Shown in pieces: positions 1 through 64,000 of a DNA stretch of 64,000 bases (position 1 is its first letter; every line of letters starts with the position of its first letter). The position numbers were made by a program, and so were the translations under genes. The DNA is from Numidum massiliense (GTDB lineage Bacteria > Bacillota > Bacilli > Thermoactinomycetales > Novibacillaceae). The notes beneath the pieces were generated by a model. The model searched no databases. It saw nothing but the letters and a program-made list of their open reading frames with translations, and was not told where the DNA came from. The stretch covers positions 62,001-126,000 of the forward strand of contig NZ_CTDZ01000009.1 in assembly GCF_001375555.1 (NCBI RefSeq), in the 5' to 3' direction.

Positions 1-282
1 TCCGGACCACGACCAACTTTATGACTTTGTATTGGCCACTGTAGGGCGGGCATCCCCACCCTCCACGAGTAAGTGTCGACTACCCTCACTGACGTTTGGC
101 GTCGTCCCCTAATGTGTATGTGCAGTGAAAGAAAAAAGCGAATAGCCCGTTAAACGGTATCGATCGTGTAACACAAGATCCTCCTTTTGCGCCGACAGCC
201 ATGCCAACCAATTGTAGCACACGAAAAGGCAAACGGCGGGGCTCACTTGACGATCATCCGCATGTGCATGGAACGACTTTTT

Positions 283-311
283 TTGAAATCGTTATTTGTA
301 ATGGGTATGAT
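283..311 (+). promoter_or_regulatory. Sigma-A-type promoter of sppA
   Basis: TTGAAA at 283-288 and TATGAT at 306-311 are separated by 17 bases, a near-consensus vegetative promoter. It lies about 50 bases before the sppA start. The rest of 1-361 holds no convincing gene; a small GC-rich hairpin around 43-62 (AGGGCGGG/CCCACCCT, one mismatch) has no T-run after it on either strand. Confidence 0.65.
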
Positions 312-361
312 CTAAGTATGAATAACGTATGAGTGCAAGCTAAGCGAGAGGAGATAGTCCT

Positions 362-1327
362 TTGACGAAAAAAACGTGGGTATGGATTACCGTTGGTTGC
401 GGTATTTTGTTAGTTATCGGTTTAGTCGCCGGGACGCTAATCGTTGTTAAGTCCGGAGATGGCGGCAAAGTGGCCGGCGATTGGAAAGTCCGCATCGAGA
501 AAGAGGGTGGTGCAGACCGCATTTTATTGCTAGGTGTCGACGGTGTGATCATGCAGAGTGAAGACGGAAGCCTGCTCGGCGCGGCAGGTACGAGCCCGTG
601 GGAAGTGACAAACAAGTTGGAGCAAGCGGTGAAAGACAAAAGAATTAAAGGGATTGTCGTGCGCGTCGATTCGCCCGGGGGCGATGTCGTCGCCAGCGAC
701 GAAATTTACCACAAACTGCTGCAAGTGAAGCGCGAACAGAAGTTACCGATCGTTTTCTCGTTTGGCTCGACGGCCGCATCGGGGGGTTATTACGTTGCGA
801 CAGCCGCCGATAAAATATTTAGCAACCCGTTGACGCTAACGGGCAGCATCGGGGTCATTATGGAAAGCTACAATTTGAGCGAGTTGGCCGACAAAGTCGG
901 TATAAAGAGCGTCGTCATTAAAAGTGGCAAGATGAAAGATATCGGTTCGCTGTTTCGCGAGATGACGAAAGAAGAGCGCGACGTCCTACAGCAACTAGTG
1001 GACGAGTCGTACGACCGCTTTGTCGAAGTGGTGGCGACGGGCCGCGACTTACCGGAAGCAGAAGTGCGCAAGATCGCCGATGGTCGCGTCTACACGGGAC
1101 AGCAAGCGAAAAAGTTAAAGTTAGTTGACGAGCTAGGGACGTTAGACGACGCGATTGCGGAAGCAGAAAAAATGGCAGGGATCCGGGAAGCGACCGTCGT
1201 CAGTTACAAACAAGGCAGCAGTCTCCCGTCGTGGCTCGGCGTATTGGGCAAAGATCAGGGCTTGTCCGCCCAAGATCTGTTAGAGCGGAAGTCGCCGGGG
1301 TTAATGTATTTGTATACGACGGATTAA
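362..1327 (+). CDS. sppA: Signal peptide peptidase SppA (S49 family)
   Basis: Membrane-anchored serine protease that degrades leftover signal peptides and is linked to envelope stress resistance in Bacillus. The 321-residue protein has one N-terminal membrane segment (about residues 7-30) and then a single S49 domain, the short form typical of Gram-positive bacteria. The DSPGG motif at about 103-107 precedes the nucleophile Ser140 (TAASGGYY), and the general base is probably Lys192 in the KSGxxKDI motif. These match the Ser/Lys dyad of the B. subtilis enzyme. The start is TTG at 362, chosen because GAGAGGAGAT lies just upstream and the membrane segment follows directly. It is a single gene behind its own promoter. 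Function is confident from the motifs. Confidence 0.93.
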   Translation: MTKKTWVWITVGCGILLVIGLVAGTLIVVKSGDGGKVAGDWKVRIEKEGGADRILLLGVDGVIMQSEDGSLLGAAGTSPWEVTNKLEQAVKDKRIKGIVVRVDSPGGDVVASDEIYHKLLQVKREQKLPIVFSFGSTAASGGYYVATAADKIFSNPLTLTGSIGVIMESYNLSELADKVGIKSVVIKSGKMKDIGSLFREMTKEERDVLQQLVDESYDRFVEVVATGRDLPEAEVRKIADGRVYTGQQAKKLKLVDELGTLDDAIAEAEKMAGIREATVVSYKQGSSLPSWLGVLGKDQGLSAQDLLERKSPGLMYLYTTD

Positions 1328-1409
1328 ACGTCGTCAAGAGATCCGCAACTTGTTCAACAAACTGTCAAAAATATGTCGTTTATTGTCGAGTGGATCTGTG
1401 GTATATTAT

Positions 1410-1530
1410 TAGTGTAAGCAAGATTGACCCTCTTGTTTACAAAGGTAGATGCTACCACGCTTCTTAACTCCTTTAATCTTGACCCTCTTTACATGCTTTT
1501 GGGCCGGACAAGTTGTCCGGTCATTTTTTT
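1410..1530 (+). ncRNA. Possible small regulatory RNA with two identical C-rich motifs
   Basis: After sppA comes a -10-like TATATT at 1402-1407, then about 120 bases with no reading frame of note ending in a strong intrinsic terminator. Inside, TTGACCCTCTT occurs twice (1424-1434 and 1479-1489), each copy followed by a TTTACA or TACA. A small hairpin GGTAG/CTACC (1444-1456) separates them. The repeated CCCTCTT is complementary to purine-rich ribosome binding sites. Repeated C-rich, single-stranded motifs plus a terminator are the layout of Firmicutes trans-acting sRNAs such as RoxS/RsaE. The -35 region is weak. It could instead be only the sppA 3' end. Confidence 0.4.
1504..1530 (+). terminator. 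Intrinsic terminator after sppA / candidate sRNA
   Basis: CCGGACAA and TTGTCCGG form an 8-bp inverted repeat (about 7 bp pairable around a tiny loop), followed by seven T at 1524-1530. It sits between sppA and the convergent nucleotidase gene. Confidence 0.75.
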
Positions 1531-1571
1531 GTGTTGTTTTCTATTTTCATATGTTGGGCGTGGTCGGTTGT

Positions 1572-2207
1572 TTAACGCGTTTGTCCCCCAGCAGCTTTGC
1601 GGTAAGTACTGTCAACTGCCATTTCTTGGAGCTGTTCGAGTAGCGGCGGCACGTCGTACCAGCTCTGCACGCGGAAGACGTGCGGCGGTAGGACTCCTTG
1701 ATTATACGGCGTGTCAAACAGAAAGACGGGGATCGCTAATGTTTCCGAGAGTTCACACGCGTTGTCGTAGCGGTCTTCGAAAAAGAGCTGTACCTCCTGT
1801 TTCCGTGCGGTAGCAATTTTATCGTGGGAACCGATTAAGTGGACGTCGTCGTACGGTAGCGCATGGGCATGAAGCCACTTGTATGTCACCTCGTAGTCCC
1901 TTTCCTCGCGCGCACTAATGAAGATCAGGCGGTGGCTTGCTGCGGCTAGCTCGGCGAGTACTTGTTTCGCATCCGGTTTGAGTGGTGCACTGGCGTATAT
2001 TTTTTCATTGTTATTATAAAACCATTCGCCCATGACCGCCTCGGGAACGTCGTACAACAGATGGAGATCGTATTGCTCGACATCTGCTAGCGTGAAATTT
2101 TTGCTAAACGCTCGATTTAAGTGCGGCAGAAAACAATCGGGTTGTGTAATCGTTCCGTCAATGTCAATCCCTAAAATCAGTTGCCTGTTGTTTTTCCAGT
2201 TAGTCAT
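1572..2207 (-). CDS. HAD-superfamily 5'-nucleotidase-like hydrolase
   Basis: Putative deoxyribonucleotidase or nucleotidase of the HAD superfamily, similar in layout to B. subtilis YqfW. Motif I is GIDIDGTIT near the N-terminus (nucleophile Asp and general acid Asp), motif II is the Ser in IFISARE, and motif III/IV is represented by the Lys in SHDK and the acidic FFEDRYDNA. That order and spacing is that of 5'(3')-nucleotidases. The start at 2207 is preferred because AGGGGAG lies 5 bases before it; a longer frame to 2252 has no binding site. The product is about 211 residues and cytosolic. The substrate cannot be read from sequence. It is convergent with sppA. Confidence 0.75.
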   Translation of the reverse strand: MTNWKNNRQLILGIDIDGTITQPDCFLPHLNRAFSKNFTLADVEQYDLHLLYDVPEAVMGEWFYNNNEKIYASAPLKPDAKQVLAELAAASHRLIFISAREERDYEVTYKWLHAHALPYDDVHLIGSHDKIATARKQEVQLFFEDRYDNACELSETLAIPVFLFDTPYNQGVLPPHVFRVQSWYDVPPLLEQLQEMAVDSTYRKAAGGQTR

Positions 2208-2384
2208 TCTGTCTCCCCTCTCGTTTACAATGCATGGTGTCATATCGTCCATCGTTTCGCTGCCAGTTCGACGTCAGACTTAACGTCGTCGCACGACTAA
2301 CGCGAAAGCGTAACATAATCCTTGGCACGATGTTTGCTAGTTGTTTGCTATATTCATCATACCACATACAGTCCCATGTTTTGT

Positions 2385-2413
2385 TTGCCTCCCGGAGTGA
2401 TTCCGCGTATAAT
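2385..2413 (+). promoter_or_regulatory. Promoter of the ABC-F leader RNA
   Basis: TTGCCT (2385-2390), a 17-base spacer and a perfect TATAAT (2408-2413). Transcription would begin near 2420, giving an untranslated leader of about 320 bases in front of the ABC-F gene. Confidence 0.65.
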
Positions 2414-2443
2414 AAACATACAAGCGACGAAAGGACTGACTAT

Positions 2444-2584
2444 TTGAGCAATGAGAAACTAAACCTATCCATTTCGCAAAAAAAAACGGGTTTTGATTCA
2501 CTTGGTACAAAACACTCGTTCCGGATAGGTGACGTATGTCTTTTTTTGCTCATTGCTCATTGTTCGTATGCGGATCCCGTATAG
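2444..2584 (+). CDS. Possible leader peptide of the ABC-F attenuator
   Basis: A 46-codon frame starts with TTG at 2444, exactly 8 bases after AAAGGA (2430-2435), and ends at TAG 2582-2584. Its first codons form the 5' arm of the long-range stem, so ribosome position would decide how the RNA folds. The peptide (starting fLSNEKLNLS) resembles no leader peptide I know. A rival three-codon frame (ATG AGA AAC TAA, 2451-2462) lies inside it but has poorer ribosome-binding spacing; very short leader frames do occur upstream of some ABC-F genes. Confidence 0.35.
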   Translation: MSNEKLNLSISQKKTGFDSLGTKHSFRIGDVCLFLLIAHCSYADPV

Positions 2585-2706
2585 CGCCGCCACGCGTGTG
2601 TTAATCGCGTTTGCGCCATACGTTTATCAGCCGCACCTGCGCCGTATGTAAAGGACGTGGGGTGCGTCGAGACGCAATAGCAAAAAAAAACACATTTATA
2701 ACAAAC

Positions 2707-2741
2707 AAACCTCACCGGAACGAAAACTGGGAGGTTTTTTT
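2707..2741 (+). terminator. Terminator-like hairpin overlapping the ABC-F ribosome binding site
   Basis: AAACCTC (2707-2713) plus CC (2715-2716) pair with GG and GAGGTTT (2729-2737), followed by seven T ending at 2741, directly before the ATG at 2742. The ribosome binding site GGGAGG (2729-2734) is part of the 3' arm. Folding would stop transcription and also hide the start. Confidence 0.6.
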
Positions 2742-4520
2742 ATGTTGTACATGCAGGCGCGACACATTGCTTATACGATTGGCGAGCGGGTGATTTTAAA
2801 CATACCGAAACTACAGCTTTACGCTGGAGACCGCATCGGCTTGGTCGGCAAAAACGGGCAAGGGAAAACGTTGCTCCTATCTTACTTGTTAGGGAAGACG
2901 GAGGAGAGGCCGCAAGTCGAATGGCACGGGTCGGTGGGGTTGTTTGAACAGTTAAACACGACGGAGAACGGACACGAACCGTGTCCACACGAACCGTGTC
3001 ACAGCTTAAGCGGCGGTGAAAAAACGGCGTTAAAACTGGAACAGCTATTTTCCGAAGGGCACGATGTGCTATTGCTTGACGAACCGACGAATAACCTCGA
3101 TTGGGAAGGGGTCGAGGCACTTGAGCAAAAGCTAAAGTACTTCCGTGGCGCCTTCGTGCTCGCCTCGCATGACCGGGCGATGCTCGACGCCGTTTGTACA
3201 AAAATATGGGAGCTGGACGACGGAAAGCTTACGGAATTTAGCGGTAACTACACGCACTACCAACGTGAGAAAGAAGTGCAGCGGCGGCAGAGAGAAGCTG
3301 CGTACGCCGCTTACACCCAAGAAAAGAAGCGCCTGGTAGAACGATACCGGCAGCTGCAACAACGGTCGCAACAAATGAAAAAGGCGCCCAAGCGTATGGG
3401 GAATTCGGAAGCGCGACTGCACAAAGGAAAGGCGAGCTCGCAAAGAGGAAAAGTGGGACACGAGGCAAAGATGATCCGCGAACGCTTCGAGCGTTTGGAA
3501 CGGGTGAACAAACCTTTCGAATGGGACACACTTAAAATGGATTTGACGCTCCACACGCCCCTTCATCGGCGGACACTTTTAACGGCCGACAATTTGGAAA
3601 AACATGTCGGGAGGCGCCACTTGTACACAATCCCGCGCTTGACACTTAGAACCGGATCCAAAACGGCACTCATCGGGGCGAATGGAAGTGGTAAAACGAC
3701 CCTAATGAAGCAGTTGCTCGCAGGAGATGAAGCGGTCGATCGCGCGGCCAACGTCAAAATTGGCCTGTTTGAACAGCAGTTGGAAAAACTGCCTGCTGCC
3801 AAGACCGTACTTGCTTACGTACAGGAAGACAGCGTGTTCCCACAGCATATCGTACGCACCACCTTAGCCCGATTACGTTTCTACCGCGAGGATGTGCACA
3901 AAAAAATCGGCGTGTTGAGCGGCGGTGAACGCGTCAAGGTGGCCATCGCTAAACTTTTAACAGGCGATTATAATTTTTTGATGCTCGACGAGCCGACAAA
4001 CCATTTGGACGTAGAGGCGCTGGAAGCATTAGAGGAACTCATTAAGGACTATCCGGGGACGGTACTCTTCGTCACGCACGATCGACGTTTAATCGAAAAT
4101 ACAGCGGACAGCCTGTGGATGTTAGAGAATGGAACGGTGCATCATTTTTCCGGGACGTACCAGGAGTGGAAAAAGCAACGGCGCGGCGAGGCGAATGCTG
4201 CGCAACGCGGCAACGTTCCCGGCGATGAATCAGCGACTCGCGTGCGGGCTTCCAACGACCCAGCTACTGGTGGCCGTGCCGCCGAGGCGCGTGACGGCCA
4301 TGTTACTGACGACAGGGCTTCCAACACCCCGATTACTAACAAACGAGCTCCAGTCGCATCTGCTACTAAACGGGACGATAATGAGCGGCTCGCCTTGGAA
4401 ACGAAATTGACAGAGCTGATCAGCCGTCTCAGCGTGCCGTCGTCTAAGGACGACCTAGCGGAGTTGGAGCGGGAGTACGCCCGCGTGTTGGCACAGTTGA
4501 AGCGCGTAAAAAAGGCCTAG
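2742..4520 (+). CDS. ABC-F ribosome-protection protein (Vga/Lsa/VmlR-like)
   Basis: Cytosolic ATPase with two ABC domains and no membrane segments; family members dislodge antibiotics (lincosamides, streptogramins, pleuromutilins or macrolides) from the ribosome. Domain 1 has Walker A GKNGQGKT, signature LSGGE and Walker B LLLDEPTNNLD. The linker is rich in Arg/Lys and carries PKRMGNSEARLHK, a phrase typical of the resistance subgroup. Domain 2 has GANGSGKT, LSGGE and LMLDEPTNHLD. The 592 residues exceed the usual 500-550 because of a low-complexity Ala/Arg/Asn stretch at about 465-545, followed by a charged coiled coil. The structured leader supports drug-inducible expression. The drug class cannot be read from sequence, and self-protection for the distant PKS cluster is only speculation. 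Confidence 0.85.
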   Translation: MLYMQARHIAYTIGERVILNIPKLQLYAGDRIGLVGKNGQGKTLLLSYLLGKTEERPQVEWHGSVGLFEQLNTTENGHEPCPHEPCHSLSGGEKTALKLEQLFSEGHDVLLLDEPTNNLDWEGVEALEQKLKYFRGAFVLASHDRAMLDAVCTKIWELDDGKLTEFSGNYTHYQREKEVQRRQREAAYAAYTQEKKRLVERYRQLQQRSQQMKKAPKRMGNSEARLHKGKASSQRGKVGHEAKMIRERFERLERVNKPFEWDTLKMDLTLHTPLHRRTLLTADNLEKHVGRRHLYTIPRLTLRTGSKTALIGANGSGKTTLMKQLLAGDEAVDRAANVKIGLFEQQLEKLPAAKTVLAYVQEDSVFPQHIVRTTLARLRFYREDVHKKIGVLSGGERVKVAIAKLLTGDYNFLMLDEPTNHLDVEALEALEELIKDYPGTVLFVTHDRRLIENTADSLWMLENGTVHHFSGTYQEWKKQRRGEANAAQRGNVPGDESATRVRASNDPATGGRAAEARDGHVTDDRASNTPITNKRAPVASATKRDDNERLALETKLTELISRLSVPSSKDDLAELEREYARVLAQLKRVKKA

Positions 4521-4573
4521 CGACACGGTGGCAGCTTTGCGGAAAGTGTCAATAAATCGACGGTGTCAGCCTT

Positions 4574-4604
4574 CGTGTAATTTGGTACAATAAAAATTGA
4601 CACG
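4574..4604 (+). promoter_or_regulatory. Inverted repeat over a -10 element upstream of nagA
   Basis: CGTGT-A-ATTT (4574-4583) and AAAT-TG-ACACG (4594-4604) form an interrupted palindrome centred on TACAAT (4586-4591). The placement suggests an operator overlapping the nagA promoter. No clear -35 was found. Confidence 0.35.
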
Positions 4605-4644
4605 ATCTTCGCTCGCAAGCCGCACATAAAAAAATATTTTCTTC

Positions 4645-4674
4645 GGGATACGACAGGATACGACGGGATACGAT
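4645..4674 (+). repeat. 10-bp tandem repeat, three units
   Basis: GGGATACGAC, AGGATACGAC and GGGATACGAT follow each other directly in the nagA leader, ending just before the ribosome binding site. Confidence 0.8.
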
Positions 4675-4689
4675 CGGAAGGGAGTCATA

Positions 4690-5871
4690 TTGGAAATGAG
4701 TAACGAGCAACAGGAACGGACCGTACTGTCCGGGCGAGTCGTTTTTGAGGACGGCATCTTAGAAGACGGCATCGTCGTCATCGAGGGCGAACGCATTGCC
4801 TACGCTGGTTCACCGCTAGCGGAGTACGTAGAGGGCGCGAAGTGCGTGAAGGCGGACGGATATATTTGGCCCGGACTCATCGACGTACACATTCACGGGG
4901 CTGGCGGCGCCGATGTCATGGACGCGACACCACAAGCGATCCACAACATTGCAGAAACGGTCGCGCAATTCGGTGTGACGGGATTTTTACCGACGACCGT
5001 AACGGGAGATAAGCCACAGTTGGAAAAAGCGATGGCTAACGTCGTCGCCGAAGCGCCGACGATTGCAGATGGGGCTGAAATTTTAGGGATACATTTAGAA
5101 GGGCCGTGGATTTGCCCACAGCGAAGCGGCGCGCAAAACCCGGATCACATCGTCGATCCCGCGCCGGAGGATGCGGCGTGGGCAGTTGAAAAATCGTCGC
5201 ACATGCTGCGTATTGTCACGATGGCGCCGGAACGCCCAGGCGCGCTGGCGACGATTCGCGAACTGGCTAAGCGCGGGGTGAACGTCTCCATCGGGCATAC
5301 GGACGCGACGTATGACCAAGTATTGGAGGCGATCGAGGCGGGGGCGGCTCACGTCACCCACTGTTTTAACGCGATGAGTGCTTTGCACCACCGCGAGCCG
5401 GGGGTAGTCGGCGCAGCGCTTACCGAAGACCGGTTGACGGTCGAACTGATCGCCGACGGGTACCACGTCCATCCAGCCGCGGTGAAGTTAGTGACGACGG
5501 CAAAAGGTACGGACGGTACGATGCTCATAACGGACGGGATGCGCGCGGTCGGGATGCCCGAAGGGGAATACGACTTAGGCGGATTACGCGTCTTTAGTGA
5601 CGGGGAGACAGCGCGGCTAGAAAACGGTGCGCTCGCGGGCAGTTTGTTGACGCTCGACGCGGCGGTGCGCAAAACGACAGCGTACAGTGGCATGCCATTG
5701 TACAAAGTTGTCCACATGGCCTCGCTCACCCCAGCCAAACGGCTCGGAGTCGCTACAGAGATGGGTAGCATCCGAGCAGGAAAATTGGCAAACCTCGTCG
5801 TTGTCGACGAGGCGTGCCGCGTCGAACGCGTCTTCCGGAGAGGGAAGGTCATTCACCAACGCACCCAGTAA
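4690..5871 (+). CDS. nagA: N-acetylglucosamine-6-phosphate deacetylase
   Basis: Cytosolic amidohydrolase that removes acetate from N-acetylglucosamine-6-phosphate, feeding amino sugars into glycolysis or wall synthesis. The 393-residue protein has the expected TIM-barrel metal sites: HIHG (about residues 64-67), the metal-binding Glu in HLEGPW, His in SIGHTDA, His in THCFNAM and the catalytic Asp in LITDGMRAVG. The last third (TLDAAVRKT, VASLTPAKRLG-type motif, GSIRAGKLANLVV) matches the family well. The start is TTG at 4690, 6 bases after AAGGGAG; ATG at 4696 is the alternative. nagB and a GntR regulator are not adjacent, so it seems to be transcribed alone. Confidence 0.93.
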   Translation: MEMSNEQQERTVLSGRVVFEDGILEDGIVVIEGERIAYAGSPLAEYVEGAKCVKADGYIWPGLIDVHIHGAGGADVMDATPQAIHNIAETVAQFGVTGFLPTTVTGDKPQLEKAMANVVAEAPTIADGAEILGIHLEGPWICPQRSGAQNPDHIVDPAPEDAAWAVEKSSHMLRIVTMAPERPGALATIRELAKRGVNVSIGHTDATYDQVLEAIEAGAAHVTHCFNAMSALHHREPGVVGAALTEDRLTVELIADGYHVHPAAVKLVTTAKGTDGTMLITDGMRAVGMPEGEYDLGGLRVFSDGETARLENGALAGSLLTLDAAVRKTTAYSGMPLYKVVHMASLTPAKRLGVATEMGSIRAGKLANLVVVDEACRVERVFRRGKVIHQRTQ

Positions 5872-5905
5872 ATCAGTAGGGGAATATACACAAAAAGAGA
5901 CAAAC

Positions 5906-5940
5906 AGAGCCCGTAAGTCGCTTAGGCGACAGCGGGCTCT
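5906..5940. terminator. Bidirectional terminator between nagA and the minus-strand dehydrogenase
   Basis: AGAGCCCG (5906-5913) pairs with CGGGCTCT (5933-5940), with an inner GTCGC/GCGAC. The T-rich tail is clearest on the minus strand (TTTGTCTCTTTTTG). Confidence 0.7.
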
Positions 5941-5969
5941 GTTCGATCTTAAAGACGACGCAACACACA

Positions 5970-7058
5970 CTAGAAGCCTTCGATCGTGCTCCATACGTCG
6001 AGTTTCGTCTGCACTTTTGAGATGACTTCGTTCGTAAATTCGGTCATCGTGGCGCTTCCGTGTAGGTCCGCCGTGCGGGTGCCTTCTTTGACTGCTTCAA
6101 TCGTCGCCTCGTAAATAGCGCGGGAAGCTGTCGTCGCCTGTTTATCGCCGAAGTAGGTGAGCATGGAGGCGGCGGCGAGAATCATTGCCATCGGGTTGGC
6201 AAGGTTTTTCCCGAAGAGTGAGGGCGCCGTGCCGTGAGGCGCCTCCGCCATGACCACGTCGGGGTTAAGTTGCTCGTCAAAGCTAATGAGCATCGATTCG
6301 GCGCCGGCAATCGAGCCGAACAGCTGCAGCACCATGTCGCTCAAGCAGTCGCCGTCGCGGTTGAGTGCGGGAATGACGAGCGGGTCGTCGCCGTGACTGT
6401 TTAACAAAAGCGCATATGTGGCATCGATCAGTTGCGGTTCATAGGCGACTTCTGGGTATCTTTCACTCGCCGCGTCCATTTCCTCTTTCAGCATACCTTC
6501 GTACACGGGGCTAACGGTAAACTTCGGTCCGCCGAATACTTTGGCATTCATTTTTTTGGCGTGGCGAAAGGCGTACTCGGCCACCGCGCGGCACGTCTTT
6601 CGGTCAATCGTTTCGGTGCGGTAGGCGATTTCATCGTCGCCGCTCCCTTCGCGCCACTCCTTGGCGCCGTAAGCATCGCCGACGGCCATGCGGATGACTG
6701 AAATCGGAGCGAACGTTCCGCCGATGGGACGAATGCCCGGAATACGGCGGCCAGTGCGCACGATCACTTTTCCGTCGATCTCTTTGCGCAAAATGGCGTT
6801 CGGGCTGCCGATGTCGCTTTTCGCTTCCGGTGTAATCGTTGCCGCTTTTATGCCAAAGCCGTGCTTCGTCATCGCGCGAGCGGCATCGTGCACGACTTCG
6901 TTACTCGTATTGCGCCGATTTTCCAAGCTAAGATCGTATTCATCAAATCCAATCTCAAATCCGATCACGTCTGGATGGAGCACGCGAAGTGCTTCGTCCA
7001 ACAGTTCTTGACCTGTCTGATCGCCTTTCATGACGACGACAGTTTTTTTGCTTGCCAT
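5970..7058 (-). CDS. Isocitrate/isopropylmalate dehydrogenase family protein
   Basis: NAD(P)-dependent decarboxylating dehydrogenase of the beta-hydroxyacid family (isocitrate, isopropylmalate, homoisocitrate, tartrate). Visible family features in the 362 residues are the N-terminal GDQTGQE, the substrate loop SPNAILR followed by RTGRRIPGIRP, the metal-binding region LVIPALNRDGDCLSD, and the C-terminal nucleotide-binding EAPHGTAPSLFGKNLANP. The loop resembles isocitrate dehydrogenases more than LeuB. At 362 residues it is shorter than the usual Bacillus Icd (about 420), so it may be a second, paralogous enzyme. Start ATG 7058 follows GAGGAGAT. It is alone and convergent with nagA. Confidence 0.75.
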   Translation of the reverse strand: MASKKTVVVMKGDQTGQELLDEALRVLHPDVIGFEIGFDEYDLSLENRRNTSNEVVHDAARAMTKHGFGIKAATITPEAKSDIGSPNAILRKEIDGKVIVRTGRRIPGIRPIGGTFAPISVIRMAVGDAYGAKEWREGSGDDEIAYRTETIDRKTCRAVAEYAFRHAKKMNAKVFGGPKFTVSPVYEGMLKEEMDAASERYPEVAYEPQLIDATYALLLNSHGDDPLVIPALNRDGDCLSDMVLQLFGSIAGAESMLISFDEQLNPDVVMAEAPHGTAPSLFGKNLANPMAMILAAASMLTYFGDKQATTASRAIYEATIEAVKEGTRTADLHGSATMTEFTNEVISKVQTKLDVWSTIEGF

Positions 7059-7199
7059 ACTTTCATCTCCTCGAAGTGGTTCAACTTCCGCATATATTAT
7101 AACGATAATTATCCTTTTTGAGTACAGTTTACCTCTTTTCCCTAACTTTCACCCTATTGTCGACAGGGGAGGAGGTGGAAGCGGCGACAAAACTGGCGG

Positions 7200-7409
7200 T
7201 TATGGGAGTAATAGTTCGTAAATGACCTGCCCATTCGCATCTTTGGCGTATATTTTGCGATTTTGCTGCTGGTGCTCCATACACCAGCTGTAAATGCGGA
7301 CAGCCGTGCGCAACACTTGGGCGTAAGAGGTGGCATCCGTTCCAGCTTTAAGGCGTTCCAGTTCACCCATCGACTTATCAGAAAACTCGATTTGTAGTTT
7401 TTTTGCCAC
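7200..7409 (-). CDS. Small ribbon-helix-helix-type protein
   Basis: A 69-residue protein whose N-terminal half (KKLQIEFSDKS then two helices ending in RTAVRIYSWCME) has the strand-helix-helix pattern of ribbon-helix-helix DNA-binding proteins. The C-terminal half is a short strand-rich tail (KIYAKDANGQVIYEL). The start is taken as GTG 7409, 8 bases after AAAGGAGG; an ATG 5 bases nearer opens a different frame with no recognisable product. No toxin gene is next to it. It could be a small autoregulator or a DNA-bound protein of unknown role. Confidence 0.6.
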   Translation of the reverse strand: MAKKLQIEFSDKSMGELERLKAGTDATSYAQVLRTAVRIYSWCMEHQQQNRKIYAKDANGQVIYELLLP

Positions 7410-7470
7410 TCCATTTTCCTCCTTTACCGCGAAGTTTTGGTATCATAATATGTGAGTGAATTAAAAAAGT

Positions 7471-7497
7471 GTTTCAGCAGAGAGAAAGGGGGGGTAG
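7471..7497 (+). promoter_or_regulatory. Possible sigma-B-like promoter of ytxG-ytxH
   Basis: GTTTCA (7471-7476), a 15-base gap and GGGTAG (7492-7497) resemble the GTTTAA/GGGTAT elements of the general stress sigma factor. The ytxGHJ operon of B. subtilis is controlled by sigma-B and sigma-H, which makes the site plausible; neither hexamer is perfect. Confidence 0.35.
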
Positions 7498-7584
7498 CAT
7501 ATATAGTCTGTTGTGTTATTATCGGGTTATTAGTTTAAGTGCACCGTTTCGATGTGGAATGGGATGCATGGAGGAGGTAAAGGT

Positions 7585-8028
7585 TTGATTGTCGAAATTA
7601 GTGTGGCGGTGATTGCCGTTGCCTTCGCGGTTCTCGTCGCTTATTTGATCACCGTTGTAAAAAGGATTAACGAAACGCTGGCCACGTTAAATCAAACGGT
7701 CGGTCGCTTAGAAAGCGATTTAGAGAAGGTCAGCAGAGAGTCTGTCGCCATGCTTAAGGAAACGCAAGCGGTTATGCGGGAAACGGAAGGAGTCATGCGG
7801 GAGACGAAAGCAGTGGCGGCTGATATACGGCAAAAAAGTAGCCAGTTAGACAGCCTTTTTGCGTCGATCAAAGGCGTTGGCGACAGTGTCAACCAAGTGT
7901 CTGCGTCAGTGGCTACCCAAGCGCGCACTCACCAGCAAGAATTCGGTAAGCTACTCGCAGCGACAGGTTTTGGCTTACAAGTATGGCAAATGTGGAAAAA
8001 GGCGAAGCGCGAAGTGAGAGGAGAATAA
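7585..8028 (+). CDS. ytxG: DUF948 membrane-anchored protein YtxG
   Basis: One N-terminal membrane segment (VAVIAVAFAVLVAYLI) is followed by a long amphipathic coiled-coil region with Glu/Thr-rich heptads (ETQAVMRETEGVMRET), the DUF948 layout. In B. subtilis the homologue is a general-stress gene of unknown biochemical role. The start is taken as TTG 7585 because AGGAGGT (7573-7579) lies 6-7 bases before it and the membrane segment then begins directly; the ATG at 7552 is a possible longer start without a good binding site. It forms an operon with ytxH, 4 bases downstream. The third B. subtilis gene, ytxJ, is missing here. Confidence 0.82.
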   Translation: MIVEISVAVIAVAFAVLVAYLITVVKRINETLATLNQTVGRLESDLEKVSRESVAMLKETQAVMRETEGVMRETKAVAADIRQKSSQLDSLFASIKGVGDSVNQVSASVATQARTHQQEFGKLLAATGFGLQVWQMWKKAKREVRGE

Positions 8029-8032
8029 AACG

Positions 8033-8527
8033 ATGGAGGAGAAACGAGCAGTGGAAGAAAAATGCTGTAAGTTACAAGGAAAGGGCCTAATCGTCGGCGC
8101 AGTTGCTGGAGCGGTCATCGGCGGTGTGACCGCACTTTTGCTCGCACCGAAGTCCGGAAGAGATACGCGGGCCGATTTAAATCGGCAATGGGTGACGGTC
8201 AAAGATAAGACGCAAGAAGTCAGCCGTTCGGTAAAAGATAAGACGGTCGAAATCAGTCAAGCGGTTAAGGATCAATCAAGCGAAATGATATCGAAGTTCA
8301 AAGGTGTCAAAGACGACCTCGGCGAGGAATTGAATGAACTGAAAGATTCAGGGAAAGCGCTCGCTGTCATCGTGTCCGGAGACAAGGCGGCGGAAGCCGA
8401 GGACGCAGAGGGAGAAGGTACAACAGAAAACGCCGTAGGCGGCCAAGTTACAGCCGCGGCAGAGGATGCGGTAGACGTTGCAGGCGAAGTAGAGGAAGCT
8501 AAGGGCGAACAACCTGAGAAGGAATAA
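8033..8527 (+). CDS. ytxH: YtxH-like envelope/stress protein
   Basis: The 164-residue product begins with a short cytosolic stretch and a Gly-rich hydrophobic segment (GAVAGAVIGGVTALLLAPKSG), the hallmark of the YtxH domain. A repetitive region follows, with two copies of VKDKT plus a VKDQS variant, then an acidic Ala/Glu-rich tail. Function is unknown in the family, though expression is stress-linked in B. subtilis. GAGAGGAGA gives a good start at ATG 8033. It is co-transcribed with ytxG. Confidence 0.82.
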   Translation: MEEKRAVEEKCCKLQGKGLIVGAVAGAVIGGVTALLLAPKSGRDTRADLNRQWVTVKDKTQEVSRSVKDKTVEISQAVKDQSSEMISKFKGVKDDLGEELNELKDSGKALAVIVSGDKAAEAEDAEGEGTTENAVGGQVTAAAEDAVDVAGEVEEAKGEQPEKE

Positions 8528-8594
8528 CGGTCGCCGTGCAGGTGACATTCGCGAGTGAGATTTACTTATTTCATGTTGCAAGACAGTTTGGCTT

Positions 8595-8631
8595 GCTAGC
8601 TCTGGGTAGACATTGTTAATATAGAGCTAGC
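8595..8631. repeat. 9-bp perfect inverted repeat downstream of ytxH
   Basis: GCTAGCTCT (8595-8603) and AGAGCTAGC (8623-8631) enclose a 19-base loop. No T-run follows on either strand, so it is not a standard terminator; an operator or RNA processing hairpin is possible. Confidence 0.5.
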
Positions 8632-8659
8632 GGATCTAAATAGCGATGAGTCGTACTAG

Positions 8660-8724
8660 GAGTTGATCAGCTACTTCGTAGGACGTCTACGAGACGGCGG
8701 ATCAGCTCCTCGGGACTTGTTTTT
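8660..8724 (+). terminator. Weak terminator candidate after ytxH
   Basis: GAGTTGATC (8660-8668) pairs with GATCAGCTC (8700-8708) with one G-U pair, with an inner TCGTAG/CTACGA stem. Five T follow only 11 bases later (8720-8724), so termination efficiency is uncertain. Confidence 0.35.
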
Positions 8725-8733
8725 ATAAAATGG

Positions 8734-8760
8734 TGAAACAACTCGTCCCTATTATCCGTT
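8734..8760 (+). promoter_or_regulatory. ECF-type promoter of the sigma/anti-sigma operon
   Basis: TGAAAC at 8734-8739, 17 bases, then CGTT at 8757-8760. This fits the AAC/CGT pattern recognised by Bacillus ECF sigma factors such as SigW (TGAAAC, about 16 bases, CGTA). Its position upstream of an ECF sigma gene implies autoregulation. Confidence 0.5.
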
Positions 8761-8804
8761 AACCATATTGGTGCTAGATTTTACGATTGAACGAAAGTCG
8801 CACT

Positions 8805-8911
8805 ATCATTCATTCTTTTATTTCATCTAATTTATTCATTCATTCATCCATTACACGACTAGTAGTTTATTCGTTCGCAATTATTCATCCTATTATCTTT
8901 TATTCATTCAG
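8805..8911 (+). repeat. Degenerate ATTC/TTCATT simple repeats
   Basis: Many copies of CATT, ATTC and TTATTC occur in clusters (cores near 8811-8822, 8838-8851 and 8902-8911) in the untranslated leader of the sigma-factor gene. The stretch is C/T-rich and G-poor and codes for nothing. Confidence 0.6.
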
Positions 8912-8920
8912 GAGGTTCCC

Positions 8921-9460
8921 ATGAAACCTAATAAATCAGGGTTAGCATACCCAAAATCCGTAACTGACGAATTTATGGAGCGCATTCAGCAACACAGCCG
9001 TTATTTATATAGTGTCGCATACCGTTTGACAGGTAACACCGAAGACGCGAAAGACTTGACGCAGGAGACGATATGGCAAGCGCATCGCAAATCGCACAAA
9101 TACGTTTACGAGAAGTCGCTAAAAGCTTGGTTGCGCACGATGATGACGAACCGCTTTCGCGACCAAAAAAGGAAAAAGAGCTTGAAACTGGTGGCGCTCG
9201 AAGACGCGTTTATCGCTTCAGAACCGCCACACAACGCTCAGTTGCAATCGGTTGAAGAACAAGTCGAGCAGCGACTGATGGTTGAACGCATTAAAAAAGA
9301 AATCGAGAAGCTGCCGGAAATTTACCAACGCGTGATTATTTTACGGCATTTCAACGGCTTTTCCTACGCCGAAATTAGTGAAACGCTCGACATACCCGAA
9401 GGGACGGTGAAAACACAACTCTTCCGGGCGCGAAAAATGCTTAAAGAACGACTTTCTTAA
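8921..9460 (+). CDS. ECF-family RNA polymerase sigma factor
   Basis: A 179-residue sigma-70 family protein with only regions 2 and 4, the ECF design. Region 2 contains LYSVAYRLTGNTEDAKDLTQET and WLRTMMTNRFRDQKRKK; region 4 contains LPEIYQRVIILRHFNGFSY and the helix-turn-helix AEISETLDIPEGTVKTQLFRARKML. ATG 8921 follows AGGAGG (8911-8915 area) at normal spacing. The next gene, 17 bases downstream, encodes a zinc-finger anti-sigma factor, so the pair forms an envelope-signal switch. An ECF-type promoter sits upstream. The inducing signal and regulon beyond its own operon are unknown. Confidence 0.9.
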   Translation: MKPNKSGLAYPKSVTDEFMERIQQHSRYLYSVAYRLTGNTEDAKDLTQETIWQAHRKSHKYVYEKSLKAWLRTMMTNRFRDQKRKKSLKLVALEDAFIASEPPHNAQLQSVEEQVEQRLMVERIKKEIEKLPEIYQRVIILRHFNGFSYAEISETLDIPEGTVKTQLFRARKMLKERLS

Positions 9461-9477
9461 GGAAAAGGATGACTTGA

Positions 9478-10236
9478 ATGACTTGCCGTGATGTCGATCG
9501 ATACATACAGCTTTACGTCGACCAAGAGATTAGCGAAGCGGAACGGCGCCATCTTTTGGAGCATACGCGCACGTGTCCCGAATGTCGCAGTGAGCTGCGC
9601 GAAATGGTTGCGCTCGTTTCTTCCTTGGAAGATATCCGGCAAGATATACGTCCCGAGACCCCTGTTTTTTTGCGTGGTTTTCTCAAGTGGGTCGCTGTTT
9701 GTACGGTTGTCGTTTCGTTTGCGACTGTGTTCCCGTTGACGAAGTTTTTCTTCTCCGGCCGTGGGAACGATACAGCGACACAGCCGATGCAACACGCTGT
9801 GACCGTGTTGGCGGCACAAGGGGAACAATTACATATTCCGAGTGGCGACTACGTACACGTCGTCCGTCCTAGCAAGTTGGAAAAAGGGGACTTACACGCG
9901 CTCGATCGGGAAGGCGCAAAGATGGAGGCTGCTTTAGTTTATCCGAGTGCGATGCCTTATTTTATGAAAGAAAAACGTGAGTGGAGCGATTTGGCCAGTC
10001 GCTTCGTCTTTGTCGCCGTGCCGGACGAACAGACGTTAATGTCGCTGCTCGCGTATATCGGTGCGAAAATCGATAAGTCGGCGGCACTTACCGATGTGAC
10101 GTACCCGACATCGGTAATGGTCGACTTCGATGAGCAACTGGAATACGAAACGTTTCAATTTCCGGAATCGAAGCGGGACATCGCTGACTGGTTTGAGAAT
10201 TTGTCCGCTCCGGTTTCGACTGAGGCCGCCCATTAA
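9478..10236 (+). CDS. Zinc-finger (ZAS-type) transmembrane anti-sigma factor
   Basis: Membrane partner of the preceding sigma factor. The N-terminus carries a zf-HC2/ZAS motif, HTRTCPEC (about residues 29-36) preceded by Cys3, that binds the sigma factor in the cytosol. One membrane segment follows (about residues 68-92). The remaining 160 residues are extracytoplasmic, without a domain I recognise, and could be the signal-sensing part. Start ATG 9478 follows AAGGAAAAGGATGA. Co-transcription with the sigma gene is near certain from the 17-base gap. Release may involve regulated proteolysis, as in the RsiW system, but no protease gene is adjacent. Confidence 0.85.
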   Translation: MTCRDVDRYIQLYVDQEISEAERRHLLEHTRTCPECRSELREMVALVSSLEDIRQDIRPETPVFLRGFLKWVAVCTVVVSFATVFPLTKFFFSGRGNDTATQPMQHAVTVLAAQGEQLHIPSGDYVHVVRPSKLEKGDLHALDREGAKMEAALVYPSAMPYFMKEKREWSDLASRFVFVAVPDEQTLMSLLAYIGAKIDKSAALTDVTYPTSVMVDFDEQLEYETFQFPESKRDIADWFENLSAPVSTEAAH

Positions 10237-10385
10237 GTGGCGCTCGCGGTTTTGTTTTTGTCGCGGAAGGGGGATCTTCTTCCCGGTTCTTTTCGTGTAC
10301 GGGCGTAATGGGCGAATGGGCGTATTAAAAATCTGCAGTAAAAAAAAGTCCCTCGGTTCCAACTTCGGGGTGGCAATCTAGTAGA

Positions 10386-10415
10386 CGGTAAGCTATAATG
10401 ACAAAAAGCTTACCG
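10386..10415 (+). promoter_or_regulatory. Hairpin/operator with embedded -10 in front of aroA
   Basis: CGGTAAGCT (10386-10394) and AGCTTACCG (10407-10415) form a perfect 9-bp inverted repeat. TATAAT (10394-10399) lies inside and the ribosome binding site GGGGGA follows directly. It could be an operator over the promoter, or, if transcription starts upstream, a 5' hairpin next to the binding site. Confidence 0.5.
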
Positions 10416-10425
10416 GGGGATGGAT

Positions 10426-11517
10426 ATGTCAAAAGCACAGTTGGAGCAGCTTAGAGCAGCACTCGACAACATTAACTTAGAAATACTAGACGCCATGAGT
10501 CGCCGGGCAGAAATTGTGCAACAAGTCGGCAAGGTAAAGGCAAAACAAGGTGTCAATACGTACGATCCGATTCGCGAGAAGAAAATGTTGGACGTTTTGG
10601 TAGATAAAAATACCGGGCCGTTCGACGACAATACGGTTCGTTATTTGTTTAAGCAAATTTTCAAGGCGTCCCTCGATCTACAGCTAAAAGACCAGCAAAA
10701 GGTATTGCTCGTTAGCCGCAAAGAACAAAAGGAAGATACAGTCGTTACGATCGGCCGCGAAGAAGTGGGCAATGGTAAGCATATGGTTGTCGCCGGGCCT
10801 TGTTCCATCGAAAGCGAGGAGCAAGTGCGGCAAGTAGCTGCCTCACTAAAGCGGATGGGGATGCCGTTCATTCGCGGGGGCGCCTTTAAACCGCGGACGT
10901 CGCCGTATGACTTCCAAGGTTTGGGTGAAGAAGGTCTGAAAATTTTGCGTAAAGTAGCGAACGAGTTTGATCTGGCCGTCATTAGCGAGATTGTGACTCC
11001 AGAACATATCGCCATGGCTACCGAGTACGTCGATGTCATTCAAATCGGTGCCCGTAACATGCAAAACTTCGAGCTATTGAAGCGGGCGGGACAAACGCGG
11101 ACACCGGTACTGTTGAAGCGGGGGATGTCGGCGACGATCGACGAGTTTATTTTTGCGGCGGAATACATCGTCGCCCAAGGGAATACGCAAGTGATTTTAT
11201 GTGAGCGCGGTATTCGCACGTACGAGAAAGCGACGCGCAACACGCTCGACATTTCTGCCGTCCCGATATTAAAACAAGAGACGCACTTACCGATCTTAGT
11301 GGACATTAGCCATTCAACCGGACGGCGCGACATTTTGTTACCGATCGCCAAAGCGGCGCTAGCCGCTGGTGCGAACGGCATCATGGTCGAAACTCACCCA
11401 AATCCGGCGGTGGCACTCTCTGACGCGAAACAACAAATCGACTTGCCGCAATTCGAAGCGTTAATGCGCGACTTAGTTGCTTCCGGCCTGCTCAATGTAC
11501 CTCAGAAAGTCGTATAG
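10426..11517 (+). CDS. aroA: Bifunctional chorismate mutase / DAHP synthase
   Basis: First enzyme of the shikimate pathway: condenses phosphoenolpyruvate and erythrose-4-phosphate to DAHP. Residues 1-90 are an AroQ-type chorismate mutase ([26 protein letters not shown]) that acts as the feedback sensor for chorismate and prephenate in Bacillus. The rest is the TIM-barrel synthase with [43 protein letters not shown], and [10 protein letters not shown] motifs; the metal-binding Cys is in the GPCS motif. ATG 10426 is preferred over ATG 10420 for its spacing from GGGGGA. It sits directly upstream of ccpA, as in B. subtilis, and ends at a terminator. Confidence 0.95.
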
Positions 11518-11630
11518 GTGATTTTCTGCGACGAACGAAACTTTTTTGATATAAACAACTTTCTAAATCGCATAACGATATTTTGCGTTTGAATACGGCA
11601 ACCGTTTTTCTACATTAAATAAATGGCAGT

Positions 11631-11673
11631 AAAAGAACTAACCCTCCCAGTTAGTTCTTTTGCTGGGTTTTTT
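11631..11673 (+). terminator. Strong terminator after aroA
   Basis: AAAAGAACTAAC (11631-11642) and GTTAGTTCTTTT (11650-11661) form a perfect 12-bp stem, followed by GCTGGG and a T-run to 11673. A competing CCCAG/CTGGG pairing also exists in the loop and tail. Confidence 0.85.
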
Positions 11674-11766
11674 GAAAGGAAATGATTAGTAGACAGCAAT
11701 TTGAGGAATAATAAGAGCTGTCGTACTCTATAACATGAACTTTCTCTGAACAGTTGGCGAGACAAG

Positions 11767-11796
11767 TTTACACTATTGTATGTTTTGTCGTATGCT
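11767..11796 (+). promoter_or_regulatory. Probable ccpA promoter
   Basis: TTTACA (11767-11772), 18 bases, TATGCT (11791-11796), about 70 bases before the ccpA start. The rest of 11674-11867 shows nothing else. Confidence 0.45.
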
Positions 11797-11867
11797 AAAG
11801 TTATGGAAACATACGGGATGCACGCCGTTGGTAATTAATGGAAAATGACGAAAATGAGGAGATAATG

Positions 11868-12875
11868 ATGCCAGTAACAATATACGATGTTGCACGTGAA
11901 GCAGGCGTATCGATGGCTACCGTGTCGCGGGTCGTCAACGCAAACCCGAACGTCAAACCGACGACGCGTAAAAAAGTGTTGGATGCGATCGATCGGTTAG
12001 GATATCGTCCGAACGCGGTAGCCCGCGGGTTGGCGAGCAAGAAGACGACGACAGTCGGAGTCGTCATCCCCGACATTTCGGGTGCTTTCTTTGCCGAAGT
12101 GGCACGTGGAATCGAAGATATTGCTAATATGTACCACTATAACATTATTTTATGCAACTCTGATGAAAAGAAAGAAAAAGAAATCCGCCTCATCAATACG
12201 TTGCTCGAAAAACAAGTCGACGGTTTGATCTTTTTGGGCGGCGAAGTGACGGACGAGCATAAGGAAGCGTTTCGCACGACCTCTGTGCCGATCGTGCTTA
12301 CGGCGACGTTTGACGATGAAAAACAGTGGCCGTCAGTCAACATCGACAATTTGAGTGCCGCGATTGACGCGACGGAAATTCTCATTGACGAAGGGCACAA
12401 AGATATTGCCCTCATTAGCGGTCCATTAACCGACCCGATCAACGGCTACAGCCGCTATAAAGGGTACCGCCAAGCACTGGAAGCGCGGGAAATTCCGTTC
12501 CAAGAAGAATATGTACGCATCGGTGATTACCGCTATCGCTCCGGTATGAACGTCATGAAGGAGCTGTTAGCGTTGGACAAGCCGCCAACAGCCGTTTTTG
12601 CCGCGAGTGACGAAATGGCAGTCGGCGCGATTCACGCCATCCAAGACGCGGGCAAGCGGGTGCCGGAGGACATTTCTGTGGTCGGTTTCGACAATATTGA
12701 CATCGCCTCCATGGTGCGTCCGCTACTCAGTACGATCGCCCAACCGATGTACGACATCGGTGCGGTGTCGATGCGTTTACTCACGAAGTTGATCAATAAA
12801 GAGTCCGTTGAAGATCCCCACGTCGTCCTGCAATACGACGTCATGTTGCGCGATTCGACGAAAACGAAAGCGTAG
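11868..12875 (+). CDS. ccpA: Catabolite control protein A
   Basis: LacI/GalR-family master regulator of carbon catabolite control; it binds cre sites when complexed with HPr-Ser46-P. The N-terminal helix-turn-helix ([21 protein letters not shown]) and hinge ([19 protein letters not shown]) are almost identical to B. subtilis CcpA, and conservation continues through the effector domain ([47 protein letters not shown]). ATG 11868 is chosen by spacing from GAGGAG; ATG 11865 is 3 bases earlier. Its targets in the window may include the dicarboxylate symporter promoter at about 30375. The location after aroA is conserved in Bacillus. Confidence 0.96.
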
Positions 12876-12930
12876 GTCGCTATTATGCGGAAACCCGCTT
12901 GGGACAGATCGCGTTCTATAAATATGGGGT

Positions 12931-12974
12931 GGCCCGCGAATGGCACGGTGAACTTTCGCGGGCCTTAGTTTTTG
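12931..12974 (+). terminator. Terminator after ccpA
   Basis: GGCCCGCGAA (12931-12940) pairs perfectly with TTCGCGGGCC (12955-12964), followed by TTAGTTTTTG. Confidence 0.8.
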
Positions 12975-13015
12975 CGAGGGAATCCTTAGAAGCTGCGAAC
13001 GGGGAAGGGATAGTT

Positions 13016-13711
13016 GTGACGAAGTTTGGCATTATTGGCGCGATGAAGGAAGAAGTTGCGCTGTTGTTAGGACATATGACCGTCGATGCGCAAGAAAAAC
13101 GCGGCGGTACGACGTATTACCGCGGCACGTTTATGGATCGTTCCATCGTTGTCTGTCAGTGCGGCGTCGGGAAAGTTAACGCGGCCGTTTGTACGGAAAG
13201 CTTAATCTCAGTTGACAAGGTCGAAGCAATCATTTTTACGGGCGTGGCAGGTGCTTTACACCCTAAGCTCGACATTGGCGATGTTGTCATCTCGAGCGAA
13301 TGTCTGCAACACGACGTCGATGCCAGCGCACTCGGTTTTCCGCCAGGGACAATCCCTTACCACCCGCGGTCCGTGTTTAAGGCGGATGAGCGATTTGTTG
13401 CCGCAGCGCGTCAAGCGGGCGAAGAGGTAATCGAACATGCGACGTATACGGGAAGCGTCCTCTCCGGGGATCAATTTATTGCTGACACAGAAGTCGTGCA
13501 GCGCTTACGCGAGGTGTTCGGCGGGTGGTGTACCGAGATGGAAGGGGCGGCGGTGGCGCAAGTGTGTGACCTACACGAGTTACCATTCGTCGTTATCCGT
13601 TCCATCTCCGACAAAGCCGACCATTCCGCCGACGTCAATTTTGCTGCTTTTACGAAGTTGGCGGCTGAGCAGTCGTACCGCATCGTGCGCCGTATGTTAC
13701 AGTTGTTGTAA
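13016..13711 (+). CDS. mtnN: 5'-methylthioadenosine/S-adenosylhomocysteine nucleosidase
   Basis: Cytosolic hydrolase that cleaves adenine from MTA and S-adenosylhomocysteine, recycling methionine and clearing methylation by-products. The 231-residue product has the family N-terminus IGAMKEEVALL, the GVAGAL phosphorylase-fold turn, METEGAA-type substrate motif seen as EMEGAAVAQVC, and the catalytic Asp in RSISDKAD. A longer frame from 12899 would run through the ccpA terminator; GTG 13016, 6 bases after GGGGAAGGG, is the sensible start. It stands alone between two terminators. Confidence 0.93.
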   Translation: MTKFGIIGAMKEEVALLLGHMTVDAQEKRGGTTYYRGTFMDRSIVVCQCGVGKVNAAVCTESLISVDKVEAIIFTGVAGALHPKLDIGDVVISSECLQHDVDASALGFPPGTIPYHPRSVFKADERFVAAARQAGEEVIEHATYTGSVLSGDQFIADTEVVQRLREVFGGWCTEMEGAAVAQVCDLHELPFVVIRSISDKADHSADVNFAAFTKLAAEQSYRIVRRMLQLL

Positions 13712-13723
13712 CGAGCAACGAAT

Positions 13724-13750
13724 CCACCTTTGTGTAGAGGTGGGTTTTTT
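13724..13750 (+). terminator. Terminator after mtnN
   Basis: CCACCT (13724-13729) and AGGTGG (13737-13742) with a 7-base loop, then G and six T. The following 13751-13981 shows no gene. Confidence 0.8.
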
Positions 13751-13981
13751 CCTTGTATTTTATGGTTACAATTCTTATCTTATTTGAGTGGTACAGACAA
13801 TCCCCATTGGTCCCTCAATCCACGCTCACCATTTTTTGTTATCTTGACTGCACGTGTGTTTGCAAACCGCCGTTCGATCCAGTTGAGCTTGAATAGACGT
13901 TCTAAGATAGCTGCACCTAATGCGCCAGCCAAGTGGTGCCGTCGTTCGCTCCTATCGAGGCAGGAGGTTAATCGTCCCCTC

Positions 13982-14479
13982 CTACTCGATTTCGTCGTCG
14001 GATCCGCGTTTAAATAACGACACGTACTCTCCGTATCCTTCCTGTTCGAGATCTTCCTTTGGAATAAAGCGCAATGCGGCTGAGTTGATGCAATAGCGCA
14101 AGCCAGTGGAAGGTGGACCGTCCGGGAACACGTGGCCGAGGTGGGAGTCCGCCTCTTTGCTCCTCACCTCCGTACGCACCATGTTGTGACTGTAATCTGC
14201 CTTTTCGATAATCTTTTCCGCATGCAAAGGTTTAGAAAAACTCGGCCAGCCACAGCCGGCGTCGTACTGGTCACGTGAACTGAACAGCGGTTCACCGGAT
14301 ACGATGTCGACGTAAATGCCTTCGCGCGTGTTGTTCCAGTACGCATTGGCAAAGGGCGGTTCCGTCGCGTCTTCTTGTGTTACCGCATACTGTATTTCCG
14401 TTAGGCGCTCTTTGAGAAGATCCTTATGTTTACTTGCGCCGTGTTCATTGCCGTGCGTGTCGTTTTGTTTGCGATTCAT
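13982..14479 (-). CDS. msrB: Peptide methionine sulfoxide reductase B
   Basis: Repairs oxidised proteins by reducing methionine-R-sulfoxide. The 165-residue protein carries the full MsrB fold: [38 protein letters not shown] split across the N-terminal half, HLGHVFPDG, and the catalytic Cys in [13 protein letters not shown]. The two CxxC zinc motifs found in many MsrB proteins are absent, as in the zinc-free form. There is no fused or adjacent MsrA. The first 28 residues are polar and poorly conserved. ATG 14479 follows GGGGTGA. Confidence 0.92.
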
Positions 14480-14611
14480 GTCGTCACCCCACAGAATAAT
14501 TGTGCCGTATAGTGGCGTTTTTTATTGCTTCCTTACGCGTAGCATACGACTCTGTTTGGTCGTCACATACAGCGTATCGCATACATGTATAGCTCTATAT
14601 TACCAGTATTA

Positions 14612-14639
14612 TTGCCAACAGAGCTGGATTTGGTACAAT
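14612..14639 (+). promoter_or_regulatory. Promoter of the small membrane protein gene
   Basis: TTGCCA (14612-14617), 16 bases, TACAAT (14634-14639), about 75 bases before the start. Confidence 0.5.
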
Positions 14640-14713
14640 ATAAGGGAAAAAAGTATCGCAAACGCGGGCGGCGATCGCACTCAGGTGGCCGCCTCCGGAT
14701 AAGAGAGGTAACT

Positions 14714-15091
14714 ATGGATAAAAAGAAACTCGTTCTCACTTTTATTTTTGTCATAGCCTTAATGGTTGGCGGGACGTTGTTCTGGAACTATCAAGGGAAT
14801 AAAGTTGTCGAAGAAACGAAAGAGAAGACCTGGAGCTACTTGACAGAGTCAATGAAATATAAAGAGAGTGATATTAAAAAAATCGAAGCGGCTCTCGCAC
14901 AGGGCGGAGATAACGGCGTGTTAGTCGCCGTGGTGTTTGCCGACGAACCTGACACCGAATACACCTACCAGCAAGTGGAGGGAAAAATTGTGCAAGTAGG
15001 CGTCAACGGCAGCAATAAAGCGAGCAAAAAAAATAAACACGCCGAAACGGGTAACGGTATTATCGAAACGAGTGACGGGAAAGAAAAATAA
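14714..15091 (+). CDS. Small single-pass membrane or secreted protein (DUF3139-like)
   Basis: A 125-residue protein with a Lys-rich N-terminus and one hydrophobic segment (LVLTFIFVIALMVGGTLF, about 6-23), followed by a soluble region with the pattern of DUF3139 proteins (a helix containing EEKxxxYLTESMKYKESDIKKIEA and then a strand LVAVVFADEPD). The tail is Lys/Asn/Ser-rich. The role of this family is unknown. AGAGAGGTAACT gives the start at ATG 14714. It has its own promoter and no operon partner. Confidence 0.6.
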   Translation: MDKKKLVLTFIFVIALMVGGTLFWNYQGNKVVEETKEKTWSYLTESMKYKESDIKKIEAALAQGGDNGVLVAVVFADEPDTEYTYQQVEGKIVQVGVNGSNKASKKNKHAETGNGIIETSDGKEK

Positions 15092-15142
15092 CGTTCCGAG
15101 CTGTGATCATACAAGTGGATCGTCGATCATACACTTGGGCCG

Positions 15143-15183
15143 AAGGGCGCGCCGCGACATACGACTATTCGCGAAGCGCCCTT
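15143..15183. repeat. Inverted repeat between convergent genes
   Basis: AAGGGCGC (15143-15150) pairs with GCGCCCTT (15176-15183). There is no T-run, so it is at best an imperfect bidirectional terminator. Confidence 0.45.
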
Positions 15184-15194
15184 ACATCATTCGA

Positions 15195-15974
15195 CTATTG
15201 CGCCGTCCAGCCACCGTCGACGACAAATTCTGCACCTGTCGTCCACTTCGATTCGTCGGAGGCTAAATATAAATCCATGTAGGCGATGTCTTCCGGTACA
15301 CCGATACGGCCGATCGGATGGAGTTCGCCGACTTTTTTCAAATACTCTTCTGGTTCGAGCCCGTAACCGCGCGCTTCTTCTTCGGTCAAATCGGTATGTA
15401 CGTACCCCGGATGGACCGTGTTGACGCGGATGTTATACTTCTTCTTCCCGCAGGCGAGCGCTGCAGATTTTGATAAAATCGTAACGGCACCTTTTGATGC
15501 ACAGTAGGCAAACAGCCCCGGTTCAGCAATTTGTCCGTCAATCGAAGAGCGGTTTATAATCGAGCACGGTTCGCCGTGCTGTTTCATCGTTTCGATGGCG
15601 AATTTTGTGCCGAGGAACACGCCTGTCGCGTTGACAGTCATCACGTTGCTCCAATCTTCGAGAGTCGTCTCTTCGATGTCTTTGGCGAGGGAAATGCCGG
15701 CGTTGTTGACCAACACGTGCAATTTGCCATACGAGTCGATGACTGTTTGCATCGCCCGTTTCCAGTCTTCTTCCTTGGTCACGTCAATTTGTAAAAAGAG
15801 CGCTTCGCCGCCGTTCGCTTTAATTTCACGGGCGAGTGCTTGTCCCGCCTCTTCTTTAATGTCGGCGACGACTACTTTCGCACCTTCTTTTGCAAAAAGT
15901 TCAACTGTCGCCCGTCCGATGCCGACGGCACCGCCAGTTACCATTGCTACTTTTCCGTCAAGACGTCCCAACAT
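15195..15974 (-). CDS. Short-chain dehydrogenase/reductase
   Basis: Classical NAD(P)-dependent SDR of 259 residues. It has the cofactor motif TGGAVGIGRA, NNAG, the active-site Ser in NRSS, and the YCASK form of the catalytic Tyr/Lys pair. An Asp at the end of strand 2 (VVVADI) favours NAD. The overall sequence (glucose-dehydrogenase/cyclopentanol-dehydrogenase-like subgroup, ending VVDGGWTAQ) does not fix the substrate. ATG 15974 lies 5 bases after GGAGG. Convergent with the small membrane protein gene. Confidence 0.85.
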   Translation of the reverse strand: MLGRLDGKVAMVTGGAVGIGRATVELFAKEGAKVVVADIKEEAGQALAREIKANGGEALFLQIDVTKEEDWKRAMQTVIDSYGKLHVLVNNAGISLAKDIEETTLEDWSNVMTVNATGVFLGTKFAIETMKQHGEPCSIINRSSIDGQIAEPGLFAYCASKGAVTILSKSAALACGKKKYNIRVNTVHPGYVHTDLTEEEARGYGLEPEEYLKKVGELHPIGRIGVPEDIAYMDLYLASDESKWTTGAEFVVDGGWTAQ

Positions 15975-16294
15975 TCATACCTCCGATTGTTGTTATAATT
16001 AAGCTATGGAAAAAACTAGCCATCTTTATTGTAGCCCATATGATGTCTGTTCGCCGTGCGTATCCCTGAACGTTTTATAACTAATCGTACATTTAAGTAC
16101 TGTTTGGCGCTATAAAATGGATGGGTAGCGTGGAAAGATTGCATTAAAGGCCGATGACTGAAATGAGGGGCTCTCGCATGTGATCGCGACGACGGCAGAC
16201 GATTGCTGTTATGTGCATTTCGTATCATAATAGTAACGGGGGACAAACGACGACTGCAACATGCCATCGTTGGACAATAGGGTAAAACTTACTA

Positions 16295-16309
16295 CGTAAA
16301 CGGTTTACG
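16295..16309. promoter_or_regulatory. Palindrome upstream of pdp
   Basis: CGTAAAC-G-GTTTACG is a perfect 7-bp palindrome with a central G, of the kind bound by LacI-family proteins; it only partly fits a cre site. Apart from this and the repeats at 16318-16356, nothing was seen in 15975-16375. Confidence 0.4.
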
Positions 16310-16317
16310 ACGAAGAC

Positions 16318-16356
16318 GATGTACAACTCACGATGTACAACTCAAGATGTACAACG
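16318..16356 (+). repeat. 14-bp tandem repeat upstream of pdp
   Basis: GATGTACAACTCAC, GATGTACAACTCAA and GATGTACAAC follow each other directly with a 14-base period, ending just before the ribosome binding site AGGAGG. Confidence 0.85.
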
Positions 16357-16375
16357 AAAACAGGAGGTCATTCGA

Positions 16376-17686
16376 ATGCGTATGGTCGATCTCATTCATA
16401 AAAAACGAGACGGAGGCACGCTCACGACAGATGAAATCCAGTATTTTATTACCAGTTACACGAACGGTGAGATTCCGGACTATCAAGTGAGCGCGATGCT
16501 GATGGCGATTTACTTTCGAGGGATGGACACGCGAGAAACGTCTGATTTAACGATGGCGATCGTCCACTCTGGGGAACAAATCGACCTGTCGGCGATTCAC
16601 GGTAGAATTGTCGACAAACACAGTACGGGCGGTGTCGGTGATACGACGTCAATTATTCTCGTGCCGCTCGTCGCCGCATGTGGCGTGCCGGTAGCTAAAA
16701 TGTCGGGTCGCGGTCTCGGACATACTGGCGGTACGATTGACAAGCTGGAGTCGTTTTCTAACTTCAGTGTCGAAATTGACAACGAACGGTTCGTCGAACT
16801 CGTCAACAAAAACAAGCTGTCACTCGTCGGACAATCAGGGAATTTAACCCCGGCAGATAAATTACTTTACGCCTTGCGCGACGTGACCGCTACGGTCGAA
16901 TCGATCCCGCTTATCGCCGCGTCGATCATGAGTAAAAAAATTGCTGCCGGCACCGACAGCATCGTACTCGACGTGAAAGTCGGCAGTGGCGCATTTATGA
17001 AAAATATCGAGGCGGCTAAAGCGCTGGCGACGACGATGGTCAACATTGGGGCCCACGTCGGCCGCCAAACGGTCGCCGTCATTAGCGACATGAACCAACC
17101 TCTCGGGCGCGCCGTCGGTAACGCGCTTGAGATTAAAGAAGCGATTGACACGTTGCAAGGAAAAGGCCCTAGGGACCTTGAGGAGCTATGTCTCGCCCTC
17201 GGCAGTCACATGCTCGTGCTCGCCGGAAAAACGGACGATGAACGCGAGGCGCGCGCCATGCTTCAGGCGGCGATTCGCGACGGCAGTGCGCTGGAAAAAT
17301 TAGTGACGCTCGTCGAATCACAAGGCGGTGACCCGCGACAAGTGAGACAACCGGAGTTGCTGCCGACAGCGCCGCACCAGTTCGACGTGTGCGCGCCGCG
17401 AGCTGGTTACGTCCACCACATCGCTTCGGAAGAAGTCGGCATCACGGCGATGCTGTTAGGGGCCGGCCGCGCGACGAAACAAGACGACATCGATCTTTCC
17501 GTCGGCATCGTCTTAAACAAAAAAGTTGGTGACTATGTCGAGGCGAACGAGTCAATCGCCACGTTGCACGTGAGGGACGAAGCGCACGAGAAGCTCGGCG
17601 AGCGTCTCCTAGCGGCTTATTCGCTAGTTGACGCTAAACAAGAAGAAGCGCCACTCGTTCACGCGGTCGTCCGCGCCGAAGGGTAG
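16376..17686 (+). CDS. pdp: Pyrimidine-nucleoside phosphorylase
   Basis: Phosphorolysis of uridine and thymidine to free base and (deoxy)ribose-1-phosphate, for pyrimidine salvage and ribose use. The 436 residues show the thymidine-phosphorylase fold: N-terminal helical domain ([15 protein letters not shown]), phosphate loop [12 protein letters not shown], the family motif [17 protein letters not shown], the central ISDMNQPLG, and a C-terminal domain with [12 protein letters not shown]. Length and motifs match B. subtilis Pdp. The start ATG 16376 lies 8 bases after AGGAGG; the frame is open further upstream through the tandem repeat. No deoC, drm or nupC is adjacent, unlike in B. subtilis. 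Confidence 0.95.
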
Positions 17687-17700
17687 GTCGTATCGGATAT

Positions 17701-17737
17701 AGTGAACACCATTAAGTGAACACCATTAAGTGAGCAC
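17701..17737 (+). repeat. 14-bp tandem repeat downstream of pdp
   Basis: AGTGAACACCATTA is repeated exactly at 17701-17714 and 17715-17728, with a partial third copy to 17737. The period equals that of the unrelated repeat upstream of the gene. Confidence 0.85.
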
Positions 17738-17772
17738 GCACTTGCGACGGCTACCTACAGTCGGCGCGCAAT

Positions 17773-17815
17773 CGCAAAGAGTTCTCCAAATAGAGGGAGG
17801 ACTCTTTGCGTTTTT
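17773..17815 (+). terminator. Terminator after pdp
   Basis: CGCAAAGAGT (17773-17782) pairs with ACTCTTTGCG (17801-17810), followed by five T. The stretch 17816-18102 holds no further gene or clear promoter. Confidence 0.85.
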
Positions 17816-18102
17816 CTACTGCCACTTTCGAACTTACGCGAACAAACAGATGAAATATGTTTGTTTAATTGTAACTTTTCCCAGTAGCCTTCGTATGGAA
17901 AACGTCGTTCTTATTATTGTAGTTTATACTTGAATGAGCTTAGGAGAGCGTGATTGTTTAGACGGACGTCCTGTGAATGATAAATCGTGTATGGTAAGGC
18001 GATAATACTAAAAAATGGGTTATTTGCTGAAGTCCTGCATTTTCCGAAGCTGTTGCACAAGTTACACAGCAAATGACCGACGAACGAGGGGAAAGGAACA
18101 GT

Positions 18103-18717
18103 ATGTTTCCGGAATGGAAGCAAGCGGATCACGTGCTTCAACATGTGAATGTCATCGGAAATCGAAACAACGAGCCAGTGACAGTGACTGGTGGTGTGCC
18201 CGGCTTGCGCTGTATCGGGATTGGCACAGATGCAGCCGTGTTCCGCTATGAGAAGTTGCCGGCGTATGCCTATAAAGTGTATACCGCGGACGCGATACAA
18301 AAAAAAGACGTAGAAGCACACGTCTACGCCCGTTTGGCTGGTTCTCGCTTTTTTCCGCAATGTTATGGGGCGGGGAATAACTATCTCGCCCTTAGCTTTG
18401 AACGAGGTTATACGTTGTACGAGTGTCTTTTGCGCGGTATTCCCGTCCCGGAGCAAGTGATGATCGACGTCGAACAGGCGCGCGAGTTTGTGCGTGCCCG
18501 TAAGTTAAATCCGCGGGACATTCATCTAAAAAACGTGTTGCTACAGGAAGGTAGAGCTAAAATTGTCGATGTTTCGGAATACGTTAAGGATGGGAACGAT
18601 TATCGCTGGGAACATTTAATGTGGGCGTACGAACGTTTTTATCCGTTTATTCAAGGTGCCAAAGTCCATTCCTTTATATTAAACACGATCTCGTACTGGT
18701 ACAAACTGCTCTGGTAA
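18103..18717 (+). CDS. Protein-kinase-like protein (YrzF-type)
   Basis: A 204-residue protein with a shrunken protein-kinase fold. It has a Gly-containing N-lobe (GIGTDAAVFRYE) followed by the Lys of AYKVY, which should contact ATP, then LSFERGYTLYECLL, and a catalytic-loop-like LNPRDIHLKNVLL with Asp and Asn in the HRDxxxxN positions. A DFG-like IVDVS follows. This resembles the short serine/threonine-kinase-like YrzF of B. subtilis, whose substrate is not known. ATG 18103 is preferred over 18073 because AAAGGA is 6 bases upstream. Single gene, with bdhA downstream. Confidence 0.7.
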   Translation: MFPEWKQADHVLQHVNVIGNRNNEPVTVTGGVPGLRCIGIGTDAAVFRYEKLPAYAYKVYTADAIQKKDVEAHVYARLAGSRFFPQCYGAGNNYLALSFERGYTLYECLLRGIPVPEQVMIDVEQAREFVRARKLNPRDIHLKNVLLQEGRAKIVDVSEYVKDGNDYRWEHLMWAYERFYPFIQGAKVHSFILNTISYWYKLLW

Positions 18718-18894
18718 CTGTTTGATTTAAAAAAGGGCTCACCATCAAACATGAAAAGTTCCTATAAAGACGTTACGAAAATTGTAAAACCCGTCATAGC
18801 GAAAAGAAGTAATACGCTGATACAATTTATCTTGTACGGAGCAGCAAGAGTCAGGTATTTAAGGAATAATCCCCTACACAGGAGTGATGTCGAA

Positions 18895-19947
18895 ATGAAA
18901 GCAGCACGATGGCACGGGCTTAAGGATATGCGCGTTGACGACATTCCAGTACCCGGGGTAAGACCAGGAACAGTGAAAATTAAAGTGAAGTGGTGTGGCA
19001 TTTGCGGTTCTGATTTACACGAGTATACAACAGGACCGGTTATGGTGCCGATTGACAAGCCGCATCCGCTCACAAAGGAACAGGCCCCCGTCGTTTTCGG
19101 CCACGAGTTTTCGGGTGAAGTCGTTGAAGTCGGCGAAGGCGTGACAAAGTATAAAGCGGGCGATCGCGTTGTTGTCGAACCGATTTACAATTGCGGCAAA
19201 TGCCCTGCCTGTCGCAGTGGAAAGTACAATCGTTGCGAGATGCTCGGCTTTTACGGGGTAATCGGTGGCGGGGGCGGATTTTCCGAGTATACCGTTACAC
19301 CTGAAAAAATGGTACACAAAATCCCGGACAATATGACGTTCGAACAAGGGGCTCTTGTCGAACCGACAGCTGTCGCCGTACACGCCGTGCGAAAAAGTAA
19401 GCTGCGCATCGGCGATTCGGTTGCCGTATTCGGTACTGGCCCGATCGGCTTGCTAACGATTATGGCTGCTAAGGCAGCTGGCGCGGCTCGTGTCATTGCC
19501 GTCGAAGTGTCGCAAGAGCGCAAACAATACGCTGCAAAAGTGGGTGCCGACATCGTCCTCGACCCGACGGAAATTGATGTTGTGGAAGAAATTCATCGCT
19601 TAACCGGCGGTGGTGTCGACATCAGTTTTGAAGTGGCTGGCATCGAGGAAGTGTTGAATCAAGCGATTGACAGCGTCAAGTTCGACGGACAAGTCGTCGT
19701 TATCAGTGTATGGGAACAGCGTGCCGCGATTGATCCGAACAAGCTGCTCTTCAAAGAATGCGACGTCATCGGCACGATTGGTTATTGCGACATTTTTCCA
19801 GGAGTCATTAAGCTTATTGCCGACGGCCGCATCAAAGCCGATGAGTTGGTCACGAAGAAGATCGACATCGACAACGTTGTTTCTGATGGGTTGGAAGCAT
19901 TATTGGCAGAGAAGAACCAAATTAAAATTTTAGTCAAACCAGACTAA
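18895..19947 (+). CDS. bdhA: (R,R)-butanediol dehydrogenase, copy 1
   Basis: Zinc-dependent medium-chain dehydrogenase that interconverts acetoin and 2,3-butanediol with NAD(H), acting in overflow metabolism. The 350 residues contain catalytic-zinc ligands in CGICGSDLHEY (Cys37) and GHEFSGEV, the structural-zinc Cys cluster YNCGKCPACRSGKYNRC, and the nucleotide-binding GTGPIGLL. Length and sequence fit B. subtilis BdhA. The start is ATG 18895 after CAGGAGTGATG; an upstream in-frame extension to 18751 has no binding site. A near-identical copy follows at 20262. No acetolactate genes are next to it. Confidence 0.9.
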   Translation: MKAARWHGLKDMRVDDIPVPGVRPGTVKIKVKWCGICGSDLHEYTTGPVMVPIDKPHPLTKEQAPVVFGHEFSGEVVEVGEGVTKYKAGDRVVVEPIYNCGKCPACRSGKYNRCEMLGFYGVIGGGGGFSEYTVTPEKMVHKIPDNMTFEQGALVEPTAVAVHAVRKSKLRIGDSVAVFGTGPIGLLTIMAAKAAGAARVIAVEVSQERKQYAAKVGADIVLDPTEIDVVEEIHRLTGGGVDISFEVAGIEEVLNQAIDSVKFDGQVVVISVWEQRAAIDPNKLLFKECDVIGTIGYCDIFPGVIKLIADGRIKADELVTKKIDIDNVVSDGLEALLAEKNQIKILVKPD

Positions 19948-20010
19948 GGCGAAATAACATGCATTTTACGCTGTAAATATTGCTTATAATATGTAACACT
20001 AATTGTACGT

Positions 20011-20038
20011 AAGGAGGTGGGATCGCCCCACTTCCTTA
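20011..20038 (+). terminator. Hairpin after bdhA copy 1
   Basis: AAGGAGGTGGG and CCCACTTCCTT form a near-perfect stem with a short loop and an AT-rich tail (AAATTATTG). The equivalent hairpin after copy 2 has the same 5' arm, so the terminator seems to belong to the duplicated unit. Confidence 0.6.
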
Positions 20039-20261
20039 AATTATTGTATGTATTCTCGTAATAACGACGTTCTTTTCTTCAAACAGCTTCGTAATCGTTG
20101 GTCAGCTTCAAAAAAGTAGCGAGTAACCCAAAAAACGTTGCTAAATTGTTAAGTTTGTTTCCCCGAAAGCTAGTTAATTTTTGATACAATTAATTTCGTA
20201 GGGCACTGCTAGGGTTAGAGACGTAAGCGAATAATTTCCCCTACACAGGAGTGATGTCGTA

Positions 20262-21314
20262 GTGAAAGCAGCACGATGGCACGGAGTCAAAGATATTCGC
20301 GTCGAAGACATTCCAGTACCTGATGTGAAACCGGGTACAGTAAAAATTAAAGTAAAATGGTGTGGCATTTGCGGTTCCGACTTGCATGAGTATTTAGCGG
20401 GACCGATCCTTATTCCGGGAGACGAACCACATCCGCTAACGAATGAAAAAGCACCCGTCGTCCTCGGCCACGAGTTTTCGGGTGAAGTGGTCGAAGTCGG
20501 CGAGGGCGTAACGAAATTTAAAGCAGGCGACCGCGTCGTCGTCGAGCCGATTTACAACTGCGGCAAATGTCCGGCATGCTTAAGTGGCAAGTACAACCGT
20601 TGTGAAGTGCTCGGTTTCCACGGACTAATCGGCGGTGGCGGTGGCTTTTCCGAGTATACCGTCATGACCGAAAAAATGGTACACAAAATCCCGGACAATA
20701 TGACGTTCGAACAAGGGGCACTCGTGGAACCGACCGCCGTCGCAGTGCACGCGGTACGGAAAAGTAAGATGCGCATCGGCGATTCGGTAGCTGTATTCGG
20801 TGCCGGCCCGATCGGGTTGCTAACGATTATGGCTGCCAAAGCGGCAGGTGCAGCGCAAATTATCGCCGTCGAAGTGTCTCCAGAACGTAAAGAGTTCGCG
20901 AAAAAAATGGGCGCCGACATTGTCCTCGACCCGACGGAAGTCGATCCAGTGAAAGAAATTCACCGCTTGACAGACGGCGGAGCCGACATCAGCTTTGAAG
21001 TGGCCGGGATCGAAGCCGTGTTGAACCAAGCGATCGACAGCATCAAATTTGACGGACAAGTTGTCGTCATTAGCGTGTGGGAAAAACGGGCTGCGATCGA
21101 TCCGAACCAACTCTTGTTCAAAGAATGTGACGTCATCGGTACGATCGCTTACTGTGACATTTTCCCGGCGGTCATTAAACTGATTGCCGACGGTCAAATT
21201 AAAGCGGATCAATTGATCACGAAGAAGATCGACGTCGACGACGTCGCAACCGAAGGGTTCGACGCACTCGTCGCGGAGAAGAGCCAAATTAAAATTCTAG
21301 TAAAGCCAAATTAA
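20262..21314 (+). CDS. bdhA: (R,R)-butanediol dehydrogenase, copy 2
   Basis: Tandem paralogue of the gene at 18895, also 350 residues and well over 80 percent identical by eye, with all zinc ligands (Cys37 in CGICGSDLHEY, GHEFSGEV, YNCGKCPACLSGKYNRC) and the GAGPIGLL cofactor loop intact. The 25 bases before the start (CCTACACAGGAGTGATGTCG) are the same in both copies, but here the start is GTG 20262 rather than ATG. Differences are spread over the protein, mostly conservative, suggesting both copies are under selection. Stereospecificity or expression timing may differ; that is inference. Confidence 0.9.
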   Translation: MKAARWHGVKDIRVEDIPVPDVKPGTVKIKVKWCGICGSDLHEYLAGPILIPGDEPHPLTNEKAPVVLGHEFSGEVVEVGEGVTKFKAGDRVVVEPIYNCGKCPACLSGKYNRCEVLGFHGLIGGGGGFSEYTVMTEKMVHKIPDNMTFEQGALVEPTAVAVHAVRKSKMRIGDSVAVFGAGPIGLLTIMAAKAAGAAQIIAVEVSPERKEFAKKMGADIVLDPTEVDPVKEIHRLTDGGADISFEVAGIEAVLNQAIDSIKFDGQVVVISVWEKRAAIDPNQLLFKECDVIGTIAYCDIFPAVIKLIADGQIKADQLITKKIDVDDVATEGFDALVAEKSQIKILVKPN

Positions 21315-21430
21315 AGCTGCGAAAATCGCTTATTTTCTGCATGAAGAAGAAGCCGTCGATTGACGCAACGTTTAATTGGTTAAATTTATTTAGCGGAACG
21401 TATGTGATGCGTTGCTTTGCACATGCGTAA

Positions 21431-21459
21431 GGAGGTGGGGCTGTCCCACCTCCTGTTTT
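21431..21459 (+). terminator. Terminator after bdhA copy 2
   Basis: GGAGGTGGG (21431-21439) pairs with CCCACCTCC (21445-21453), with TGTTTTC after it. Confidence 0.75.
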
Positions 21460-21607
21460 CGCTGCGACTAAGTGTGCGCCTCGTGCAAACACTACAGTTA
21501 GTTAGCTTCTCGTGAAAAAATGCTACGACTAAGTGTGTTATCCGTGCAGATAACGTATCCTTGAGTACGCCGTGAATGCTTTGTAGCACATGGTTAGTAG
21601 CGGATCG

Positions 21608-22327
21608 TTACTTGTTAATAAACCGTTCCGGGTAGTTCGTGCAGACGCCGTCGACACCGAGTGCTTCGTAGTTTACACGTTCGCCGATCCGGCCGTCGAC
21701 AGACCAAGGGTAGACCTTAATGTTGCGCTCCTTTGCGCCGCTGATCAACTCGTCGGTCAAATAGAACGATTTCGGGTGTAGGCTATAAGGCGTATAACCG
21801 AGTAGGTCAATGTAGTCAAACAGCTTAGCGAAGTTAATCGGCAAAATGAGACCAATCTTGACGGTCGGGTCTAGCTGCCTGACCGTGTCTAAGCATTGGA
21901 AGTCAAAGGAGTTGACGACTGTCTTGCCGAGACAATCATACGTTTTGAGTAGCGTGAGCAGCTGATCTTCGATGCCGTCGTAATAAATCGGGCCATTTTT
22001 TATTTCGATATTTAAAATAACGTCTTCGTGCTGCACCCGCTGTAGAAACTGCTCCAATGTCGGGATTTTTTCCCCGCGGAAGTCGGAGGAAAACTTGCCG
22101 CTAAAGTCGAACTGCCTTAGCTCTTCCAACGTGTAGTCACAAACAAATCCCGATCCGTCGCTCGTGCGGTCAATCCTCTGATCGTGACAAATGACGGGCA
22201 CGCCGTCTTTCGTTAGTTGTATATCTGTTTCAATCGCATCTACCTTGAGCGAAAGTGCTTTATCAAATGCAGCCATCGTATTTTCGGGAGCTGTCCCGGA
22301 AGCGCCGCGGTGGGCAATGACAAACAT
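21608..22327 (-). CDS. Glycerophosphodiester phosphodiesterase
   Basis: Hydrolyses glycerophosphodiesters to an alcohol and glycerol-3-phosphate. The 239-residue TIM barrel starts with IAHRGASGTAPENTMAAF, giving the catalytic His and Glu, continues with the metal ligands in ETDIQLTKDGVPVICHD (second catalytic His in CHD) and has ILNIEIK and VYPWSVD later, all standard for the family. There is no signal peptide, so it is cytosolic, unlike GlpQ. Start ATG 22327 follows AAGGGGAG; a longer frame to 22354 is not supported. No glycerol-phosphate transporter is adjacent. Confidence 0.9.
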   Translation of the reverse strand: MFVIAHRGASGTAPENTMAAFDKALSLKVDAIETDIQLTKDGVPVICHDQRIDRTSDGSGFVCDYTLEELRQFDFSGKFSSDFRGEKIPTLEQFLQRVQHEDVILNIEIKNGPIYYDGIEDQLLTLLKTYDCLGKTVVNSFDFQCLDTVRQLDPTVKIGLILPINFAKLFDYIDLLGYTPYSLHPKSFYLTDELISGAKERNIKVYPWSVDGRIGERVNYEALGVDGVCTNYPERFINK

Positions 22328-22524
22328 CGAATCTCCCCTTCGTCTGTTTTTCACATATCGTGATTCCCATATAAAGACTGACTAGCTGTTTACAACGCCG
22401 TGCTTACTTACCTTTGAATAGACGTGCTTTACGTGAAAGTACTACAATCGGGACAAAGCGTCAAGCTAATTAACACGAAATTAATTGTATCGCAATTGTA
22501 AGCGCCACTTCACAATTACCCCCC

Positions 22525-22553
22525 TTGACCCAACAACTAGTCAGTGGTATACT
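22525..22553 (+). promoter_or_regulatory. Strong sigma-A-type promoter upstream of the sugar ABC operon
   Basis: TTGACC (22525-22530), 17 bases, TATACT (22548-22553). Transcription would start near 22560 and leave a leader of about 275 bases before the binding-protein gene. A weaker TTTACA/TACAAG pair nearer the gene (about 22740-22770) is an alternative. Confidence 0.6.
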
Positions 22554-22637
22554 CCGGGAAACGAAACATTTGAATAAGTGAGTTTATCGTCCTGAAGCTA
22601 CATCACCAGACTTCTACGGTTACTTCAAGGAACACTT

Positions 22638-22686
22638 CACTCGATCCGCCAAGAGTCACTCCACTCGATCCGCCAAGAGTCACTCC
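22638..22686 (+). repeat. 24-bp tandem repeat in the leader of the sugar ABC operon
   Basis: CACTCGATCCGCCAAGAGTC with its ACTC extension occurs exactly twice, starting at 22638 and 22662. The rest of 22328-22834 shows only the promoter. Confidence 0.85.
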
Positions 22687-22834
22687 AAAGGTCGCAAGCC
22701 GCTCATTTCTCAAACAGACCCGTCCCTTATTACACGTAGTTTACAAAGTATTAACATGTTTTCTACAAGAGTGTAACAACCGCTCGCTAAACTAATAGTG
22801 GCGGCAAATAAAGAGAGGGTTGGAGGCGAGTTGT

Positions 22835-24412
22835 ATGAGGGTTAAGCGTGTAGCAGTCGTGTTAGTGGCGTTTTGTCTCATCGTCAGTGTCGCGGCTTGT
22901 TCCGGCGCAGGCGGTCAAAAGGAGGGGGCGCCGGCAAACGAAGGAAAAGGGTCAACGAAAGACAAAATGGTCATTACGCTGTTTGATCTAAAGTACGGTG
23001 AAATCCCGCCGAAAGACGGCAAAGGGATTGCGATGATCAACGAGAAGTTCAATGTCGATTACCGTCCACAGTACGTTCCGTACGAAGATTTTGAGGAAAA
23101 GTTAGCGACGCTCGTCGCTTCCGGCAACATACCGGATATTATCGGTTTTGACCATCCGAGCGGCAACTTTTTCAAATGGGTCAAACAAGGGGCATTCCTG
23201 CCTTTAGATGATTACATTGCCAACCATCCGACGTTGAAAAATGTGCCAGAACACGTCTGGGACTCGATGAAAGTAAATGGCCATATTTATGCGATTCCGC
23301 GCTACTTCCCGGCATATCACTTGCGAACGCCGATTATTCGCAAAGATTGGTTAGACAAGTTGGGACTAAGCATGCCGACAAATTATGAAGAACTGAAAGA
23401 GGTGGCCATCGCCTTTACGAAACAAGATCCGAACGGCAGCGGAAAAGATGATACGTACGGGTTAGTGTTATCGGAAAATATTAACCCGAGTTTCGCCTTT
23501 GGCGCTTATTGGGACGGTACGGCATGGTACCACAAAGACAAGGACGGGCAACTCATTCCGGGACACATCGCGGAAGGGAGTAAAGAGCGGATCGCCTGGC
23601 TGGCCGATTTATATAAACGAGGGGCGGTAAACAAAGACTTCGCCGTTATGTCGTATAAAGACTCACACGATATTTTCTTCTCGGGCAAAGGGGGCATTTA
23701 CGCTGCGCAAGCGTACAACCAAGGGAAAGACCCTTACGAAAGCTTGGCTGAAATAGACCCGGAGGCCGAACTAGCTGCGATCCCGCCGTTTGAAGCGCCC
23801 GACGGTACACAAGGGTATACGGCGAGTAGCAGTTACTATCAAATGACTGCCCTTTCGGCGGAATTGGCCAGCGATCCGGATAAAGTGACGCGTATTTTGG
23901 AAATGATCGACTTTGGGCGCCGTTACTACCCGCTTGGCGAACATACGCCAGACAACAAAGATTACGATTGGTACGCCGGTCGTGAAGGCTCCGGCTATCA
24001 AATGAAAGACGGGAAGCCGGTGGGAGAGGGCCAAGGCTCAGGGTTAGCCCCGAAGCATTATTTACCTGATGAACGGCCGTGGCCGCCGGATGAAAGTAAG
24101 CACGAGTTTGCCAAAGGGTACGAAGTGCCGATTATGAAAGTGATGGCGGGCACGCTAGAAAACATGCACAACGAGAATGCCCACTACTTAAACCCGTTCT
24201 TCCGCATTTATTCGGAAAAGCATTTGCAAAAAGGTGCCGAACTCGATCAGTTTTTGTTAGGGGAGCAAACGAAAATGATCGCCGGACAGAAGCCGCTTGC
24301 CGAATGGGACGAGATGGTGCAGCAATACTTGCAAAAGGGCGGTGCCGACATTGTGAAAGAAGTGAACGAAGCACTTAAAGCGGGCAACATCTCCGGAGAG
24401 TGGGAGAAATAG
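22835..24412 (+). CDS. Lipoprotein sugar-binding protein of an ABC transporter (LplA-like)
   Basis: Extracellular family-1 solute-binding protein, membrane-anchored through a lipobox: positively charged start, hydrophobic core and VSVAAC with the lipidated Cys at about residue 23. The 525-residue size and the motifs IPDIIGFDHPSG, YAIPRYFPAYHLRTPIIRKDWLDKLG and ASLADPxxVTRILEMIDF-like region match the large LplA/YtcQ group that serves oligosaccharides, often pectin- or xylan-derived. ATG 22835 lies after GGAGGCGAG; an upstream TTG at 22820 is unlikely. It is the first gene of a four-gene unit with two permeases and an isomerase-like protein; the ATPase is not encoded here, as is usual when a shared MsmX ATPase is used. 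Confidence 0.88.
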   Translation: MRVKRVAVVLVAFCLIVSVAACSGAGGQKEGAPANEGKGSTKDKMVITLFDLKYGEIPPKDGKGIAMINEKFNVDYRPQYVPYEDFEEKLATLVASGNIPDIIGFDHPSGNFFKWVKQGAFLPLDDYIANHPTLKNVPEHVWDSMKVNGHIYAIPRYFPAYHLRTPIIRKDWLDKLGLSMPTNYEELKEVAIAFTKQDPNGSGKDDTYGLVLSENINPSFAFGAYWDGTAWYHKDKDGQLIPGHIAEGSKERIAWLADLYKRGAVNKDFAVMSYKDSHDIFFSGKGGIYAAQAYNQGKDPYESLAEIDPEAELAAIPPFEAPDGTQGYTASSSYYQMTALSAELASDPDKVTRILEMIDFGRRYYPLGEHTPDNKDYDWYAGREGSGYQMKDGKPVGEGQGSGLAPKHYLPDERPWPPDESKHEFAKGYEVPIMKVMAGTLENMHNENAHYLNPFFRIYSEKHLQKGAELDQFLLGEQTKMIAGQKPLAEWDEMVQQYLQKGGADIVKEVNEALKAGNISGEWEK

Positions 24413-24479
24413 TTTAGGGGATGGGACGAGAGAAAAATTGTATGAGGCGCAAAGACGTAGGTGAAGGAGGCGGTTGACG

Positions 24480-25445
24480 GTGCGCACTGAACAAGGTCGA
24501 GTAACGACACATTCGCGGTTACCGGTATCGAAGGTCGGACGGGGTGCGCGCATTCGCGCTCGGCTATGGCGCGACCGCTACGTCTACTTGCTCTTGTTAC
24601 CTGGACTCCTCTACTTTCTCGTCTACAAATACATTCCGATGTTAGGGACGGTCATTGCCTTTAAAGATTACAGTCCCTTCCTCGGCTTTTCGGACAGTCC
24701 GTGGGTCGGTTTGAAACATTTTCGCACTATTTTCGAAGACGCGGAAGTGTTGCAAGTGCTGTGGAACACGCTTTACTTAGCCTTTTTGCAAATCGCCTTT
24801 GCCTTTCCCGTCCCGATTATTTTGGCTCTTATGCTCAACGAAGTGAGGCACCGCGCGTACAAACGGGTCGTTCAGTCAATCGTGTACTTGCCGCACTTCC
24901 TGTCGTGGGTCGTCATTATTAGCATCGTGACCATTTTTTTGCGCAGCGAAGGATTAGTGAACAAGCTGCTCGGTCTGTTCGGTTTTGCGCCGTTGCCGTT
25001 TCTAACCGAACCGGGTTTCTTCATGCCGCTCATCGTGCTTGAGGTCATTTGGAAGGAATCGGGCTGGGGAACGGTGCTGTTTCTGGCGGCGTTAGCTGGC
25101 GTCAACCCGCAGTTGTACGAAGCGGCAACGGTTGACGGCGCCAGCCGACTGCGGCAAATATGGCACATTACGCTTCCGGCGATTCGCAGTACGATCGTCA
25201 TTTTACTCATGCTGCGACTCGGGCACGTGTTAGACAGTGGGTTTGAACAAATTTTTCTCATGCTCAACCCGTTTAATATGGAAGTAGGCAACGTGCTCGA
25301 TACGTTTGTTTTCTTTAAAGGGATTGAACAAGCGGACTACAGTTTTGCGACTGCTGTCGGTTTGTTTAAAGGACTCGTCGGCCTCGTGTTGATCGTCCTC
25401 ATCAATCGGTTAGTGAAGCGCTTCGGAGAAGAGGGTCTATATTAG
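24480..25445 (+). CDS. Sugar ABC transporter permease (LplB-like)
   Basis: Integral membrane permease with six predicted segments. The first (YVYLLLLPGLLYFLVYKYIP) begins after a basic N-terminus of about 35 residues, and the EAA loop that contacts the ATPase is EAATVDGASRLRQIWHITLP. PHFLSWVVI and FKGLVGLVLIVLINR match the LplB/YteP group. GTG 24480 is preferred over TTG 24474 for its spacing from GAAGGAGG. It is 67 bases after the binding protein and is presumably co-transcribed. Confidence 0.88.
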   Translation: MRTEQGRVTTHSRLPVSKVGRGARIRARLWRDRYVYLLLLPGLLYFLVYKYIPMLGTVIAFKDYSPFLGFSDSPWVGLKHFRTIFEDAEVLQVLWNTLYLAFLQIAFAFPVPIILALMLNEVRHRAYKRVVQSIVYLPHFLSWVVIISIVTIFLRSEGLVNKLLGLFGFAPLPFLTEPGFFMPLIVLEVIWKESGWGTVLFLAALAGVNPQLYEAATVDGASRLRQIWHITLPAIRSTIVILLMLRLGHVLDSGFEQIFLMLNPFNMEVGNVLDTFVFFKGIEQADYSFATAVGLFKGLVGLVLIVLINRLVKRFGEEGLY

Positions 25446-25535
25446 AGGCTCGTGTAAATAAATCGTAGCGGAAGTAGCCATCGCACATGGATCAAAGGGA
25501 TCGTGGTCGTAGAGGTTAAGGGAAGGAGTGGTTGC

Positions 25536-26411
25536 ATGAGTCACCGAAGTGTCGCCGATCGTATTTTAGACGGTCTCAACATGGTCGTCCTCGGCGTCGT
25601 CGCCCTCACCATGTTATTTCCGTTTTTGTATGTGTTCACCGTATCTTTTTCCTCGTTGAAAGACTACATGGCGAACGACATCTTGCTGTGGCCGAAAGAA
25701 TGGGTGGCCGACGCGTACGCGTATATTTTAGGGTCGGAACCGTTCGTTCGCTCCTTAGGTGTGACCGCCTTTATAACCGTCGTCGGTACATTCGTCAATT
25801 TGTTGTTCACATCCACGATGGCGTACGCGCTTTCGCGGCCGATTTATGGGCGGAAGCTACTGTTATTCTTTGTCTTGTTTACGTATCTTTTTTCAGCGGG
25901 GATCATTCCAACTTACTTAGTCGTCAATGCGACCGGCTTAATCGATTCCGTTTGGGCGCTCATCATTCCGGTGGCGATTAGTCCGTTTAATTTAATCGTC
26001 ATGCGGCAGTTTTTCCTTCATCTTCCGCAGGAACTAACTGAGGCGGCGTTGATCGACGGGGCCAACGAACTGCAAATTTTTTGGCGGATCATGTTACCTT
26101 TATCTAAACCGGCCATGGCTGCGTTTGGACTGTTTTATGCCGTTTCGCACTGGAACAGTTTCTTTAGCGGGATCCTTTACTTGAACGACCCAGCTAAGTG
26201 GCCGATTCAAGTCGTGTTGCGGCAAATCGTCGTCGTGAACAAGCCGACCGACACGTTGGGAGCACAAGAAGCGCTCATGCAACATCCTCCACCAGCGGAG
26301 ACGATTCAAATGGCGGCGATTTTAGTCGCTACCGTTCCGATTTTAATCATTTATCCGTTTTTACAAAAGCACTTTGCCAAAGGGGTGTTAATCGGCTCGA
26401 TTAAAGGATGA
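25536..26411 (+). CDS. Sugar ABC transporter permease (LplC/YtcP-like)
   Basis: Second permease, 291 residues, six predicted membrane segments. The EAA loop is EAALIDGANELQIFWRIMLPLSKPAMA. The start of the first segment (MVVLGVVALTMLFPFLYVFTVSFSS) and the end (QKHFAKGVLIGSIKG) are very typical of the LplC/YtcP family. ATG 25536 follows GGAAGGAG. Its stop overlaps the next possible start by the ATGA arrangement, supporting translational coupling. Confidence 0.9.
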   Translation: MSHRSVADRILDGLNMVVLGVVALTMLFPFLYVFTVSFSSLKDYMANDILLWPKEWVADAYAYILGSEPFVRSLGVTAFITVVGTFVNLLFTSTMAYALSRPIYGRKLLLFFVLFTYLFSAGIIPTYLVVNATGLIDSVWALIIPVAISPFNLIVMRQFFLHLPQELTEAALIDGANELQIFWRIMLPLSKPAMAAFGLFYAVSHWNSFFSGILYLNDPAKWPIQVVLRQIVVVNKPTDTLGAQEALMQHPPPAETIQMAAILVATVPILIIYPFLQKHFAKGVLIGSIKG

Positions 26412-27250
26412 ATCCCTTTTTTGCAAAAAAATGTATGGGGTGTGGTGTAGCAATGCCGAAAGAAGGCGCGCCGGCGCAGTGGACATGGGGAACGTCGCTG
26501 AATGGTCCGATGAATTTAGGTGAGATTAAAGCCGCAGGCATCGACTGTATCGAAGTAGTGCTCAATGGCAAGCGGTTCACCCAAGATTGGAAAACGGCGA
26601 CAGCGCATTATCAATCCATTGTAGAGCAGGCGAAACGGGCTGGACTGACAGTATTTTCGATGCATTTACCGTACGGTCACGCGTGGGATATTTCCCACCT
26701 CAACGGTGTACAGAGGGAGCAGATCGTTCAAGCACATGCACAATTGTTGAAACACGCGCAGCAATGGGGGATTCATTGCGCGGTCATCCATCCGAGCTAT
26801 GAGCCGATCCAACTTGCCGAGCGGCCGAAACGGTTGGCCGTCAGCCGTGACGCGCTTAAAACTCTCGGCACAAACGCTCGTACACTTGGCGTACAGTTGG
26901 CAGCAGAGTGCTTGCCGCGCACGTGTTTAGGAAATACGGGCGACGAAATGGAGCAGTTGTTACAAGGTAACGACGATGTAGCAGTCTGTTGTGACGTCAA
27001 TCACTTATTACAGGAAAAACCGGCGGCGTTTATTCGCAGGCTCGGTAAACGGGTCGTGACGCTGCACCTTTCCGATAACGACGGCGTCGACGAACGGCAC
27101 TGGCTGCCCGGAGACGGCATCATCGACTGGCGCGACGTCATTGCTGCTCTGACGGAAGTCGGTTACGATGGACCGTTTATCATTGAGGTGAAGAACCCGC
27201 ACCCGCGCACGATCGCCAAGTGCTTACACCGTTTGTTCGGGAGGATTTAA
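26408..27250 (+). CDS. Sugar phosphate isomerase/epimerase-like TIM-barrel protein
   Basis: Member of the xylose-isomerase-like/AP-endonuclease-2 TIM-barrel family. Visible features are the metal-binding positions on barrel strands: SMHLPYGHAWD, VIHPSYEP, the Glu in LAAECLPR, CCDVNHLL, TLHLSDNDG and FIIEVKNP. These enzymes isomerise or epimerise keto-sugars; the substrate is unknown and is presumably what the upstream transporter imports. The first possible start, ATG 26408, overlaps the permease stop (ATGA); ATG 26453 is an alternative that gives about 265 residues. The binding-site evidence does not settle it. Confidence 0.72.
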   Translation: MNPFFAKKCMGCGVAMPKEGAPAQWTWGTSLNGPMNLGEIKAAGIDCIEVVLNGKRFTQDWKTATAHYQSIVEQAKRAGLTVFSMHLPYGHAWDISHLNGVQREQIVQAHAQLLKHAQQWGIHCAVIHPSYEPIQLAERPKRLAVSRDALKTLGTNARTLGVQLAAECLPRTCLGNTGDEMEQLLQGNDDVAVCCDVNHLLQEKPAAFIRRLGKRVVTLHLSDNDGVDERHWLPGDGIIDWRDVIAALTEVGYDGPFIIEVKNPHPRTIAKCLHRLFGRI

Positions 27251-27477
27251 GGCGACACGCCTCACAGGGGGCATAAGGTTTATTAGAGCGAGTAACGTAT
27301 GACACATAGGATTGTGAAAATAAATGTGGTAAGATAAGTACAATCAACTAGTAGACGCTTTTTAGCGGCTAACATACCTTATCAACCCATCACGCCATGA
27401 CGACGACAGCTCAAGGAGCAAACACGACGGAACTAGAAAGATGAAGTAGTACCAGTGAATGTAAAAGGAGTACGTCG

Positions 27478-28371
27478 ATGAAGATTGCATTGTCGAAGCA
27501 CGCTATCGTATTTATTGTGTCATTTTTCGGCTTCATCAGTTCGCTAGGCGACGATTACTCATTGGATTCACCGAATGTTGAAGCGAAGGCAGCCGTATTG
27601 ATGGATGCGCACAGCGGGAAGATTTTGTTCGAGCAAAACAGTGAGCAGCCGTTGCCGCCAGCGAGCATGTCGAAAATGATGAGTGAGTATATCGTTTTGG
27701 AAAAGGTCGCCCGCGGTAAGTTAAAGTGGGACGAAATCGTTACCGTTAGTGAAAACGCTGCCCTTACAGAAGGCTCGCGCATCGACTTAGCTCCAGGGGA
27801 GAAAATGACGGTGCGCGATTTGTACAGTGCGATGGCCATTGCCTCAGCAAATAACGCCACCGTTGCACTCGCCGAACACATCGCCTCTTCCGAGGCGGCG
27901 TTTACGAAACTAATGAATAAAAAGGCGCGGCAATTAGGGTTGTCGCGAGGGACGCACTTTATAAACTCTACTGGCTTAGACGAGCATGGCCGAGAATCGC
28001 AAATGACGGCGAAGGACGTTGCCAAGTTGGCGTATCGCTTACTGCATGATTACCCGGAGGTGCTGGGCACTGCCAACATCCCTCGCTATAAGCTTGAGCG
28101 CGGTGGGCCGCGCATTCGCAATACGAACCTCATGCTTCGCACGCGGCGGGAAGAGTTGCAGTTTGCCGGCGTGGACGGGCTAAAAACAGGGTTTACAGAC
28201 GGGGCGGGGTATTGTTTTACTGGCACGGCGAAACGGGGCGAGAAGCGTGTCATTTCAGTCGTTATGGGGACAGACTCGATCAAAAGCCGCTTTATTGAGA
28301 CGAAGAAGTTGCTCTCTTACGGCTTTCATCCGTTGAACTTCATCGCACTGCAAGCGAACGCAGATTCGTAA
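27478..28371 (+). CDS. Short D-alanyl-D-alanine carboxypeptidase (DacF-like)
   Basis: Low-molecular-weight penicillin-binding protein that trims the last D-Ala from wall peptides. A signal peptide (about residues 1-25) is followed by the three catalytic motifs: SxxK at Ser63-Lys66 (SMSK), SxN at Ser123-Asn125 (SAN) and KTG at 236-238. The protein ends at residue 297, just after the catalytic domain. The PBP5 C-terminal domain and the amphipathic membrane anchor of DacA/DacF are missing, and no frameshift remnant is visible downstream, so this seems a naturally short form that may be released. RBS AAAAGGAG before ATG 27478. Alternative: a spore-related D,D-carboxypeptidase. Confidence 0.87.
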   Translation: MKIALSKHAIVFIVSFFGFISSLGDDYSLDSPNVEAKAAVLMDAHSGKILFEQNSEQPLPPASMSKMMSEYIVLEKVARGKLKWDEIVTVSENAALTEGSRIDLAPGEKMTVRDLYSAMAIASANNATVALAEHIASSEAAFTKLMNKKARQLGLSRGTHFINSTGLDEHGRESQMTAKDVAKLAYRLLHDYPEVLGTANIPRYKLERGGPRIRNTNLMLRTRREELQFAGVDGLKTGFTDGAGYCFTGTAKRGEKRVISVVMGTDSIKSRFIETKKLLSYGFHPLNFIALQANADS

Positions 28372-28422
28372 GAGTAGCTTTAAGCGTAAGAGTAAGATTT
28401 AAGCGTAAGAGTAAGCTTTAAG
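28368..28422 (+). repeat. 18-19-bp tandem repeat after the carboxypeptidase gene
   Basis: CGTAAGAGTAGCTTTAAG, CGTAAGAGTAAGATTTAAG and CGTAAGAGTAAGCTTTAAG occur in direct succession. The first copy includes the stop codon, so this lies in the 3' untranslated region. Confidence 0.8.
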
Positions 28423-28532
28423 GTAGTAGAAGTAGTGCTTGAAGTTATGGATGACGTATTCAAGGTGGTCACCGAACGGATGGAAAAGCAACCGAACCGA
28501 CAGGGGGCGGCCGGTTGATAAACAGAAAAAAA

Positions 28533-28572
28533 GTGCCGCGTGCAGTTGTTCTAAGGCAAACTGCAGCGGCAC
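28533..28572. terminator. Bidirectional terminator
   Basis: GTGCCGC-G-TGCAGTT (28533-28547) pairs with AACTGCA-GCGGCAC (28559-28572) with one bulge. An A-run precedes and a T-rich stretch follows, so it can serve both convergent genes. Confidence 0.85.
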
Positions 28573-28582
28573 ATGTTTATTT

Positions 28583-30241
28583 TTAAGGCTTAAAGATCGC
28601 TGGGAAGCTCGTTAAATCGATTCCCCACGAGACGGGGAGCCAGAAGTAGACGAGTGCGACGATTATGATCACGGAGACGATGTTGATCCAAAAGCCTGCT
28701 TTTGCCATGTCCGTCATTTTTAAATAGTTGGCGGCAAAGACGACGGCGTTAGGCGGTGTCGCTACCGGCAACATGAAGGCACATGAAGCAGCGATCGCCG
28801 CAGGAATCATTAAGCTGTACGGGTGCACGTTCATGGCAGTGGCTAGGGCAGCCATAATCGGTAAAATCATCGTAGCCGTAGCCGTATTGGACGTAATTTC
28901 CGTCAAGAAAATAACGAGCGCTGTTACGACGGCGAGGATGAGCACGAAGTGCACGCCTTGCATGACAGTCAGTTGCTCGCCGATCCAATCTGCTAGGCCC
29001 GTCTCTTTAAAGCCAGCGGCAATGGCGAGGCCGCCCCCGAAGAGGAGTAAAATACCCCAGGGCAACTGTTTCGTCACTTCCCAGTCGAGTAAAAACTTGC
29101 CTCGACTGTTGCGCGACGGGATCAGGAAGAGCACCGCAGCCGCAAAAATGGCAATGATTGTATCGTCGACGGCCGGCAGCCATTTGTTAATGAGGAATGA
29201 ACGGCTAATCCACAAGAACGCGGCCGTAATAAAGACGGCAAACACCATTTTTTCTTCGTACGTCGCGCGGCCGAGTTCCTCTTTCTGTTCCTCGATCAAT
29301 TTGGAGCCGCCTGGCAGTTGTTTCGTCTCCATCTTAAAGGCGACTTTTACGAGGTAGAGCCAAGCGAGCGACAGCAAGATGACGACGAGGGGGACACCGA
29401 ACAGCATCCATGTGGCGAAAGAAATTTTGACGCCGTACATCTCGTCGACGACTGCCGCTAAAATCGTGTTCGGCGGCGTCCCGATTAACGTCCCTAAGCC
29501 ACCGATAGACGCAGAGTAGGCGATTCCGAGCATCATCGCTTTACCGAATTGGAAGTCTTGTTGCTTAATAATCCGATTGTGTTCGCGGGCGAAAGCTTCC
29601 GACACTTGATAAATGATTGCTGTACCGATCGGCACCATCATCATCGCTGTCGCCGTATTGGAGATCCACATCGACAAAAAGCCGGTCGAGACCATAAACC
29701 CTAACACGATGCGTTCTGTACTCGTACCGATGACGGAAATGATGGACAGGGCGATCCGCTTGTGCAAATTCCACCGTTCCATCGCTAGGGCGATGAGAAA
29801 CCCTCCAAGGAATAAAAAGATCGTGTCATTGCCGTAAGCGGCTGTGACCGCTTTCGTTTCTAACGCACCTGTGAGCGGAAACAAAATAATCGGCAACAAC
29901 GAAGTAGCGGGGATCGGAATTGCTTCCGTGATCCACCAAGTAGCAATCCACAGAGTACTTGCGAGCACCGCCTTCGCTTCGGGAGTCATCCCCGTCGGGG
30001 TAGCGATCGCCATTATGGCGAGGAACAAAGTTGGACCGAGTACTAATCCGATCATTTGTGCCGGGCGGTAAGCGGGCCTGCGGCTCGGCGGTCGTTGCTC
30101 TTCGACAGTGAGATTAGGTTTACCTTCAGTTGTCCGTGCACTCGCTTCTCCTCTTCCAACTGCAAAGGCGAGTAGTTGTTTCGTCCGGTCGTGTGCGTGC
30201 CAAAGCGCTTGCCAGACAGCAGCAATTGGTGAAGCGCTCAT
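28583..30241 (-). CDS. DASS (SLC13)-family dicarboxylate:sodium symporter
   Basis: Membrane importer for C4-dicarboxylates or related anions. The 552 residues show two inverted repeats, each with the SNT substrate motif: ISNTATAMMMVPIG in the first and ITSNTATATMILPIM in the second. GGFLIALAMERWNLHKRIAL and GTPPNTILAA are further family marks, and many hydrophobic segments (about eleven) follow a 65-residue hydrophilic N-terminal part. ATG 30241 is chosen because AGGAGGAGA lies 8 bases upstream. It lies downstream of dctS-dctR-dctB in the same direction but behind its own promoter with a probable cre site, so the sensor genes most likely control it. B. subtilis uses an unrelated DctP in this place. 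Confidence 0.9.
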   Translation of the reverse strand: MSASPIAAVWQALWHAHDRTKQLLAFAVGRGEASARTTEGKPNLTVEEQRPPSRRPAYRPAQMIGLVLGPTLFLAIMAIATPTGMTPEAKAVLASTLWIATWWITEAIPIPATSLLPIILFPLTGALETKAVTAAYGNDTIFLFLGGFLIALAMERWNLHKRIALSIISVIGTSTERIVLGFMVSTGFLSMWISNTATAMMMVPIGTAIIYQVSEAFAREHNRIIKQQDFQFGKAMMLGIAYSASIGGLGTLIGTPPNTILAAVVDEMYGVKISFATWMLFGVPLVVILLSLAWLYLVKVAFKMETKQLPGGSKLIEEQKEELGRATYEEKMVFAVFITAAFLWISRSFLINKWLPAVDDTIIAIFAAAVLFLIPSRNSRGKFLLDWEVTKQLPWGILLLFGGGLAIAAGFKETGLADWIGEQLTVMQGVHFVLILAVVTALVIFLTEITSNTATATMILPIMAALATAMNVHPYSLMIPAAIAASCAFMLPVATPPNAVVFAANYLKMTDMAKAGFWINIVSVIIIVALVYFWLPVSWGIDLTSFPAIFKP

Positions 30242-30371
30242 GTGAGTCTCCTCCTCTTCGATCGTTGTCACATTCGGTGCCTTTGTTAACAGCTTGAATC
30301 AATAGCGAGGTGAATAAAATCACTTAATGAATGTAATCATTCAGGCAACGCCACCGAATGTTCATAAATAA

Positions 30372-30395
30372 AGTATAGAGCGCTTCCAACCGTTT
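30372..30395 (-). promoter_or_regulatory. Promoter with overlapping cre-like site for the symporter gene
   Basis: On the minus strand TTGGAAGCGCTCTAT (30375-30389) fits the CcpA cre consensus with one mismatch, and a TATACT -10 (30372-30377) overlaps its end. AGGACA 18 bases upstream is a tolerable -35. CcpA binding here would block transcription during growth on sugars. Confidence 0.55.
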
Positions 30396-30410
30396 TGTCC
30401 TGATTTGTCC

Positions 30411-31481
30411 TTATTGGTCTTTTTGTTCTTTTTGTTCTCGCTGTTGCAGTTTTTTCATCTCCGCTGCAAGATCTGGGCTAATGAGTGCGCGGTATTTCGC
30501 ATAGAGCGGCTTGAGCGCCTCGATCCACGTCCTTTTTTCCGCCGCTGACTGAACGTGTACGTCGAGCGTTGAATCGGTGAGCTTTTGCAAGTGTTTGCGG
30601 TTCAAGGCGACTGCTTCTGAGTGCATCTTGAGCGAAACCTCTGCAAGCGCTTCTTGCACAGCCTTGCGGTAGTCCCTTGGCAACCCGTTCCAGAAAGACT
30701 CGTTGACGATGACGACGTAACCAAGGTAATTGTGGTTCGTCACCGTTAGATACAGTTGCTCTTTATAGAAGCCTTTCGTATAAATGTTCGTCGGCGTGTT
30801 TTCTGTCCCGTCGATCGAACGCTCGTGCAGCAGTTGGTACACTTCGTTAAACGGTGCCGGGTGCGGCTGGGCGCCGAGTAGCGTATACATGTCGGCAAGC
30901 GCCTCACTCGGCATGATTCGCATGCGCAAGCTGTTCATGTCTTCTGGCCGGCGGATGGGACATTCGCGGTTGATGGGCTGCTTAAATCCGTTTTCCCAAA
31001 AAGTGAGGCCGAGATACCCTTTTGCTTGTAAGCTTTCCAGCAACAGCTGCCCGATGTTGCCGTCCAAGGCGGCGCGAATGTCGTCGTCGTCCGCAAATAA
31101 GTAAGGCATGTCCATAATCGCCCAGTTGACATCGTGCACCATCACTTCGGAAAACGCAGGGGCGATCATTTGCACGTCTCCCCGTTTGAGGGCGGCAAAT
31201 TCTTGCTGCGCGTCGTATAGGACGCCGTTCGGGAAAATTTGCACTTCGACCCAACCATTCGTTTTTTCACTGACGAGGTCGGCAAAATAATTGGCCGCGA
31301 GCCCTTTCGGGGAGTCACTCGCGACGACGTGACTAAAGCGGATCACGTATTTTTTTTCGAGGCCTTCCAATTCGCGGTCGATTGGCAGGTCGTTCTTCCC
31401 TCCCGGAAAACCGAAACCGACGTAGACGGCAGTAAGAATACCGAGTAGGAGAAAAGAAACGATGGCGGTGATGCGCTTCAT
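30411..31481 (-). CDS. dctB: DctB-type dicarboxylate-binding co-sensor (TRAP DctP family)
   Basis: Extracytoplasmic binding protein of the TRAP DctP family, held to the membrane by an uncleaved or cleaved N-terminal segment (residues 4-24). Family features are IRFSHVVASDSPKG, the ligand-binding Arg in SLRMRIMPSE, and FNEVYQLLHERSIDGTENTP. No TRAP permease (DctQ/DctM) is in the window. In B. subtilis DctB is just such an orphan binding protein that works with the kinase DctS as a co-sensor, and the neighbouring dctS-dctR pair supports that here. Its start overlaps the end of dctR by 4 bases. The C-terminus is Lys/Gln/Glu-rich. Confidence 0.82.
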   Translation of the reverse strand: MKRITAIVSFLLLGILTAVYVGFGFPGGKNDLPIDRELEGLEKKYVIRFSHVVASDSPKGLAANYFADLVSEKTNGWVEVQIFPNGVLYDAQQEFAALKRGDVQMIAPAFSEVMVHDVNWAIMDMPYLFADDDDIRAALDGNIGQLLLESLQAKGYLGLTFWENGFKQPINRECPIRRPEDMNSLRMRIMPSEALADMYTLLGAQPHPAPFNEVYQLLHERSIDGTENTPTNIYTKGFYKEQLYLTVTNHNYLGYVVIVNESFWNGLPRDYRKAVQEALAEVSLKMHSEAVALNRKHLQKLTDSTLDVHVQSAAEKRTWIEALKPLYAKYRALISPDLAAEMKKLQQREQKEQKDQ

Positions 31482-32257
31482 TGTGTATCACCTTCAGGTG
31501 TCTCCGATGTTGCAGGATCACTACCTACAGGTGCCTCTCGTGTTAAAGGTTTGCTGTCCTCGGAAACGTAGCGATAGCGTTGCACCGGTCGGCCGATCGT
31601 CCCGTAATGCAGTTGCACGGTGACTGCATTGGCCTCTTCTAAGTATTGTAAATAGCGACGCACGGTGACGCGAGCGAGGCCGACGGCGTCGCCGATTTCT
31701 TCTGCCGACTGCGCCTCCTGCACGCGCTGCATGTACTGTACAATTTGTTCCAGCGTGTGTCTCTGGATCCCCTTGGGCAACGTTTGTCTGTTTGTCTTTT
31801 TCGGCGTGTGAGCGCCTTCGTGTGGTAGGCGCACTTCGTCCAACCGCGTCTGGGAGACGGTTTCCTGCTGTTCCAGCCGCTGATGGAGGTGTTTGTATTG
31901 CATGAGTGCCTGCTGCAAGCGATCAAACGTAAACGGTTTGACAATGTAGTCAACGACCCCTTGCCGCAATATTTTTTTAACCGTTTCCGTGTCGTTGGCC
32001 GCCGTGACGGCGATCACATCGACGTCGTACGCGCCTTTTCGCAATTCGCCCAGAGCGGTAACGCCGTCTTCTTCTGGCATGAACACGTCGAGAAGCACTA
32101 AGTGGGGCCGTAACTCGGCGACTTTAGCTCTTCCTTCTTTGCCGTTGGCGGCAGCACCGACGACGCGGAATCCGTCCACTTTTTCGATAAATAGACGGTT
32201 CACTTGTTGCACCATCGGATCGTCTTCAATGAGTAGCACGCGGATGTCCTCCGCCAT
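31478..32257 (-). CDS. dctR: Response regulator DctR (CitB/DcuR type)
   Basis: Receiver domain at residues 5-125 with the acidic pocket EDD (11-13), phosphorylation site Asp57 (LVLLDVFMP) and conserved Lys in VKPF. The C-terminal half carries a helix-turn-helix region (SAEEIGDAVGLARVTVRRYLQYL) followed by a strand pair that ends in QLHYGTIGRPVQRY, the form seen in DctR, DcuR and CitB regulators. ATG 32257 gives 259 residues; a longer frame to 32359 lies inside dctS and is unlikely. It overlaps dctS by 32 bases and dctB by 4, so the three are one operon. It presumably activates the symporter gene when C4-dicarboxylates are present. Confidence 0.88.
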   Translation of the reverse strand: MAEDIRVLLIEDDPMVQQVNRLFIEKVDGFRVVGAAANGKEGRAKVAELRPHLVLLDVFMPEEDGVTALGELRKGAYDVDVIAVTAANDTETVKKILRQGVVDYIVKPFTFDRLQQALMQYKHLHQRLEQQETVSQTRLDEVRLPHEGAHTPKKTNRQTLPKGIQRHTLEQIVQYMQRVQEAQSAEEIGDAVGLARVTVRRYLQYLEEANAVTVQLHYGTIGRPVQRYRYVSEDSKPLTREAPVGSDPATSETPEGDTQ

Positions 32258-33860
32258 CTCGTTCACCCCGCTTTCGCCACATCGGGAGGCGTACTGAAAT
32301 CGTTGTCCCTTTACCGATTGAGCTTTCCATTTCAATGTCTCCTTCGACGCGGTCGACAATTGCTTTGACTAGGAATAGTCCAATACCTCGTCCATTTTTT
32401 GCTTTCGTAGATACGCCGCGCACGAACATCGTTTCTTTGACAGCAGCATCGACCCCTTTGCCGTTGTCTTGTACGGAGATGATTAGTTCGTCGTCTGCCT
32501 GGCCGAGGTAGACGATAACTTTTTTCTCCTTACGGTCGGCAGCGTGTACGGCGTCGACGGCGTTGTCGATTAGGTTGCCGAGGATGACCACGATATCGTG
32601 ACGGTCGATCCCTTCCGGGTAGCGAGTAAACGAACTGTCGGCGTCTACGGTGATCGTCACGTCCAGTTCGTTACCCCGGCTAATTTTGCCTAGTAACAGC
32701 CCGGCAATGCTCTCGTCCCGAATTTGGGTACGGAACAGCTGGGACACTTGAGCCTGCTCCTGAGACAGGTCAAAAATATATTGCAGCGCTTTTTCGTTTA
32801 AGTTCAGTTGAATGAGGCCGGCGATCGTGTGTAATTTGTTCGCATACTCGTGGTTTTGTACGCGTAGTGCGTCGACGAACGACTGAATCCCGGTCAGTTC
32901 CGTCGCCAGCCGCGTCACTTCGGTCTTATCTTGAAAGATGGCTACCGCGCCGATCGTCTTACCTTGTTCTTTAATCGGAATGCGGTTGCTGAACACGAGA
33001 CGGTTTTGAATGTAAAATTCCCGTTGCAACAGCGGCTCGTCCAACTGCAACACTTCCGGCAGGCGCGTATCGGGAATGACGTCGCCAATACGTAAACCGA
33101 CCGCTGCGCCGCGGACGCCGAGCATGTGCCGCGCGACATCGTTAATCACCGTTATGCGTTCGTGTGCATCGATGGCGATGATGCCCTCGTTAATCGCGTT
33201 GAACGTTGCCGTTTTTTCCTGCAAGGTGCGGGCGAGCTCTTCCGGTTCCATATTAAACGTCCGCTCCTTAATGTGACTGGCGAGCATCCACGCCCCCCAT
33301 AGCCCGAACGCGAGGGCGATGACGAGGACGACGACGCCTTGCGGGCCGAGTTCGCCGATTAGTTCGGGGATCGTTGGCAGCCGATTGCCAACGACGACGA
33401 CGCCGACCTGCTCGTTCCGCTCGTTTAGGATCGGCACGAATGCCCGTATGATCAGCCCTTCGCGCGCCTTCGCTTTGGAAATGTAAATATGTTCATTAAA
33501 GGCCGCATCTTCGTCCCCACCTTGAAACGGAGTCATGAGTAGCTCTCGGTTCGGGTGGGTCAAGCGGATTTTGTCCATATTCAATATTATAATGTAATCG
33601 TCGTTGTTTATAATGCGAATGCGTTGCGCGAGCGGTTGCAAAATGTCGGCTGCGTTTCGCTCTGTCACCGCTTCTTGCACGGTGTGCAATTGGGCGACGA
33701 GTTGCGCCGTGACCATTGACCGTTCACTTAACTGCGTTTCTTTCGTCTTGGCGATGTACCCGAGGGAGATGATCGTACCGATCAGCAGCGAAAAAAGGAC
33801 AATTCCACATGAAAGCACTGTAATTTTCCACTTGATCGGCAGTTGTCTGAATCTCTTCAC
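32226..33860 (-). CDS. dctS: Sensor histidine kinase DctS (CitA/DcuS type)
   Basis: Membrane kinase of 544 residues. Two membrane segments (about 13-33 and 176-195) flank an extracytoplasmic PAS-like domain (residues 34-175) with the carboxylate-sensing pattern of DcuS/CitA (YIIILNMDKIRLTHPN). A cytosolic PAS domain (about 215-320) follows, then the phosphoacceptor His337 in VQNHEYANKLH, and the ATPase domain with ILGNLIDNAVDA, VQDNGKGVD and GRGIGLFLVK. It starts the dctS-dctR-dctB operon. ATG 33860 is followed by basic residues before the first membrane segment. The region upstream, 33861-34130, contains no gene and no clear minus-strand promoter. Confidence 0.92.
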   Translation of the reverse strand: MKRFRQLPIKWKITVLSCGIVLFSLLIGTIISLGYIAKTKETQLSERSMVTAQLVAQLHTVQEAVTERNAADILQPLAQRIRIINNDDYIIILNMDKIRLTHPNRELLMTPFQGGDEDAAFNEHIYISKAKAREGLIIRAFVPILNERNEQVGVVVVGNRLPTIPELIGELGPQGVVVLVIALAFGLWGAWMLASHIKERTFNMEPEELARTLQEKTATFNAINEGIIAIDAHERITVINDVARHMLGVRGAAVGLRIGDVIPDTRLPEVLQLDEPLLQREFYIQNRLVFSNRIPIKEQGKTIGAVAIFQDKTEVTRLATELTGIQSFVDALRVQNHEYANKLHTIAGLIQLNLNEKALQYIFDLSQEQAQVSQLFRTQIRDESIAGLLLGKISRGNELDVTITVDADSSFTRYPEGIDRHDIVVILGNLIDNAVDAVHAADRKEKKVIVYLGQADDELIISVQDNGKGVDAAVKETMFVRGVSTKAKNGRGIGLFLVKAIVDRVEGDIEMESSIGKGTTISVRLPMWRKRGERDGGGHPRATH

Positions 33861-34141
33861 TGGGTCAGCTCATCTCCCCTCGCAATCTAGGTGTATTAGT
33901 CACATGCCGCTCGCTGTCGATTGTCGATGAGCCAGTTAACACGATTGGCCATCACTTTTTCTTCAGTTACAACGCGCTTCAAACGCGTCACTAGTCAATT
34001 CTTAGTATAACAAGTTTCCTTTGCTTCTGCTGTGATTGAACGACTCGCGGATCGGGAGCGGAGAAAACGACGCACGTCTTAATGTGGAAAGGATGGTGTA
34101 CGTTTTGCCGCAAGGAAGGGAGATTCACGATCATAAGCGGT

Positions 34142-34171
34142 TTGTCAGATGGCGAGCTTTCCTAGTACAAT
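34142..34171 (+). promoter_or_regulatory. Promoter of the MFS exporter gene
   Basis: TTGTCA (34142-34147), 18 bases, TACAAT (34166-34171), about 70 bases before the start. Confidence 0.55.
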
Positions 34172-34242
34172 AACGAGACAATAGCGTTTCACAAAAGTGG
34201 GGCAGCAAAACGATTCATAGAGGTAAAAAGGAGAGGAAGCTA

Positions 34243-35796
34243 TTGGACGAATTGACGACGCGCAAAAAAGTGACGATTATGATTTCGATCATGTCTACGC
34301 TTTTGTTTGTCGCTTTAAATCAAACGATCGTCGGGACTGCACTGCCGAAAATTGTTGCCGACATCGGCGGGATGCAGTACTTTAACTGGGTGTTTACGAT
34401 TTTTATGCTCGCCTCCAGTATTACAGCGATTCTCGTCGGCAAACTGTCGGACATTTACGGCCGTAAACCGTTTATATTGATTGGGCTCGGCGTGTTTACG
34501 TTAGGGGCATTTTTGAACGGCACGTCCGGCACAATCTTCCACCTCATTACATATCGCGGCATCCAAGGGTTAGGCGGCGGCATGATTATGTCGACAGCGT
34601 TTACAGCAGTCGGGGATCTTTTTCCACCGCGGGAACGGGGACGCTGGCAAGGGTTGATGGGGGCGTCCTTCGGCCTCGCTAGTGTGTTCGGGCCGACGCT
34701 CGGCGGCTACATCGTCGATCATTTTCATTGGCACTGGGTGTTCTGGGTGTTTTTGCCGTTCGGATTGGTCGCGTTTGGTCTCATTTGGTGGCTCTTTCCA
34801 CCACAGGCGAAGCGTGAGGGCGAGACGGTCGATTACATTGGGGCCCTCGTGCTCGTCTTGACTCTTGTCCCGCTGTTGCTCGCTGTTTCGTGGGCGGGGT
34901 CTGCCTATGCGTGGTTGTCGCCGGTTATCCTCGGGCTGTTAGCCGCGTCCGCAGGCGCCTTTATACTGTTCATTTTCATCGAGCGGCGGGCAAAAAGCCC
35001 AATTTTGCCCCTCCATTTATTTGCGAACCGCATTTTCACGATTTCTAACATTGTCGGGTTTATGTTGGGCGTCGGGATGTTTGGGACGATTATGTACATG
35101 CCGTTTTTCATTCAAGGTGTAATGGGGGCCACGGCAACCGCCTCTGGCTTTATGATGATGGCGATGACGCTCAGTAACGTCTCCGGCAGTGCGATTAGCG
35201 GGCAAATCGTGACAAAGACTGGGAAGTACAAGAAATTAGCACTTGGCGGATTAGCGATTATGGCAAGTGGGTTGGTGGCTGCGACTTTTTTGAGTGCGGG
35301 CGTACACCCGTCGTTTGTCGTCGCGTGTTTAATCGTCATCGGGTTCGGCCTCGGCACGTGTTTTCCGATCTTTACCCTGACGGTGCAAAATGCGATCCCG
35401 CACAGTTACCTCGGCGTGGCGACATCGTCCGCCCAACTGTTTCGCCAGTTAGGGGGAGCGGTCGGCGTATCTGCAATGGGGTCAATTATGAACGCGTTAG
35501 TGGCGCGGCAAATGACCAACCACGCGACAACAGCTGCCGAGCTGCCGCAGTTACAGCGACAACTTGACGAACTGCAAAACCCACAATTGTTGATGGACCA
35601 CGATAAGCTGGCTCAACTACAGGCAGGACTTCCGTCCGGGGCACAACCGGTTGTGGCCGAGCTGATCGACCAGTTGCGCGGGGCACTAGGGACCGCGTTA
35701 AGTGGCGTGTTCTTCACTGGCGCGTGTGTGATTGCGGTCGCTTTCGTTTTGACGTTGTTTCTGAAGGAAATTAAATTGCGCACGACGAATCGGTGA
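34243..35796 (+). CDS. DHA2-family MFS drug exporter
   Basis: Proton-driven multidrug exporter with the 14-segment layout of the DHA2 family (517 residues). Motif A is GKLSDIYGRKP (loop 2-3), motif B is the Arg in ITYRGIQGLGGG, and motif C is GPTLGGYIVD in segment 5. A hydrophilic loop of about 75 residues precedes the last segment. TTG 34243 follows GGAGAGG. The next gene, a phosphopantetheinyl transferase, is 36 bases downstream, which places this exporter at the left edge of the biosynthetic cluster and suggests product export; it could equally be an unrelated drug pump. Confidence 0.88.
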   Translation: MDELTTRKKVTIMISIMSTLLFVALNQTIVGTALPKIVADIGGMQYFNWVFTIFMLASSITAILVGKLSDIYGRKPFILIGLGVFTLGAFLNGTSGTIFHLITYRGIQGLGGGMIMSTAFTAVGDLFPPRERGRWQGLMGASFGLASVFGPTLGGYIVDHFHWHWVFWVFLPFGLVAFGLIWWLFPPQAKREGETVDYIGALVLVLTLVPLLLAVSWAGSAYAWLSPVILGLLAASAGAFILFIFIERRAKSPILPLHLFANRIFTISNIVGFMLGVGMFGTIMYMPFFIQGVMGATATASGFMMMAMTLSNVSGSAISGQIVTKTGKYKKLALGGLAIMASGLVAATFLSAGVHPSFVVACLIVIGFGLGTCFPIFTLTVQNAIPHSYLGVATSSAQLFRQLGGAVGVSAMGSIMNALVARQMTNHATTAAELPQLQRQLDELQNPQLLMDHDKLAQLQAGLPSGAQPVVAELIDQLRGALGTALSGVFFTGACVIAVAFVLTLFLKEIKLRTTNR

Positions 35797-35832
35797 GGAT
35801 GTGTGGGTAGTTTGACTAAGGGGAGAATATCA

Positions 35833-36558
35833 TTGGTTAAAAATAATTTTTTGGAAATAGAGGTTACGAGGGAAAATAAATCGATCCCAGTAGCTAGTGT
35901 AATTAGCACTTATTCGCAGGTAGAAGAACAGGCAGGATGGCATCCATTCCCGTGGTTGAGTGACAGTGAACGGTTAGTTTATGAAGGGTACACAGCACAT
36001 AAAAGAAAGCGAGAATATTTGTTAGGAAGATATGCGGCCAAGAAAGCTGCGAGTGTCCTTCTCGGTGAGAGCGACTATAAGAAAATTTCTATTCTAAGTG
36101 GCGTTTTCAACCAACCAGTGTTGTACCACCACAATAATAAACACAACATTCAAGTAAGCATTACGCATGCAGCTAGTAAAGGGGCGGCGATTGCTTTTCC
36201 GGAGACTCATCCGATGGGGATTGATATTGAAAAAGTAGAAGGGAAGCTAGAAGACAGTCTTAAATCCGTCATGACGAATGAGGATTTGACGCAACTATAC
36301 GATCACCTGTTGCTAAACGTGACAGGATTGACTTTATCTTGGAGTGCGAAGGAGGCGCTTTCAAAAGTTTTAAGAACAGGTTTTACAGTTTCACCCTACT
36401 TATATGCAATAAAGAGCATGCAGCAAATGGAAAATGTATACATATTGGAGTTTAAGGAATTTCATCAGTACAAAGTAGTCAGCTGGTTTTTTGCCGATTA
36501 TGTAGGTTCTATATGTCTTCCTAAACGTTCTCACCTAAAATTACATCGTGTGCTTTAA
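35833..36558 (+). CDS. 4'-phosphopantetheinyl transferase (Sfp-like superfamily)
   Basis: Converts apo carrier domains to the active holo form by attaching phosphopantetheine from coenzyme A. The 241-residue length is that of the Sfp group. The two Mg/CoA motifs are present: GIDIEKVEGK (Asp and Glu ligands) and WSAKEALSK. Upstream, LLGRYAAKKAA and a SITHAA motif fit the family. TTG 35833 is preferred, with AAGGGGAGA 7 bases upstream; the frame is open to GTG 35803. Local base use is more AT-rich than the MFS gene before it. It is the obvious activator for the PKS and NRPS carrier domains downstream. Confidence 0.85.
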   Translation: MVKNNFLEIEVTRENKSIPVASVISTYSQVEEQAGWHPFPWLSDSERLVYEGYTAHKRKREYLLGRYAAKKAASVLLGESDYKKISILSGVFNQPVLYHHNNKHNIQVSITHAASKGAAIAFPETHPMGIDIEKVEGKLEDSLKSVMTNEDLTQLYDHLLLNVTGLTLSWSAKEALSKVLRTGFTVSPYLYAIKSMQQMENVYILEFKEFHQYKVVSWFFADYVGSICLPKRSHLKLHRVL

Positions 36559-36624
36559 ACAGTACTGCCGTTGTATATATACAATTCTTTGAGAGTCGGG
36601 AAATAAACAACGCGATTTTTTTTA

Positions 36625-36653
36625 TTGTATCGGCCGAAGTTGTATATTATAAT
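36625..36653 (+). promoter_or_regulatory. Promoter of the first ABC exporter operon
   Basis: TTGTAT (36625-36630), 17 bases, TATAAT (36648-36653), about 115 bases before the ATPase gene. Confidence 0.6.
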
Positions 36654-36768
36654 TGGTGGGAATACTTGAATAAGAGGGGATGTACACATAAGTCGTAAGA
36701 ATAGTGAAGTAGTAGCAAGAGAAGAAAGGAATGATTACCTAAATGTATTTGAGAAGGGAAGTGATTAG

Positions 36769-37734
36769 GTGGCAGATATTGTAAGAACGAGTCGATTGAC
36801 GAAAGTCGTTCTAGGAAAGGAAATCGTTTCAGAGGTGAGTATGACGATCGAAAAGGGCGAAATTTACGGCTTTCTCGGTCCGAACGGTGCCGGTAAAACG
36901 ACGTTTATGAAAATACTGACCAACTTGGTGCGGCCGACGCGAGGAACGATTGAACTGTTTGGCGAGCCAGTCCAACCTTCATCTTTTTTATATTTACGCA
37001 GAATTGGTAGCATGATCGAATACCCGATTTTTTACGAGAAAAAGACAGCCAAGGAAAATTTGATTATACACTGCGACTACATGGGGCTTAACGATCGACG
37101 TGCGATCGGCGAAACGTTGGAACTCGTTGACCTAGAGGCGAGTGCAGATGCCCCGGTTCACACTTTTTCATTAGGAATGAAGCAGCGCCTTGGCATCGCA
37201 CGAGCTATTTTAACTAGACCAGAGCTGCTCATTTTGGATGAACCGATCAATGGCTTGGACCCTGCAGGGATTAAAAAGGTCATACAATTGTTCCGCTTTT
37301 TAAGTCGAGAACACGGTACCACGTTGCTCATCTCTAGCCATATGTTGCACGAGGTCGAACAGTTGGCAGATACGCTTGGCGTCATTAAGGATGGCCGGAT
37401 GATTGAAGAAGTATCTATGTCGAAAATTCGCGGGAAAGACACGGCGTATGTTGAATTAGTAACACCTAGTCCGAAAAAGGCGTGTGTTGTCCTCGACCGA
37501 GAGCTGAAGCTCACATGTACGATGGCAAGTGATGATACGATTCGCATAAATGCAGCATCGTATTCGCAAAACGACATAACTAAAGTTCTGATCGCACACG
37601 ACATTGAAATTGAGTCGATTAGTAAAAAGAATAAATCGCTAGAAGAACACTTTTTCAGCCTACTGCAACAGCATAATAAACAGAATAGTTGGAAAGGGGA
37701 TGCAAATGATCAAAATAATGCAGTTGGAAATTAA
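36769..37734 (+). CDS. ABC exporter ATP-binding protein 1 (BcrA/lantibiotic-immunity type)
   Basis: ATPase subunit of 321 residues with Walker A GPNGAGKT, signature FSLGMKQRLGIARA (the Leu-Ser-Leu-Gly-Met variant seen in BcrA-type transporters), Walker B LLILDEPINGLDP and switch His in SSHMLHEVE. The C-terminal 100 residues form the accessory region of this subgroup. These transporters confer self-resistance to peptide antibiotics or export them. GTG 36769 follows AAGGGAAGTG. It overlaps the permease gene by 29 bases. Confidence 0.87.
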   Translation: MADIVRTSRLTKVVLGKEIVSEVSMTIEKGEIYGFLGPNGAGKTTFMKILTNLVRPTRGTIELFGEPVQPSSFLYLRRIGSMIEYPIFYEKKTAKENLIIHCDYMGLNDRRAIGETLELVDLEASADAPVHTFSLGMKQRLGIARAILTRPELLILDEPINGLDPAGIKKVIQLFRFLSREHGTTLLISSHMLHEVEQLADTLGVIKDGRMIEEVSMSKIRGKDTAYVELVTPSPKKACVVLDRELKLTCTMASDDTIRINAASYSQNDITKVLIAHDIEIESISKKNKSLEEHFFSLLQQHNKQNSWKGDANDQNNAVGN

Positions 37735-38398
37735 AAAGGCTCAGTTAGGTTGGTACGTGAAGGGGGCAGTAATCGCAAACGTCATCATTCTTGCCATAAC
37801 CGCCCTTATAATTTTCATTGCACAGCTAGAAGTGGAATTTTTCTTTTCTGACACTGAGGAAATATTCATTATCCCCGGTATTCTCGTGCGGGGCACTTTT
37901 ATTGTATTTGCTGCGGTCCTACACGTGAAACTCGTCGTCGAAGAATTCAAGAACAGGACGATCCATGTCATGTTCATGTATCCGATTAGCCGGAAAAGAC
38001 TCATTGCAGCTAAGGTGCTTTGTGTTGTCGGTTTGACTTTTTTTACGATCGTTCTTTCAAACGTCATCATCATGTCGATCGTTATTGTCGCGAATGCGTC
38101 ATTCCAGTTTATTGCTGCACCAATTACGGTTGACATGCTCATGGGACAGTTAGTTACTATCGTGATCTACGCGATTGGTGCAACGGGAACAAGTCTAATT
38201 CCTTTGTACTTCGGTCTGCGAAAGCAATCAGTTCCCGTCACGATCACCTCATCGTTGGTGATCGCCTTACTCATTAGCTCGCACAATCCCGTTTTTTCGA
38301 TTGCCTCTATTATTTACGTACCGCTAGTTCTGGCAATCGTCGGTGTCCATCTTACTTTGATGACGGTTCGGGATGTAGAAATGGCCGACGTGTTCTAA
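37706..38398 (+). CDS. ABC-2 type permease 1
   Basis: Membrane partner of the preceding ATPase, about 230 residues with six predicted hydrophobic segments (first: GAVIANVIILAITALIIFIA). The motif NRTIHVMFMYPISRKRLIAAKV, between segments 2 and 3, is typical of BcrB/ABC-2 immunity permeases. ATG 37706 has AAAGGGG at better spacing than ATG 37700. The two genes form a complete half-transporter pair likely to act as a dimer of each subunit in self-protection. Confidence 0.8.
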   Translation: MIKIMQLEIKKAQLGWYVKGAVIANVIILAITALIIFIAQLEVEFFFSDTEEIFIIPGILVRGTFIVFAAVLHVKLVVEEFKNRTIHVMFMYPISRKRLIAAKVLCVVGLTFFTIVLSNVIIMSIVIVANASFQFIAAPITVDMLMGQLVTIVIYAIGATGTSLIPLYFGLRKQSVPVTITSSLVIALLISSHNPVFSIASIIYVPLVLAIVGVHLTLMTVRDVEMADVF

Positions 38399-38448
38399 CG
38401 AAACGTCCGCCTCTTCAAGAGAAGCGAAAAAAGTTACCAAATGATGCT

Positions 38449-38485
38449 TGACGACCTTATTATAATTAAATATAATAAAGGTCGT
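38449..38485. promoter_or_regulatory. Promoter covered by a long palindrome (operator) before the second ABC/biosynthetic operon
   Basis: TTGACG (38449-38454), 16 bases, TATAAT (38471-38476). The palindrome ACGACCTT-ATTATA (38451-38464) with TATAAT-A-AAGGTCGT (38471-38485) has 14 paired bases and one bulge and covers both promoter elements. It could bind a repressor, or fold as an RNA hairpin of the transcript from upstream. About 430 bases separate it from the next plus-strand gene. Confidence 0.55.
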
Positions 38486-38514
38486 TAACATTCGTTAATC
38501 AAACGAATCGTTAA
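38482..38514 (+). repeat. Three TCGTTAA repeats and a second inverted repeat
   Basis: TCGTTAA occurs at 38482-38488, 38492-38498 and 38508-38514. Within it, ATTCGTT (38490-38496) and AACGAAT (38502-38508) form an inverted repeat. The cluster lies just after the promoter at 38449-38476. The remaining 38515-38909 has only an unsupported minus-strand frame. Confidence 0.5.
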
Positions 38515-38909
38515 TACTGTAGCAACCCGATCAGTCGTATTTGGTTTAGTGAAAGCCCTTGCAGTGAAAGGGTGGTCGCTTCTGATTAAACGTCATGTAA
38601 ATTGGCCTTTAAACGGGGCAACTTTTTTAAGAAACACACATAGCGGTGAGTCAGGATAAACACACCAATGGGTCAAGATCAACACATCAAGAAAATCAAC
38701 AAATTTCCCTTGTTTTAACTTTAAACCGCTTCCATGAGAAATAATTCGTTGCAATTTCGGATGGCCGCGTGACAGCGCGTCAAAATAACGACAGTTTTTG
38801 TCTAAAGGTGTTATTCTGCTATCTAGTTTATTTTTGGGTAAATCTGTGTTCATTTATGCAACAATATTGAATAAAAGTAATAAAAGAATAAAGGAATATG
38901 GAGGTAACT

Positions 38910-39848
38910 ATGGTTCTAAATGTCGAAAAAGTAACTAAAGTTTTCTCTAACGGGAAGACCAAAGTAGTAGCCAATGACAATCTTTCATTTAGCATGCAAA
39001 AGGGTGAGATCCTTGGGTTGTTGGGTCACAACGGGGCGGGTAAAACGACACTCGTTAACCAGATTTTGGGGTTACTTACCCCGACATCCGGAGAGATCAC
39101 TTTGTTAGGGAAGTCTGTTGCCGAATCGCCGGCACGAGCTCGGTCAATTTGTTCCGTGCAGCCACAGTCGCAAATACCGCTCGGAAATTTGACTCCCGCA
39201 CAAGCAGTTTCGATAATGGGTTCGATGCGCAAGGGGAAAAAGAGTGAAGTGAGACGGCGCATGAATGAATTATTTGAGGCTTTAGATATGCAGGGGTGGG
39301 CCAATACGGAAGGCGAGAAACTCTCAGGAGGTATCCGTCGACTGACAGCTTTTTGTATGGCGGTCGTCGTTCCGGGTGAGATCGTCATCCTCGATGAGCC
39401 GACTAACGATGTCGATCCGATGCGTCGGCGTTACTTGTGGGATACGATTCGCAAGCTTACCGACGATGGCACTTCTGTCATTTTAGTCACTCACAACGTC
39501 CTGGAAGCTGAGAAGGCCGTCGACCGAGTGGCCATTTTGCACAAAGGGAAGTTCCTTTCCCAAGGAACGCCTTCTGAAGTGAAAAGCTCCGTTAGCAATC
39601 AAATAAGGATTGAGGTAAGCTTGGCTGCCGAGTTTGAAGAGTTCGACATCCCGAGTTTTGCGCTTTCCTCGCATCGCAAAGGTACCCGGTTAGTTTTTTC
39701 GGTAGAACAACGTTCTGCTCTCGAAGTTGTTGAATGGGCCAGAAGACGCATCGATGAAGGTACCGTTCTAGACTACTCGATATCGCCAACGACACTCGAA
39801 GATGTGTATGTCGAGTTAACCTCGGATAAGGAGGCAGTTGCAGTATGA
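38910..39848 (+). CDS. ABC exporter ATP-binding protein 2 (DrrA/NatA-like)
   Basis: ATPase of 312 residues: Walker A GHNGAGKTT, Q-loop in VQPQSQIP, signature LSGGIRRLTAF, Walker B IVILDEPTNDVDP and switch His in THNVLEAEK. The C-terminal part has the DrrA-like pattern after LHKGKFLSQGTPSEV. Antibiotic self-resistance transporters of PKS and anthracycline clusters use this type. ATG 38910 sits 5 bases after GGAGG; ATG 38898 is the in-frame alternative. It shares an ATGA overlap with the permease gene. Confidence 0.85.
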   Translation: MVLNVEKVTKVFSNGKTKVVANDNLSFSMQKGEILGLLGHNGAGKTTLVNQILGLLTPTSGEITLLGKSVAESPARARSICSVQPQSQIPLGNLTPAQAVSIMGSMRKGKKSEVRRRMNELFEALDMQGWANTEGEKLSGGIRRLTAFCMAVVVPGEIVILDEPTNDVDPMRRRYLWDTIRKLTDDGTSVILVTHNVLEAEKAVDRVAILHKGKFLSQGTPSEVKSSVSNQIRIEVSLAAEFEEFDIPSFALSSHRKGTRLVFSVEQRSALEVVEWARRRIDEGTVLDYSISPTTLEDVYVELTSDKEAVAV

Positions 39849-40576
39849 ATGCGGTAAATGACTTTAAAAGTGTATTTGCCATACAGTTTCTAAGGAGTTC
39901 TGGTTATCTAGTGTTTTTTACTATCATTCAAATAATGATCTCCTTAGGGATCGTCATCGGTTTTACATACTTGATACCGAATCCAAATACGGAGAGCATT
40001 CTCTTCTTAGCGACGGGTGCCCCGACACTCATATTGATTATTACCGGACTAGTGATCTTGCCGCAACAAATCGCCAACGCAAAGATGGAAGGGTATATCG
40101 AATTTATGCGCACGTGGCCAGTGAATCGCGCGGTAATTCTTGGAGCGGACACATTGACGTGGCTGTTAATTACGCTACCGGGGATCGCTGTGGCATCCGT
40201 TTGTGCACACTTCATTTTTAATCCAGGATATCACGTGACGTGGACCGTCATTCCGGCTTTACTATTGATTGCCTTAACTTGTATTGGGGTCGGATATGGG
40301 TTTTCTTACTTGTTACCTCCACAAGGTTCAATGGCGCTTTCCCAAGTGCTGATCTTTGGTGCGCTTATGTTTTCGCCTATTAACTTTCCTATGGATCGCC
40401 TTCCGGAGTGGCTACAAGCGCTTCATGTGGTTCTGCCAATGTATTCAATGGCCGAAGTTATGCGGGCTTCGTTAGCAGCTTCATCTTTTACTGCCGGCAT
40501 CGGAGACTATATTAATTTGACGATATGGTGTGTGCTCGGTTACGGGGGAGCAATCCTCATTTTATCGAAAAAATGA
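39845..40576 (+). CDS. ABC-2 type permease 2
   Basis: 243-residue membrane protein, six predicted segments, with the ABC-2 permease arrangement (QQIANAKMEGYIEFMRTWPVNRAVILGADT between segments 2 and 3, and PLPxxLQALHVVLPMY-like DRLPEWLQALHVVLPMYSMAEVMR before the last). It starts inside the stop codon of the ATPase gene (ATGA), so the two are translated together. The next biosynthetic gene begins 44 bases downstream, so the exporter and the biosynthesis genes are probably one transcript. Confidence 0.82.
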   Translation: MNAVNDFKSVFAIQFLRSSGYLVFFTIIQIMISLGIVIGFTYLIPNPNTESILFLATGAPTLILIITGLVILPQQIANAKMEGYIEFMRTWPVNRAVILGADTLTWLLITLPGIAVASVCAHFIFNPGYHVTWTVIPALLLIALTCIGVGYGFSYLLPPQGSMALSQVLIFGALMFSPINFPMDRLPEWLQALHVVLPMYSMAEVMRASLAASSFTAGIGDYINLTIWCVLGYGGAILILSKK

Positions 40577-40619
40577 GAAGGCAGTTGGAATTGTCGATCA
40601 TTGACGAAGGGGCGCAAAA

Positions 40620-41465
40620 ATGACGGTAATAGCAGTTGTCGGAGCTGGAGTGATGGGCTTAGATGTGGCCGCCACTCTGGCTTCTCATAAATATGACGTA
40701 ATTTTAGTGGATATCGACCAAGAGGTGTTGAGTGGGGCACCAGCGGCCATAAAGCGAAACATCCGCAACTACCGCATCGTTTCGCCGAAAGTACGTGAAT
40801 GGGATGCAGCAGATATTTTGGGACGGATCACGTTTACGAGGGATTACGAACGATTTGATCAGGCCGCTTGGGTCATCGAAAACATTACCGAAGATTGGCA
40901 GGCAAAAAGTAAGTTCTATGAAGAAATGAGCGACGTATGCGGGCCAGACACTATTTTTGCAGTTAATACGAGCTGTATTTCGATTACGAAACTGGCCGCT
41001 TGCGTGCCCTACCCCGATAAGGTCATCGGCATGCATTTCATGAATCCTGTTCCCCTTAACGATACGGTGGAAACTATTCGCGGCTTTCATACGTCTGAGC
41101 AAACCGTTGAGGCCGCCGAAAAGTTTTTGCGGAGCCTCGGGAAATTCCCGATTGTCGTCAAGGACTCCCCTGGATTCGTGTCTAACCGCTTGTCTCACCT
41201 ATTTATGAATGAGGCGGCATTTTTAGTCCAAGAGAATATCGCTGGACCGCAAGAAATAGACGCTATGTTTAGGAAGGGATATGGCCATAAAATGGGTCCT
41301 TTAGAAACGGCTGACCTAATCGGGTTGGATACGGTCGTACGTTCCTTAGAAGTGCTATATAAAGATTATCAAGATCCGAAGTTTCGATGTTGCCCACTCT
41401 TAAGGAAGATGGTTGAAGCGGGGTTACTAGGTCGAAAAAGCGGAAGAGGGTTTTACACCTATTAG
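40620..41465 (+). CDS. 3-hydroxyacyl-CoA-dehydrogenase-like enzyme of extender-unit synthesis (FkbK type)
   Basis: NAD-dependent dehydrogenase of 281 residues. The Rossmann motif is VGAGVMGLDVA; catalytic residues are the Ser in NTSCISIT, the His in GMHFMNPVP and the Asn in SPGFVSNRL. Enzymes of this type in FK506, ansamitocin, oxazolomycin and zwittermicin clusters oxidise glyceryl-ACP to the 2-hydroxy-3-oxo form on the way to hydroxymalonyl-ACP. The following FkbH, ACP and FkbI homologues make that role near certain; a fatty-acid role is unlikely in this setting. ATG 40620 follows GAAGGGG. Distances to the next gene are short (15 bases). Confidence 0.87.
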   Translation: MTVIAVVGAGVMGLDVAATLASHKYDVILVDIDQEVLSGAPAAIKRNIRNYRIVSPKVREWDAADILGRITFTRDYERFDQAAWVIENITEDWQAKSKFYEEMSDVCGPDTIFAVNTSCISITKLAACVPYPDKVIGMHFMNPVPLNDTVETIRGFHTSEQTVEAAEKFLRSLGKFPIVVKDSPGFVSNRLSHLFMNEAAFLVQENIAGPQEIDAMFRKGYGHKMGPLETADLIGLDTVVRSLEVLYKDYQDPKFRCCPLLRKMVEAGLLGRKSGRGFYTY

Positions 41466-41480
41466 AGAGGAGTACTTAAG

Positions 41481-42518
41481 TTGAAAGAAATAAAATGCGT
41501 CGTATGGGACCTAGACGATACGCTATGGGACGGTGTGTTGTTAGAGGGCGATCGCGTTCAGTTAAAACCTGGCGTTCGTGACATTCTTAATACGCTAGAC
41601 AATAGAGGGATTCTTTTATCGATTGCTAGTAAGAACAATCATGCTCAAGCGATGGAACGGCTTGTTGAGTTTGGAATCGATCATTATTTCTTGTTTCCAC
41701 AAATCAATTGGAATGCAAAGTCTTCCTCGTTAGCCAAAATTAAACAATCCCTTAATATAGGTATGGATACGATTGCGTTTATCGACGATCAAGCGTTTGA
41801 GCGGGACGAGGCAAAGTCGGTACATCCGGAGATTACCGTCTTCGACGCCACAGCTTATCGGGAGCTGCTTGCAATGCCTCGCCTTAACCCGAAAGTTATT
41901 TCGGATGATAGCCGCCGTCGCAGACTTATGTATGTGGAGGACCAGAACCGACAAGCAGCGGAAGCGGCATATGAAGGGCCGACTGTGAAATTTTTGGAAA
42001 GCCTTGCTATGAAATTTACGATTTCGCGCGCTCGGGAAGAAGATTTGCAACGAGCCGAAGAGTTGACAGTTCGCACGAATCAGCTCAATTCGACTGGTAT
42101 CCAATACAGTTACGATAAGCTGAAAGAGCTGCTAGAATCGCCTACCCACCACTTATGGATTTGCGAGCTCGTGGATCGATACGGTTCATATGGAAAGATC
42201 GGACTAGTGTTAGTAGAGATTCAAGGCGATGTTTGGCATATTCGCCTCTTGCTTATGTCGTGTCGGACTGTATCGCGGGGAGTTGGGACCGTCCTGCTGT
42301 CCTTCCTAATGAAAAAGGCCAAAGAAGAAGGGAAAGTCCTAAGAGCCGACTTCCGGCGCACCGAGCGTAACCGCCAGATGTTAATGACTTATCAATTTGC
42401 TAACTTTAAGGAGAAGGAGCGAGTGAAGGATATTACCGTATTTGAAAACGATCTATCCAAAATTCAGGACTACCCGCCGTACATTCAAGTGATTGTAGCT
42501 GAGGAGGAAAAAGTATGA
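41481..42518 (+). CDS. FkbH-like HAD-IIIC protein (glyceryl-ACP synthase)
   Basis: Takes the glyceryl group from 1,3-bisphosphoglycerate, dephosphorylates it and loads it on a carrier protein. Residues 1-150 are the HAD domain with WDLDDTLWDGVLLEGD (nucleophile Asp pair), SKNN and FIDDQAFERDE. The C-terminal half is the GNAT-like acyl-transfer domain with NQLNSTGIQYS and the conserved MSCRTVSRGVG, where the Cys accepts the acyl group. 345 residues is the usual length. TTG 41481 lies 7 bases after GAGAGGAG. It overlaps the ACP gene by 4 bases. Some FkbH proteins supply lactyl or glyceryl starters instead, but the two dehydrogenases beside it point to hydroxymalonyl-ACP. Confidence 0.9.
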   Translation: MKEIKCVVWDLDDTLWDGVLLEGDRVQLKPGVRDILNTLDNRGILLSIASKNNHAQAMERLVEFGIDHYFLFPQINWNAKSSSLAKIKQSLNIGMDTIAFIDDQAFERDEAKSVHPEITVFDATAYRELLAMPRLNPKVISDDSRRRRLMYVEDQNRQAAEAAYEGPTVKFLESLAMKFTISRAREEDLQRAEELTVRTNQLNSTGIQYSYDKLKELLESPTHHLWICELVDRYGSYGKIGLVLVEIQGDVWHIRLLLMSCRTVSRGVGTVLLSFLMKKAKEEGKVLRADFRRTERNRQMLMTYQFANFKEKERVKDITVFENDLSKIQDYPPYIQVIVAEEEKV

Positions 42519-42790
42519 TTCAAACCGAGCAAGAGGCAAGGAACCGAATCCGGGAATTCATCTTGGAAAATATGGATGTATTCGACGAGACGGCGGAGTT
42601 ATGTGACTCTGACAACATCTTTGAAAAAGGATTTGTTAGCTCTATTTTTGCCATGCGTTTGCTTCATTTTATCGAACAGGAATTCGCAGTCGACGTATCG
42701 GACGAGTATATCGTGCTGGAGAATTTTAATTGCGTAGACAACATGATTCGCTTAGTCACAGACTTGAAAGGTGGCGCCTATGCAACGTGA
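42515..42790 (+). CDS. Dedicated acyl carrier protein (FkbJ type)
   Basis: A 91-residue stand-alone carrier. The phosphopantetheine site is EKGFVSSIFAMRLL with Ser43; the SSIFAM phrase (rather than DSL) is usual for the carrier that holds the three-carbon unit made by FkbH. The ATG at 42515 overlaps the FkbH stop, and its end overlaps the acyl-CoA dehydrogenase start by 11 bases. It should be activated by the transferase at 35833, and its loaded form delivered to a module by an acyltransferase that recognises ACP-bound extenders. Confidence 0.9.
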   Translation: MIQTEQEARNRIREFILENMDVFDETAELCDSDNIFEKGFVSSIFAMRLLHFIEQEFAVDVSDEYIVLENFNCVDNMIRLVTDLKGGAYAT

Positions 42791-43949
42791 AGACCAACAA
42801 GCGGTATTAGCCCGTGCGACTGTGTTTGCCGAATCTGTTATACGCCCCCAAGCTGGGCATATTGATCAGGTGGAAGCCCTACCGCGCGAAATTATTACTG
42901 GTATAGCAGAACACGGTTTACTAGGCGCACCGATTCCTGCCAAGTACGGGGGATTAGGTTTAGATCCCGTAACTTACGGGAAGCTGACGGAGATTATTGG
43001 CAAAGCATGTTGTTCGACGCGTACGCTGTTGACGGTACATACTTCGTTAGTTGGAGAGACGCTCGTTAAAATGGGAAATGCCGCGCAAAAAGAGAAATAT
43101 TTGCCCGATCTAGCGGCAGGAAAACGGCTGTGGTGTTTTGCACTGTCGGAACCTGAAAGCGGGAGCAATGCGAATTCTGTACATACGCGTTACGAAAGCA
43201 AAAAAAACGGTTTTATCCTCAACGGAAAGAAAAAATGGATCTCCTTTGCAGAAATCGCCGACTATTATTTGCTGATTGCCGCTGACAACGGGGTAGTAAG
43301 CGCCTTCATCGTAGAGCGGGATCGGCCAGGTATTGAAATAAGGCCGATGAAAGGCTTGTTAGGAAGCCGAGGATCGCATATGGCGGAGATTTCGCTTCGA
43401 AACGTGGAAATTCCTGCGGAAAACTTGTTAGGACAGCTGGGTATGGGCTTTAATTTTATTGTGAATACAGCGTTGCACTACGGACGATACAGTGTTGCCT
43501 GGGGAGGTGTGGCCGTTGGACAAGCTGCATTGGAAGAAATGGTGAACTACGCCAGAACTCGGGAGCAGTTTGGTCAAAAAATTGGACAGTTCCAGCTGGT
43601 CAAAGGAATGATCGCGGACGCAGTGACACGCGTTCACGCGGCTCGTGCCTTATGCCTCAAAGCAGGGGAGTTGCATCTCGCCAACGATGAGCAAGCTGTG
43701 ATGGAAACGAACATTGCTAAATATTTCACCTCTAAAGTAGCGCTCGAAGTTGCTTCTGACGCTGTTCAAGTATTTGGAGGTAACGGTTGCTGGAATCAGT
43801 ATCCTGTCGAGCGTTTGTTCCGAGAAGCGAAGATTTTGGAAATCATTGAGGGTACATCGCAACTGCAACAGGTTTTAATCGCCGACCACGGGTTGCGCAA
43901 GTACAGGCGGCGGAAACTGACAGGATTGGGGGAGGCGTATCGTGAATAA
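42780..43949 (+). CDS. Acyl-CoA-dehydrogenase-like oxidase (FkbI type)
   Basis: FAD-dependent enzyme of 389 residues that acts on the ACP-bound three-carbon unit, converting the aldehyde-level intermediate to hydroxymalonyl-ACP (or an equivalent step) in concert with the FkbK-like enzyme. Family signs are CFALSEPESGSNA (FAD binding), GKKKWISFAEIADYYLL, RTREQFGQKIGQFQLVKGMIAD cut by short variable parts, VQVFGGNGCW and the C-terminal LEIIEGTSQLQQ. ATG 42780 has AAAGGTGG 6 bases upstream; GTG 42771 is less likely. It overlaps the giant PKS-NRPS gene by 8 bases, so the operon runs straight on. Confidence 0.88.
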   Translation: MQREDQQAVLARATVFAESVIRPQAGHIDQVEALPREIITGIAEHGLLGAPIPAKYGGLGLDPVTYGKLTEIIGKACCSTRTLLTVHTSLVGETLVKMGNAAQKEKYLPDLAAGKRLWCFALSEPESGSNANSVHTRYESKKNGFILNGKKKWISFAEIADYYLLIAADNGVVSAFIVERDRPGIEIRPMKGLLGSRGSHMAEISLRNVEIPAENLLGQLGMGFNFIVNTALHYGRYSVAWGGVAVGQAALEEMVNYARTREQFGQKIGQFQLVKGMIADAVTRVHAARALCLKAGELHLANDEQAVMETNIAKYFTSKVALEVASDAVQVFGGNGCWNQYPVERLFREAKILEIIEGTSQLQQVLIADHGLRKYRRRKLTGLGEAYRE

Positions 43950-46900
43950 CATTCGGTCGAGACAATACGATGAGATGCTAAAAACTGTGCGAGAAGAAGT
44001 CGAAAGTTTGTTAGGCGACACTTGTGATAACGTGGATACCGGTTTCTTTGATCTCGGTCTAAGCTCGGCGCAACTGCTTGCATTCCAAGACGGATTGGAG
44101 AAGCGACTAGGTGTAAAATTGTCCAGCACTATCGTGCTAGATTACCCTAATATACGTGTCTTAGCCAATTACTTAGCGAGTGATGAAGTACAGGAAGGGC
44201 AAGCGGTAACGACGCAATCTTTAGCTAAGGGGAAGGAAGGGGTAACAGGTGATATTGCAGTCGTCGGGATGGCTTGTCGCTTTCCGGGTAATGCAAACAC
44301 TCCTGACGCGTTTTGGGATTTGTTAAAGGAAGGGATCGACCCGATCGGCGACGTACCTCTTGGCCGTTGGGATAACGATCCGCTTGCTCAATCTAAGATG
44401 ACCAACTCGATGGGGGGTTACATTGACAACGTCGATCAGTTTGACTCGCTATTTTTTGAGATTTCATCGAAGGAGGCTGAAGCTCTCGACCCACAGCATC
44501 GCCTATTATTGGAAATGGCTTGGGAAGCGTTAGAAGATGCCGGTTGGGATCCGAAGTCGCTCTCAGGGAGTCGTACGGGCGTATTTGTCGGTATAACGGG
44601 TAGTGATTATGCTCAAGTTGGACGCGACCTGGGGCATCCGCCGGGTGCATACAATTTAACCGGGACAATGAACAACAGTGCAGCCGGACGGGTCTCTTAC
44701 ACGTTAGGCCTACAGGGCCCGTGTATGGCGATTGATGCAGCTTGTGCTTCCTCGCTAGTAGCCGTCACCGAAGGAATGATGCACCTTCGTTCGGGCAGCT
44801 GTGACGTTGCGTTGGCCGCAGGTGTTAATCTCATTTTACGCGCCGAGGGGCATGCTTGTTTTTCGAGCTTGCAGTCATTGTCACCTTCCGGGCGATGCCA
44901 CAGTTTTGACGAGGCGGCCGACGGCTATGTGCGGAGTGAAGGTGGAGCTATGCTCGTTCTCAAGCGCCTAGAGGACGCTAAGCGGGATGGCGATCCAATT
45001 TGGGGGGTCATCAAGGGGGCGGCAGTGAACCACGACGGGCGTAGCGGCGGGTTTACGATGCCTAATGGTCTTGCCCAGCAAAATGTCATTCGCCAAGCGT
45101 TGGCTGATGCGGGTCTTACCGCAGACGATATCGATTATGTGGAGGCACACGGTTCGGCAACAAAAATTGGCGACCCGCAAGAAGTTAACGCCTTGGCAGA
45201 AGTATTCAAGGGCAGACAGCGAAAGCTCTATTTAGGAAGTGTCAAATCAAACGTCGGTCACCTAGAAATGGTCGCTGGCTTGGCCGGTTTGTGTAAAGTT
45301 TTATTGGCTATGCGCGAAGGCCAGATTCCTGCGAACCTCCACTTTAATAAGGGAAACCCGATGATTCCGTGGGAGAAAATCCCGATCGAGGTCGTAGGCG
45401 AAACGATCGATTGGAAAACGAAGGATGGCGTGTGCCGAGCGGGGATTACTTCTATCGGCATCAATGGGACGAATTCGCATGTAGTTGTAGAAGGTGTGCC
45501 CTTAAAAACGAGTGAATCGTCAATGCCAGCTACTTCTTTTAAAGACACGCATCTGTTTACACTTTCTGCTCGGACTGAGTCCTCCTTACGCCAATACGTG
45601 CGTGAATTGGCCGCGTGGTGTCACCAACCGACTGCAGGAATAGCAGAGCTTTGTCAACATTTAAACCTTAGCCGAGCATCACTCAAGCGGCGGCTTTCTT
45701 TGACTGTAGATAGTGTAGACACGTTAGCAAGGCGCCTAGAAAAAGTGGCGAACTCCGCAGAGCCTTTAGGGAGAGAAGTAGAGGAAAAACGGGCACCTCT
45801 CGTATTTCTATTTACGGGTCAAGGTTCACAATACCATAACATGGCACGAGCCCTTTATGAAGAATCCGAGGCATTTAGGGAGAAGCTTGACGAAATGGAT
45901 AAGGCTTTTCGCCCCAAAATAGGCGTGTCTTTGACGGAATTAGTATACGGCCCCGAAACAGATGCACTCACGCGCCCATTGTATTCGCAGCCCCTCATTT
46001 TTTCAATACAGATGGCCTTAGCCCACTTTTGGGAGTCTTTAGGGTTAATACCCGACCTACTAATCGGTCACAGTATTGGGGAATACGCTGCTGCTTGCGT
46101 AGACGGAGTCGTGAGTCCCGAAGACGCGGTCGCCATGGTCACTGCCCGCGCGCAGATCATGGATCAAACGTCAGTAGAGGGGCGAATGGTGGGGATTTTG
46201 TCCAACGAGGCACGCGTTCAGGAACTTATTAAAGATTACGACGACGTATGTATTGCGGCCATTAACTCACCAGAAAACATCACTGTTTCCGGTCGTAAGG
46301 CGAGCATTGACGATCTCGTGGCACGAGTGCGCAAAGAAAGGATTTTTGTTGAAGAATTACAGGTGTCTCATCCTTTTCACTCGGCGCTTATGCGGGATGA
46401 TGCGCGAAGGCTGCAAGAGCAACTCGCCGGGCTGACCTTTCATCCGCCTTCTCATCGGTTTATTTCTACTGTTACAGGTCGTTTTGTACCTGAGGGGAAA
46501 GTGTTGGACGACGTTTACTGGGCCGATCATTTGGTGAAACCAGTGCAATTTGTCGACGCTTTGCAAACTGCTGTTGCGTTTGGCGGCCGTGTGTTTCTCG
46601 AAATTGGTGCTACTGCCACACTCAGTGGACTAGCCGCCCAAAATTATAACGAAGACACCCTGCAGTTTTTACCGAGTCTGCGGAAGGGACGTTCCGTATG
46701 GCAACAATTACATAACAGCTTAGGGCAATTGTGGGAAGCAGGATTTTCTATACGCTGGGAAGGATTACACCACAACCGAGCACCTAGGATTGAACGTTTG
46801 CCACATACGCCTTACGATCGGAAAACAGTTTGGTTCGCTAAGCGCCATGCGAGTGATCTCAATGTGAGGGAAGTAGCGACGGCCAAGGAATCAACGCTTG

Positions 46901-49900
46901 TTATGCCAAGTGATTCCTTAAATGCGGCAGCGCCATATTTAGCCAATGGCGTCAACAATGCCAATAGTGGTAGCGATGTCAATGGATGTAGCGATGCCAA
47001 AGCTGCGAGTATGGGAGAAGCGCTCAAGGAGATGGTCGGTAAGGTAACGGGTGTCCCGAGAGCAGACATTACGGATCGTGTCAATTTGTTTTCATTAGGT
47101 CTCGATTCGTTAATGATGGTACAGCTGCGAAGGTTTATTTTGGACGAGTACGGTGTCGATATCCCGACCAATACGTTTTATATAGAATTGCATACGGTTG
47201 AGTCGATGGTACACTACATCGTGCAAAACCGCCCGGCTACTGAAGACGATCACGGTGAAACTAACGACTGTCAGTTTGTGACGCAAACGCCACAACATGC
47301 CGGTGAGCCCCATTCGGAAGCGATCGACGAAGCGAGTGCTGCACCGGTTGGCACGCAGTTGTCAATCCCGTCCAGCGGTGCGGAAGCAAGTGGAATAGAG
47401 GACATCATCCGCCGTCAGTTAGTCGTAATGGAAGAGCAACTACGCCTCATTAAGGGGGGGGATTCTGAACCGGTCCGAGTGGCCGAAAGTGCACCATCTC
47501 GTCAAGCGAAATCATCTCCTAAAAGTAGTGGGAGAGTGGATGATTACAAATTGGAAAACGCGCCACTAAACAACCGCCAAAAAGCACTTGTCGAACGCTT
47601 AGTCGCATCGTGGACAAGCCGTACAAAGCAGTCGAAGGCGTATGCAGCTAAGTACCGAGAAGGATTGTCTGACTGGATTGCCAACCTCAACTTTGATTTT
47701 AATATTAAAGAGCTCGTGTATCCGGTCGTGGCCGCACGATCGAAAGGTTCTAAGTTTTGGGATATTGACGGCAACGAATATGTCGACACGGCGATGGGGT
47801 ACGGCGTTTCCTTTTTCGGACACACCCCTGACTTTGTAGCCGAAGCCATTCGTGAACAGTTGGAAAAGGGGATTGAGCTCGGACCGCAATCAGCTTTAGT
47901 CGGAGAGGTAACGGAACTTGTTAGGGAGCTTACAAAGGTGGAACGTGTCGCTTTTTGTAATTCCGGCACCGAGGCAGTGATGGTAGCGTTGCGCATCGCT
48001 CGCGCGATCACTGGGAGAGACAAAGTCGTGCGCTTCACTAACTCGTATCACGGTACTTTCGACGGTGTACTAGCTGATAGTAGCGGGGATAACAGTCAAC
48101 CGATGGCCAAAGGGACCCCGCAGACGATGGTCGATGATACGATCGTACAAAGTTACGGAAGTACGGAATCGCTTGAATTAGTTAAACAGATGGGATCCGA
48201 GCTCGCCGCTGTACTGGTGGAACCTGTGCAAAGCCGTAACCCAGGACTGCAGCCAGGTGAGTATTTGAAACAATTGCGTGCCTTATGTTCGGAGCACGGC
48301 ATCGCGTTAATTTTCGACGAAATGATTACAGGGTTTAGGATTCATACGGGAGGTGCCCAGGCGTACTTTGGTGTTACGGCTGATATTGTCACTTACGGCA
48401 AGATTATCGGTGGAGGGATGCCGATCGGCGTTGTGGCCGGAAAGGCGGAATATTTGGATGCTCTCGACGGCGGAAGTTGGTCGTTCGACGACGACTCCGG
48501 GCCGACGGTACAGCCTACTTCTTTTGGCGGCACCTTTTGTAAGCATCCGTTGTCCATGGCGGCTAGTCGTGCCGTATTGCGGCGCTTACGGGATGAAGGC
48601 CCTGCTTTAATTGCAAAGACGAATGAACTGACGCGCCGCTTTGTCGACCGAGCGAATGCGTATTTTCAAAAGGCGCGCGTCCCTCTCCATGCAATGTGCT
48701 TTGGGAGCATGTATCGATTACAGCCTGGTGTCTCTACTAATATGTCTATGTTGTCGATCGAACTGAACTTGTTTTACCGGTTAATGATGGAAGCCGGGGT
48801 TTATATGTGGGAGAGGCGCACGTGCATCTTTTCTGCGGCGCATAGTGAAGAAGACGCTAAGCGCATTTTGGATGCGATCCGCTACAGTGTGGAAGCGTTG
48901 CGGGAAGGTGGTTTCGAGTTTCGGACATTGGACGGAGGCAACGGCCCAGGTGGAGGTGGCAGTAGCGTCGTTCGCGATAGCAGTAGCGTTTCCCAGGGCG
49001 TTAGTGCCCCCCAGGGCGGCAACGGCTGGGGATCCCAAAGCGGAAGCGGGCAAAGTGGCGTGAGTGTCACTCTAAGTGGCGGCGATTTCAGAAGCGATCC
49101 GTTCCCCCTGTCGTCGGAAGAACGGAGAATTTACATCATGTCGAGACTGGAAGGTGGAAATGAAGCCTACCAAATCCGCGGTGCTTATGACTTAGACGGG
49201 AAGCCGGATGTGGAGAAACTAAAAAAAGGGTTTCAGATGATCGCAGAAAACCACGAGATGCTACGGAGCTCTTTTCATGTGGAACAATCAGGCGTCGTGC
49301 ACCGTATTGCCGATTCTGTCGAGCCCGAATACGTTTATGCAGATTTCCGCAAACCCGGGGATAAGGAGTCGTTTGCATCGTTTTGGGAACGTCCCTTTGA
49401 TTTGGAAAAGGCACCGCTTTGGCGCTGGGCTTTAGTCGTTGATCAACATGGGGACCATAAACTGTTTCTCAGTTTCCATCACATCATTTCCGATGGCGGT
49501 TCTATGAATATTATTTTGCAAGACTTAGCTGCAGTCTTTAAGGGAGCCCCATTGACAAAACCTTCGTTGCCTTACCGGCAGTTTGTAGAGGCGGAGCAGC
49601 TCTTTCTGAACAGTGTTGAAGCGGCGAAACAGCGCGATTGGTGGATGGAACAATTACATCCGTTGCCACCTGCCCTTAATCTGCCTAATGATGCCTTACG
49701 CCCTGCGGTGAACGAGTTTCGCGGAGCAAGCCATTACTTTACCGTAGAGGCCGAGGTACTGAAGCGGGTCAAGACGTTGGCTAAGCAAAGTGCAACTACT
49801 CCGTTTATGGTGTTATTATCTGCGTGGGCGGCCTTTCTAGGGCGTGTAAGCGGACAGACCGATTTTTGTATCGGGGTTCCGTGGGACAGGCGCAATAGCG

Positions 49901-52764
49901 GCGACTTTGGCAGTACGGTCGGGATGTTTGCCCAGTCGCTCGTGATGCGGTTAAAACCTAAGTTTACACAGACGTTTATGGATTTTCTCGGTACCGTGCG
50001 GTCAACGTGCTTAAGTACTTATGGACATGCCGATTATCCGCTCGACGCCTTATTACAAGATTTGCAAGTGTCTCGCGATATGAGTCGCAACCCTCTTTTC
50101 GATGTCATGTTCAATTATGAAAATGACGATCAAAGGGTAGTCGATCTGGATGGCGTCCGCGCTGAAATGGGCGAACATCCTATACGTTACGCCCAATTTG
50201 ACTTGTTTTTGGACCTGCTAGAGAGAGGCGATCGGTTGTTTTGCATTTTGACTTATGCTGTACCACTTTACTCTAGCGAGCGAGTCGACGATTGGGTGCA
50301 TCGTTTTAAACACTTTTTAAACGAAATCCTTATGTACCCCGAGCGTGAGATCGGAGATTTTAAGTTTCTCCGGGAACAAGAGGAACGGGCAATACTAGCC
50401 CTAGGACGCGGTCCGGAAGATAAGGGGGGGGCTGCAACAGCTACTGAGCTTTTAGCTACTGCCGCTCAAGTGCACCGTAGGAAGCCCGCCATTTGGTTTA
50501 AAGGGAAAGAAATGTCCTTTGCCGAGTTCGAGGCAAGGGCGAATACAATAGCCGCTCACTTGTCCAGTTTCGGTGTGAGACCCGGCGATACAATCGGCAT
50601 CTTGTTGTCGCGCACGCCCGATCTGATTGCCGCGCTCATGGCAGTTATGAAAACAGGATGTGCTTGGGTGCCCTTAGATCCGTCATTTCCAGAGGAGCGT
50701 CTACGCTACATGATTGAGAATAGCGGCACTCGGCTATTAGTGAGCGAGAAGGCGATCATCGATCGTTACACGTTCAGTGTACCTTTTACCGATCTTAGCG
50801 ACGTCGGCAGTCAGCAGGATGTGTTAACGCCGACGTACAGGAGTAGCCCCGAGGATTTGGCGTACGTGATTTATACGTCGGGTTCAACGGGACGACCGAA
50901 GGGCGTGATGTTAGAACAAGGGGCGTTAGCTAACTTTATCACTGGGATGTCGCAAGCGCTAGATTGGCCTACTGGCAGAAGGACTGCTTGTTTAACGACG
51001 GTTTCTTTCGACATATTTTTACTAGAGACGTTGATATGTATGGCAAACGGCGGCTGCGTGGTCCTGGCAGAGGAAAGTGAGGCAGTGTCTCCGGCCCAAA
51101 TAGCTAATCTCGTACGTGACGGTCGGGTGGATTGTTTGCAAATGACACCGACGCGACTACAGTTGCTCTTTACGGACAAACAAGCAGCTAACGAGGTGCT
51201 CGAAGCGGTGGAAGCTGTCATTGTCGGCGGCGAGGCCTTTCCTACACAATTGTTGCCTGAACTGCAGCGTCATCAATCGTTGCGAATATTTAACGTTTAT
51301 GGGCCAACGGAAACTTGTGTGTGGTCGACGTGCAAGGAGCTGACTGATTCACAACATGTCAGTATCGGTCTCCCTATTGCGCGTACGAACACTTACGTGT
51401 TGGACAAACATAGGCGCTTGGTCCCCCCGGGGGTTGCCGGCGACCTTTGGATCGGGGGAGCGGGAGTCGCTCGTGGCTACATCGGCAATTCGTCTCTTAC
51501 CGCGGAGCGTTTCGTCGAAGATCCTTATAGCGGTGGCAGGATGTATCATACGGGAGACCGTGCCATATGGAACAACGGAGAACTGGAATGCCTCGGTCGC
51601 GATGACGACCAAATTAAAATTCACGGGTTCCGCATTGAACTTGGGGAAATTGAAGCAGTTTTACGCGAACACCCTGCTGTCGCGCATGGCGCGGCGGCTA
51701 TTCGGGAAACGAGTTCGGGAAATCGCGTGCTCGTCTCTTATTACAAGAGAAAGTCAGGGGCATCTGTGACGGAACACGAACTTAAATCGTGGCTAGCGGA
51801 ACGATTACCGCAGTATATGGTGTCGGCTTTCCTAGTCGAACTAGAGGACATCCCGCAGACACCTAACGGAAAAGTCGATCGAAAGGCTTTGCCCGTACCG
51901 ACTGTCCGGCAAAACCGTAAGCTGACCGATTCGTCACACGAACAATTGGAGCAAGTGTTACGGGACGTCTGGAAAAAAGTTTTAGGCGATCGACCGTTTG
52001 GCACACACGACAGCTTCTTTGACGTCGGTGGGAATTCCTTTCGTTTAGTTTTACTACACGCAGAATTGGAAAAGGTTTTCCCGGGTATCGTTTCAGTGGC
52101 TGATCTATTTGCACTGCCTACGATCGCCAGATTAAAAGAACATATTGAACATGAAAATAGCGGGGCGAAGGATAATCAAGGGGTGTTGACACTAGCGGAA
52201 CAGTGGTTCACCTCCTCCGACGGAAGAGAAGGGTACGTCGAGATGGCGCTGGACATGGCAATGAAGCGTGCCATTCAAGCGTTAGGAGTCCCTTACGGTT
52301 TGACGATCCGAGAAACATTAGGTGCTTTGTTTGCCCTATATTTGCACAAAAGCCTTAAGCAAAGCGAGATTCCGCTGTGGTTCATTAAAGATTCGGAACA
52401 AGCTGCTCTAGTGACAGTTGACTTTACCGATCAATCGGATCTCGGTAATGTGCTGAGGGAGTTATCGACGATGCGGCCCACTCTTACGGATTATGAAAAA
52501 CTAAACAGGTTGCGCCCGACCGTGAAGGCTAAAGCTCGCGTGGGCTTTGCATCTGCAAAAAGCCCGGATCGCCGATTGTTACTGAAAAGGTTGGACCTTT
52601 ACCTGGCCGTTGAGGAAAAGGGTGGGAAGACCTCTCTTATTTTCGAATACGGTAAACGACTAGCGGGTTCGGCTTTAGAGCGACATATGCACCGCTTTCT
52701 TAAGTTGATCAACATAGTCGGAGAGAAAATAGGTTCGAACAAACATGAGCCAGTTAAAAGTTGA
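43942..52764 (+). CDS. Hybrid PKS-NRPS with aminotransferase: ACP-KS-AT-ACP-AMT-C-A-PCP-(partial C)
   Basis: A 2940-residue assembly-line protein. Domains: N-terminal ACP (about 5-75, Ser42 in DLGLSSAQ); KS (104-520, Cys268 in DAACASS, His in VEAHGSAT and KSNVGH); AT (618-915, Ser711 in GHSIGEY, HPFH at 810-813, a malonyl-like signature); ACP (1020-1095, Ser1056); class III PLP aminotransferase (1210-1650, Lys1487 in TYGKIIGGG); condensation (1710-2140, HHIISDG at 1846); adenylation (2155-2650, TSGSTGRPKG, YGPTET, YHTGD, NGKVDRK); PCP (2665-2735, Ser2699). The last 200 residues resemble the C-terminal half of a condensation domain. The KS-AT-ACP-AMT block would make a beta-amino acid by transaminating a beta-keto acyl chain, as in iturin synthetases. 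GTG start 43942 after GGGGGAGG. No acyl-ligase loading domain is present. Confidence 0.9.
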   Translation: MNNIRSRQYDEMLKTVREEVESLLGDTCDNVDTGFFDLGLSSAQLLAFQDGLEKRLGVKLSSTIVLDYPNIRVLANYLASDEVQEGQAVTTQSLAKGKEGVTGDIAVVGMACRFPGNANTPDAFWDLLKEGIDPIGDVPLGRWDNDPLAQSKMTNSMGGYIDNVDQFDSLFFEISSKEAEALDPQHRLLLEMAWEALEDAGWDPKSLSGSRTGVFVGITGSDYAQVGRDLGHPPGAYNLTGTMNNSAAGRVSYTLGLQGPCMAIDAACASSLVAVTEGMMHLRSGSCDVALAAGVNLILRAEGHACFSSLQSLSPSGRCHSFDEAADGYVRSEGGAMLVLKRLEDAKRDGDPIWGVIKGAAVNHDGRSGGFTMPNGLAQQNVIRQALADAGLTADDIDYVEAHGSATKIGDPQEVNALAEVFKGRQRKLYLGSVKSNVGHLEMVAGLAGLCKVLLAMREGQIPANLHFNKGNPMIPWEKIPIEVVGETIDWKTKDGVCRAGITSIGINGTNSHVVVEGVPLKTSESSMPATSFKDTHLFTLSARTESSLRQYVRELAAWCHQPTAGIAELCQHLNLSRASLKRRLSLTVDSVDTLARRLEKVANSAEPLGREVEEKRAPLVFLFTGQGSQYHNMARALYEESEAFREKLDEMDKAFRPKIGVSLTELVYGPETDALTRPLYSQPLIFSIQMALAHFWESLGLIPDLLIGHSIGEYAAACVDGVVSPEDAVAMVTARAQIMDQTSVEGRMVGILSNEARVQELIKDYDDVCIAAINSPENITVSGRKASIDDLVARVRKERIFVEELQVSHPFHSALMRDDARRLQEQLAGLTFHPPSHRFISTVTGRFVPEGKVLDDVYWADHLVKPVQFVDALQTAVAFGGRVFLEIGATATLSGLAAQNYNEDTLQFLPSLRKGRSVWQQLHNSLGQLWEAGFSIRWEGLHHNRAPRIERLPHTPYDRKTVWFAKRHASDLNVREVATAKESTLVMPSDSLNAAAPYLANGVNNANSGSDVNGCSDAKAASMGEALKEMVGKVTGVPRADITDRVNLFSLGLDSLMMVQLRRFILDEYGVDIPTNTFYIELHTVESMVHYIVQNRPATEDDHGETNDCQFVTQTPQHAGEPHSEAIDEASAAPVGTQLSIPSSGAEASGIEDIIRRQLVVMEEQLRLIKGGDSEPVRVAESAPSRQAKSSPKSSGRVDDYKLENAPLNNRQKALVERLVASWTSRTKQSKAYAAKYREGLSDWIANLNFDFNIKELVYPVVAARSKGSKFWDIDGNEYVDTAMGYGVSFFGHTPDFVAEAIREQLEKGIELGPQSALVGEVTELVRELTKVERVAFCNSGTEAVMVALRIARAITGRDKVVRFTNSYHGTFDGVLADSSGDNSQPMAKGTPQTMVDDTIVQSYGSTESLELVKQMGSELAAVLVEPVQSRNPGLQPGEYLKQLRALCSEHGIALIFDEMITGFRIHTGGAQAYFGVTADIVTYGKIIGGGMPIGVVAGKAEYLDALDGGSWSFDDDSGPTVQPTSFGGTFCKHPLSMAASRAVLRRLRDEGPALIAKTNELTRRFVDRANAYFQKARVPLHAMCFGSMYRLQPGVSTNMSMLSIELNLFYRLMMEAGVYMWERRTCIFSAAHSEEDAKRILDAIRYSVEALREGGFEFRTLDGGNGPGGGGSSVVRDSSSVSQGVSAPQGGNGWGSQSGSGQSGVSVTLSGGDFRSDPFPLSSEERRIYIMSRLEGGNEAYQIRGAYDLDGKPDVEKLKKGFQMIAENHEMLRSSFHVEQSGVVHRIADSVEPEYVYADFRKPGDKESFASFWERPFDLEKAPLWRWALVVDQHGDHKLFLSFHHIISDGGSMNIILQDLAAVFKGAPLTKPSLPYRQFVEAEQLFLNSVEAAKQRDWWMEQLHPLPPALNLPNDALRPAVNEFRGASHYFTVEAEVLKRVKTLAKQSATTPFMVLLSAWAAFLGRVSGQTDFCIGVPWDRRNSGDFGSTVGMFAQSLVMRLKPKFTQTFMDFLGTVRSTCLSTYGHADYPLDALLQDLQVSRDMSRNPLFDVMFNYENDDQRVVDLDGVRAEMGEHPIRYAQFDLFLDLLERGDRLFCILTYAVPLYSSERVDDWVHRFKHFLNEILMYPEREIGDFKFLREQEERAILALGRGPEDKGGAATATELLATAAQVHRRKPAIWFKGKEMSFAEFEARANTIAAHLSSFGVRPGDTIGILLSRTPDLIAALMAVMKTGCAWVPLDPSFPEERLRYMIENSGTRLLVSEKAIIDRYTFSVPFTDLSDVGSQQDVLTPTYRSSPEDLAYVIYTSGSTGRPKGVMLEQGALANFITGMSQALDWPTGRRTACLTTVSFDIFLLETLICMANGGCVVLAEESEAVSPAQIANLVRDGRVDCLQMTPTRLQLLFTDKQAANEVLEAVEAVIVGGEAFPTQLLPELQRHQSLRIFNVYGPTETCVWSTCKELTDSQHVSIGLPIARTNTYVLDKHRRLVPPGVAGDLWIGGAGVARGYIGNSSLTAERFVEDPYSGGRMYHTGDRAIWNNGELECLGRDDDQIKIHGFRIELGEIEAVLREHPAVAHGAAAIRETSSGNRVLVSYYKRKSGASVTEHELKSWLAERLPQYMVSAFLVELEDIPQTPNGKVDRKALPVPTVRQNRKLTDSSHEQLEQVLRDVWKKVLGDRPFGTHDSFFDVGGNSFRLVLLHAELEKVFPGIVSVADLFALPTIARLKEHIEHENSGAKDNQGVLTLAEQWFTSSDGREGYVEMALDMAMKRAIQALGVPYGLTIRETLGALFALYLHKSLKQSEIPLWFIKDSEQAALVTVDFTDQSDLGNVLRELSTMRPTLTDYEKLNRLRPTVKAKARVGFASAKSPDRRLLLKRLDLYLAVEEKGGKTSLIFEYGKRLAGSALERHMHRFLKLINIVGEKIGSNKHEPVKS

Positions 52765-52815
52765 GTACGTTATTAAGCCACAGGACGGGAACATTCATGT
52801 GAAAGGAGTAGTCAA

Positions 52816-54081
52816 ATGAATAAAACAGTCTTCATGTTTCCTGGTCAAGGATCCCAATATGTCGGTATGGGTAAGTATTGGTATGACCGTTACGAATCGG
52901 TGCGTCGTCGTTTCGACGAAGCTTCGGAACAATTGCGGCTCGATCTTGTAGATTTGTGTTTTAATGGGCCCGCTACGCGACTCAATCAGACGGAAAATAC
53001 ACAGCCTGCACTGTTAACGTTAAGTGTAGCTATGTTTGAAACGATTCGGGAGGAGGCAGGTATTCAGCCGGACTATTTGGCGGGACACAGTATCGGGGAG
53101 TTGTCCGCATTGACCGCGGCCGGCGTTTTCCGGTTTCGCGACGCCGTTCGACTGGCTCGCGCAAGAGGTGAGGCGATGGCCGCTTGCGATGCGGGAGTAG
53201 GGGCCGGCATGGTTGCGATCACGAATTTTAAAGCGGCTGATATTGAAGCGGTTTTAACGGAATTGGATCCTGGAGGATATGAGGTGCAAATCGCTAATTA
53301 CAACAGTCCTGTCCAGTCGGTACTTTCCGGGAGTAAAGACGGTCTGGAAATGGCTGGCGAAAAGTTGCGGGAGTTAGGTGCGAACGTTATTCCTTTGAAT
53401 GTCAGCGGACCGTTCCATAGCCGCTTTATGGTTGGTGCTAGTGAAGCGTTGGCGACTGCATTGGAAGATATAACGGTAGGGGAGATGTCAATCCCGGTTA
53501 TATGCGGTCATAAAGGACGTCTATACGCTAAGAATGACGATATTAAAATAGCCTTGGTCAACCAATTGACTGCAGCTGTGCGTTGGACAGACGTTCTTTC
53601 GACGCTATCGAATGAAGATGTCGAAAAGTGGATCGAGGTAGGGCCAAAAGACGTATTGAAAAATCTCGCTTTGAAAACTTTACCGGGAGTCGAAGTGTAC
53701 GCTTACGATAATGACGACGACCGCGAGGTGCTGACATCTTTGCGAGAATCGAAAGATCAGCTTCCGAATTTGTTCGGTCTCTGCTTAGGGGCTGCCGTAT
53801 GCACGCGCAATACGAATTGGGATGAAACGGCTTACCGACAAGGAGTCATTGAACCGTACCAAAAAATCCAAGCCCTTTACGAGCAGGTGGAAAAGGAGGA
53901 ACGGGTTGTATCAAAGGAGGATATGAGTTACGCCTTGTCCCTATTGGATATTATTTTTGAGACGAAAGGCACGCCGACAGCCGAACGCAGACGGCGGTTT
54001 AGGCACATTTTGGAGACGACTCAAACGACCGAGCTTTTTCCACAATACGTGGCAATGGGAGAGGAAGCAGTTAATGGATAA
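52816..54081 (+). CDS. Stand-alone acyltransferase (trans-AT)
   Basis: FabD-like acyltransferase supplying extender units to the AT-less modules that follow. Residues 1-290 are the catalytic fold: PGQGSQYVGMG, Ser92 in GHSIGELSAL, the Arg in ARARGEAMA that grips a carboxylate, GAGMVAI and the His in SGPFHSRF. About 130 residues follow that are not part of the AT fold (LFGLCLGAAVCTRNTNWDE, then an acidic/basic helix with MSYALSLLDIIFETKG); I do not recognise this tail. ATG 52816 follows AAAGGAG. It overlaps the next PKS gene by 8 bases. The extender is probably malonyl-CoA, but hydroxymalonyl-ACP is possible given the genes upstream. Confidence 0.88.
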   Translation: MNKTVFMFPGQGSQYVGMGKYWYDRYESVRRRFDEASEQLRLDLVDLCFNGPATRLNQTENTQPALLTLSVAMFETIREEAGIQPDYLAGHSIGELSALTAAGVFRFRDAVRLARARGEAMAACDAGVGAGMVAITNFKAADIEAVLTELDPGGYEVQIANYNSPVQSVLSGSKDGLEMAGEKLRELGANVIPLNVSGPFHSRFMVGASEALATALEDITVGEMSIPVICGHKGRLYAKNDDIKIALVNQLTAAVRWTDVLSTLSNEDVEKWIEVGPKDVLKNLALKTLPGVEVYAYDNDDDREVLTSLRESKDQLPNLFGLCLGAAVCTRNTNWDETAYRQGVIEPYQKIQALYEQVEKEERVVSKEDMSYALSLLDIIFETKGTPTAERRRRFRHILETTQTTELFPQYVAMGEEAVNG

Positions 54082-57000
54082 GCCGATCATTAATCTAGAT
54101 GACCTCGAGCTTGATGCACTCGATCTGAATGGGTTGGACGAGAAAATGGCCGTTGGGGAAGCGGCGATTCGTTCAGAAAAACCGGAGGCTCACACCGGAG
54201 CGGTTGCGATTATCGGTATGGACGGCAGAGTGGGGCAAGCAGAAAACTTGGAGCAATTTTGGGAGCTATTAGCTCAAGAAAAAGAGGGGCTTCGAGAAAT
54301 CCCCGCGCAGAGGCGTCGCGATATAGAAACTTATTTAAAGGCGCACGGTGCCTGGCGACCGGACGAGAAACGTTCATATTTGCGCTCGACGTACTTAGAA
54401 GACATCTCTCTCTTTGATCCCGGCTTTTTCGGTATTTCCCGACAAGAGGCGAATTACATGGACCCCAACCAGCGAATTTTTTTAGAAACGGCTTGGAAGT
54501 CCTTGGAGGATGCCGGTTACGGGGGGAGCGACATTCGGGGAACAGATACCGGTTTATTCGTAGGATACACGTCGGATTTCGGAGAGGACTACCGGCATAT
54601 GATTAGTCGTCTTCATCCTGACGCACCGGAAGTTTCGGTAGCGGGTAACGTGAAATCTGTCATCGCCAGTCGGTTAGCTTATCACTTGGATCTACGTGGG
54701 CCCGCGCTACTCGTCGATACAGCGTGTTCCTCTGGCTTGATGGCCGTATATTTAGCCAGTCGCGCCATTAGGAGTGGCGAGTGTACCATGGCGATCGCGG
54801 GAGCCGTGAATCTCGATCTACTGCCTTTCGTTGACAAAGGGACTGGTTTCGGTATTAAAGATATTCAGGACATCCAGTCCGCCGACAGTCACACGCGTAC
54901 TTTTGACGACAAATGTGACGGTACGACAACGGCAGAAGGTTCGTTTGCCTTTGTACTTAAATCTTTAGACGATGCGCTGCGGGATGGGGATTGTATTAGA
55001 GCAATTATACGCGGAGGTGCGACTAACCAAGATGGGGCTTCCAACGGCATTACAGCGCCGAACACTCGCGCTCAGGAAGATTTGATCGTTCGTGCGCTAG
55101 AAGATGCTCGCGTTTCGGCAGAAGATTTGAGCTACATCGAAGCTCACGGAACAGCGACCCGCCTTGGGGACCCGATCGAAATTAATGGTATACAAAGTGC
55201 TTTAAGGCATTTTACGGATAAGAAACAGTTCTGTGCGATCGGCGCCGTAAAATCGAATATCGGTCATTTAGACAACGCGGCTGGTTTAGGCGGCCTGGCC
55301 AAAGTCGTCATGGCGATGGAGAAAAAGGTGTTGCCCGCTACTCTCAACTTCTCCGTACCGAACCGGAATATCTCGTTTGTCGAATCGCCCGTATACGTCA
55401 ATGACCGTACAGTGCCGTGGACAGATGATCCCGAGCAAGTTGTACAGGCGGGAATTAACAGCTTTGGACTGAGTGGCACAAACTGTCATCTAGTGCTGGA
55501 ATCGGCTCGCGCGAGGCATGTGCGGTCGCGAGAAGAAGAAGTGTGCGAACGCTTGTTGTTGCCGTTGAGCGCGAAAACGCCGGAGGCGTTAAAAACGTTG
55601 GCAAAAGCGTATCAAGTGCGCCTAGCTGATCCGAACGTCGATTTAGTTGACGCTGTATTTACAGCGTCTCGGGGAAGGATGCACCATCAAATACGCCTCG
55701 CGGTCTTATTCGAAACGAGGGATCAGCTTTGCGCGGCTTTGGGCCGCTTCGCTTCGTTAGGGAAAGACGCACTACCGGATATTGTCCTCCGCTACGGCGC
55801 GCATCGACTTATTGAAAACGACACAAACCGTCGCAGGCCAACGGATCTGACTAATCTTGAACGGGAACGTTTAGAAGCAGAAGCACAATCGTTAGTGAAC
55901 GGCTGCGACGGACGACTTTCGCCAGACGTATTGGAACGATGGGCAGAACTGTATGTCGCCGGAGCTGAGTTGCCGTGGGATTATTTGACAAAGGGTCTGG
56001 AAACTCACAGAATTCCGTTGCCGACGTATCCTTTTCAAGGCGTTCGCTGCTGGGTCGAGCCGAAGGTGACTATCGGTGAAACAGCATCTTTAGGATCGCA
56101 CCCTTTGCTGGGGGATTCGGAGGTCAAGACGATCGGACATACGTTAATCCGGAAACAGTTCCGCCCGGAACAGCACTGGGAGCTTTCCGATCACCGGATT
56201 CGCGGGACGAGCGTTTTACCGGGTACCGCTTTTATAGAGATGATAGCAGCCTACGCTGAGCGATCGAACATTAAAACCGGCGGCTTACGCTTGACGAATA
56301 TCCTCTTTCTGCAACCTTTCACTGTGACAGACGGGGCGGCAAAGGAATTGCACATGTTAGTTCAAGACGAAGGGAAGCGAAAGCACTTCAAGTTTGCCAG
56401 CTGCTCGTCGGATGGCGACTGGGTCATACATGCGGAGGCATTCAGTGAAGATACAGCCGATCGCGAGGCTGGCACCGATTTAGATGTCGATTTGACCGCT
56501 CTGCAAGAGCGGTTGAACGATCGCGTACCGGTCGATACGGCCGACGACTTGATTCGCGGGATACATTTGGGTGGCCGTTGGAATGAATCTGTGATTGGCT
56601 GCTGGAAGGCAGAAGAGACGGAGGAGTTTTTGGTTGAACTTTCCTTACCGAATAAATACCGTGGGCACGATGCGGTTTATCACTTACATCCGGCTTTGTT
56701 GGACCAAGCTGTAAATGCCGCCAACCATTTGATGGATGAAAAAGAGCTGTACCTGCCTTTATCTTATGGGGAGTTGCGCGTGTACAAGCCGCTTCCGCCC
56801 CGATTGTTCGCCCATTTACAAAAGGTAGACCGTACTGCTAGGCCAGAGGATCGACAAGCGGGGGCACCTGTTCATCGCTTTAATATGGCTTTATACGATG
56901 CTGCGGGAGGCCTCATACTGGAAATTCGTGATTACTGCATAAAATCGACCTCGGAGGCGTGGGGGGAACGCGAGGCGGGTGAGGCGTACGGATACAAGCA

Positions 57001-58858
57001 AGTGTTTCGTCCATACAAGCTGCCATCAGAACGGGAACTCCCCTCGGGAGCGGTGTTAGTTGCCGGAAAACGCACAGCCTCTTTTGATGCGTTAGTTGCC
57101 ACTCTTAGTGACCAAGGGCGGCGAGTGATTGAAATTGCTCACGAGGGGCAAGATTGGGGACAGGCCTTGCATTGCTTGGACGGTGAGGAGTTGGCGCTCG
57201 CCGTATTCACGTGGGCACCACACAGTTCACAGAGCGAAACGTTCGATCTTCGGGAGAGCGAAACAGATGAAGCTGTTTTACAAGGTTTCAAATTTTTACA
57301 GGCATGGTCCAAGGCGAAGTATAAAGCAAAAGCAGGACTAGTCGCGCTAACGTTCAATTCGTGTGTCGTGAAAGAAAGTGATCGGGACTTACATCCTAGT
57401 CAAGCGGCACTCGGGGGACTTTGGCGAGTGAGTCGGTTAGAATTCGCTACGTTACACATGCGCTGTTTGGACTGTGACAGAGCGACACCGATGGCATCCG
57501 TATTACGGGAATTGGCCGCGCAAGATCGACCAGATTTCTTGGCGTATCGAAACGGGCAAGCTTACGAACATGCGCTGGCGGCGAATCCCATACTGCCTCA
57601 CAAAAGCAGCTGGGCACCCCAAAATGACGGAGTGTATGTCGTAACTGGCGGGACGGGCGACCTCGGTACTGAAGTGGCTACTTTCCTCGCTCGAAAGGGC
57701 GTACGTCGTGTCGTGCTGATCGGTCATCGTCCGCTCCCGCCATCTGAGGCGTGGAACGACCAATTGACAACGACGGACGATGCGGAGCTGAGACGGAAAT
57801 TGGGCACATGGATAGAGTTGGAACAAAGCTTGGACGCGTTCGAAGTTCGTTCGGCTGGACTCGAAAACTATGAGGAAGTGGCGGCGCTTTTGTCCGAGCT
57901 GCGGAGTAAATACGGGCGCATTAGCGGGATTTTTCACTTGGCTGGTAAAGCTGGCGACGGGTTTTTGTTCCATAAACAAGAGGAAGTCTTTCGGGACGTT
58001 TATGCACCTAAAGCTAACGGTGCCCTAAATTTGCATTTAGCTAGCTTACAGGAGCGACCGGACGTATTTATATTATTTTCCAGTATTTCTTCGATCGTGC
58101 TAAGCCCCGGTCAGACTGACTACACGTCGGCCAATATGTTTCTCGATTCGTTAGCTGAGCTAAGAAGGCGCATGGGATTGCCAGCACTCAGCCTGCAATG
58201 GCCCGCCTGGCGTGAAACGGGAATGGCTTATCGGATGGGGGCTGTCAACGAAGAGGAAGCATTTGCTCCGGTGAATACGTCTGAGGCACTCGAACTGTTG
58301 GAACGCGCCTTATGTCCGTCCCAATCACTACCTCCCGTGCTCATGCCAGGACGGATGCAGCCCACATTTTCGCCCGCTAAAGAGAAGCGTATTGGGGAGG
58401 TGGACGTTGCGGCAAGTGCGGACGATAAACGCCAACAAGTAACGATTCTCGGCATGAGTGACCCGGATGAGGTCGATCGCGCAGTGGCAACAATTTGGAT
58501 GAAGACGCTGCTCGTTGCGGAGGTGGATGCGGACGAACCATTTAGTAACTTGGGGGGTAACTCGTTGTTAACCACGCAAATGCTTAAAGAGTATGAACAG
58601 ATTTATCCAGGTTTGATGGATATTGCTGATCTTTTTACTTATACGACGTTGCGTGAGCAAGCGGACTATCTCCGGTCTAAAATTGCCACTCCTGAACGGA
58701 CGGCTGAGGAAGCCGCAGAAGTGCACCTACTCGACATGGGAGACGATGCGGACATCGATGACATCCTCGAAAGAGTCTCTCGGGGCGAGCTATCGGTCGA
58801 AGAATCCTCTACCCGCATATTTTTACAAAGGGGGAGAGACGAACAATGGAACAAGTAA
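54074..58858 (+). CDS. AT-less polyketide synthase module KS-DH-KR-ACP
   Basis: A 1594-residue PKS protein whose first domain would act on the glycyl-type intermediate from the upstream NRPS. After an acidic N-terminal 45 residues: KS (48-475, Cys218 in DTACSSG, EAHGTAT, KSNIGH); a post-KS linker ending in PLPTYPFQG; DH (about 675-960, His707 and Gly711/Pro716 of the HxxxGxxxxP motif, Asp877 in LLDQAVN); KR (about 1185-1400, TGGTGDLG, Tyr1350); ACP (1470-1545, Ser1497 in LGGNSLL). No AT, methyltransferase or ER domain is seen, so it relies on the discrete AT. The C-terminus (ILERVSRGELSVEES) looks like a docking helix. ATG 54074 lies inside the end of the AT gene. Expected outcome: one two-carbon unit left as a double bond. 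Confidence 0.9.
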   Translation: MDKPIINLDDLELDALDLNGLDEKMAVGEAAIRSEKPEAHTGAVAIIGMDGRVGQAENLEQFWELLAQEKEGLREIPAQRRRDIETYLKAHGAWRPDEKRSYLRSTYLEDISLFDPGFFGISRQEANYMDPNQRIFLETAWKSLEDAGYGGSDIRGTDTGLFVGYTSDFGEDYRHMISRLHPDAPEVSVAGNVKSVIASRLAYHLDLRGPALLVDTACSSGLMAVYLASRAIRSGECTMAIAGAVNLDLLPFVDKGTGFGIKDIQDIQSADSHTRTFDDKCDGTTTAEGSFAFVLKSLDDALRDGDCIRAIIRGGATNQDGASNGITAPNTRAQEDLIVRALEDARVSAEDLSYIEAHGTATRLGDPIEINGIQSALRHFTDKKQFCAIGAVKSNIGHLDNAAGLGGLAKVVMAMEKKVLPATLNFSVPNRNISFVESPVYVNDRTVPWTDDPEQVVQAGINSFGLSGTNCHLVLESARARHVRSREEEVCERLLLPLSAKTPEALKTLAKAYQVRLADPNVDLVDAVFTASRGRMHHQIRLAVLFETRDQLCAALGRFASLGKDALPDIVLRYGAHRLIENDTNRRRPTDLTNLERERLEAEAQSLVNGCDGRLSPDVLERWAELYVAGAELPWDYLTKGLETHRIPLPTYPFQGVRCWVEPKVTIGETASLGSHPLLGDSEVKTIGHTLIRKQFRPEQHWELSDHRIRGTSVLPGTAFIEMIAAYAERSNIKTGGLRLTNILFLQPFTVTDGAAKELHMLVQDEGKRKHFKFASCSSDGDWVIHAEAFSEDTADREAGTDLDVDLTALQERLNDRVPVDTADDLIRGIHLGGRWNESVIGCWKAEETEEFLVELSLPNKYRGHDAVYHLHPALLDQAVNAANHLMDEKELYLPLSYGELRVYKPLPPRLFAHLQKVDRTARPEDRQAGAPVHRFNMALYDAAGGLILEIRDYCIKSTSEAWGEREAGEAYGYKQVFRPYKLPSERELPSGAVLVAGKRTASFDALVATLSDQGRRVIEIAHEGQDWGQALHCLDGEELALAVFTWAPHSSQSETFDLRESETDEAVLQGFKFLQAWSKAKYKAKAGLVALTFNSCVVKESDRDLHPSQAALGGLWRVSRLEFATLHMRCLDCDRATPMASVLRELAAQDRPDFLAYRNGQAYEHALAANPILPHKSSWAPQNDGVYVVTGGTGDLGTEVATFLARKGVRRVVLIGHRPLPPSEAWNDQLTTTDDAELRRKLGTWIELEQSLDAFEVRSAGLENYEEVAALLSELRSKYGRISGIFHLAGKAGDGFLFHKQEEVFRDVYAPKANGALNLHLASLQERPDVFILFSSISSIVLSPGQTDYTSANMFLDSLAELRRRMGLPALSLQWPAWRETGMAYRMGAVNEEEAFAPVNTSEALELLERALCPSQSLPPVLMPGRMQPTFSPAKEKRIGEVDVAASADDKRQQVTILGMSDPDEVDRAVATIWMKTLLVAEVDADEPFSNLGGNSLLTTQMLKEYEQIYPGLMDIADLFTYTTLREQADYLRSKIATPERTAEEAAEVHLLDMGDDADIDDILERVSRGELSVEESSTRIFLQRGRDEQWNK

Positions 58859-61800
58859 AAAAATATATTTTGTCCCAATTGGCAATGCAAAAATTATCGA
58901 AAGAAGAGGCGAAGGCGTTGTTGCTCGATTTGCAGAGCAACCCGAAAGAACCGTTGCAAGGTGATGTGGCGATCATCGGCATGGCCAGTCGCTTTCCAAA
59001 AGCGGATGACCCGGAAGCTTTTTGGGAGCTATTGAGAGATGGGGTGAACTGTATTCGGGATTACCCGAAGGCGCGATTTAACGATTTTGAACACGTGTTA
59101 CGGAACCCCCATTACTCGGAATTTATGCTCGGGCAAGTGATACGACAGGAGGATGTGCCATACGTTCACACCAAAGCGGGGTATTTAGAAGAAATCGATA
59201 AATTTGATGCGCAATTTTTCGGTATCCCCCCAACTGAGGCGATTTATATGGATCCACAGCAACGCATGGCCTTAGAAGTTGCTTGGGAGGCAATGGAAGA
59301 TGCGGGATACGGGGGCGATTCTCTCGTAGGGAGTCGCACCGGAGTGTATGTGGGGAAAGAGGGCACTAATTACTCTTTTTACCGACACCACTCTGCAGGG
59401 CATCCGATGCAGTTGACTGGGTCGTGGGAAAGTTTGATGGTGAGTCGCATTTCCTACCTTTACGATTTTAAAGCACCTTGCATGGTTGTTGACACTGCCT
59501 GTTCCTCTGGTTTAGTCAGTATCCATATGGCCGTGCAAGCGCTGCTCAATGGCGAGTGTGATCTCGCTATTGCCGGCGGGATTAACTTATCCTCCGGCGG
59601 TGAGTTAAAACCTCAATTTCAAGGGAAAGCGAACTTGTCGGATGTCGAGTCCGGTGACGGGCTAGTGAGAACGTTTGATGCTAAGGCGAATGGTACCGTA
59701 TGGGGTGAGGGAGTCGGCTTAGTCATGCTAAAACCGCTGCAAAAGGCGATCGAAGACAGGGACCACATCCGTGCCGTCATTAAAGGCAGTGCGATCAATA
59801 ACGATGGGGCAGCGAGTAGCATCACGGCACCGAGGGCGGAAACTCAAGAGGCTGTCATCGTCGATGCGTGGCAGAAGGCGGGCATTCCCCCGGAAACTAT
59901 TTCTTATATTGAGGCACACGGTACGGGAACAGTGTTAGGGGATCCGATTGAGGTGAAAGGTTTGAGTAACTCGTTTCGCCGTTTCACCTCGCGGCGACAG
60001 TTTTGTGCGGTAGGTTCGCTAAAGACGAACATGGGTCACTTGGTCGGCGCTTCAGGCGTTGCTTCCTTAATAAAGGTCATTAAGTCGATCGAGCACAAGG
60101 AACTAGCCCCGAACATTAATTTTGAGACGCCTAACCCTTATATCAATTTCATGGACAGTCCTTTGTACGTCAACGACAGCTTGCAACCTTGGGATACTGG
60201 CGGGGTACCGCGGCGGGCGGCCCTCAGCTCATTCGGCTTTAGTCGGACGAACTGTCATATGGTCGTCGAAGAACCGCCAGTTTTAGAAGTGTCGGCAGCT
60301 CATCAACCGCGTTATTGTTTTACAATTAGTGCCAAAAACGAGGACGTATTGCAACAGTACGTGACTCGTTATACGCGTTTTTTGGCAAAGGGTGAGTGGA
60401 CGTTAGCCGACCTATGTTACACGAGTAATATCGGTCGGGGTCACTACGAACACCGAGTCGTTGTCATTGCCGAAACCGAGGTGGCGTTGCGCCGTGCTCT
60501 GGATGCGTTGAGTGAGAAGAGCATTCACGCTTCGCAAATACCGGGGACGTTTGCAGGTCACTTTCACATTGTCAGTGAAAAGAAAGTACAGCGCGAAGAA
60601 GGTGAGCGCAGCAAACACGAACTGACAATATTAAGCGAAAAAGCAAAGGCAACCTTGCAAAGCTATCTCGACGGTGGCTCAACGAACGTGAATTTACTGG
60701 AAGAGGTGTGCCGTTTATACGTACAGGGGGCAACCGTTGACTGGCAGATGCTTTACCGTGGCGAGAGGCGCCGCCGCGTGGCTGCACCGATCTACCCGCT
60801 GCAGCGGACGAGGTACTGGGCGGATCCGAAAATAAGCGAAGTGCGTCCAGAACCGTATGAGATACTACACCCGCTAGTGGAAACAAGAGTCTCGGCAAAC
60901 GCCGGAGAGATCAGTTACGAGACGACGCTCAGTATCGATAAGCATTGGCTATTAGCGGATCACCGCATCGTCGGTAAAGCAGTGCTTCCGGGAACTAGCT
61001 ATTTAGAAATGGTTCGCTTTGCTGCCAGCGAGGTGCTCGGAAAGGAAAGTTTAGTATTTAGTGATGTGTTTTTTCTAGCGCCTTTAGTCGTGGAAAACGA
61101 GGAAAGGGCGGTCGTGCGCCTGACTCTCGTCCCGGAATCGAGCGGTTATTCTTTTGCGGTCGAGAGCATTACCGATTCGAACGAGCGGGTCCTCCACGTC
61201 AAGGGCCGGGTAGCGGCATGTGACGTCGAACCGACTGACGTGTCAATAAACTTTGAGGACTTTAAGAGTCGGGCAGATGACGTCATGGATCCGTATATTT
61301 TTGAGAGCGATACAGGTGTCTTCAAATTTGGTCCCCATTGGGATACGGTACGTGCTGTCTGGCAAACGGACAAGGAAGCATTAGCTTTTTTAAAGTTAGA
61401 TGAGAGTATTCAGCATGAGTTGGATGCGTTTCCACTCCATCCTTCGATGCTTGACAATGCGGTTAATTTGACCAGCCAAAATACTGGAGACACATTTTTA
61501 CCGTTTATGTATAAAAAATTACGGTATTTTGCCCCTTTGACAAGAAACGTTTATACGTACCTCCGTATGCACACGGACAAAGGTAGCTCTGGCGAGACGA
61601 TGACTTACGACATCGACCTTTTGGATGCTGACGGGCGAGTGCTAGTGCAAATTACTGACTATACCGTAAAACGCGTGCACAATTTTACGTCGCTCGAAAG
61701 CGATAAAGTACCTGGGCGCTGTATGCAGATGACTTGGGTGCTGCGGGAAGAGACGCCGGAGATTCCGTTGACGGCATCGTCAGCACCGTGGGCGTTGCTC

Positions 61801-63624
61801 GCCACCGCGGGCGCGCGAGCCGAGCAGTTAGCGGACGCTTTAGTCGCTTCCGGACGGGAAGTAGCTACTTATTATTTGCAAGCGGCAGGGGATGGCGGAA
61901 CAGCTGCCACATTTAATCCGGATGAGGACCAACTTGACGCTTTGTTAGACGAAGCTGAAAAACGAGGGGTCGAAGGGATCGTGTTCGCTACGGATTACAC
62001 GTTGGAAGACGATGTGCGCGATCACATGCTACACTCGCATGAAGTTTTTCAGAGCAGGCGCAAAGTTGGCGTAGACGGTCTGTTCCACTTGTGCAGATGT
62101 TTGCTTAAACGCAAAAATAAGAACATTAAACATATAAAAGTATTAGTTCGCGATACGTGGGAAGTGGACGGTTCTGAAACGGGTTTATCGCCATTGTCCG
62201 CTGCTACGGCGGGGCTCGCGAGAGTCATCGGACAAGAATACCGCCATATCGATGTCGACGTGCTAGATGTTTCAGGTACGGTTTCGGCACATTCTGTCAT
62301 CGAAGAGTGTTTTAGGGGCACAGGGTTTAGGGTGTTGCGACCTTCCGGTGTTTATATCGAGGAACTGCAACCGCGCGTAGTCCCTTCAACTAGAGAGCTT
62401 TCCATCGAAACGAAAGGTGCCTATGTCATCACTGGCGGTTTAGGTGGGCTAGGACTTTCCATCGCTGAACGGTTAGCGGACAAAGGAGAAGCTACAATAG
62501 TTTTACTCGGGCGACGGCAGCTAGCGGCGCTAGATGAGTGGCTAGAACTATCAACATCGGACGATATGAAAACGAGTCAGCTGTACACGCGGCTCTTGAA
62601 CTTGAAGGCTCGTGTAGGACACATAGAATACATGTCGCTAGATGTAGCTGACTCTGCGGCTATAGCTGCATTAGGTGACGACTTGAAGACGCGCTACGGC
62701 GGAATCGCCGGCATATTCCATACAGCGGGTGTGGCCGGAGACGGATTCTTAATGTTAAAAGATGTGAGTGATTTCCACGACGTATTAAATCCGAAACTAG
62801 ACGGTTCCGTGAATCTACTGCGACTTCTATCGGAAGACGGAACGAATTTCTTAACGCTGTTCTCTTCTATTACGGCTTTAACCGGTGGGGAAGGACAAGG
62901 AGATTATTGTGCCGCCAACGCTTTTCTCGATGCCCTTGCAGAAGCGGGTCGGCGCGCTGGGTTAAATGTGACGGCGGTTAACTGGCCGAGCTGGCGCGAG
63001 GTGGGTATGGCTGTCGATTTCGCAGTCGATGCAACGGAAAGTCTGTTCCGCCCTGTCGACGTCGAAGAAGGTTTAAACTGGCTGGAACATTTAATTGTCG
63101 AACCCGAGAAAAGGCTCGTGCCAGCGGATTTGAACGTGTCCGCGCTAGCACGAGGTGAGACCGTTCCTTTTCGATTGGCTTTGGAACTGACAAATCGCTT
63201 GCGTGCGACAGAAGGAGAGGATCGTAATCGCGCGACGCGTGAAGTAGAGGTAATGATAAAAGGGACGAACAGCCCAACGCATACACAGCGTCTATTAGCA
63301 GACGCCTTCGGCCAATTGCTGGGGCTTTCTGAGATCGATATTTATGTCAGTTTTCAGGACCTGGGGGGAAATTCGTTAATGACGACGCAGCTTTTGCATA
63401 TCATTGAGGCGCACTTCCCTCACACGGTAGACATTTCAGACATTTTTTCCTATCCGTCCGTCAATGAGTTGGCTGAGTACATCGATCAACAGGGGCAAAG
63501 TGTCGCTCTTGACGCCAGTAGCGAAAAAGCTGCAGAAGATCGAGGGCTTGTGGATTTGATTGAAGAGGAATTAGAGGGAACTGAGTTTTTGGATGAATTT
63601 ATGCAACAGTTGCGGGAGAGGTGA
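58846..63624 (+). CDS. AT-less polyketide synthase module KS-DH-KR-ACP (second)
   Basis: A 1592-residue PKS. The N-terminal 40 residues (VKKYILSQLAMQKLSKEEAK) form a docking helix pair typical of Bacillus trans-AT proteins. KS (44-475, Cys219 in DTACSSG, EAHGTGT, KTNMGH); DH (about 675-955, His706 with VLPG, Asp870 in MLDNAVN); KR (about 1190-1405, TGGLGGLG, Tyr1354 in GDYCAAN); ACP (1480-1555, Ser1510 in LGGNSLM), and a short acidic C-terminal helix (LIEEELEGTEFLDEF). Layout is the same as the preceding protein, so a second double bond is predicted. ATG 58846 overlaps the previous stop by 13 bases, keeping all PKS genes in one operon. Confidence 0.9.
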   Translation: MEQVKKYILSQLAMQKLSKEEAKALLLDLQSNPKEPLQGDVAIIGMASRFPKADDPEAFWELLRDGVNCIRDYPKARFNDFEHVLRNPHYSEFMLGQVIRQEDVPYVHTKAGYLEEIDKFDAQFFGIPPTEAIYMDPQQRMALEVAWEAMEDAGYGGDSLVGSRTGVYVGKEGTNYSFYRHHSAGHPMQLTGSWESLMVSRISYLYDFKAPCMVVDTACSSGLVSIHMAVQALLNGECDLAIAGGINLSSGGELKPQFQGKANLSDVESGDGLVRTFDAKANGTVWGEGVGLVMLKPLQKAIEDRDHIRAVIKGSAINNDGAASSITAPRAETQEAVIVDAWQKAGIPPETISYIEAHGTGTVLGDPIEVKGLSNSFRRFTSRRQFCAVGSLKTNMGHLVGASGVASLIKVIKSIEHKELAPNINFETPNPYINFMDSPLYVNDSLQPWDTGGVPRRAALSSFGFSRTNCHMVVEEPPVLEVSAAHQPRYCFTISAKNEDVLQQYVTRYTRFLAKGEWTLADLCYTSNIGRGHYEHRVVVIAETEVALRRALDALSEKSIHASQIPGTFAGHFHIVSEKKVQREEGERSKHELTILSEKAKATLQSYLDGGSTNVNLLEEVCRLYVQGATVDWQMLYRGERRRRVAAPIYPLQRTRYWADPKISEVRPEPYEILHPLVETRVSANAGEISYETTLSIDKHWLLADHRIVGKAVLPGTSYLEMVRFAASEVLGKESLVFSDVFFLAPLVVENEERAVVRLTLVPESSGYSFAVESITDSNERVLHVKGRVAACDVEPTDVSINFEDFKSRADDVMDPYIFESDTGVFKFGPHWDTVRAVWQTDKEALAFLKLDESIQHELDAFPLHPSMLDNAVNLTSQNTGDTFLPFMYKKLRYFAPLTRNVYTYLRMHTDKGSSGETMTYDIDLLDADGRVLVQITDYTVKRVHNFTSLESDKVPGRCMQMTWVLREETPEIPLTASSAPWALLATAGARAEQLADALVASGREVATYYLQAAGDGGTAATFNPDEDQLDALLDEAEKRGVEGIVFATDYTLEDDVRDHMLHSHEVFQSRRKVGVDGLFHLCRCLLKRKNKNIKHIKVLVRDTWEVDGSETGLSPLSAATAGLARVIGQEYRHIDVDVLDVSGTVSAHSVIEECFRGTGFRVLRPSGVYIEELQPRVVPSTRELSIETKGAYVITGGLGGLGLSIAERLADKGEATIVLLGRRQLAALDEWLELSTSDDMKTSQLYTRLLNLKARVGHIEYMSLDVADSAAIAALGDDLKTRYGGIAGIFHTAGVAGDGFLMLKDVSDFHDVLNPKLDGSVNLLRLLSEDGTNFLTLFSSITALTGGEGQGDYCAANAFLDALAEAGRRAGLNVTAVNWPSWREVGMAVDFAVDATESLFRPVDVEEGLNWLEHLIVEPEKRLVPADLNVSALARGETVPFRLALELTNRLRATEGEDRNRATREVEVMIKGTNSPTHTQRLLADAFGQLLGLSEIDIYVSFQDLGGNSLMTTQLLHIIEAHFPHTVDISDIFSYPSVNELAEYIDQQGQSVALDASSEKAAEDRGLVDLIEEELEGTEFLDEFMQQLRER

Positions 63625-63626
63625 CG

Positions 63627-64000
63627 ATGACACGTACAGGAATGGACACTAAAAAAGAGCTGGCACGTTTTCTCCTCAATAAAGTGAAGCAAAGAGAACT
63701 TGATCCGAAGTTGGCGATCGAATATATAAAGGAATTGGAGGCAGGGGCAGATGATAAAGTCGGACCGATGGCAATCATCGGTCTCTCCTGTCGCTTCCCC
63801 GAGGCAAACGACCCAGACGAGTTTTGGGACAACTTAGCGGCGGGACGCCACTCGATCCGATCGCTCCCCGCTGCCCGGGTGAACGATATTCAACGCATTG
63901 GCGGCGATACTTCTTCACTTATGAAGGCCGGTTATCTCGATGCAGTCGATACGTTTGACCCAGGATACTTTAACATCCCTCCGGGTGTTGCCAAAAAAAT
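63627..64000 (+). CDS. Further polyketide synthase, 5' part only (KS start)
   Basis: Begins at ATG 63627, two bases after the previous stop and after GGGAGAGG, and runs off the window. The visible 124 residues are a docking helix (KKELARFLLNKVKQRELDPK, then AIEYIKELE) followed by the first part of a ketosynthase (MAIIGLSCRFPEANDPDEFWDNL, AGYLDAVDTFDPGYFNIPP). The cluster therefore continues to the right. Domain content beyond the KS cannot be known. Confidence 0.88.
   Translation, partial: MTRTGMDTKKELARFLLNKVKQRELDPKLAIEYIKELEAGADDKVGPMAIIGLSCRFPEANDPDEFWDNLAAGRHSIRSLPAARVNDIQRIGGDTSSLMKAGYLDAVDTFDPGYFNIPPGVAKK

Follow-up and report, generated by a model that had tools for sequence, protein, structure and literature searches.

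A hybrid cis/trans-AT polyketide-peptide line beside a hydroxymalonyl-ACP type operon in Numidum massiliense, and its candidate acyltransferases for the unusual unit

Which acyltransferase (AT) takes an unusual extender unit when the same assembly line has ATs within its modules and a discrete AT beside them? The question is raised by a locus of Numidum massiliense lying in a window of 64,000 nucleotides, the whole stretch analysed here (contig C9:62001-126000 of a genome of 3.76 Mb), of which all features given below are on the plus strand. Four genes form an operon of the hydroxymalonyl-ACP type directly upstream of gene A, the start of the line: a 3-hydroxyacyl-CoA dehydrogenase-like gene (40620..41465; NCBIfam NF004474, E 8e-90, 301 bits, below the cut-off of 408; Pfam 3HCDH_N and 3HCDH above theirs), an FkbH-type HAD protein (41481..42518; TIGR01686, 270.5 bits, cut-off 146.65), which we take to carry out glyceryl transfer, a stand-alone extender ACP (42515..42790; NF005480, E 7e-8, 32 bits, below the cut-off of 72, and no Pfam match at 0.001) and, last, an acyl-CoA dehydrogenase-like gene (42771..43949; Pfam Acyl-CoA_dh_1 and _N over the cut-off, and _M too). 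This last open reading frame overlaps that of gene A. All members of this operon type are thus present, with FkbH above its own NCBIfam cut-off and the ACP and the 3-hydroxyacyl dehydrogenase below theirs; these two stand at 65% and 66%, respectively, to their Oceanobacillus orthologues. The four genes include no O-methyltransferase, and no extra gene lies between them.

Gene A (43942..52764) is resolved by Pfam as ACP-KS-AT-ACP-AMT-C-A-PCP with three PP-binding stretches. Its KS (aa 104-468) and AT (aa 621-917) bear out the claim, made from the letters, that the first KS module has an AT of its own. This cis AT, hereafter AT1 (45802..46692; PF00698, 218 bits), has the active-site motif GHSIG, the carrier strand FVE and the lid HPFH. 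Further along are a class III aminotransferase domain (47719..48669; Pfam Aminotran_3), present in the window alone and giving no match in three orthologous clusters, and an adenylation domain (50458..51873; Pfam). Next comes T, a discrete AT of 421 aa (52816..54081; PF00698, 118.6 bits) with GHSIG, the carrier strand NVI, the lid GPFH and a C-terminal tail common to other discrete ATs of ~420 aa. Genes B (54074..58858, its start read from the sequence) and C (58846..63624) are both KS-DH-KR-ACP in Pfam and, as had also been claimed, lack an AT; gene B probably begins at the ATG at 54074, inside the end of T. The sequence-only reading recognised the discrete AT but misplaced it: it sits not between the AT-less modules but between genes A and B, the first and second KS modules. 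Two elements go beyond that reading. One is a third AT-less KS module in gene D (Pfam KS-ACP-C-A-PCP and a second condensation-type domain; 63621..64000 and on past the window, L001 1621-8496). The other is a third AT, in cis, in gene F, which starts ~10 kb past the window, after gene E (C-A-PCP, also past it), and reads KS-AT-methyltransferase-ACP-C, with a thioesterase next. The AT of gene F has GHSLG and HAFH, and we assume from its family that the methyltransferase is of the C-MT type. Across the genome PF00698 has four matches, namely the ATs of genes A and F, T and FabD, and T is the cluster's only discrete AT, with the AT-less modules of B, C and D beside it. By its Pfam domains, with KS modules with and without an AT in one line plus a discrete AT in the cluster, this is a hybrid cis/trans-AT PKS-NRPS line, in which the loading of the AT-less modules by T is putative.

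In the window, the DH and KR of genes B and C have motifs of the usual form; among eight aligned DH rows the first DH motif was not found in two, each from gene C, where the domain limits probably exclude it. We read the window's adenylation codes DILQIGVVW (gene A), DGFFLGVVY and DAFWLGGTF as glycine, isoleucine and valine. From the domain order and these codes, the line would add in turn a starter, a C2 unit with transamination, glycine, two C2 enes, a further C2 unit, isoleucine, valine and a C-methylated C2 unit.

Lines of this general kind are not new. Hybrid trans-/cis-AT lines with NRPS modules have been known since kirromycin, whose line likewise joins modules that have their own AT, AT-less modules accompanied by a discrete AT, and NRPS modules (PMC5818483). 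Its discrete AT, KirCII, is described as specific for ethylmalonyl-CoA (PMC6164871), whereas the window's line has an operon of the hydroxymalonyl-ACP type. The window's cis ATs belong to the opening and the closing KS module of the line. Zwittermicin A shares with the window a hydroxymalonyl-ACP pathway, a discrete AT with GPFH and cis ATs in one line (ZmaA-AT, ZmaF, ZmaK; PMC4207774). According to the paper on ZmaA-AT, which implicates the carrier strand in contact with the carrier, the hydroxymalonyl AT reads GYSFG/MCM/GAAH (ZmaA-AT), the aminomalonyl AT GYSLG/IAI/GPFH (ZmaF) and the malonyl AT GHSIG/KTT/HAFH (PMC4207774); the first two differ from AT1 (GHSIG/FVE/HPFH) and T (GHSIG/NVI/GPFH). 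Lines of the iturin/bacillomycin/mycosubtilin type (BamD, FenF-like) also have a discrete AT of ~420 aa directly before the first PKS gene, and in L023 and L146 that gene includes an aminotransferase; in these two no AT was found between its KS and ACP, whereas the window's aminotransferase module has its own. BamD and FenF presumably load malonyl, BamD being annotated as a malonyl-CoA transacylase. Among Bacilli, the discrete-AT lines linked to FkbH (G282, G154, G235 and others) have a discrete GHS-type AT of ~440 aa in a line that also has FkbH, but their regions, unlike the window, have no cis AT whose active site is recognisable. No publication on the four-member cluster family was recognised by title or start of abstract in the open-licence literature.

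The other three members of the family provide a comparison. The cluster of Oceanobacillus manasiensis, reached via FkbH, runs collinear with that of the window, and its operon is the same. Two genomes of one further genus, G184 and G194, found by a class-wide search with the AT of gene A, hold collinear clusters, and none of the operon's four genes has a similar gene in the 65 and 68 kb joined around them. Elsewhere, both genomes have an FkbH-ACP pair together with a GYS AT, as well as an acyl-CoA dehydrogenase (47-48%) that stands alone. They are likely unable to make hydroxymalonyl-ACP, and they may not be strict negatives; because of these genes elsewhere they serve only as loose controls. 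No further orthologue appeared among 398 class genomes queried with the AT of gene A, nor among the 7 family, 14 order and 159 family genomes queried with T. The clusters differ at their beginning: before the first ACP, an adenylate-forming domain is found in Oceanobacillus (Pfam AMP-binding), where it belongs to a separate ligase-ACP loading gene present in addition to the operon, and in G184 and G194 (BLAST matches), and it is missing in the window; the Oceanobacillus domain gave one partial match in the window's genome (E 6e-16).

The sequence-only reading had proposed that one AT handles malonyl-CoA and the other hydroxymalonyl, on the basis of HPFH against GPFH. The two motifs are indeed there, and a division of labour is plausible because the operon lies directly upstream; the motifs are no basis for it. 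GPFH is the FabD default, with GHSLG and GPFH in 7/7 FabDs including the host's own, and HPFH does not track the operon, being kept in the two orthologous clusters without a detected one. Hence the contrast is one of cis against FabD-like ATs and is uninformative on hydroxymalonyl. In aligned columns, AT1 reads GHSIG/FVE/HPFH in three of the clusters (window, Oceanobacillus, G184); in G194 its strand is FVQ and its lid again HPFH. T has NVI with GPFH in the window, NVI with GAFH in Oceanobacillus and RVV with GPFH in G184 and G194, and the R190 position, an arginine in G184, G194 and 7/7 FabDs, is an asparagine in the two clusters with the operon. T thus combines the GHSxG and GPFH of FabD and malonyl-CoA enzymes with the lack of their basic residue at R190, and it has GHSIG in place of the GYSLG of the ZmaF type. 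The strand of the gene F AT reads AST (window) and SFT (Oceanobacillus) against SFR in G184 and G194. Between clusters with and without a detected operon, the strand thus differs in T (NVI against RVV), is unchanged in AT1 and differs by one residue in gene F. The NVI/RVV contrast amounts to a single evolutionary event, confined to one branch. The absence of basic residues from this strand was considered as proof of an ACP donor and rejected: BamD (A-AYT) and PaeIHB lack them too.

A wider view comes from 39 FkbH regions: 30/30 places of the class search outside the window's genome, the window, Oceanobacillus, two Paenibacillus and five plasmids, the last from 115 plasmid records with an FkbH match. 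A GYS-motif AT occurs in 20, 18 have ATs without GYS and one has no AT, counts that can miss an AT farther away than the ~20 kb each side spanned by most regions. Fourteen of the 18 hold, with a recognised active site, only discrete GHS-motif ATs (321-455 aa), one of them a GFS AT as well, and in several such regions the frame of FkbH or of the acyl-CoA dehydrogenase abuts the AT frame or overlaps it. The other four, which do have cis ATs, are those of the window, Oceanobacillus, G400 and G320. In G377, G306 and G082 there are cis AT remnants without the serine, and the frame of a discrete AT of 321-322 aa overlaps that of the acyl-CoA dehydrogenase; the GYSLG seen in G377 and G306 was discarded as an active site, since in those cis ATs the serine is missing at the expected place. 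The operon is not complete in every region, FkbH being found without a 3-hydroxyacyl dehydrogenase match in 5/39 (the second loci of G184, G194 and G213, and G280 and G330). This distribution suggests that cis ATs take ACP-linked units when they are of the GYS type, and that discrete GHS ATs may do so where a line has no working cis AT. All three ATs of the window's cluster have GHS; on this division the two cis ATs resemble the CoA-type enzymes, and T resembles the discrete class.

The phylogeny that had been proposed as a check puts AT1 outside the ACP-linked clade and allows several positions for T. One clade of an 88-AT tree (SH-aLRT 98, starred) unites 15 GYS cis ATs, ZmaA among these, with one more GYS cis row (G280) outside and none of the window's ATs inside; matches below 240 aa were omitted from the motif table, and further named rows were dropped from this tree. 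AT1 falls in a CurL-like group beside the ATs of the aminotransferase modules of G400 and G351 (99, starred), its nearest outside relatives, which precede ACP-AMT. G400 has the 3-hydroxyacyl dehydrogenase, ACP and FkbH, with an acyl-CoA dehydrogenase at 31%, and G351 falls outside the set of 29 genomes in which FkbH has a match at 1e-80. With 31 rows, where the ZmaA clade has a support of 98/97, AT1 is rejected from it (AU p 8.8e-7); the gene F AT gives an AU p of 0.0985 for the nine-row ACP-linked clade and sits outside it in the trees. With 47 rows both are rejected (gene F, p 0.00019) from a set of 17 GYS rows that is itself not one clade. Scored against a profile derived from cis ATs (24 GYS and 36 GHS), AT1 reaches -19.8 and gene F -12.7, both within the GHS range (-36 to -9; GYS rows, -3.3 to 57), and neither has the ZmaA-type GYS in place of GHS (GHSIG and GHSLG, respectively). 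The four T orthologues form a tight clade (100/100), in which those of the window and Oceanobacillus are sisters (96/80). Grouping of this clade is not rejected with FabD (AU p 0.62), the ZmaF-like ATs (0.40), BamD/Fen (0.12) or the FkbH-adjacent ATs (0.16), the last on 27/36 rows, without Alkalihalophilus, G314, G216, three FkbH-linked ATs that are short and all but one of the four cis rows. A rejection of T from the FkbH-adjacent ATs (AU p 0.00021) was withdrawn: an Alkalihalophilus row inside the group had been omitted, and the repeat gave 0.16. Placing the T of the window and Oceanobacillus alone with the ZmaF-like ATs gave p 0.00035, as expected when the T clade is broken up.

We also counted residue changes fixed between clusters with and without the operon in 31 domains, excluding D_A, for which the Oceanobacillus row was the wrong domain. 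They number 21/160 in T (p 0.18), 9/153 in AT1 (p 0.10), the third lowest share of all, and 9/121 in gene F (p 0.44). The p value is below 0.05 in six other domains (F_C 0.002, D_KS 0.005, A_ACP, B_DH, ACP0 and F_KS), so T is no outlier. By sign-flip tests, the changes in T lean to ZmaF-like residues (p 0.028, uncorrected and one of nine tests; the other tests on T gave 0.17 and 0.37), while those of AT1 and gene F show no lean to ACP-type residues, and gene F's lean away.

Weighing these results, we favour T as the likeliest entry point of hydroxymalonyl, ahead of AT1, with a confidence that stays somewhat short of even. The split of the FkbH regions (20/39 with GYS against 14 with discrete GHS ATs) argues for T, as do its carrier-contact strand, which changes where AT1 keeps FVE/FVQ and HPFH, the lean to ZmaF-like residues that the cis ATs do not share, and the place of AT1 outside the ACP-linked clade. 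Discrete ATs for ACP-linked units are moreover established in ZmaF and OzmC, which with KirCII are the few given as proven on substrates other than malonyl-CoA (PMC6164871). However, T would need two donors, since malonyl is still needed on B and C; it has GHSIG rather than GYSLG, and a grouping with ZmaF-like ATs (AU p 0.40) is one of several that the trees allow. The strand contrast is a single event, in a strand where gene F differs as well, its loss of a basic residue is not diagnostic given BamD, the number of fixed changes is not significantly high, and G184 and G194 may not be strict negatives. In the main alternative, AT1 would take hydroxymalonyl-ACP and T malonyl-CoA, the aminotransferase then giving an alpha-hydroxy-beta-amino acid before glycine, a reading that we consider somewhat less likely. 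The operon runs straight into gene A with overlapping frames, the strand FVE has no basic residues, the nearest outside relatives of AT1 stand before ACP-AMT in G400, where FkbH is present, and in G351, and an alpha-hydroxyl would be awkward on B and C, with DH and KR of what we take to be the usual motifs. Yet AT1 lies outside the ACP-linked clade with a score typical of GHS rows, its motifs hardly differ in the two orthologues for which no operon was detected, and its share of operon-linked changes is among the lowest.

The two remaining possibilities fare less well. That the operon makes a starter or tailoring unit, with every AT of the cluster on malonyl-CoA, is a possibility that we find improbable, its starter form having been named earlier as what would overturn the division of labour: all cluster ATs are GHS, and the window's line, with a free N-terminal ACP and no adenylate-forming loading domain like its orthologues', has a starter that is not accounted for, but Oceanobacillus combines the operon with a ligase-ACP loading gene, and both dehydrogenases needed for the malonyl level are present. 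Least credible of all is entry through the cis AT of gene F. Its strand differs with the operon and the nine-row clade admits it at p 0.0985, but GHSLG/HAFH are the usual malonyl motifs, the larger GYS set rejects it, its fixed changes lean away from the ACP type, and its module's methyltransferase, if of the C-MT type as assumed, would require a doubly substituted carbon.

If T is the entry point, the cis ATs of genes A and F would put malonyl-CoA units onto their own modules, and T would supply B and C with malonyl, while also receiving hydroxymalonyl from the small ACP upstream and delivering it to one of the AT-less modules. The best candidate recipient is module D, because it has no reductive domains to remove the alpha-hydroxyl. 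A more specific version of this scheme, which we think unlikely as a whole, gives T a double duty as a trans AT. It would be a malonyl-CoA enzyme whose CoA-gripping arginine was lost when the line acquired, or kept, the hydroxymalonyl operon, and it would serve two modules with malonyl and another with hydroxymalonyl, the modules being told apart by their ACPs. Two of the four orthologous lines have the operon and in the other two none was detected, which makes the choice between the ATs testable by direct comparison of the enzymes. The GYS marker and the pattern of discrete ATs could help to predict, in other clusters, which AT handles ACP-linked units. And if T does have this double duty, the carrier specificity of a trans AT would shift by a few residues without the change from GHS to GYS.

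The gene that opens the assembly line (gene A, 43942-52764) differs in its domain content from its counterparts in the three orthologous clusters. Its aminotransferase domain (47719-48669) is present in the window alone among the four clusters. This restriction stands despite the kinship of their ATs with those of aminotransferase modules: the closest outside relatives of the gene A ATs of the orthologous clusters are found in the aminotransferase modules of two genomes, G400 and G351. At the start of the gene, the window line retains the N-terminal ACP (43942-44211), and it lacks the adenylate-forming domain that precedes this carrier in the other three clusters. Upstream of the hydroxymalonyl-ACP type operon (34243-40576) lie further genes that may be part of the cluster: one for an efflux MFS protein, one for a phosphopantetheinyl transferase and two for ABC transporter ATPases, with a gene that has no NCBIfam match after each ATPase gene.

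Other genomes present further arrangements of these components. In the genus of G184, FkbH and ACP genes adjoin a KS-AT gene inside an NRPS cluster (loci L112-L113, L118-L119 and L120-L121). The AT of this gene has the motif GYSLG, and neither of the operon's dehydrogenases was found in 40 kb of sequence. In G377 (L122-L123), G306 (L124-L125) and G082 (L108-L109), remnants of a cis AT lack the catalytic serine. The discrete AT that adjoins them is short, and its frame overlaps that of an acyl-CoA dehydrogenase near FkbH. Here, the decayed cis AT is apparently complemented in trans.

Finally, a plasmid of Alkalihalophilus pseudofirmus carries a small assembly line (L148, 17663-37041) that includes an FkbH operon. 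Of its two discrete ATs, one adjoins FkbH and the other is annotated as a malonyltransferase. This line is a compact system for testing the division of labour between ATs.
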